IMG/VR virus record: IMGVR_UViG_3300005518_000033
Location: 1-29,190 of that record
Source: a virus
Length of the DNA: 29,190 nt
Strand: one strand, 5' to 3'
Within the stretch, counting starts at the first letter, position 1; the number at the start of each line of letters is the position of its first letter. The notes below the pieces were generated by a model. That model worked only from the letters and a program-made list of their open reading frames with translations, was not told the DNA's origin and did no database searches. Positions 1 through 29,190 of this stretch are shown one piece after another. A program made the position numbers and the translations under genes.

Positions 1-7
1 TTCCATT

Positions 8-646
8 ATGGCAGACATCGACATCGCGTTAAGTGGCGGCTATGATGCGATACGAATTGAACCTGTTCTTATCTTTAGACGCAATGATGCTTTTGAGAAT
101 GCGCCGGACATTGTAGTAGAACAAGCAGGACTGTTCTTTGACACGATTAAAGATGAAGTTGCTGACTCTGTTCGTGGTAAGATGCGCGAGTGGCGTGGTG
201 AAGAAAAGAGAGATGTAAGCGCTAATGTCTTCCCAGGCATCTACAATCAAGTAAGTTTGATTGTTGGTGGTGATCTTGTTCAATCTTTTGTTGATGAATT
301 CGGATTGCCAGTACGCAAAACATTTCCATCGTACGGTGAGGGATCGCTTTTGTTTCAGTGGGTAGTTGACAAACTCGCGCCTCAGCCACTGCCGGTCGCA
401 CATCCAAGAGTAGATGAGGATAGGCGATTACTCAATGCGCAACTGAGCGCTACGTTTGCTGTAGCTTTGGCGATCAATCAAAGGGGGTTGCCCGCTCCGG
501 CTGATTATTTGCACGAACCGTTTAAGCAGACGTTCAATGAGTTTTTGCCGCGCGTGCTTGAAGGCTTGGTGAAGGTTGGTGTGAGAGCGGCTTCCATCAT
601 TAATTTGAGTGATGCCGGTTCAGTTGAATTCGTCGTACACGTATAG
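8..646 (+). CDS. Putative tail-completion / minor tail protein
   Basis: A 212-aa soluble protein with no signal peptide or membrane segment. I do not recognise a family from the sequence alone. Its place, four genes before the chaperone pair and three before the tail-tube protein, is where phages usually carry head-tail joining or tail-completion proteins, so a virion-assembly role is inferred from context only. The ATG at 8 is the first start available in the window and no clear ribosome binding site is visible because only seven bases precede it. The end is followed eight bases later by the next gene, which suggests one late operon. Confidence 0.6.
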   Translation: MADIDIALSGGYDAIRIEPVLIFRRNDAFENAPDIVVEQAGLFFDTIKDEVADSVRGKMREWRGEEKRDVSANVFPGIYNQVSLIVGGDLVQSFVDEFGLPVRKTFPSYGEGSLLFQWVVDKLAPQPLPVAHPRVDEDRRLLNAQLSATFAVALAINQRGLPAPADYLHEPFKQTFNEFLPRVLEGLVKVGVRAASIINLSDAGSVEFVVHV

Positions 647-654
647 TAGATGTT

Positions 655-1209
655 ATGCCGCTACCAAGTGATTACGATTCACCATTAGGCGAAGAGCAGG
701 CTGAGCTAGCGATTAGAGAAGCGATTGTTGATTGCTTTTTAGCTGTAGCTGGTAACGTGCGATTCGGGTTTAGCAGCGCATTGGCGCATCCACGGCTGCG
801 GTATCCAGATTCAGCAAAGACGTGGGAATTGATTTCGTCAATTGTCGATCCAGATACAGCAAATCAGTCCGTTGAAGAGCAAACCAGATTATTACGATAC
901 TTCGCCGTATCTTGGAACGGACAAGCGCGTAAGTTAAGAGAATTGACGATCAACTACGCGATCAAGGTTAGTTTTGGATTCAAGGATGTCTATCAAACGG
1001 ACGCGAATCGAAATTCGAGTGATGAGATCGTTGCTTGTGTTATGCAGTATCAGAAGTATTTAGCAAACAACTTGAATCTTGGTCTTGATGATCGAGCATT
1101 CCATACTTATTTGCAAACGTCCGGTTTGAGATTCGTCTTAAAGGATAAACAAGGCAGTGCCGTTTTAGTTGCCGACAACAGACTTTCAGTAATTTTGGAG
1201 GTGTGCTAA
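655..1209 (+). CDS. Putative tail terminator / head-tail connector protein
   Basis: A 184-aa mainly helical, soluble protein of unrecognised family. It lies immediately before a 94-aa gene and the tail-tube gene, the usual place for a tail terminator or connector subunit; that role is positional inference. The Shine-Dalgarno is weak, so translation may be coupled to the upstream gene. Its TAA stop shares a base with the ATG of the next gene (TAATG), and its last codons contain the GGAGG ribosome binding site of that gene. Confidence 0.6.
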   Translation: MPLPSDYDSPLGEEQAELAIREAIVDCFLAVAGNVRFGFSSALAHPRLRYPDSAKTWELISSIVDPDTANQSVEEQTRLLRYFAVSWNGQARKLRELTINYAIKVSFGFKDVYQTDANRNSSDEIVACVMQYQKYLANNLNLGLDDRAFHTYLQTSGLRFVLKDKQGSAVLVADNRLSVILEVC

Positions 1210-1493
1210 TGGCTGAAGATACTCCAACTACAATGAAAGACAGTGATCCTGTAAAAGCTGAAAAGACTGTCAAGCTTGCTTCTGGTAAAGTTCCGCCAAC
1301 TTATGCGGAGCCTGGTCAACCAGACGCGGCCATTCATATTGGAATGGATCATATGATCTTCGTGCCGTCATTGGATATACAGAAGGCCGGTTTCACTCCA
1401 TATCGGCTTGACGAGAAGAATCAGCATGTCGATGCGACTATTGAGTTGTTGACGCAGTATCCCGGCATTTACAAACCGTTTGCGGAAATTTAG
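1209..1493 (+). CDS. Small conserved-looking tail-module protein
   Basis: A 94-aa acidic protein of unknown function. The ATG at 1209 is preferred over the in-frame GTG at 1203 because GGAGGTG at about 1197-1203 is well spaced for 1209. The N-terminal 30 residues are rich in Lys, Asp and Thr and look disordered; the rest looks folded. It sits directly before the tail-tube gene, so it may be a small adaptor or decoration subunit, but nothing in the sequence proves this. Confidence 0.6.
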   Translation: MAEDTPTTMKDSDPVKAEKTVKLASGKVPPTYAEPGQPDAAIHIGMDHMIFVPSLDIQKAGFTPYRLDEKNQHVDATIELLTQYPGIYKPFAEI

Positions 1494-1510
1494 CTCTGTG
1501 AGGTGATCTA

Positions 1511-2842
1511 ATGCCCGCTAGAAGAAGAGCCGAGCTAGTCCTGGCGTTCCCCAACCACGGCCAGGCTCAAAGCAATTTTGACACGCCGATGGCGGAATCT
1601 GTGCTTGTTAAGGCCTGGGCCATGACAAGTGATAGTTATCCAGGCATTGAGCGGGAGATTGATCGTCTGCTCAACTGCACGCTTGAGCGGCTTGTGCAGA
1701 AAGAATTGCTGCGTCGCATCATGCGTTTTAACTTTGACTTTGAAGCGAACGGTCAATTGATCTCTCAGTTACTCGCTTACAAAATGGGAGTTGCAGCCGC
1801 ACCAACCGGAACGCAAGCGAATCAGGTTCAAACCCTTACAATGACCGGAACTGGCGGCACGTGGCGTGTCGGTATCACCATTGGTCAGTACATCAAGTAC
1901 ACACCATATCTCGCATGGAACGTGTCAGCCGCTAATCTCAAAGCGGCAATCGAGAACCTGACTGCTATTGGACGCAATAATACAACAGTTACTCTGTCAA
2001 CTGGTGTGTATACGATTACACACGTCAACAATTTGGCGCGTGCAGAGATGCCGCAATACGTTGTTGACGGCGCGTTGCTTACTGGTGGTACTGTCACACC
2101 GTTGGAAACCGTGCCAGGTGTTCAAAAGACTCACGCACTTAGTGAGATCACGACGTTCCAGCAACCGGCATTTGGCTTTGTAGTGGGCTATCGCAATTCG
2201 TCACGTTTGCCGCGTCGGTACGATTCGTGTGTTGTGGATTCTTTGCGTATATCTGGTGCCCATGCGCAGCCGCGATTGACAGCGAATGTCGGAATCGTTG
2301 GAAGTGGAAATCTGAATGACGTGACTAGCGGCTATACTATTCCGGCTTGTACGATCTATAGACCAATTCGATTCAAGGATTGTATTCTGATTATTAATGG
2401 TGTTGACTACTCAAATCAAGCTGTCACCGGCAATCCTTGGCGGGATTTTGAGTTGACGATGAGTAGTGGGATCATTACTGACGACGACGCTTATCCAGGT
2501 CAGGATGAGGATGTTCATCGTTTGGAACGCGCAGATGAACGGCCCTGGGCTTTGAATGTCGGTATCCTGGGAGAGAAAGGCGACGATATCTACGCACTTG
2601 CTGAAGAGAACGCAGAAGTAGCGGTTTCGCTTCAGCTAGGCCGAACGAATGAGTGTGATATCATCACTCTTCCAAAGGCGTCCGTAAGCTTGCGTAATCC
2701 TGAAACAGCCTTTGACGGAACCGCGAAGCGAACAAAGATTCTGATCAACATTGAGCCTGAAGAGATACCGGGTGACGCCACGACACCTTACACGGTGGCG
2801 GCTAAGTTCGATGAAACGGCAACTCTGCTAACAGCGGCGTAG
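1511..2842 (+). CDS. Major tail (tube) protein with inserted beta domain
   Basis: A 443-aa protein whose position right before the chaperone pair and tape measure gene is that of the major tail-tube subunit. Such a protein would polymerise as rings around the tape measure. Residues about 104-202 look like a separate inserted module. The pattern is V-Q-T-L-T, a GGT turn, an alanine-rich helix (ANLKAAIENL), then alternating beta strands ending in GALLTGGTV. This matches a roughly 100-residue beta domain seen repeatedly in phage tail and surface proteins. The flanking parts (1-103 and 203-443) would form the tube fold. The start has a GAGGTG site eight bases upstream. A strong stem-loop follows the gene, as expected for a very abundant product. 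Confidence 0.75.
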   Translation: MPARRRAELVLAFPNHGQAQSNFDTPMAESVLVKAWAMTSDSYPGIEREIDRLLNCTLERLVQKELLRRIMRFNFDFEANGQLISQLLAYKMGVAAAPTGTQANQVQTLTMTGTGGTWRVGITIGQYIKYTPYLAWNVSAANLKAAIENLTAIGRNNTTVTLSTGVYTITHVNNLARAEMPQYVVDGALLTGGTVTPLETVPGVQKTHALSEITTFQQPAFGFVVGYRNSSRLPRRYDSCVVDSLRISGAHAQPRLTANVGIVGSGNLNDVTSGYTIPACTIYRPIRFKDCILIINGVDYSNQAVTGNPWRDFELTMSSGIITDDDAYPGQDEDVHRLERADERPWALNVGILGEKGDDIYALAEENAEVAVSLQLGRTNECDIITLPKASVSLRNPETAFDGTAKRTKILINIEPEEIPGDATTPYTVAAKFDETATLLTAA

Positions 2843-2879
2843 TTGCATAATTGATTTTGTAGGCTGTTGCTCCGATACC

Positions 2880-2932
2880 CAAACGCGGAGACTTCTTGTT
2901 AACTCAAGTATGTCTCCGCGTTTGTTACTTTT
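2880..2932 (+). terminator. Strong stem-loop after the tail-tube gene (terminator-like)
   Basis: Bases 2880-2892 and 2912-2924 form a perfect 13-bp inverted repeat (arm AAACGCGGAGAC plus a closing C-G pair). The 19-base loop can itself pair CTTG with CAAG. A T-rich tail (TTTGTTACTTTT) follows. This resembles a Rho-independent terminator, or an mRNA-stabilising hairpin, between the highly expressed tube gene and the chaperone gene. The ATG at 2910 falls inside the loop, which argues against its use as a start. Confidence 0.75.
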
Positions 2933-2948
2933 GAAAGGAAACCTTGCT

Positions 2949-3398
2949 GTGAGTAAACCTGAAGCAAAACTAAAGCTAGAGCCCGAGAAAAAGGGCTTTC
3001 AACGATCTCAACTAACAAATGTTGTAGAGGTAAAGTTGAAAATGCCCCTCCTTTATCCTTCAACAATTGAACAACCCTTTACGCTTTACATGCGTTTGCA
3101 GTTAGTCAAAGAGGCTGAGGAGGCACAAAGCAGATTCTTGATGCTTTCCAGTGACGAAGCTGATGCTGCGACGCATGAATACGACGCGCATATAATCAGC
3201 CTTCTTTCAGTGAAAGCGCCTGAAGGGTTTTCTGACTTCCCCTCTGTGGGTGATGATCCTCAATCTTTGCAGAAAGCGATCTATGATTACTTTCTGTTTA
3301 TAGAAGGATCAGTCGAAGAGCGTGAAGCAATGGCGCATATCTGTCGGCATCTTGTGTCACGCTATCGTCGGACTACTACTCCGTCCGACTATCTTTGA
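2949..3398 (+). CDS. Tail assembly chaperone, short form (gpG-like)
   Basis: A 149-aa protein using GTG at 2949, preceded by AAAGGAAA at suitable spacing. The longer frame from ATG 2910 is rejected because that codon lies in the hairpin loop. The gene stands between tail-tube and tape measure genes, the invariant place of lambda G / GT-type chaperones, which coat the tape measure protein during tail assembly. The sequence is charged, soluble and mostly helical after residue 45, consistent with that class. It ends at TGA 3396-3398 directly after CTT, a +1 shift site, and overlaps the next open frame by 95 bases. Confidence 0.75.
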   Translation: MSKPEAKLKLEPEKKGFQRSQLTNVVEVKLKMPLLYPSTIEQPFTLYMRLQLVKEAEEAQSRFLMLSSDEADAATHEYDAHIISLLSVKAPEGFSDFPSVGDDPQSLQKAIYDYFLFIEGSVEEREAMAHICRHLVSRYRRTTTPSDYL

Positions 3399-3837
3399 AC
3401 TGTTCAGAATTGTATGTGAGTACACGATTGCTCACACCTACGCGCTTGAAGAGTTAGATAGTAGCTATGACAATTGCGGCACGATGTTCTGTGATCGACC
3501 GGAGGCTGACGTTGATCATGGCTGTCCTGATTGTTTAGTATCGCAGTTGGTTAAAGAGTTAAAAGAAGATTGTGAAATTGCTTTTGATTCTGTAGCAGCT
3601 ACCAAAAGGGATAGAAGATTGTCTGAGTTGTGGCCCTGGTCATTTGAGAAGCTTCAGCAAGACGTTTCGATAATTAGCAGTGCTGATGCGTCGGTTGATG
3701 GTAAAGGGTATAGTCCAGATTGGACGATGAGAATTAAGACTCTTGTTTCGATCATGCGTGGTGAACGCTACAAAGCTCATAAAGCGCGTATGCTTGAGAT
3801 AACGAACAAGAATGGCGGACGAAGAGACACAGAATAA
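3304..3837 (+). CDS. Tail assembly chaperone extension (T part of a G-T fusion)
   Basis: This frame is open from just after a TAG at 3301-3303 to TAA at 3837. It has no ATG near its start and no good ribosome binding site, only a weak GTG at 3322, so independent translation is unlikely. Joined at 3395/3397 to the upstream frame it adds 146 residues, giving a fusion of about 295 aa. The added part is helical and charged, with a Cys cluster (residues around CGTMFC and CPDC) that could bind metal. In lambda-type phages the T extension contacts the tail-tube subunit. Its 3' end overlaps the tape measure start by 26 bases. Confidence 0.7.
   Translation, partial: KDQSKSVKQWRISVGILCHAIVGLLLRPTIFELFRIVCEYTIAHTYALEELDSSYDNCGTMFCDRPEADVDHGCPDCLVSQLVKELKEDCEIAFDSVAATKRDRRLSELWPWSFEKLQQDVSIISSADASVDGKGYSPDWTMRIKTLVSIMRGERYKAHKARMLEITNKNGGRRDTE
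3390..3399 (+). other. Candidate +1 programmed ribosomal frameshift site (CTT TGA)
   Basis: The chaperone frame ends TAT-CTT-TGA. The same TAT-CTT-TGA triplets mark the classic +1 frameshift site of the release factor 2 gene prfB. Slippage of the Leu-tRNA from CTT to TTT puts the ribosome in the frame GAA-CTG-TTC, which stays open to 3837. No Shine-Dalgarno-like stimulator like that of prfB is seen just upstream, and the base after TGA is A rather than C. The frame relation (+1, or equally -2) is certain; use of this exact site is inferred. Confidence 0.7.
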
Positions 3838-6634
3838 AGTGGAGCTTGAGTACACGGCGCGTGTCAACAGGGAATCCTTCAGACAAGCGCGTGAAGATGT
3901 GCGCCGTGAGACAGAGCAGTCGGCGTCTTCTGCAAAGAGTACGACGCCTGCTAGCGCAGCTACTGGTGTAGAGAGTGATCGTGAGATCGCTGAGATTCGT
4001 CGTGTGCGTGCTGAGCGGGATCGAGAAAGAGCGGAAAGGAACGCGCAAAGAACCAGAGAGGTTAATCAACAGCGTGTAGTCAGTGATGAAGAGTATCGTA
4101 TCATGCAGAGGCTGAACACGCAGCGAAATCGTTTTGATGAGGCGGAAATCAGAGGTAAGAAGAAAGTAAGAGACGAAGCTGTTAAGCTCGCTCAAGAGAA
4201 AGCGGCGGCTGAGCAGGCTGCTTTGCGAAGTGGTGCACCTGTCAATGCTTTGTATCCAGGCACGGGCCCGGCTAATTTCAATTTGACTGGTGGCTATAGA
4301 AGTTCTCTGCTTGCTAGAGCTAATAGCGATCAATTAACGTCTTTTCGTGATACGTACTCACCTGAAGGTGGTGGTGGTTTAGCTGCATTTCTTAAAGGCG
4401 GAAAAGGATCATCAACGTTTGGTACTCGCAGAGCTTTATCTGAAGCGGGATCGATTGTAGGCGCTCAAGAGATCGGACAGATATCCTCTTTGTTCGCGTT
4501 TGGGCCGCAATATGCGGTTGCGGCTGGTGTTCTCGCTGCGGCGGCGGCTTCACTCAAAGCTGTGCAGGCGTACATTGCCGAACGTGACGCAGTTCAGTCT
4601 TTGAACCGCGAGTTGGTTTCCACTAATCAAAGCTTTGGCGTGATTTCTGCCTCTACCGAAACTTTTACCGCACGCTTGAATCTTTCTAAGACTGAAGCTC
4701 TGTCCTTAACATCTTCTCTGGCTGTAGCGGCTGATAAGGTAGGGTTAAAGCTTTCTAATGTGCAAACTGAGCAGCTAACAACTCTATTGCAGAATAGAGG
4801 GTTGGATACGAAAGAACAAGAGAAGTTTATCCAACAAATCGGATCTGATTTACCGAAAGCATTTGAAGAGGTGACAAAGCGCGATCCTTCTGTCTTCTTG
4901 GATGAATACGCACGAAGCATTAATACAACTTCAGACAAACTCACGATCTTGCAAAAGAATCAGTTACTGTTCAATGAGTTATTGGCCCGGTCTGGGGATG
5001 GTGCTGCTATTGCTCAGGCTCATTTGAATTCTCTTGGTGGTGAGTATGAAAGGCTCTGGGCCTTGGCTAAAGGTGGCACTGCTTTTGTCGGCGAGCAAAT
5101 AGTTGCTGATGTGACGGCGTTTGTTTCTGGTCTTATATCTCCTATCACAGGTAAAGCTGAAACTTTCAGCGGAAAGTACGCTTACGAAGCCGGTATCCAG
5201 GACGAGGACGCTAAGCAAGCTGAATTGAATCGAAGAGCAATCGCTAATAACTTGTTGAAGAAGAAAAGAGAGAGTGATCTTGAAATCTTAAGTAGGCAGC
5301 AGCAAGCGGCTAATATTTACACGACTTACTTTGCGGATCGTTCCAGGGAAAATGTTTTAGCCGGTAGATTTTCTCAATCAGCGCAGTATAAGAACTTGCT
5401 TGAAACATCAGAACAGTTTGAGGGGGATAAAGGGAAGTTATCGACTGTCGAGGCTAAAAAGAAATCTGATGAGTTTTTGGACGCGAAGATTTCACAACTG
5501 GAAGAAGCTCGCCAAAAGGTTATTTCATTCAGTAAGACTTTTCGTGATGAATTCGCGGAGCTTGCGCAACTTCGCTTGCCTACTGAAAGAGACAATCCCT
5601 ATGTAAAAATCTTTTCTGACGGTGAGCTTGCCGCTTCGCGTGCGCGTGAGCGTTTCGCTCTTGCTGGTGATGAGGTTGTGAGTCAGGTTCTCAAAGCTCA
5701 GCGAGCGATGCAGGAAAGCGAAGTGTACGAGCTTCGATTAAAAGATAATTTGAGCGCTGTTAAGCTTGAATTTGAAGCCGCGCAACTTGCCAGACCGTTC
5801 ATTGAACTAACTGGCGAGATGAAGAGAACTATTTCAGTCTTTGAAGCTGAACTTAAAACGATTTCCGGCCCTGCGTTGTTGTTTCAAGCGAGACAAATAG
5901 AAACTGGTGGCTATGCGCAGTTCGCTCCGCTTCCTGGTGCTTTGCAAGGGGCTGCTGGATTTCAGTTACAGCAGCTTGATTCCCTTCGGCGTAGGTACAT
6001 CGCGCAACCTGGTCTTGGTGGTGAAGAGATTCAGCATCTTCTCAATCAACAGTACATCGGTCTTTATCAAAAGTTGTCGCCCCAGGAACGACAACAAGTA
6101 TTCCAGCAAGGAACGACTAGATTTGCATTTGCTGACGCTTTTCGCGGTGAAGAGAGGTATCAACGCCAACAAGTAGAGCTTGCAATTCAGCGTGCAGAAG
6201 TTTCCAGAGGTGCTGTTCAGGAGGCGCGAGCACAATTAACAGAGCTTGAGAGACAGTCTCGCAGGCCTGGCGCTAATCAGGATGTCACTCGCGCTCAGTT
6301 CTTGGCGATCACCGGCGCACTGCCAAGAGAAGAGCTTACGCCTGATCTAATTAAGGGCCGCATTGTAGCGTTGACGGAAGAAGCTCGCTTTACGCGCGAG
6401 CGTGAGGAACGTGCTCGCAAGGCTGTTGATGCTACCGCGAAGTTTCAGAATCAGGTAGCAGGAAACTTACAAGATATTCTTAGATCAATAAATGAACGAA
6501 AGGATCAAGTGATAATTGAAGTGCTTGATCGCACTGATAATGTGAAGATCGCTACGCTTGGACAAGCCTTTACGCCGGATTCATCCGTTACGCAACCAAG
6601 CGCTTCAGCGCTAGCAAGAGCACTTCAATTCTAA
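3812..6634 (+). CDS. Tape measure protein
   Basis: The longest gene in the window (940 aa), directly after the chaperone pair. It would set tail length and be ejected ahead of the DNA. The first 150 residues are extremely charged and coiled-coil-like, rich in Arg, Glu and Gln. A single hydrophobic stretch lies near residues 226-255 (alanine-rich, AVAAGVLAAAAASL). Long amphipathic helices fill most of the remainder. No peptidoglycan-hydrolase motif was recognised. From the rule of about 1.5 angstrom per residue, a tail near 140 nm would be expected; that is an inference. The Shine-Dalgarno is weak and translation may be coupled to the overlapping upstream frame. Confidence 0.85.
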   Translation: MADEETQNKVELEYTARVNRESFRQAREDVRRETEQSASSAKSTTPASAATGVESDREIAEIRRVRAERDRERAERNAQRTREVNQQRVVSDEEYRIMQRLNTQRNRFDEAEIRGKKKVRDEAVKLAQEKAAAEQAALRSGAPVNALYPGTGPANFNLTGGYRSSLLARANSDQLTSFRDTYSPEGGGGLAAFLKGGKGSSTFGTRRALSEAGSIVGAQEIGQISSLFAFGPQYAVAAGVLAAAAASLKAVQAYIAERDAVQSLNRELVSTNQSFGVISASTETFTARLNLSKTEALSLTSSLAVAADKVGLKLSNVQTEQLTTLLQNRGLDTKEQEKFIQQIGSDLPKAFEEVTKRDPSVFLDEYARSINTTSDKLTILQKNQLLFNELLARSGDGAAIAQAHLNSLGGEYERLWALAKGGTAFVGEQIVADVTAFVSGLISPITGKAETFSGKYAYEAGIQDEDAKQAELNRRAIANNLLKKKRESDLEILSRQQQAANIYTTYFADRSRENVLAGRFSQSAQYKNLLETSEQFEGDKGKLSTVEAKKKSDEFLDAKISQLEEARQKVISFSKTFRDEFAELAQLRLPTERDNPYVKIFSDGELAASRARERFALAGDEVVSQVLKAQRAMQESEVYELRLKDNLSAVKLEFEAAQLARPFIELTGEMKRTISVFEAELKTISGPALLFQARQIETGGYAQFAPLPGALQGAAGFQLQQLDSLRRRYIAQPGLGGEEIQHLLNQQYIGLYQKLSPQERQQVFQQGTTRFAFADAFRGEERYQRQQVELAIQRAEVSRGAVQEARAQLTELERQSRRPGANQDVTRAQFLAITGALPREELTPDLIKGRIVALTEEARFTREREERARKAVDATAKFQNQVAGNLQDILRSINERKDQVIIEVLDRTDNVKIATLGQAFTPDSSVTQPSASALARALQF

Positions 6635-6638
6635 GAGT

Positions 6639-7076
6639 ATGGCCGGTCGTTGGGCAGTAGGATCAATTGCTGGTGTCGCTCTAACTGATTCAGGCGGCAG
6701 AAACATGCGTGTTGACGTGATTGACGGCGAAGAGTTGAAATCGGTGTTTGTTGGATCGTCAGTTCAGGCGCTTGATTTCTCGGTGCACACGCAATTAGTG
6801 AATCACGGTGTTAAAGGTGTCCATTTCGGTGTCCACATCGCTTTGTTGGCGATCTCGAAATTGAATTCAATCGTTTCAGCAATTGAAGCTGCTGCTAACA
6901 GCAATACTACGTTCGCGGTAGTTTTAGCTGATGCACTAGGGACGGACAAGGTTGACAACTTCACTGTCAATTGTGTTGTTGATTACCAGGCGATCAATGG
7001 AAAGGTCTTTCAACGTGGAGCACTGAGCAATATCTACGTAAAAGATATCTTGTTCAGATTTCTATCTGTGAGTTAG
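6639..7076 (+). CDS. Distal tail / tail-tip protein
   Basis: A 145-aa beta-rich protein immediately after the tape measure gene, a position commonly held by distal tail or small tail-tip proteins. Histidines cluster around residues 50-66 (patterns VHT, NHGVKGVHFGVH), which could be structural or metal-binding. No family was recognised. The gene starts five bases after the tape measure stop with only a weak ribosome binding site, suggesting coupling. Confidence 0.6.
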   Translation: MAGRWAVGSIAGVALTDSGGRNMRVDVIDGEELKSVFVGSSVQALDFSVHTQLVNHGVKGVHFGVHIALLAISKLNSIVSAIEAAANSNTTFAVVLADALGTDKVDNFTVNCVVDYQAINGKVFQRGALSNIYVKDILFRFLSVS

Positions 7077-7089
7077 GGAGTCACGAATT

Positions 7090-7494
7090 ATGTCGAAGAC
7101 AAATTACGAACGCAATCGCACTCTTGATGTGCGTTACGGTGGAGCAGCAAGCTATACGAAGCCCGCCACAGTATACCTTGGTCTGTTTACGAGTATGCCA
7201 ACAGTTTTAGGTAATGACGGCACAGAAGTTTCAGGCGGATCGTACGCGCGTGTCGCTGTAACGAATAACGCTACTAATTTCCCTAATGCCAGTGCTGGTG
7301 TCAAGACTAATGCCACGGCGATTACGTTCGTACAGGCGACGGCGTCATGGGGATCGGTTGTTGGTGTGGGAATCTTTGATGCTGTGAGTGGTGGCAACTT
7401 GCAGGATTTCGCGGCGCTTACAACTCCAAAGACAGTACAGAATGGCGACGTGTTCAGTCTTCCGATAGGCCAGGCGACGTTTACGGAGAGCTAG
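7090..7494 (+). CDS. Gp80-like small tail / fibre-associated protein
   Basis: A 134-aa protein with a recognisable phage pattern: an N-terminal YLGLFTSMP segment, EVSGGSYARVAVT in the middle, then WGSVVGVGIFDA and GGNLQDFAAL, ending in a GD-x-FSLPIG strand. This arrangement is typical of small beta-sandwich proteins found beside tail fibre genes in many phages (Gp80-like domain, named from memory). It has a clear GGGAG site before the ATG. It lies directly upstream of the fibre gene with one base between them, so a role at the tail tip or fibre base is likely. Confidence 0.6.
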   Translation: MSKTNYERNRTLDVRYGGAASYTKPATVYLGLFTSMPTVLGNDGTEVSGGSYARVAVTNNATNFPNASAGVKTNATAITFVQATASWGSVVGVGIFDAVSGGNLQDFAALTTPKTVQNGDVFSLPIGQATFTES

Positions 7495-7495
7495 A

Positions 7496-8827
7496 ATGAA
7501 ACACTTTGCGGTAGCTGGTGTTCGTTCACTTATCACCGGCACCTCTTTAGCAGCTATAGAGTTCCCTGAGCCCGTGTCAACACTCACGTTGACACGTGTG
7601 TTTGTTCGCATTGCTGTTGCGAATGCTAATGGTGACGCTACATTTGATGTCAAGAAGAACGGCGTGACCATCTTTGCTTCTCCTACTGATCGGCCTAAGA
7701 TTGTGGCTGGTCAAACGTTTGGTTTTGTTACTGTATCAGTGTCTCTTTCAGAGAATGATCTTGTTCAGGTTGATGTTGTTTCCGCTCCGCTTGGTGGAAT
7801 TACCGGCTTCTATGCAATGCTTACTCTGAATGATGGGTTTGATTATGGTGCAGCAAACGGCATTGCAACACTCGGTTCTGATGCAAAACTCACAGCAAGT
7901 CAACTACCAGCGTTAGCGATCAATGATACGTTTCTAGTGGCGTCCCAAGCCGCGATGCTCGCACTGACCGCACAACGCGGTGATATTGCGATTCGTACTG
8001 ATCTGTCACCACAGCAAGCTTTCATTCTTACAGTGGATGATCCAACAGTACTCGCAAACTGGACGGACTTTGCGATCTTTGTTCTTTCAGTCGGTGGCGA
8101 TCTCACCGGCACTCTTCCTAATCCAGCTATTGCCGCTCTTGCCGTTACTGATGCTAAAGTCGCAGCAGCTAATAAAGATGGCGGAGCAGCTACTCCGTCA
8201 ATGCGTACACTCGGTACAGGCGCGCAACAGGCGGCGGCTGGAAACGATTCGAGACTGTCAGACGCGCGGGCACCGACTGGTAGTGCTGGCGGCGACTTGA
8301 CAGGTAATTATCCTAATCCTGCTCTTGGTACGAGTGGTGTTACTGCTGCAACTTATGGTGATGCTACTCACATACCACAGATAACGGTTGACGCGAAAGG
8401 TAGGATCACAAACGCATCGAATACTTCTTTCACTTCTCTTCCAACCAGGCAGGAGCTTATCAAGACAACTGCGTCTCTCGCTACTTTGACTGATGAGACG
8501 GGTTTCATTTCATTAGGTAAGAGTGGAACCTTGATGAGGGTTGTAGCGGATCGCGCTGCTCGTGTTCGGCTATACAATACGGCGGCTGCGAGAGATGCAG
8601 ATCGATCCCGTGCTGAAGGTGGAGTTAGGAGTAGTACTCAAGATGGATTGTTGTTGGAAATCATCTTTACTTCTGGGCTGTTGACAGTGTTCACTCAAGA
8701 CCCGGTGATCGATTATTACAACGGTGATAATCCAGTCGTTGATAAATTGTACTATACGATTGCGAATGACACGGGATCAACGAGTGCTGTACAGATCACG
8801 TTTGATTACGTGTATCACGAAATTTAG
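7496..8827 (+). CDS. Tail fibre protein with GGDLTG repeats
   Basis: A 443-aa protein. The N-terminal 125 residues look like a beta-sandwich attachment domain. The centre carries two copies of the fibre motif GGDLTG-x-x-PNP (near residues 200 and 265), and the second is followed by the shaft sequence VTAATYGDATHIPQITVDAKGRI. These are well-known elements of phage tail fibre shafts. The C-terminal 120 residues form another globular beta domain that could bind the host surface. GGAGAG lies ten bases before the ATG. The likely role is host recognition as a trimeric fibre. Confidence 0.8.
   Translation: MKHFAVAGVRSLITGTSLAAIEFPEPVSTLTLTRVFVRIAVANANGDATFDVKKNGVTIFASPTDRPKIVAGQTFGFVTVSVSLSENDLVQVDVVSAPLGGITGFYAMLTLNDGFDYGAANGIATLGSDAKLTASQLPALAINDTFLVASQAAMLALTAQRGDIAIRTDLSPQQAFILTVDDPTVLANWTDFAIFVLSVGGDLTGTLPNPAIAALAVTDAKVAAANKDGGAATPSMRTLGTGAQQAAAGNDSRLSDARAPTGSAGGDLTGNYPNPALGTSGVTAATYGDATHIPQITVDAKGRITNASNTSFTSLPTRQELIKTTASLATLTDETGFISLGKSGTLMRVVADRAARVRLYNTAAARDADRSRAEGGVRSSTQDGLLLEIIFTSGLLTVFTQDPVIDYYNGDNPVVDKLYYTIANDTGSTSAVQITFDYVYHEI
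8094..8320 (+). repeat. Two copies of the GGDLTG-xx-PNP fibre repeat
   Basis: The coding sequence around 8094-8126 and again around 8288-8320 encodes near-identical GGDLTG-x-x-PNP units about 190 bases apart. The codons differ more than the amino acids do, so the repeat is maintained at protein level and is not a recent DNA duplication. Confidence 0.7.
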
Positions 8828-8840
8828 GGAGAGTTAAGTT

Positions 8841-9755
8841 ATGGCAACGCGAACATCGACAACGATCTTCTTTGCTAATGATAGTGACGCGCATTTTCGC
8901 GCCTGGGCGCAAGAAATTAATGACGCGCTGACGGCCTTTGGTTGGGTTAAGAGTACTGAGACTGGCGAGATAAACCTGACTACAGTAACGAAGCCCAGCG
9001 CGGCCAACACTGCACAAGGATTTCAAGTCTGGAAGATGGCTGACTCCCTGCAAGCGTCATTTCCAGTCTTTATGAAGATCGAATACGGATCGGGTGATGC
9101 GACGAACGATCCGGCTGTTTGGATTACACTTGGCACCGGATCAAACGGTTCAGGCACTTTGACTGGTACTCTGTCCACGCGCCGCATATATGGTGGAGTC
9201 GCGGATACGGCGCGAGCAAACAACTATTTTTCTTCTGGTGACACAAATCGTTTCTGTATGGCCTGGGGAAGTGATGCCGCTGCTACTTCAGCAACTAGAT
9301 TCTTGTATGTTGGTATTGAACGTTTGAAGAACGCTGATGGCACTGATGCGAACACTGGTTCATTTGTTATGGGAATTGGCGGCGACGCGACGGACGGTGC
9401 ATTTCGCGCGCAAGTTGCACCTTTTTCTGGTAGTGTGCCACCACAGCAGCAAAATGGGCCTGTGTATCCTCAAGATACCACGACTGTCAGTATGATCTTT
9501 GGCGGCACGACTTACACGCTTCCGATCTATCCGTTTGGTTTCTTTCCTCTTAATCCGATCATGAACTTTTGCGGTTATCTTAACCCGGACTTTACCCGTG
9601 AAGTTGCTGTTACGCTATCTGTGTATGGTGCGAATCATACTTACCTGCCATTAGGCACAGGTGGAGCTAATTTCACGATTACGGGTGCTAGTGCGTGGCC
9701 TGGTAATGCTTCAGGTACGGGCTCAGCGTATCGCGCAATGATGAGGTATGAGTGA
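8841..9755 (+). CDS. Tail-tip / receptor-binding associated protein
   Basis: A 304-aa protein rich in Gly, Thr and Ser, typical of beta-structured virion surface proteins. The N-terminus carries a helical segment with FRAWAQEINDAL and GWVKSTETGEI, a layout seen in phage tail-tip proteins of unknown function. The middle is low in charge and the C-terminus contains aromatic-rich segments (IYPFGFFPLNP). No enzyme motif was found. GGGAGAG precedes the ATG. Its place between the fibre gene and the DUF4214-PPC gene suggests part of the adsorption apparatus. Confidence 0.6.
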   Translation: MATRTSTTIFFANDSDAHFRAWAQEINDALTAFGWVKSTETGEINLTTVTKPSAANTAQGFQVWKMADSLQASFPVFMKIEYGSGDATNDPAVWITLGTGSNGSGTLTGTLSTRRIYGGVADTARANNYFSSGDTNRFCMAWGSDAAATSATRFLYVGIERLKNADGTDANTGSFVMGIGGDATDGAFRAQVAPFSGSVPPQQQNGPVYPQDTTTVSMIFGGTTYTLPIYPFGFFPLNPIMNFCGYLNPDFTREVAVTLSVYGANHTYLPLGTGGANFTITGASAWPGNASGTGSAYRAMMRYE

Positions 9756-10652
9756 GTGGCTAACAAGTTGCAGATTCCGGTAAATAGTGGTGGTGGATCG
9801 ATCTTGATCCCAACTACCACAGTGGCCATTCCACATCTACGCAAGGTGAAACTTGTTACACCGGAGCAGGTGCAAACCGCTCCAGGTCAGATCATCGCTC
9901 TGACTGTGCAGGAATACGTCACTACTCTCTACCTAAATACAATGCTGCGTATTCCTACTGGTGCTGAGATGTCTAGCGCTGTTGCTGCTTTAAGTGCTGG
10001 CTGCGCTGCCGGGACACTTCTTAACGCGACGAAGACTTTAATCGATAGTCTGTTTACATCATCCTTTTATGTTTCAAGAGGAGAATCAAATAGTCAGTAT
10101 GTTCAGGACTTGTATTTATCGATCTTAGGAAGAGCTAGTCCGCCTCTTGCGCCAGCACCGTCACCTACTCCGATTGCTGGTGACACGTCTCTAATCAACA
10201 ACATCTCATTACCAGGACAGAGTGCTACGTCTGGAAACTGGAAGTGGTATTACATCACACTTCCAACCGGCGCATCTCAATTGCAAGTCACTGCTACAGG
10301 CTCTGGTGACGGCATCTTGCATACGCGCTTTGGCGCGAAGCCGGATTTGTCAACGTATAACTGTCGAGCGTACACTGTGAGTCCTCAAATTTGTACGCAC
10401 GCGAATCCGGCATCAGGTACTTGGTGGATCGGAGCCTACGCTAATAGCGGAACTATAAACTTCAGTATGCTTGCAGTTGTAAGCGGCTTGAGTGACGGCA
10501 GTTATTGGGTTGATAATCTGAATGCAGCGACGTTGACTGCACAGCAAGTGCGCGACGCTTTCAATTATGGTACTGAGCATTCAAATAGAGTTGCAGCGTT
10601 TTGTACGCACTCTGCTCCGGTGACTGGTCAAATCTGGCCGCGTGGCAAGTAG
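9756..10652 (+). CDS. DUF4214-PPC tail adhesin-like protein
   Basis: A 298-aa protein beginning at GTG, with GAGG nine bases upstream and directly abutting the previous stop. Residues about 52-128 carry two copies of a Y-V-x-x-L-Y-L-x-x-x-L-x-R motif (EYVTTLYLNTMLR and QYVQDLYLSILGR) with a Ser-Phe rich middle, the pattern of the DUF4214 domain of secreted and surface-layer bacterial proteins. A Pro-rich linker (130-141) leads to a PPC-type beta-sandwich at about 145-245, shown by the strands WYYITLP, HTRFGAKPDLSTYNCR and GTWWIGAYA. PPC domains usually accompany extracellular proteases as binding modules. Here there is no protease, so a binding or adhesion role in the tail is inferred. Confidence 0.65.
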   Translation: MANKLQIPVNSGGGSILIPTTTVAIPHLRKVKLVTPEQVQTAPGQIIALTVQEYVTTLYLNTMLRIPTGAEMSSAVAALSAGCAAGTLLNATKTLIDSLFTSSFYVSRGESNSQYVQDLYLSILGRASPPLAPAPSPTPIAGDTSLINNISLPGQSATSGNWKWYYITLPTGASQLQVTATGSGDGILHTRFGAKPDLSTYNCRAYTVSPQICTHANPASGTWWIGAYANSGTINFSMLAVVSGLSDGSYWVDNLNAATLTAQQVRDAFNYGTEHSNRVAAFCTHSAPVTGQIWPRGK

Positions 10653-10664
10653 CGTTAAAATTCA

Positions 10665-12863
10665 ATGCCTGTTTTCATACCTGTAGTTGAGCCTCAAGCA
10701 CCGTCTGTCACTGTGGCGGTAGTGTTTGCTGGTGCCACTACGCTCACAGTCAATCCTACCGTTAGTCTTCATGCGCCAGTAACCTTCAATGGCGCGACTG
10801 CTCTAGTTGTTACAGGTCAGAATACTCTTGCAGGACAAGTATCACTTGATGGTGCTACTCAGTTAGTGGTAAATGGAAGATTGAACGCTGACGCGGACGT
10901 ATTTGGTTCGGTGACATTCGCTGGAGCGACTGCCTTGTCTGTGACAGCACAAGGCAATGTGACCAGTCCCGTCACGTTTGCCGGTCAAACGCAGTTAGTC
11001 GTCTCGCTGGTAGTGCAAGCAGCGATAAGTTTTGGATTCACGATCTTTGTTGATGTCACAGATGCGTCGTTGCAAAGCGCTCTAACTAACAACATTCGCC
11101 GGTATCGTGCACGTTTGGTAGTTGACGGTGTAGAGATTCCGATCATTCGTGCGCAGCTTCAGGCACCATCTGACAAGCTTGGAACAGAATTAACAGTGGT
11201 GCTTGCTGATCCCAATGTCAGTGCTGTGACTGCTACTTCTTCCATCAACTTTGATATAGCTCTTTGGGTGAGTGGAGCCTGGTTATGGATCAACTTGCTT
11301 CAAGGCGGGAAGTTGTCGCAACGCTCAGCGCGTTACGTGAATGAAGAAGGATTGCCAAGAGATGCCGTTGAGCTTTCGATTGTTGATATCATTGGAGATC
11401 GATGGAACCGAGCGCCAAGACAACAGGTCTTCATGTACAATTCTGCGATCATCGATGCTCCTACAGGTGAAGCGGTGCAGTCTGAGACAGTATACACGAC
11501 TCAGGGTGTTATTCTGCCGCCTTTATATATAGGCCTACCTGGATTGTCTTTGCAAGATGTTTTGAACTATGCTTATGTGACTGGTTGCGGGTTTGATCGC
11601 GCGCTTACCAACATCCCAAATTTTCCAGTCGAGCAGGTGTCATTCACGATGGTTGGTGGCTATGATGCTGGTGTCAGAGGTCTTCTGCAAACATTCTCGC
11701 CGGTAGTATTCGCCTCCGGCAATGATCTTTGGATCATTGATCCAGATCAGCCGCTGCCGTCCGGCGTATCAGCAGTGGATTTCGTCGCGGCATTTTCTGC
11801 CAGCATTGATGATGTGCTTCCGGCACATGAGCCGGTAAATGGCTTGCTGGTGCGGCTGAACGACTTTACTGGTGGTGTGGGCGAAGATTTCTTTACTGAG
11901 CGATTAGAGACTTCCACAATTCGCACAGGTGACAACGAGCAGGACACTGAACGACGGATCAGAGAGTATCGCGCATTTAGTGATCCGACAAAGATCGTAC
12001 GTGAGGAGGTCGCTTATACCAGAACCCGTATCCTGGATTCTACGTTCAACGTGATCTCTATTGAAACACGCACAGATCATTTCGACATCCTCAATCGTCC
12101 AACCGGCTATTCTTTGTCTGTGGAAATGCTGCTTCCTGATATAAGTAATCCGCTGGTGAAAATCTTGCAAACAGTTACCAGTGAAGAGCAGTTCATCACT
12201 TATGTCCCTGATCCGCTGCATCCGACCCAGGACATTCAATCGCGCATCGAAACTCATACCAGCGGATTGATCCTGGTTGATGCTGGTAATCAGTACCTTG
12301 GAAAGAATTACAGGATACCTTACATTGACGCTCATAAGAGTGGCTACATTACTGGCGAACAGCAGACAGTGGAGTTCGGGTTGATTCGCACTGTGATTGA
12401 GCAACTGTCCTTTAATGGTGGTCAAGTGCGTTATGAGACGCGAGTGACGAATCACATTGCTGATGTGCCGGATAAGATCACGGTTAAAACTCTTCCCGGC
12501 AGTGCTCAAGTGAATCGAAGTTTGAGCGCTCATTATCGATACATCCTATTGACGGTTCCAGGCACAGATTCGACTAGCCGCAGAGTTGCGGAGTTCGACG
12601 CATCGTTGATGCCTTATGCTACGGCGTTAGCTATTGGACAGCGGCGATTAAACAATCTCAATAATCCGTTGAAAGAGCTTGCAGTAACTATGTCGTATGT
12701 GAACCCCGGCTTGCGTCGAGGCGCAACCATTCACGTTCAAGGTCGATCAGGATATTTAGGAAACTACATCGTGAAAGGTTATATGATCATTGTTGAGGGA
12801 ATTGATTTGAAGACCTACAAAGCTTCAATGACTTTTCAAGCGCGAGAGTTGAGGGTTATTTGA
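10665..12863 (+). CDS. Large minor tail / baseplate-hub-like protein
   Basis: A 732-aa protein. The first 115 residues consist of five short beta repeats (consensus VTFAGATALVV) about 20-24 residues apart. From residue 125 on, a larger mixed alpha/beta body resembles phage tail-tip hub proteins in length and place, with segments such as RYRARLVVDGVEIPIIRAQ. The C-terminal part (RLNNLNNPLKELAVTMSYVNPGLRRGATIHV) has the look of a hub barrel. The link to a hub is context-based and no catalytic motif was seen. No good Shine-Dalgarno precedes the ATG at 10665. Confidence 0.6.
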   Translation: MPVFIPVVEPQAPSVTVAVVFAGATTLTVNPTVSLHAPVTFNGATALVVTGQNTLAGQVSLDGATQLVVNGRLNADADVFGSVTFAGATALSVTAQGNVTSPVTFAGQTQLVVSLVVQAAISFGFTIFVDVTDASLQSALTNNIRRYRARLVVDGVEIPIIRAQLQAPSDKLGTELTVVLADPNVSAVTATSSINFDIALWVSGAWLWINLLQGGKLSQRSARYVNEEGLPRDAVELSIVDIIGDRWNRAPRQQVFMYNSAIIDAPTGEAVQSETVYTTQGVILPPLYIGLPGLSLQDVLNYAYVTGCGFDRALTNIPNFPVEQVSFTMVGGYDAGVRGLLQTFSPVVFASGNDLWIIDPDQPLPSGVSAVDFVAAFSASIDDVLPAHEPVNGLLVRLNDFTGGVGEDFFTERLETSTIRTGDNEQDTERRIREYRAFSDPTKIVREEVAYTRTRILDSTFNVISIETRTDHFDILNRPTGYSLSVEMLLPDISNPLVKILQTVTSEEQFITYVPDPLHPTQDIQSRIETHTSGLILVDAGNQYLGKNYRIPYIDAHKSGYITGEQQTVEFGLIRTVIEQLSFNGGQVRYETRVTNHIADVPDKITVKTLPGSAQVNRSLSAHYRYILLTVPGTDSTSRRVAEFDASLMPYATALAIGQRRLNNLNNPLKELAVTMSYVNPGLRRGATIHVQGRSGYLGNYIVKGYMIIVEGIDLKTYKASMTFQARELRVI
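10719..11003 (+). repeat. Five tandem VTFxGATxLxV beta repeats
   Basis: Within the N-terminus of the 732-aa protein, residues about 19-29, 39-49, 59-69, 83-93 and 103-113 share the pattern [VS]-x-[FL]-x-G-A-T-x-L-x-V. Spacing is 20, 20, 24 and 20 residues. The last copy has GQT instead of GAT. Codons vary between copies, so conservation is at protein level. The repeats probably make a beta-helix or stacked-strand stalk. Confidence 0.7.
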
Positions 12864-13180
12864 TGCCTAGTATCACTGACATCAATGATATCTCGATTAC
12901 TTACATTTCAATGAGTTTGCAAGAACTACAAGATAGTGCGGTATTCGTGATCAAGGTTCCTTGCTTAGCTCATTCAAGTTTGCGAAGTTTGGCTGATGCA
13001 AGCGCAAAGGTGTTAGTGCGACTTAATGGAACCAGCGATCCTTTTATTGACATCGCGGCTAATCCAATTGATTTGAATCCTTATGCTGGTCAGACAAAGA
13101 GTTTTGATGTCAAGGTTCATACGAATGACGTGAACGGTCTCATGCGCGCGGCGCTTCCAGTAGAGGTTGCTTTTATATGA
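12863..13180 (+). CDS. Small tail-module protein, unknown
   Basis: A 105-aa beta-rich protein of unknown family. The ATG at 12863 shares a base with the TGA of the previous gene (TGATG), which favours it over the in-frame TTG one codon earlier. The gene ends in ATGA overlap with the next gene. The tight coupling on both sides suggests that its product is made in step with its neighbours and works in the same tail-tip structure. Confidence 0.55.
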   Translation: MPSITDINDISITYISMSLQELQDSAVFVIKVPCLAHSSLRSLADASAKVLVRLNGTSDPFIDIAANPIDLNPYAGQTKSFDVKVHTNDVNGLMRAALPVEVAFI

Positions 13181-14622
13181 CAACCCGGAAGCGTTTCACA
13201 GTTCGAAGAGGTGATACTGTTTCTCTTGCGATCCCTGTGCAGACAGTAACGCAAAAGGAAGCGATTGCTGTTGAGACTGAGCAAGAGAATAAGAATGTAC
13301 TTCCTTATGACGAGTTAGATGATCAGTACACATTTAGGAAGAACGTGCTAGTGAGATTCTTTGATCTTGGCACTCGTTTACGAAGTGTTCCTAGCGCACC
13401 TTCCGATCCTTTGAGACAGCGGAGCTATCCAACTGCTGACAATGCTACTCCGAATGCTGGTTACTATGATGAATACATTGAGGTCACGTTGGATAATCTT
13501 CTGCATGGATTTGCTTCTTATCAACTCGACGTTCCCGATCCTTCGGCTGTATGGACAGGTGCCGCGCACATAACGCTTGCCGGTAGTACTTGGAAGCTCA
13601 TGGATGACATGCTGCTTGGTCGCAGAACATCCAATTTTATAACTGGTGATCCATTAGATACACTCGATCCTACAGGTTCCTCCATTGTTAACGAAACTAG
13701 CACAGGTGATCCTTCACACGTTCCGCGAAAGCTTCCTAATTGTATGCCGCTATATCTGAGTAATGATGCTCGTACACGTGGGTTAGTTTTTGTCTTGCCA
13801 AGAAGTCTGACAATTGGGACTGATCTGATTCAAATCATAAATAATACTTTAGATGACGTGCTGGCACACTGGCATTCAAGAGTACCTAGTGACAATGATG
13901 CTAATGAACGTTGGAATCTGTTGAATGTTAGTTCTGGTGCAGCGTTCATGCAGTTATCTCATGATCGGAATCTATTCATTAACAAGAGCGGTCGATTGCT
14001 TGTCATAGCCGGTGATAATTATTTCAGCTTTGATACGGGACACGCTGCTTATAAAGTCACTGCAACGGATCAGTTCACCGACGCTGCTGCGGAGTTTTCT
14101 TTCAAGGGAAAAGACAATCGCATTTATCTTCGCCCTTTATATACTGGCTACTACCTGATCGATCATCCTTATGCTCTTGCTACTAGCAGTCTAGGGAACG
14201 TCGGCATTCCGGGGGATACGGTTTATCACAGCGTAGGAGCAACGCCACCTTTGACACATTTCTTCTTTACGGATCATGCGTTTCACGTCGTTGGTCGAAC
14301 TATGCCGATATATCCGGCGCTTGTTAAAGGGCCAAGCTCTATTCTGGGCCGCATAGCTTTTGACGATAGTATTACCTATGACGTTGATGAAGTGTTTCTT
14401 GATTTTGCAAAGCGCAACTTCTGGTTATCGCAAGCGAATCTTAGTTCACAAGCCGGATCGCATCCATCACCGATCATCGGTACGATGCCGTTGCATCAGG
14501 ATTTTCCGGACCTACAGATGGTGCTGCGTCATGGCTCCCTGGTAGCGCTTGTTACTCAAGACGACAAGGTGTTCTATGTGTGGGCCAACCAGGATTTGTT
14601 TGGCGCGGAGATACCGGCTTAA
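13177..14622 (+). CDS. Virion-associated protein, probably tail tip or appendage
   Basis: A 481-aa protein of unrecognised family. It is beta-rich with many aromatic and Asp-Gly turns, and has no signal peptide or membrane helix. A proline-rich, low-complexity segment around residues 65-90 probably links an N-terminal attachment domain to a large C-terminal globular domain. Its translation is coupled to the preceding gene through ATGA and there is a GAGG about ten bases upstream. Being the last large gene of the tail block, a receptor-binding or appendage role is plausible but not shown. Confidence 0.55.
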   Translation: MTTRKRFTVRRGDTVSLAIPVQTVTQKEAIAVETEQENKNVLPYDELDDQYTFRKNVLVRFFDLGTRLRSVPSAPSDPLRQRSYPTADNATPNAGYYDEYIEVTLDNLLHGFASYQLDVPDPSAVWTGAAHITLAGSTWKLMDDMLLGRRTSNFITGDPLDTLDPTGSSIVNETSTGDPSHVPRKLPNCMPLYLSNDARTRGLVFVLPRSLTIGTDLIQIINNTLDDVLAHWHSRVPSDNDANERWNLLNVSSGAAFMQLSHDRNLFINKSGRLLVIAGDNYFSFDTGHAAYKVTATDQFTDAAAEFSFKGKDNRIYLRPLYTGYYLIDHPYALATSSLGNVGIPGDTVYHSVGATPPLTHFFFTDHAFHVVGRTMPIYPALVKGPSSILGRIAFDDSITYDVDEVFLDFAKRNFWLSQANLSSQAGSHPSPIIGTMPLHQDFPDLQMVLRHGSLVALVTQDDKVFYVWANQDLFGAEIPA

Positions 14623-14721
14623 ATCGCTGGTTTCACGCTTGAGGTTTGATTGGTTCTGTGGTAGATTCCAGCATGATCCTTGCTTGCTCTGATGCTGACT
14701 AAAAGATTCTAGGAGTGAGCA

Positions 14722-15363
14722 ATGATACCCGTCATTCTATGCTTTCAACAAATACCAGTATCAACCAGTCCAATCTACTTAGGCCCAACCGGAACGATTA
14801 TTCTGGTGACGGCTTGTATCTTGCTAGGATTCTTAGCGTTTCGACAAAGAAATTGGAAGACGACTGCTGACGCCTCCAGCGCCGAGCTTGTTATTCAAAG
14901 AGGAACTTCTGATCGGTTGAGAGAAGAGAAGTTAGCTTTGCAGAAAGAGAAAGACCTATTGAAAGAAGAGAATATAAGACTTCATGCTCAAACCGATCTC
15001 AAGCCTCTTGTGACTGAAATTACGAATTGGATATCTGAAGGTCGAGGTCGCTTTGATGAAGCAACAAAGCAGCTCACTCAAACAAGAGATGCACAGGATA
15101 AAGGATTGCGAGAGTTGTTTGCAGAGGTGTCAGCGAATCGCCGCGTCTCTGAAGAGGCTTTCAGAACGTACACAACTACATTCGTTCAGCATGTCGAAGA
15201 AGATAGACTTGGTTGGACGAAGCTTCTTGCTATGTTTGCTACGATGGAGCAACGATTGAATCAAACAGCGATACAAGTAGGTAGAGTGAAGTGGGATACT
15301 CCGTCAGCATCTCAGCCAGAGTCAACGCATAAGGAACGAACAAGAACATGGAAATCCTCTTGA
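14722..15363 (+). CDS. Membrane-anchored coiled-coil protein (late, possible lysis or entry accessory)
   Basis: A 213-aa protein with one hydrophobic segment at residues about 22-40 (TIILVTACILLGFLAF) followed by RQRNWK. It therefore looks like an N-anchored membrane protein with its body on the side of the positive charges. Residues about 64-95 and 105-190 are strongly heptad-like coiled coil. The C-terminus is short, basic and disordered. AGGAGTGAG before the ATG is the best ribosome binding site in this half. It is the last gene before the control region. Spanin-like, holin-associated or superinfection roles are possible, but no lipoprotein box or endolysin neighbour is visible. Confidence 0.65.
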   Translation: MIPVILCFQQIPVSTSPIYLGPTGTIILVTACILLGFLAFRQRNWKTTADASSAELVIQRGTSDRLREEKLALQKEKDLLKEENIRLHAQTDLKPLVTEITNWISEGRGRFDEATKQLTQTRDAQDKGLRELFAEVSANRRVSEEAFRTYTTTFVQHVEEDRLGWTKLLAMFATMEQRLNQTAIQVGRVKWDTPSASQPESTHKERTRTWKSS

Positions 15364-15389
15364 CAACTGAAGCTACAAGATCGTATACT

Positions 15390-15425
15390 GGCGTCATGTT
15401 TGAGCCGACCGTGACAAGCCTTTTT
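15390..15425 (+). terminator. Possible terminator closing the late operon
   Basis: GGC-GTCA at 15390-15396 can pair with TGAC-(AA)-GCC at 15412-15420, leaving a two-base bulge, and is followed at once by TTTTT (15421-15425). The stem is short and imperfect. Its place, just after the last late gene and upstream of the promoter for the next block, supports it. Confidence 0.4.
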
Positions 15426-15566
15426 CCAGGATCGAACCGACTGCCACAACCAGCTTTTCGCCCGTTGCGATCCTCACGGTGCCCCGCTTTCTCGGGCCGG
15501 ACAGCCTGATTCCTTCCTTTCTCCAAACTCGCCGGTAAAGCCCAACCTTCTGCATGGACAGTTTAG

Positions 15567-15598
15567 GTGGTTGACGAGCCTGTTTTCTAGTGGTTGAC
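15567..15598 (+). repeat. Direct repeat GTGGTTGAC, 23-bp period, at the promoter
   Basis: GTGGTTGAC occurs at 15567-15575 and again at 15590-15598. The second copy contains the -35 box. The 23-bp spacing is close to two helical turns, so both copies face nearly the same side of the DNA, as expected for paired activator or repressor half-sites. Confidence 0.55.
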
Positions 15599-15622
15599 AA
15601 AGGCCGCGGATTGTGCTAGTAT
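15594..15622 (+). promoter_or_regulatory. Sigma70-type promoter for the replication block
   Basis: TTGACA at 15594-15599 is a perfect -35 box. After a 17-base spacer comes TAGTAT at 15617-15622 as the -10 box, preceded by TG-C (15614-15616), an extended -10 element. Transcription would start near 15629 and run into the helicase gene at 15671. It is the best promoter I found in the window. Confidence 0.8.
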
Positions 15623-15626
15623 CCGC
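15606..15626. promoter_or_regulatory. Operator-like dyad over the -10 box
   Basis: GCGGAT at 15606-15611 and ATCCGC at 15621-15626 are exact inverted repeats with nine bases between them. The dyad covers the -10 hexamer, so a bound dimer would block RNA polymerase. The XRE regulator at 17355 is the obvious candidate ligand, by proximity only. Confidence 0.5.
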
Positions 15627-15670
15627 TCCGCTTTCCGAGCCTTGCTGACTCGTCAAGCCTGCACATTTCA

Positions 15671-17344
15671 ATGATCAAAGTAGAGATGCAACCTGGCGCT
15701 CGATCATTCTCTTTGCAAGCGCCGTCTGAGCTTCATATCGCACTTGTTGAAATCGGCGGTTCGCACTTTAGTTCATTTCAAAATGTTTACTCATATCCAG
15801 CAACGATCTTCTGTGCGCAAGCAGTGCGAACGCTTAGCCGTAATCTGAGCGTACCGTTAATAGCCGATGCTTTATTCCTTGAACTATGTGATAAGTATGA
15901 TCGCATTAAGCCGATGCGTGCGTGCACGGCTGAAGGAATGAAGCTTGAGCAACCGACTGTGCGCAAGGTTGATTCCTGGGAGTGGCAGTTACAGGCCTAT
16001 CATGTCGCCATGAATCTTGATGCTGTGATGTGGTGGATGGGTGTCGGCACCGGCAAGAGTAAGGTCGCAATAGACATCATTCAAAACGCAGAGCACAAGA
16101 AGATCATCTTGCTAATGCCTAACCACATTCTCAAAGACAACGAGTGTTGGGATCGTCACTTCGAGAACTACATGCGCGGTGAGTACATGCTTGAGGTACT
16201 TGACTACGGAGCATCGAAGGTCAACGCAGCCCGCGCAGCCTTGCAGATAAAACGCTTCGCCGGCAGCAAGACGCCCTTGATCATCGCAGTGAATTATGAC
16301 AGCGTCTGGCGCGGACAGCTTGCAGAGCAGTTGATAAGCTGGAATGCCGACTTTCTCATTAACGATGAGAGTCAGAAGATCAAGGCACCAGGTGGCAAGG
16401 CATCTCGCTACGTCGCTCGCTTGGCGCGTCACTGTACTCAAATCGCCGATCTTACTGGCAGCCTCATGCCTAACTCACAGCTAGACGTGTATGGTCAATT
16501 TCGCGCACTCGATCCCGGTATCTTTGGCACTTCCTTCAATCGTTTTCGTGATGAGTACGCGGTGATCTACAATCATAATGGGGTGCCGATAATTAACGGT
16601 TACAGGAATCAGAAACAACTTGCAGCGAAGATCGCGCCGATCACGGTACAAGTTGACGCGAAGGTGCTTGATCTCCCAGAACCTATTCATGACTCCCGCG
16701 TCTTCGATCTCTCACCAGAGGAGCGCAAGGTCTATGATGATATTGAAAAGCACTATTGCGCTGAGACCGCAGCCGGTTACATCACAATTACCAACGGTCT
16801 GACTAAGATATTGAGGCTTCAGCAACTCACGGGCGGTTGGTTGCCACTGCGTGAGGATGACGTGGAGGCACAACTAAAGAGAATCGGCACGTCGAAACAG
16901 GACTTGCTGCTTAATCTCATCGAAGACATCCCCAAAGAGGAGCCGGTTGTAGTGTACGCGCGTTTCAAAGCCGATTTAGAGTGCGTTGCTCTGGTGGCTA
17001 ATCTACTGAAGCGATCCTATGGTGAGATCAGTGGGCGTGCTTATGATAAGGCGTTGTGGGACAGAGGCGCGATTCAGGTATTAGGCGTGCAGGTGCAGGC
17101 CGGTAGTGGCATCGACACTTTGAAGCGAGCGCAGTACGGCATCTTTTATTCTGTGGGTTACTCTAATGGCGAATTCGAGCAATGCGTTGGAAGATTGCGA
17201 AGACCAGGAATGCGCAACTTTGCGTACTTCTATCATCTGGTAGGTAGGGACACGGTTGATGTCGCCGTATACAAAGCTCTGAAGTCCAAACAGAATGTCA
17301 AGGAAGAGATCATTAAGTACCTAAAAGGCATGGCAAAGGGTTGA
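15671..17344 (+). CDS. SNF2-type superfamily 2 DNA helicase / translocase
   Basis: A 557-aa protein with the helicase motifs in order: W-Q-L-Q-A-Y near 105-110, Walker A GVGTGKSK at 124-131, motif II DESQ at 232-235, a motif III variant TGSLMPN at 262-268, and motif VI QCVGRLRRPG at 504-513. This fits the small phage SNF2-like ATPases that precede primase and polymerase genes, which may remodel replication forks or act in recombination. The ATG at 15671 lies about 42 bases after the predicted transcription start. No Shine-Dalgarno is visible before it or before the in-frame ATG at 15686. It is the first gene of the block. Confidence 0.85.
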   Translation: MIKVEMQPGARSFSLQAPSELHIALVEIGGSHFSSFQNVYSYPATIFCAQAVRTLSRNLSVPLIADALFLELCDKYDRIKPMRACTAEGMKLEQPTVRKVDSWEWQLQAYHVAMNLDAVMWWMGVGTGKSKVAIDIIQNAEHKKIILLMPNHILKDNECWDRHFENYMRGEYMLEVLDYGASKVNAARAALQIKRFAGSKTPLIIAVNYDSVWRGQLAEQLISWNADFLINDESQKIKAPGGKASRYVARLARHCTQIADLTGSLMPNSQLDVYGQFRALDPGIFGTSFNRFRDEYAVIYNHNGVPIINGYRNQKQLAAKIAPITVQVDAKVLDLPEPIHDSRVFDLSPEERKVYDDIEKHYCAETAAGYITITNGLTKILRLQQLTGGWLPLREDDVEAQLKRIGTSKQDLLLNLIEDIPKEEPVVVYARFKADLECVALVANLLKRSYGEISGRAYDKALWDRGAIQVLGVQVQAGSGIDTLKRAQYGIFYSVGYSNGEFEQCVGRLRRPGMRNFAYFYHLVGRDTVDVAVYKALKSKQNVKEEIIKYLKGMAKG

Positions 17345-17354
17345 GGATCGTACA

Positions 17355-17678
17355 ATGTCTGCTAAAGCCGGAAATCTTTTGATTGATGATCCTGAGTTAG
17401 TTAGCTGGATCAAACAGAATCCGTTATACATCTTTCGAGAAAGCAAAGGATTTGCACTGCGCAATGCCGCAGCACGTTTGGGCCGCTCGCAGACTACTGT
17501 ATCAAAGTGGGAAGATGGGACAGCGTACCCTACTGAAGATAACATGAGGTTGATCGCTAAGATGATGAAGCTTGCCGTGGGCGAACTTAACAAGCAGTGG
17601 CGAGCTTGGTATCAGATCAAACATCCGTTGGAGCAAACACGTAGTGGCGACAAGCAAAAAGACACCAACAAAAACTGA
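17355..17678 (+). CDS. XRE/Cro-type helix-turn-helix regulator
   Basis: A 107-aa protein with a single helix-turn-helix at about residues 33-75: ALRNAAARLGRSQTTVSKWEDG, then YPTEDNMRLIAKMM, the classic Cro/C1 pattern. The recognition helix would be around SQTTVSKWE. The C-terminus is short, basic and lacks a RecA-cleavable peptidase domain, so it is not a LexA-like repressor. GAGG lies eight bases before the ATG. It is the second gene of the replication operon, which would suit feedback on the promoter upstream of the helicase. Its C-terminus overlaps the next gene by 35 bases. Confidence 0.8.
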   Translation: MSAKAGNLLIDDPELVSWIKQNPLYIFRESKGFALRNAAARLGRSQTTVSKWEDGTAYPTEDNMRLIAKMMKLAVGELNKQWRAWYQIKHPLEQTRSGDKQKDTNKN

Positions 17679-18243
17679 CGCACAACAGGAAGAGACCGCA
17701 CAACAGCAAAAGGTAGGACTGAGTCGTGCTACTCTCCTACAATTCGCGGTGCTTGATACACGCAAGGAAGCGTTGAAGAAAGAGTTAAAGGATGTCGAAG
17801 CCGCGCATAAGGTATTGCAAGAGCGCATCCTGGATCAGTTTCAACAAAGCGGTCTCGATTCGGTAAAGTTCTTAGGTCACTCCATCTACATCTCTAAACA
17901 ACTTTGGGCCAGACCAAAGGATGAAACTGTTTCGCGGGCGGCGTTGGTTGCAGCATTGAAGAAACACGGCTTCAAAGAATACATTAAAGAGGACTTCAAC
18001 GTTCAATCGGTGTCAGGCAGGTTGCGTGAATTGGAAAAGCAGTATCTTGAGATGCACCAGAAACAACCAAAAGAAGGTAGAAAGCCTTTTCGGTTAGCCA
18101 ACTATCTTCCAAAGCCTTTAGTCGCGGTATTGAAACTCGATCCTGATTACAGTATCCGCATTCAAGGCACCATCCCAACCGAAGATTTAGAACGTCTAAA
18201 AGAAGAGGTGAAGAACGATGGCGACAAGTCGAAAGAGCGCTAA
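17644..18243 (+). CDS. Coiled-coil replication-module protein, unknown function
   Basis: A 199-aa protein using GTG at 17644, chosen because GGAG at 17630-17633 is well placed; the longer frame from 17572 would overlap the regulator by more than 100 bases. Residues about 35-75 are a helical coiled coil (DTRKEALKKELKDVEAAHKVLQ). Then come a short beta pair (SVKFLGHSIYISKQLWARPKD), a helical domain and a C-terminal strand segment ending in YSIRIQG. This layout recurs in phage proteins of unknown function found next to recombination and ssDNA-binding genes. No catalytic residues are apparent. It overlaps the following gene by 26 bases. Confidence 0.65.
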   Translation: MATSKKTPTKTDAQQEETAQQQKVGLSRATLLQFAVLDTRKEALKKELKDVEAAHKVLQERILDQFQQSGLDSVKFLGHSIYISKQLWARPKDETVSRAALVAALKKHGFKEYIKEDFNVQSVSGRLRELEKQYLEMHQKQPKEGRKPFRLANYLPKPLVAVLKLDPDYSIRIQGTIPTEDLERLKEEVKNDGDKSKER

Positions 18244-19042
18244 GACGGGCAACGATTCGCAGGCGCTTGAGAAGTCTAACGGTCAACGCGAGCTTTCGCA
18301 TGAGAGTGTGCCGGTCGCGTTGGCGAGTGACAACATTGATGGTATGACCAAGATTCTGCAAGAGAATCTTGGATCAGCGGGAAGATTGAGCATTAGCGAT
18401 CTTACTCGCATCACCGTTCCGCCAGGCGGCGGCACAGCCTGGCAAATGCCAAATCCAATTGCGGGTAGCAAACCGAAGAACATTGATGCGCTTGATGTCG
18501 TGATCGTCGCATTCAAGGATCAAAAAGCATTCTGGAAAGAAGGACTTGACGAAAAAGGCGGCGGTAGTCCACCGGATTGTAGATCGTTGGATATGATTCA
18601 TGGTGTCGGTGATCCGGGCGGCTTCTGTAATGGCGGCGTCGATCAGCAACCCGAGCCGTGTCCATTCAACGTGTTCGGCAGTGCGAATGAGGGTGAAGGT
18701 GCTGGCAAGGCGTGTAAGGATTTACGCTTCATCTTCTTTCTTGAAGCAAAATCGCGGTTGCCGAAGCTTCTCATCGTACCGCCAACATCTCTACAAGCGA
18801 TGCGCCGGTACTTTATCAGCCTTGCAGAACAAGAGATACCGCATTACGGTGTTGTTACTCGCTTGGAGCTTGAGCCTGAGAAGAGCAAGAGCAACATCAA
18901 GTACTCTCGCATCGTTCCATCGGCCATCGCAGAGTTGAGCGATGAAGAGAAACTTACGGCGCTGAAATACAAAGAGACAATCGAACCGATGATCGGCAAT
19001 CTGGTAGTCACACAAGCCAAACAGGTTGCCGACGAAAAGTAA
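18218..19042 (+). CDS. Four-cysteine replication protein, possible ssDNA-binding or recombination role
   Basis: A 274-aa protein with GAGGTGAAG ahead of its ATG. Residues 1-40 are disordered. The core contains four cysteines at 121, 137, 148 and 166 in a Gly- and Pro-rich frame (CRS, FCNGG, CPFNVFGS, GKACKDLR), which looks like a zinc ribbon inserted in a beta-rich fold. The LPKLLIVPPTSLQAM strand-helix and a charged C-terminus follow. Similar cysteine layouts occur in phage proteins beside primase genes. An OB-fold ssDNA-binding or annealing role is my inference. Its N-terminus (MATSRK) and start codon region nearly copy those of the previous gene. Confidence 0.6.
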   Translation: MATSRKSAKTGNDSQALEKSNGQRELSHESVPVALASDNIDGMTKILQENLGSAGRLSISDLTRITVPPGGGTAWQMPNPIAGSKPKNIDALDVVIVAFKDQKAFWKEGLDEKGGGSPPDCRSLDMIHGVGDPGGFCNGGVDQQPEPCPFNVFGSANEGEGAGKACKDLRFIFFLEAKSRLPKLLIVPPTSLQAMRRYFISLAEQEIPHYGVVTRLELEPEKSKSNIKYSRIVPSAIAELSDEEKLTALKYKETIEPMIGNLVVTQAKQVADEK

Positions 19043-19112
19043 ATTTCACGATCAGTCAAGCAGTGAAGCCTTGCCAAACTTTTACTGAGTTGGTACGTCG
19101 GGAGTTACATTC

Positions 19113-20918
19113 ATGGCCCGTTCATTTCTTGGCTTGCTGTTTGATTCAAAGCCAAAAGATAGTTACATCCTGATATGGACTAAAGAAGAAGCACAGAAGC
19201 TCTCAAAGTGGTTTCAGGGTGTAGAATCAGCGAATAGGTATGCAGAGAAGGTTGGAAGCAAGGCGGATACGTATTTTGGAATTGGTCTTGCTTCCAGGTC
19301 TCTTGAATACAATCAACGAGTCCCTGCGCACGAAGTGGCGGGACTGCCTGGTTTGTGGATCGATGTAGACTATCTCACACCAGGCATTCACAAAAAGAAG
19401 AATCTGCCGAAAGATGAGAAAGAAGCTCTTTGGCTCATTGATCAGATGCCACTTGAACCTAGTGTGTTGGTTCATAGTGGGCACGGGTTTCAGGCGTATT
19501 GGCTGTTTCCAAAAGTCGTTAACATTCAAACAGGCGAGCAGCGCATCTACCTGGCCGATCTCAGCGAACGTTGGCAATACTATTGTAAGGCAATCGCGGA
19601 TACTAGAGGATGGGAAGTTGACTCAACTTTCGATCTGTCAAGAGTCTTTCGTATTCCTGAGACGTATAATCTCAAGGATAAAGACAAGCCAGTCAAAGTC
19701 GATCTTCGCAGTATAACAGATAAGCGGTATGCAGTTGATAGCATTGAAGTCATCCTTGAAGCGCAGAACGTTACTATTGGCGCTCCGTTGGCGGATGTCA
19801 GCGACAAGCGATCTAGGATACGTGGACTGGCCGCAGAGACAGAATTCACACTTAGTAAAGATGCAGCGCCACCAGTTACGAAGTTCAAGGCGCTCTATGA
19901 CAATGAACCAAAGTTCAAGGCAGCCTGGGAACATCAATGGACTGCCGGAGATCAGAGTCCCTCAAGCTACGATTGTAGTTTAGCGACTCTGGCTTTCAAT
20001 GTCGGTTGGAATGATCAAGAGATCGTTGATCTCTTGATCGCGCATCGCAGGAAGTATGATACTGATCTAAAATTACGAATTGACTATTATCAACGTACAC
20101 TGGCGGCAGCGAAACTCAGAGATGAAAAGATCGTACAAAGACAGAAGCCAATTAAGAAGGCTGTAGTCAATCCGCTAGTCAGTGATAAGCGAGAGAAGAA
20201 GACCGCGCAACAGATCAGGCAGGAAGAGGCACCACCAGAGGATGAGCCAAGTGAAAACAAAGAAAATAATCTTCAAGTGGTATCAGAAGCGTTTCAACTT
20301 AGCATTTTACGTATCGTTAAATACCTCTCCGATCCGCCGCAGTATGTCCTCTGTCTTGAGGGAGGTAAGGAGATCGAAGTAAAGCCAGCGGTGTTCATGA
20401 ATCAAGCATCGATGCGTACAACATTAGCAATTGCCGTGAATCGTAAGATTCCTAAGATGAAGCCGTCACAATGGGAATTCATGTCTGACTGCATGTTCGC
20501 AGCTATGGATGAAGTTGAGCCGGGTGATGAAACAACACATCTAGGTGCGATCTCTCATTATCTGTACAGGTTCTTACACACGCACTACAAACCGGAGCTT
20601 GTAGATGAGTCGCAGCATGATCGCGCAATGCGCGGAAAACCCGCAAAGCTGGCAGGGACGTGCTGTGTTGATGTCGATTCAATGATTCGTTTCGTCGCAA
20701 CTGAATTCAATCAGAAACTTGATAAGGCCACAGTACTACAACGATTGATGCGACTTGGTTGTACTAACCAAAAGAGATCACTGCGTAAAGGTCAACAAGT
20801 CACCAGTCGTAACTTTTGGATCATTCCAGAGAAGTTCATTGCTGATCATCAATTACTACTCAATGCGGAAGCCGAGATACTTGAAAACGAAAAAGAAGAG
20901 GTGTTGAGGGTGAACTGA
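19113..20918 (+). CDS. Archaeo-eukaryotic-type primase (PrimPol-like), stand-alone
   Basis: A 601-aa protein with GGGAG eight bases before the ATG. Catalytic motif I is WIDVD (DVD at 84-86), motif II is VHSGHGFQAYW (SGHG at 122-125), and motif III is probably the Asp at 170 or 174 in GWEVDSTFDLSRVFRIPET. This matches AEP-type primases of plasmids and phages. Residues about 262-335 form a PriCT-like helical domain with SLATLAFNVGWNDQEIVDLL and DYYQRTLAAA. A charged linker follows (370-385). The last 210 residues look like a winged-helix or DNA-binding domain. There is no Walker motif, so unlike many P4/D5-type primases it is not fused to a helicase. Confidence 0.8.
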   Translation: MARSFLGLLFDSKPKDSYILIWTKEEAQKLSKWFQGVESANRYAEKVGSKADTYFGIGLASRSLEYNQRVPAHEVAGLPGLWIDVDYLTPGIHKKKNLPKDEKEALWLIDQMPLEPSVLVHSGHGFQAYWLFPKVVNIQTGEQRIYLADLSERWQYYCKAIADTRGWEVDSTFDLSRVFRIPETYNLKDKDKPVKVDLRSITDKRYAVDSIEVILEAQNVTIGAPLADVSDKRSRIRGLAAETEFTLSKDAAPPVTKFKALYDNEPKFKAAWEHQWTAGDQSPSSYDCSLATLAFNVGWNDQEIVDLLIAHRRKYDTDLKLRIDYYQRTLAAAKLRDEKIVQRQKPIKKAVVNPLVSDKREKKTAQQIRQEEAPPEDEPSENKENNLQVVSEAFQLSILRIVKYLSDPPQYVLCLEGGKEIEVKPAVFMNQASMRTTLAIAVNRKIPKMKPSQWEFMSDCMFAAMDEVEPGDETTHLGAISHYLYRFLHTHYKPELVDESQHDRAMRGKPAKLAGTCCVDVDSMIRFVATEFNQKLDKATVLQRLMRLGCTNQKRSLRKGQQVTSRNFWIIPEKFIADHQLLLNAEAEILENEKEEVLRVN

Positions 20919-20920
20919 AA

Positions 20921-21124
20921 ATGTTCTTACTTTGTAGAGATCACGACATCGGCCTATGTGAACAGCATAAGAATCAGTGCGCAGATGTAAAATGTGTTCC
21001 GCAATCTGATCCACGTGTCAAGGGTTGTATGATTTGCGATGGCATGCTGCTGCCGCGCGATGACCGGGCACGAGTAAATACAGCCTTTAAAAAGTCCGAG
21101 GGTAAATTCAATAATGAGCTATAG
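20921..21124 (+). CDS. Small cysteine-rich, probably zinc-binding protein
   Basis: A 67-aa protein with Cys or His at positions 5, 8, 13, 16, 20, 25, 36 and 39 (CRDH, CEQH, CADVKC, CMIC), enough for one or two zinc sites. GAGGGTGAAC lies upstream of the ATG. It sits between primase and thymidylate synthase and overlaps the latter by 11 bases. Function is unknown; a DNA-binding or adaptor role is possible. Confidence 0.6.
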   Translation: MFLLCRDHDIGLCEQHKNQCADVKCVPQSDPRVKGCMICDGMLLPRDDRARVNTAFKKSEGKFNNEL

Positions 21125-21950
21125 CTGCAAGATCATCAAAGACTCGATTTCAAAGGCAGGTAAGCGTCTCACAACGATGGAGATCACCTTTCCGCGCATC
21201 GTATTATCTGAATTCAACACGCATCGTGTGTTCTCGCGCAACTCAGCATCATCGCGCGCCATTCCGATCCGAAAGATGATGGATCGTGTATTGACTGATC
21301 CTTTCATTCCTGCTCGGTTTCCAAAGAACGATAAAGGTATGCAGCCAAACGGATACTTTGAACCGGGCGACAGTGAATACGAGATTGCTCATAACATCTG
21401 GCTAGGTGCTCGCAACGCGGCTATTGGCTTCTGCGAACGTCTTGATGAGAACAAAGTACACAAACAGATCGCTAACCGGCTGTTAGAACCCTTCATGTGG
21501 CACACTGTAATCGTTACGGCTACTGAGTGGGCCAACTTCTTCAAGCTGCGCACTCATACAGACGCGCAAGAGCAGATCAAGATCATTGCTGATATGATGT
21601 ATGAAGCCTATCATAGTCAGACACAACAACCTCAAGAGCTTGATTATTTCGGTCAGTGGCACACGCCCTATGTCGAGGACGATGAGATGCCGCATGGCAC
21701 TATTCGCAATCAGGTTTCAGTTGCGCGCTGCGCCCGCGTCTCTTACCTCACGCATGATGGCAAGCGAGATATTGATAAGGACATTGAATTATTCTACAGA
21801 CTTGAAACAAGTAATCATTGGTCGCCATTTGAGCACGTCGCTAAACCGGAAACAGCAGTTTATCAGTCTGGTAACTTTATTGGCTGGCATCAGCTAAGGA
21901 AAGACTACATCGGTCGAGAAAATGTGACATTGTTTACGAAAGATGAGTAA
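21114..21950 (+). CDS. thyX: Flavin-dependent thymidylate synthase (ThyX family)
   Basis: A 278-aa protein. The family signature RHRxxSxNxxSxR appears as THRVFSRNSASSR at 36-48, with Thr in place of the first Arg. Also visible are the helical WANFFKLRTHTDAQEQI segment, where HxDAQ-type residues bind flavin or dUMP, and the C-terminal WHQLRKDY segment. ThyX converts dUMP to dTMP using methylenetetrahydrofolate, FAD and NADPH. Length and motif order are normal. It lies with other nucleotide-pool genes and probably supplies dTMP during replication. It ends TAATG with the next gene. Confidence 0.85.
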   Translation: MSYSCKIIKDSISKAGKRLTTMEITFPRIVLSEFNTHRVFSRNSASSRAIPIRKMMDRVLTDPFIPARFPKNDKGMQPNGYFEPGDSEYEIAHNIWLGARNAAIGFCERLDENKVHKQIANRLLEPFMWHTVIVTATEWANFFKLRTHTDAQEQIKIIADMMYEAYHSQTQQPQELDYFGQWHTPYVEDDEMPHGTIRNQVSVARCARVSYLTHDGKRDIDKDIELFYRLETSNHWSPFEHVAKPETAVYQSGNFIGWHQLRKDYIGRENVTLFTKDE

Positions 21951-22336
21951 TGAGTGTCAAATACGAAGATCAGTTAGAGTTGATGAATCGCGTTCTCTCT
22001 GCGCAGATATCAGAAGATTTCATCAGAAAAATGAAAGCTCGGATGTTTGTAGGTTATTTTCGTTACGGCGAATCAACGCAATATAAAAAAGATCATTCAT
22101 ATAAGATCGTTGATACAATCCAAAAACGCATCGCTGCTTATGAAGAAACAGGAAACTTGGAACACTTAATCGATGCGGCCAACTTTTGCATGATCGAATA
22201 TAAAGCGCCACAGCATCCTGATGCCCACTTTGAAACCGTTGAAGAGGAGGATCACACTAAGAGGCTAGGGATTGTTAGAGACGCTGAAACGTTACTCAGA
22301 TATGAAGATGAAACGAAGAGGGGCTTGTTGGAATGA
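21950..22336 (+). CDS. Conserved phage protein, unknown, near dNTP genes
   Basis: A 128-aa mainly helical protein. The recognisable core runs from KMKARMFVGYFRYGE, through RIAAYEETGNLEHLIDAANFCMIEY, to the HPDAHFE segment. This arrangement is familiar from phage and mobile-element proteins of unknown function. The conserved Glu-Thr-Gly-Asn and Asp-Ala-Ala-Asn helices recall MazG-like pyrophosphohydrolases, but the canonical EExxD metal motif is not seen. It is coupled to thyX by a one-base overlap and to the next gene by ATGA. Confidence 0.6.
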   Translation: MSVKYEDQLELMNRVLSAQISEDFIRKMKARMFVGYFRYGESTQYKKDHSYKIVDTIQKRIAAYEETGNLEHLIDAANFCMIEYKAPQHPDAHFETVEEEDHTKRLGIVRDAETLLRYEDETKRGLLE

Positions 22337-22731
22337 CAGAGCTTAAAGTACCACTACTCTACTATCTTGCTTCAGCCTATGATCACCATGAATCAAAGGT
22401 AAAGGCTGCGCGTTACATGGATGTGCTGGCACTGACTATTCAACTGATCGACAAGAGTTATCATATCTTCTCGCCTATTGTACATAATCATTTTGTTGCT
22501 GAAACACTGCAAACCAGGGAGAAAGGCGCGTTTGAATTTTGGAAAGCTTATGACACTAACATCCTGGGCCGGTGCGATGTCTTGCTAATCTATTGCGATG
22601 ATGAAGGCAATTGGCGCAAGAGTGCCGGGATCAACGGCGAGTATTCATTCGCTTTGGTGAGACAGATCAAAGTAATGTATGTTGTTCGTGTTGGTGAAGG
22701 TTTCGAGATCAGGAACCATGAACCTAAGTGA
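22333..22731 (+). CDS. DUF1937 / nucleoside deoxyribosyltransferase-like protein
   Basis: A 132-aa protein with the DUF1937 pattern: YYLASAYDHHESKVKAARY at the N-terminus, FSPIVHNHFVAE, FWKAYDTNILGRCDVLLIY and GINGEYSFAL. The fold is the Rossmann-like one of nucleoside 2-deoxyribosyltransferases, in which a Glu in the last segment is the nucleophile (here in NGEY). A role in deoxynucleoside turnover is likely but untested for this branch. GAGGGG lies upstream of the ATG. It overlaps the polymerase start by 14 bases. Confidence 0.7.
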   Translation: MTELKVPLLYYLASAYDHHESKVKAARYMDVLALTIQLIDKSYHIFSPIVHNHFVAETLQTREKGAFEFWKAYDTNILGRCDVLLIYCDDEGNWRKSAGINGEYSFALVRQIKVMYVVRVGEGFEIRNHEPK

Positions 22732-24428
22732 TGTACCGTTTGATTACTTTACTGAAGATATACCGGCTGAAGCGGCTTTAGCTACGCTCTTCGCGGAGAA
22801 AGTATTAGGACTAGATACAGAAACAACAGCCCTTGATCCGAGACGCGGCGAGCTTCGCTTAGTGCAACTCGCCACTGAGGAGCAAGCATTCATATTCGCT
22901 ATTTGAATAAACGCATTCAAGCGATGATCGCCGCTCTTCTAAGCCGCGAGCATCCGATCAAGATCATTCATAATGCGAAGTTCGATCTAAAGTTCACTAA
23001 CCGAAACTTAGGCGTTACGCTTTTCGGTACGATCTTTGACACTATGCTAGCTGCGATGGTGGTAAGCCAGGCGCATCATAGCTGCGATGCTGTCTTTAAT
23101 CAGTGGTACAGTCTGGAAGATTTAGCGATGACGTACTGCGATATCACTTTAGAGAAGAAAGAAGAGCTACAAGCTTCCGACTGGACAAAGGATGTGCTCA
23201 GCGATGATCAGCTACAGTACGCAGCACGTGATGCACTGATGCTTCATCCGATTCGTAAGAAGCTTATTGAACTGATAAAAGAGTACCGGTTGATCGAAGC
23301 AGCGAAGCTTGAGTTTGAGTCTGTGGAGTGCGCGGCACAAGTTGAGCTTAATGGATTCAAGCTCAATATCATGCGTTGGTTGGAACAATGTGATCGTAAT
23401 GGTAGTTAAGCGCGACGATCTCAAGTTCGAACTATGGGACATCTTAGCGCCTGATGGTGTGCCACAACAATCGCTTTTTGATGGAGCACCGACCAAGGAA
23501 CCGATTAACTTGAATTCAATTCCACAGTTGATCGAGGCATTACAGCGAGTCGGGGTTGAGCTTCCTTTAGTTGATGAGAAGCCGTCAACGCGAGCACATA
23601 AGCTCAAAGGGATCGCCTACAAGTATCCAATAGTTTCGAAAGTGATTGCTTATCGTGAGTATCAGAAAGCATGTACATCCTACGGGCCTAATTGGTCAAG
23701 GTACATCGATAAGCTTGATGGCCGGATACATGCAAGTTGTCGCCAGCTTGCAGCGGATACATCGCGGATGGCTTTTAGTGACCCTAACCTTCAGCAAGTG
23801 CCGAAAGAGGATGGCTATCGCACATGCTTTGAAGCAGAAGACGGTAACAGTCTCGTTTGGGCTGATTACTCGCTCATGGAGCTTCGGATCGCTGCATATC
23901 TTTCCGGTGATGAGTTACTGATCGAAGCATTCATAGTATATGGTGGTGGGCCGCACAAGCTGGCAGAGACGATGGGTATATCAGTCGAACACGCGCAGAG
24001 CATTATTGATATGTACTTAAAGAAGTTCATAAAGCTCCGTAACTGGTTGGAAGCTGCGGGTGCTTCAGCGATCCGCGAACGATTCGCGCTGACGATCTCC
24101 GGTCGCCGGTTAAAGTTTCAATTCAATCAAACTGATCAGAAGGTTGCGGCGGCAATCGGGCGCAAAGGGAAGAATACACCGATCCAGGGATCATCATGCG
24201 ACATCTTGAAACGCGCTTTAAGATTACTTTGGTTAGAGATTTACGATAAGCCAGCAATTAAAAATCATTCATCTTAACCATGATGAGATCGTGCTTGAGG
24301 TAGCAAAGAAACTTGTTGCAAAAGCTAAGGGCATTCTCAAACGTGCGATGATGAAAGCCTGGGATGAGATGATCCCTACAGTACCGATGACTTTGGACAT
24401 TCATAGCGGCGTGAGGTGGCATAAATGA
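22718..24428 (+). pseudogene. Family A DNA polymerase, disrupted by three frame changes and a motif B deletion
   Basis: Read across frames this is a phage family A polymerase. The 3'-5' exonuclease shows motif I LDTETT, HNAKFD and YAARDA. The polymerase part shows NLNSIPQL, SRMAFSDPNLQQVP, motif A ADYSLMELR, YGGG, the ISGRRL segment, NTPIQGSSCDILKRA and motif C NHDEIVLE. The frame breaks near 22904 (a T is missing), near 23400-23410 (one base extra) and near 24262 (an A run one base too long). Between LLIEAF and IVYGGG about 35-45 residues are absent, including the motif B Arg and Lys. The ATG at 22718 has AGGA upstream. As written it cannot make an active polymerase. Sequencing or assembly error is an alternative. 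Confidence 0.8.
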
Positions 24429-24598
24429 ATACTCTCGATCTCAAATCTATTTTAGACGCTGAAGGGTTATTTGATCCGTTTGGCTCACCTAAACTCGTTG
24501 TCATTCGTGATGGTGATGACAGTCTTATTGAGATCGAGGAGATCGTTTCTGATTCAAAGCGCGTTTATATTGTGATCGGTGATGAGGTGATAGAATAA
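24425..24598 (+). CDS. Small acidic protein, 57 aa
   Basis: A short frame starting ATG-AAT-ACT, overlapping the polymerase stop by ATGA and ending two bases before the next ATG. The product is acidic and beta-rich (KLVVIRDGDD, KRVYIVIGDEVIE) with no known motif. Its coding nature is supported by the coupled overlap on one side and the tight junction on the other. Its own last codons contain the GAGGTG site of the next gene. Confidence 0.5.
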   Translation: MNTLDLKSILDAEGLFDPFGSPKLVVIRDGDDSLIEIEEIVSDSKRVYIVIGDEVIE

Positions 24599-24599
24599 A

Positions 24600-24971
24600 A
24601 TGGCAGAACAATACAAAGCAAACGTTTACGGTGCTTCGCCTATTCATGGCGACGATGATGTTGCAGTCGGCGCAATTACGATCTTCGAACCAATGCCGCA
24701 TGAAGACTCAGAGGAGGCGTTGCGTCAAACGTACGAACATGATGCAGGCGAAATCATGAAAGTGCTCACAGCCTGTTTGCCGCAAGGGACTATCGATCAA
24801 CTCTTGATTCAGCTATTACGGGATCGTGCATCGTTACTGCGTACAGTTGCGCCACAGAGCCGGTGGATTCCAGAGCCAACAACATGGATGACATTCACAA
24901 GATATCTTACACCGGCGCGCATTATCCTTCACACGCACTGCATAACACGCAGGCGGATTGTGGCGTGCTGA
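24600..24971 (+). CDS. Unknown acidic protein, C-terminal end uncertain
   Basis: A 123-aa frame with GAGGTG upstream of the ATG. Residues 1-88 look natural, including a helical DQLLIQLLRDRASLLRTVAP segment that resembles the C-terminus of small phage proteins. The last 30 residues (WMTFTRYL onward) are of different, low-quality composition and overlap the next gene by 88 bases, far more than elsewhere in this block. A shift of frame near 24850 would end the protein at a TGA at 24889-24891, leaving a normal short overlap. The true end is therefore doubtful. Confidence 0.45.
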   Translation: MAEQYKANVYGASPIHGDDDVAVGAITIFEPMPHEDSEEALRQTYEHDAGEIMKVLTACLPQGTIDQLLIQLLRDRASLLRTVAPQSRWIPEPTTWMTFTRYLTPARIILHTHCITRRRIVAC

Positions 24972-25120
24972 TTGAAGATGTCGAAATTCTCAAGCTACCG
25001 CTAACGTCGAATCCAAGCATCAAAGAAGATCAAGGTGTCTGTTTGGAGTGCTTGAAGATCGATCCGAAACGACGCATGAGACATCGTATCTACGTGCGAG
25101 AAAGACTGAAAGAAAAATGA
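24884..25120 (+). CDS. Small protein with CxxC, unknown
   Basis: A 78-aa protein starting at ATG 24884 (MDDIHKISYTGAHYPSH); an alternative GTG at 24863 is less likely. Cysteines at 26, 53 and 56 include a CLEC pair, so zinc binding is possible though a fourth ligand would have to be His. The C-terminus is strongly basic (KRRMRHRIYVRERLKEK), which would suit nucleic-acid binding. It ends in ATGA overlap with the next frame. No good Shine-Dalgarno is seen. Confidence 0.5.
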   Translation: MDDIHKISYTGAHYPSHALHNTQADCGVLIEDVEILKLPLTSNPSIKEDQGVCLECLKIDPKRRMRHRIYVRERLKEK

Positions 25121-25332
25121 GTAGTGCAATTGCAGATAGTCAAAAACGATTACTTGAAGAGATCAGCAAGCGCGATAAAGAGTTGATCCCTTTAGATGGT
25201 AGTCCCTTAGATGAAGCTGAGAAAGATCGTCGTACCCTGCTTCAATTGATTGAAGGAGATCATTTTAAATTTCCTCGCGCGCTTTCGTGCCGTCAATGTG
25301 CTGCGAGCGCGCGAAGATTTCAAGACCTATGA
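25117..25332 (+). CDS. Small helical protein, possibly broken by a frame change
   Basis: A 71-aa frame coupled by ATGA to the upstream gene. Residues 1-50 (SQKRLLEEISKRDKELIP and onward to LLQLIEGDHF) look natural. The last 21 (FPRALSCRQCAAS) look like read-through in a wrong frame, because that DNA encodes the start of the MazG-like domain in another frame. One extra T in CATTTTAA would give a stop right after the natural part. It is either a 50-aa gene with a lost stop or the N-terminus of the MazG-like protein. Confidence 0.45.
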   Translation: MSSAIADSQKRLLEEISKRDKELIPLDGSPLDEAEKDRRTLLQLIEGDHFKFPRALSCRQCAASARRFQDL

Positions 25333-25544
25333 CAACGCAGGCATTCTTTACTTCACTACTTCGCTGGCTGGTGAAGTAGGTGAGTTATGTAATCTTATCA
25401 AGAAGCTTGAACGTCATCGAATTGGCGGGCATCTTTATCTATCTTGATCTTCTTGCGTCATTATTAGGTATTGACATTGAGGAGGCCGCAACTGAGACTT
25501 TTAACAACGTCTCTCAAAAGATTGGATCAGACTACAGAGTATGA
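25262..25544 (+). pseudogene. MazG-like nucleotide pyrophosphohydrolase, frame-broken
   Basis: One frame gives FLARFRAVNVLRAREDFK then LAGEVGELCNLIKKLER, the first metal motif (GEVGE) of MazG-like enzymes, which hydrolyse NTPs or dNTPs to monophosphates. It stops at 25447. The expected C-terminal half, IFIYLDLLASLLGIDIEEA and FNNVSQKIGSDYRV, continues in the +1 frame to TGA 25544. At the junction the reading ELAGIF replaces the expected ELADIF, so a metal-binding Asp and part of the connecting segment seem lost. AAGGAG at 25253-25258 marks a start near 25262-25268, but no ATG, GTG or TTG sits there. The gene is probably inactive as written. Confidence 0.6.
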
Positions 25545-25552
25545 GGTGAATC

Positions 25553-25741
25553 ATGGAAATCAAACACGGCGGCTGCTGGTATTGTGGAGCAAAGTCGCAA
25601 CTGATCTTGGAATCGGTACAAAAACAAATCATTGATCGAGAAGGTAAGTCGTCATCCGGCGCTTATGCACTCTGTGACATATGCAAGAAAGCGTCGGTAC
25701 TCGATCAACGTATACCAATAGAACAAAGGTGTGCAGCATGA
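25553..25741 (+). CDS. Small zinc-ribbon protein
   Basis: A 62-aa protein with GAGGTG before its ATG. CWYC at 8-11 and CDIC at 41-44 form two CxxC knuckles about 30 residues apart, a standard zinc ribbon layout. The rest is short helical linker. It ends ATGA with the Nudix gene. Such small ribbons in phage replication regions may bind DNA or a host protein; the target is unknown. Confidence 0.65.
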   Translation: MEIKHGGCWYCGAKSQLILESVQKQIIDREGKSSSGAYALCDICKKASVLDQRIPIEQRCAA

Positions 25742-26211
25742 GTAATACTATCAGCCCTGGTAAACAGTATGTCTGTGGTTTCCTGTTTCAGCATTTAGGC
25801 AATGGCGCGCGGGTAATGCTGATCGAAAAGAAGCGTCCGGCATGGATGGCTGGAAAGCTGAATGGTATTGGAGGTGCCATAAAGCCTGATGAGTCGCCAG
25901 TACAAGCGATGATCCGCGAATTCAAACAGGAAACCGGCGTTACCTTTGATAACTGGATTTACTTTTGTCAGATGCGTTATATAGACAAAGCAACCATTCA
26001 CTTTTTCTATGGTATAGCACCAGTACTATTTAATGCGTGCAAAACCCAAACTGACGAGACGTTGGTAAATACCAGCGTTGATTCAGACATCTTGGAGGTG
26101 TTCAGACAACAAATGAATATAGTGCCTGATCTTCGTTGGCTAATTCCAATGGCTTTTCGCATGGCTGATGAAGGCTGCAAATATCTTGAAGTCGTCAAGT
26201 GCGGAGTGTAA
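25738..26211 (+). CDS. Nudix hydrolase
   Basis: A 157-aa protein starting at ATG 25738, which overlaps the previous stop; the longer frame from 25681 lies inside that gene. The Nudix box spans residues 46-68: G-x5-E-x7-RE-x2-QE-x-GV. The first Glu of the usual EE pair is Gln, a change found in other Nudix proteins, so activity is still likely. The preceding LNGIGG and following beta strands fit the MutT-like fold. It probably hydrolyses a nucleoside diphosphate derivative, possibly cleaning the dNTP pool beside ThyX and the MazG-like gene. Substrate cannot be read from the sequence. Confidence 0.8.
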   Translation: MSNTISPGKQYVCGFLFQHLGNGARVMLIEKKRPAWMAGKLNGIGGAIKPDESPVQAMIREFKQETGVTFDNWIYFCQMRYIDKATIHFFYGIAPVLFNACKTQTDETLVNTSVDSDILEVFRQQMNIVPDLRWLIPMAFRMADEGCKYLEVVKCGV

Positions 26212-26472
26212 ATGATGTCAACAATTCTGCATGTTCCTAATCCTGATCGGCAACTCACTGACGTTGAGGTAAGAGGTTGGCCGATTGTGATCAGTACCAG
26301 CATAACCTTTGGTGCGTTTGCCGTTCCTTCTTATCATAGAATGAATATCACTAATCGCCATGAGGTGCATATAAGCAAGAATGCTTACGACGATCTTACC
26401 CTTAATTTATTTGCCTGGCCGCAATTGGAACGCGAAGTTGAGGCACTGGAACGAATAATGAAAAAGGAATAG
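26212..26472 (+). CDS. Small unknown protein
   Basis: An 86-aa protein, or 85 aa if the second ATG at 26215 is used. GGAG about eight bases upstream suits the first ATG. It begins with a beta-rich part (WPIVISTSITFGAFAVPSY) and ends with an amphipathic helix (QLEREVEALERIMKKE). It directly abuts the Nudix stop and is followed four bases later by the helicase. No family is recognised. Confidence 0.55.
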   Translation: MMSTILHVPNPDRQLTDVEVRGWPIVISTSITFGAFAVPSYHRMNITNRHEVHISKNAYDDLTLNLFAWPQLEREVEALERIMKKE

Positions 26473-26476
26473 CTCA

Positions 26477-28237
26477 ATGATTGACACTGATCCTCAAGGC
26501 AAGCTGTTAGACATCAAACGGAAGAAAGATGAGCATGTGGAATTTCGTGTCTACGGGCCACCAGGTACAGGGAAGACTACTACGCTTTCGAACTGGATCA
26601 ATCAAGCCGCGCAAAAGTATGGATCAAACTCAGTAATCGTGGCATCATACACAAAGACAGGCGCAATGGAGTTAGCTGGCCGTGATCTGCAAGTCCACCA
26701 GGATCAAGTAGGCACCGTGCACGCGCACTGTTATCGTGCTCTAGGTCAACCAGAAGTTTGTGAGGTGTACAAGCACATCAAGGAATGGAATGATCATGTC
26801 GCAGGTATTGACGACGCTTACATGCTCTCTGAAGGACAAAAAGATACCGACGATCCTTATGCTGGTAATAACTCCGGCGCAACGGATGGGGATCGAATGT
26901 TGTCACGTTACAACTTGCTTCGCGCTCGTATGATCCCGCCCGAACACTTCATGCGCGATGAAGTAAGCAGATTCGCAGAGTTGTGGGAGAATTGGAAGCA
27001 TGAAACCAATATGATCGATTTCACTGATATGATCTCACTCGCATATCAGAATATCGATGTTGCGCCTGGTAATCCTATGATCGGGTTCATAGATGAGATA
27101 CAGGACTCCTCACTGCTTGAGCTTTCATTGATTCGTAAGTGGGCTAAAGCAATGAAGTATGTCGTTCTGGGGGGTGATGACGATCAAGCGATCTTTTCGT
27201 GGCGTGGCGCTTCACCGGAAGCATTTCTCAATCCACCTCTTGACGCCCGATATAAACGCATCTTGGATCAATCCTATCGAATACCACAAAGCGTACACGC
27301 ACTGAGTCAGAATTGGATAAAACAGATCACAGTACGCGAACCAAAAGAGTACAAGCCACAGAATAGGGTAGGTGAGGTGCGTCGAATTCAAGCTCGCTTT
27401 GCTTATATAAGTGAAGTTGAGTCCATGCTTGAAGATGTAGAACAGTACTTATGCCGCACTACTGAATCAGGCAGGCCTTGGCGCGTGGCCTTCTTGACTT
27501 CATGCAACTATCAACTAAATACTTTGAAGAGCGTATTACGTGCCACAGGGCAAATCTTTTTCAACCCTCTAAGGCCGAATCGCGGCGACTGGAACCCTTT
27601 AGGCAAGCGCAGCACTGCGGACAAGATCGTGGCTTTTGCGGGCCCGCAGTTACGTGCTGACGTACCGGAGCCTGATAATGACGAGAACTGCTGGCGACTG
27701 CGAAAGCTGGCACATGACGACAAGTACATGCAAAAGTGGCTGGAAAAATCACTATGGACGAAGACCGAGCTTAATAAATGGCTGGAAGTTGCCAAGACTT
27801 CGACCTTTCTTAAAGCAGGAAGTCTGACAACGCTTTCTCAGTCATTCAAGAATGAGATAACTGGACGTGATCTATTGCCGCACTTCAAAGAGATCGATGA
27901 TCTGATCTTGGCCGGTCACGGCATGTTGTCCTGGTTGCGTAAGCGCATTAAAGCGAACTACGAGAATCACATCACATATCTCTTCGATATCATCGCTAAG
28001 CACGGTCTGAAAGGATTCCAAGACTTGAAACCACAAATCATCATTGGTACGATTCACTCTTATAAAGGCGGAGAGGTGGAGGTAGTCTATTTATGTCCTG
28101 ATCTCTCACCACAGGGCATGCAGACTTACGACAATGAGCCTGATGAGATCGTAAGGCAGTTCTACGTTGGAATGACTCGTTGCAAAGAATCTCTTGTATT
28201 GTGTTCTCCGGCTGGCAATATGAGTGTGAGGATATGA
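26477..28237 (+). CDS. UvrD/Rep-like superfamily 1 DNA helicase
   Basis: A 586-aa protein with all key SF1A motifs: Walker A GPPGTGKT at 27-34, Ia region VASYTKTGAMEL, motif II DEIQD at 206-210, motif III GGDDDQAIFSWRGA at 232-245, motif IV QSYRIP near 265-270, motif V TIHSYKGGE at 525-533 and motif VI YVGMTRCKE at 563-571. It is shorter than bacterial UvrD (about 720 aa), as is usual for phage versions. It would unwind DNA 3' to 5' in replication or repair. AAGGAATAG precedes the ATG and the stop overlaps the next gene by ATGA. Confidence 0.9.
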   Translation: MIDTDPQGKLLDIKRKKDEHVEFRVYGPPGTGKTTTLSNWINQAAQKYGSNSVIVASYTKTGAMELAGRDLQVHQDQVGTVHAHCYRALGQPEVCEVYKHIKEWNDHVAGIDDAYMLSEGQKDTDDPYAGNNSGATDGDRMLSRYNLLRARMIPPEHFMRDEVSRFAELWENWKHETNMIDFTDMISLAYQNIDVAPGNPMIGFIDEIQDSSLLELSLIRKWAKAMKYVVLGGDDDQAIFSWRGASPEAFLNPPLDARYKRILDQSYRIPQSVHALSQNWIKQITVREPKEYKPQNRVGEVRRIQARFAYISEVESMLEDVEQYLCRTTESGRPWRVAFLTSCNYQLNTLKSVLRATGQIFFNPLRPNRGDWNPLGKRSTADKIVAFAGPQLRADVPEPDNDENCWRLRKLAHDDKYMQKWLEKSLWTKTELNKWLEVAKTSTFLKAGSLTTLSQSFKNEITGRDLLPHFKEIDDLILAGHGMLSWLRKRIKANYENHITYLFDIIAKHGLKGFQDLKPQIIIGTIHSYKGGEVEVVYLCPDLSPQGMQTYDNEPDEIVRQFYVGMTRCKESLVLCSPAGNMSVRI

Positions 28238-28437
28238 GCGTAGATAGAGAAGTGATTGTGCTAAGAGCCATCGTTCAATCGTTGGAAGATGCTGACGGCA
28301 CGTTAATGACTTGGGATGAACTAATCAAACATACTTGTGAGTTCGGACACTGCAAAGATGTTCACCCTGACGAAGTTGCAGATGTTCTTGTTAAGTCAGT
28401 TCAATGTATTGCGCTACCGCGATCAGAGTGGGGATGA
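28234..28437 (+). CDS. Small acidic helical protein
   Basis: A 67-aa protein starting at ATG 28234 inside the helicase stop (ATGA). It is predicted helical and acidic, with His and Cys in HTCEFGHCKDVH that could bind a metal. The longer frame from 28180 lies in the helicase gene. No family is recognised. It is probably translated by coupling from the helicase. Confidence 0.5.
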   Translation: MSVDREVIVLRAIVQSLEDADGTLMTWDELIKHTCEFGHCKDVHPDEVADVLVKSVQCIALPRSEWG

Positions 28438-28444
28438 TCAAGCA

Positions 28445-28891
28445 ATGAAGATCGGTTTCACAGGTACGCGCTCCGGTATGACGGAAGAACAGATCAAAGT
28501 ATTGATCAAAGTCTTGCTTTATGCTGTTGAGATCACTGAGGTACATCACGGTGATTGTGTTGGTGCTGATGCACAGTTTCATGATCTAATTAGAAAGATC
28601 GATCCAGGCCGGTTGATTAAGATCGTTGGACATCCGGCTAGCAACTTTCGGCACTATCAGCGAGCAAACAAAGAATGTGATGAGTTGAGAGAAGCCAAAC
28701 CTTCGTTGATACGTAATCATGATATCGTTGATGAGTGTGATGATCTGATTGCCGCTCCGAAAGGTACTACAGAAATTCTACGATCTGGAACCTGGTCAAC
28801 AATTCGTTATGCTGGCAAGCAGAAGAAAGAAATTTTCATTGTCGAACCATCAGGGAACATTAAGACCATCAATGTGAATGTGTTAGTATGA
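28445..28891 (+). CDS. SLOG-fold (YspA/DprA-like Rossmann) nucleotide-binding protein
   Basis: A 148-aa protein starting at ATG 28445. The pattern is MKIGFTGTRSGMTEEQ at the N-terminus, HHGDCVGADAQFHDL, IVGHPASNFRHY, then RNHDIVDECDDLIAAPKG and SGTWSTIRYAGKQKKEIFIVEP. This is the Rossmann-like layout of SLOG-domain proteins, which bind nucleotides or nucleotide-derived ligands through the glycine-rich N-terminal loop and the GTW segment. Family members range from DprA to immunity-signalling proteins, so the exact role is open. Its place in a phage dNTP block suggests nucleotide metabolism or sensing. It ends in ATGA overlap. Confidence 0.7.
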   Translation: MKIGFTGTRSGMTEEQIKVLIKVLLYAVEITEVHHGDCVGADAQFHDLIRKIDPGRLIKIVGHPASNFRHYQRANKECDELREAKPSLIRNHDIVDECDDLIAAPKGTTEILRSGTWSTIRYAGKQKKEIFIVEPSGNIKTINVNVLV

Positions 28892-29130
28892 GCAAATTTG
28901 TACCCGAAGGATTGCGCAAGGCTGTCAACTCGCCGATGGAAACATACGTCAACCGGCGAGGCGAAGTGGTGCGCGCTTACAACACTCTTACTGAAGAACA
29001 CGAGTTACGCTTGCGCGAGCACGTTAACGATTGCGATGTTGCCTTACAGCAATGTCCTGAGTGTTGGTTGCTGTACGTCAGCATCGGAACAGTAGAATAC
29101 GTGAAAGTATTGACAGGAGAGTCACCATGA
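28888..29130 (+). CDS. Small protein with possible HC/CxxC zinc site
   Basis: An 80-aa protein. His45, Cys49, Cys56 and Cys59 (EHVNDCD, QCPEC) could form a zinc knuckle between an amphipathic helix and a C-terminal strand. It is coupled by ATGA on both sides and carries the GGAGAG site of the next gene in its last codons. Function is unknown. Confidence 0.55.
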   Translation: MSKFVPEGLRKAVNSPMETYVNRRGEVVRAYNTLTEEHELRLREHVNDCDVALQQCPECWLLYVSIGTVEYVKVLTGESP

Positions 29131-29190
29131 TCATTCTTCTAATCACGGCGATCATCATCGTGCTCGTTGCCGTGATTCGAGAACTGCAAG
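29127..29190 (+). CDS. Membrane protein, cut by the window end
   Basis: An ATG at 29127 with GGAGAG seven bases upstream opens a frame that runs off the window after 21 codons. The visible part is one hydrophobic segment (IILLITAIIIVLVAV) followed by IRELQ, an N-terminal membrane anchor. Product and length cannot be given. Confidence 0.5.
   Translation, partial: MIILLITAIIIVLVAVIRELQ

Follow-up and report, generated by a model that had tools for sequence, protein, structure and literature searches.

A predicted +1 frame junction at a prfB-like CUU_UGA shifty stop in the putative tail-chaperone genes of a long-tailed phage

Two overlapping reading frames of a metagenome-derived viral contig from IMG/VR (the window, 29,190 bases; G+C 47%), here termed ORF A and ORF B, very probably meet at a CUU_UGA shifty stop that is passed by a +1 frameshift, as predicted from their sequence and from their place in a putative gpG/gpG-T-like chaperone module of a long-tailed phage. 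As the initial annotation had proposed, the upstream frame ends at TAT-CTT-TGA and the downstream frame lies +1 relative to it, and the sequence confirmed both: with T3396 skipped, the next codon is GAA (3397-3399), followed by CTG-TTC-AGA (E-L-F-R), and the conceptual A-B fusion forms one protein of 295 aa. On a far more tentative reading, the phage would in effect borrow from its host a slip site that senses release factor 2 (RF2), minus the Shine-Dalgarno (SD) sequence, and use it as a low-efficiency ratio setter. The features of the locus are listed in Table 1.

The gene order around the junction runs from a likely major tail protein over ORF A and ORF B to the tape measure gene, whose first 26 bases lie within the end of ORF B. 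The likely major tail protein shares 84% aa identity with its counterpart in a related contig (L005, see below), and the tape measure orthologue of that contig matches phrog_28, tail length tape measure protein, with E=1.6e-7. Two overlapping ORFs situated between a major tail protein (itself a weak match, E=0.0065) and a tape measure correspond to the layout of a chaperone module. The tail-chaperone identity given in the initial annotation is based on gene position and architecture; neither ORF A nor ORF B matched any Pfam or PHROG family. Separate structural models of A and B reached a pLDDT of 46-51, too poor for use, and yielded no meaningful Foldseek match. The putative chaperone assignment draws on position, the two-frame design and the neighbouring tape measure (by the phrog_28 match in L005).

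Table 1. Features of the predicted frameshift locus (coordinates of the window)
Feature	Position	Strand	Remarks
Likely major tail protein, 443 aa	1511..2842	+	phrog_10909 major tail protein E=0.0065 (weak); precedes chaperones
Shine-Dalgarno AAAGGA of ORF A	2934..2939	+	from sequence; kept in L005
ORF A, putative upstream tail-assembly chaperone (gpG-like), 149 aa	2949..3398	+	GTG 2949 start, ends GAC-TAT-CTT-TGA-A
Incidental open stretch of +1 frame overlapping ORF A	3304..3396	+	open in window, closed in L005 by TAG 7886-7888
Candidate stimulator hairpin, 7 bp, GTCGGAC (3367-3373) / GTCCGAC (3383-3389), 9-nt loop	3367..3389	+	
Predicted shift site with TAT (3390-3392) in the E site, CTT (3393-3395) in the P site and TGA (3396-3398) in the A site	3390..3399	+	same in both other contigs
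ORF B, putative T-like extension in +1 frame, 146 aa, without own start codon	3397..3837	+	66-67% aa identity to L005 from first codon past junction
Tape measure protein, 940 aa	3812..6634	+	L005 orthologue matches phrog_28

The shift site as a word is unremarkable; its position and conservation are what is remarkable. For the 9-mer TATCTTTGA, a single occurrence in the window compares with 0.31 expected by chance, and its bare presence was for this reason dropped as evidence. The chance that a given ORF of the record ends in CTT-TGA is ~1% (CTT accounts for 2.3% of codons and TGA for ~45% of stops). Among the 30 other tabulated ORFs of the record, not one has this ending.

Conservation was assessed by comparing the module in three contigs, namely the window, IMG/VR 3300005445_000007 and IMG/VR 3300035725_000002 (L005). 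The first of the two relatives adds little, being nearly identical to the window with an unchanged ORF A and 14 differing bases in ORF B, whereas L005 represents an independent lineage with 60-61% (ORF A) and 66-67% (ORF B) aa identity and ~70% identity in DNA. ORF A of L005 (7441-7899) starts with ATG at the same place and behind the same GGAAACCTTGCT. Both other contigs retain the 15 junction bases, GACTATCTTTGAACT, without change, and in all three contigs TGA is followed by A. Aligning the junction in related phages had been set beforehand as a test of the predicted site, and in L005 the two frames meet at the identical TAT-CTT-TGA-A with no other join site possible. Here, the +1 frame reads TAG-ACT-ATC-TTT-GAA, placing a stop four codons ahead of the junction; since this TAG closes the +1 frame, the switch of frames is confined to the 11 bases ACTATCTTTGA, within which CTT to TTT is the sole good re-pairing predicted. 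Accordingly, a frameshift anywhere in ~3304-3386 was ruled out, as the frame is closed there in L005. The initial annotation had described the +1 frame as open across 3304-3398, which is true for the window but incidental, as L005 closes the same frame; its overall coordinates, 3304-3837, are the stop-to-stop span of the +1 frame, with functional support from 3397 onward only. Scans of viral collections for further lineages returned the same two contigs only, leaving two independent lineages, and when genome contigs, phages and plasmids were searched with A, B, the tail protein or the tape measure, no relative was convincing, the weak matches being due to a shared tail-protein domain or chance.

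The same comparison bears on how ORF B could be translated other than by a fusion. The second frame had been said to lack a convincing start, and indeed the only standard starts of the +1 frame ahead of the TGA in the window, GTG 3322 and TTG 3352, are both missing in L005, where the first ATG, GTG or TTG of ORF B occurs ~50 residues in, beyond the most conserved stretch and behind residues that are conserved as well. Given this absence of start codons and the shared junction, ordinary independent initiation is ruled out, as is an indel artefact of a single assembly. What is left to an independently translated ORF B is termination-reinitiation or a non-standard start (AUC, AUU or AUA) near the TGA. 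Phage operons commonly reinitiate at a preceding stop, and both phages have kept an ATC two codons ahead of the skip point. However, the near-cognate codons around the junction have weak SD-like pairing only, L005 offers no ATG, GTG or TTG until residue 50 of the conserved ORF B, and frameshift fusion is widespread in chaperone pairs located between tail and tape-measure genes (PMC5009743). We thus consider separate translation of ORF B very unlikely.

A slip of -2 instead of +1 would reach the same frame, as the frame arithmetic permits, and -2 shifts have been described in tail chaperones (phage Mu). Yet, for tRNA-Leu(GAG), moving from CUU to AUC would create a first-position mismatch, whereas the +1 move to UUU involves a first-position G:U, and the stop codon beside the shift codon likewise fits +1 (PMC5009743), which renders a -2 shift extremely unlikely. 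We give almost no credence to a sequencing or assembly indel by which the two ORFs would really be one continuous frame: indels in the record are conceivable, as the DNA polymerase region breaks into three frames at ~22.9-23.4 kb, but the same frame relation and site recur in the other two contigs, of which L005 has diverged to 61-67% protein identity.

In favour of the predicted +1 junction, substitutions between the window and L005 follow a coding pattern on both sides of it. Across the three codon positions, ORF A carries 53/31/91 of them and ORF B 39/29/80. Ahead of the TGA, frame 0 keeps 16 of 28 residues and the other frames 10 each; past the TGA, 45 of 60 residues are identical in the +1 frame versus 23 and 25 in the other two. 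Judged by these patterns, coding stays in frame 0 through CTT and moves to the +1 frame with the base after T3396. Furthermore, codons are identical at only 44% of the identical residues, so that four in a row (GAC TAT CTT GAA, plus T) are mildly unusual, and the 15-base junction block is one of three blocks of at least 12 identical bases in the fused gene. This supports, short of proof, selection acting on the DNA.

The slip itself we infer to proceed as in bacterial prfB, where tRNA-Leu(GAG) reads CUU and can re-pair on UUU while termination at UGA is slow (PMC12421855, PMC13245932, PMC5009743). Most ribosomes would terminate at TGA 3396-3398, yielding the 149-aa chaperone, while in a minority, with UGA in the A site awaiting RF2, the P-site tRNA-Leu(GAG) on CUU would slip +1 to UUU; GAA would then be read next, with 146 further codons leading to the 295-aa A-B fusion (...DYL-ELFR...). 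By analogy to lambda, the N-terminal chaperone part may coat the tape measure, and the extension may recruit the tail-tube protein.

How efficient such a shift would be can be gauged from the same systems. Among variants examined in prfB, CUU_U is the +1 site with the highest efficiency, and the shift is favoured by a weak codon in the E site, such as UAU (PMC5009743, PMC13245932). In prfB, efficiency is raised by an AGGGGG SD three bases upstream, by the E-site UAU and by C after UGA (PMC12421855, PMC13245932, PMC5009743). With the SD missing and A following the UGA, an efficiency much below that of prfB is to be expected. This fits the role, as lambda needs ~30:1 gpG to gpG-T (PMC5009743) and 6-7% frameshifting was measured in an HK97-related chaperone cluster (PMC3711429). 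A few percent of fusion being enough for tail chaperones, a stimulator is possibly unnecessary, and a bare CUU_UGA may deliver this range. Points that weigh against the predicted shift are the in vitro behaviour of CUUUGA, which without stable flanking structure is only weakly shift-prone even when RF2 is absent (PMC6321510), the restriction to two lineages, both devoid of the SD, the A instead of C after TGA, and the failure of A and B to match a chaperone family. As the fusion would compete with termination at UGA, it is conceivable, if only tentatively so, that the RF2 activity of the infected cell sets the chaperone ratio and thereby tail assembly.

The initial annotation was correct in that the prfB-type SD stimulator is missing: the best anti-SD pairing within the 33 nt upstream amounts to -3.2 kcal/mol, versus -10.3 kcal/mol for prfB AGGGGGUAU on the same scale. 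Its further claim that a different stimulator is needed was not established, as the bare shifty stop may give a few percent, although a hairpin could help. The candidate hairpin of the window abuts the TAT codon on its 5' side, which is the position of the SD in prfB, and its stability (-10.2 kcal/mol for 3360-3389) is matched by ~1% of synonymous recodings and by 1.5% of 30-nt windows. In L005, the counterpart is a weaker and different 7-bp stem with two G-U pairs, ending 2 nt further upstream (-4.6 kcal/mol), and because of this we treat the hairpin of the window as a candidate and not as a proven element. 3' of the junction, the window and L005 have different RNA structures, and no shared downstream stem was seen.

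A refinement is worth weighing, in which CUU_UGA remains the site of the +1 shift while the upstream hairpin, acting as a mimic of the SD, and not the bare shifty stop determines how efficient the shift is. Apart from its placement next to the E-site codon and its uncommon stability among synonymous recodings, such a role would agree with a 70S system in which a stable upstream hairpin exerted ~60% of the SD effect on CUUUGA (PMC6321510). However, the hairpin tested there (H1) had 12 GC-rich pairs and was a stronger stem than that of the window (PMC6321510), the L005 stem is weak and offset, and two lineages are too few to judge. We regard this refinement as possible, but rather doubtful.

Compared with known systems, the site of the window is closest to that of bacterial prfB, the gene of release factor 2, with an identical UAU CUU UGA (E-site UAU, shift codon CUU and UGA read by RF2) and a shift of +1 (PMC12421855, PMC13245932). 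Unlike prfB, it has no AGGGGG SD three bases upstream and carries A, not C, after UGA; the shift would occur where a long functional ORF ends and not at ~codon 25, and its product would be a tail chaperone, so that no autoregulation results. With lambda gpG/gpG-T, the module shares overlapping frames between tail-tube and tape-measure genes, predicted to yield the upstream product alone plus a minority fusion (PMC5009743), whereas lambda uses -1 slippage on a heptamer and the window +1 at a stop codon. Other phages use +1 shifty stops at CCC, for instance tsh of Listeria PSA/A118/A500 (CCC_UGA), SPP1 gp17.1* (CCC_UAA) and PhiC0139 of the lactococcal 936 group (CCC_UAG) (PMC5009743, PMC6316719, PMC4759559). 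These are likewise +1 shifts within a phage structural module at a slippery codon beside a stop; however, they extend the tail-tube (major tail) protein via the proline codon CCC, while the window would extend a chaperone via CUU. A +1 shift in a chaperone pair is found in cluster F1 mycobacteriophages (Che8, Maravista) and very likely in HSTV-2 (PMC11256854, PMC5009743), although the upstream ORF of Che8 ends with GAT AGC GAG TGA and has no CTT before the stop, so that its shift site is a different one.

Thus, tail-chaperone frameshifting and prfB shifty stops are each known, and it is their combination that is new; in the open-access literature, we found no earlier report of CUU_UGA in tail chaperones. 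According to the authors of PRFect, all CUU-stop +1 sites in RECODE are prfB, and their tool skips this motif (PMC10885494), so annotation of the PRFect type would miss such fusions. A conserved CUU_UGA in a tail chaperone would extend the prfB slip site to a phage gene of the structural module and open a connection of RF2 level with phage tail assembly to direct testing. A further suggestion is that the SD is what raises a low-level slip to the efficiency seen in prfB, since a phage for which a few percent suffice apparently manages without it.

Several further observations concern the same contigs. The DNA polymerase gene of the window (22676-24277) shows an apparent three-frame split with changes near 22.9 kb and 23.3-23.4 kb; a related contig also looks broken at its DNA polymerase, which could be due to sequence errors or a real feature. 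Between window and 3300005445_000007, identity is high over 688-17325 and drops abruptly to ~82% leftward and ~70% rightward, indicating either mosaic exchange or joins made in assembly. The 14 ORF B differences between these two contigs all fall into 3645-3693, resembling a small conversion tract, with ORF A remaining identical. In L005, the tail protein harbours a domain (residues 101-211; 6301-6633) with weak similarity to minor tail proteins of mycobacteriophages and to tail sheaths of Gordonia phages. Finally, ORF B contains a C-x4-C-x10-C-x2-C pattern at 3475-3534 (NCGTMFCDRPEADVDHGCPDC), conserved also in L005 and spanned by a below-threshold match to Pfam RNHCP, and the cysteine spacing suggests a zinc-binding site in the putative chaperone extension.
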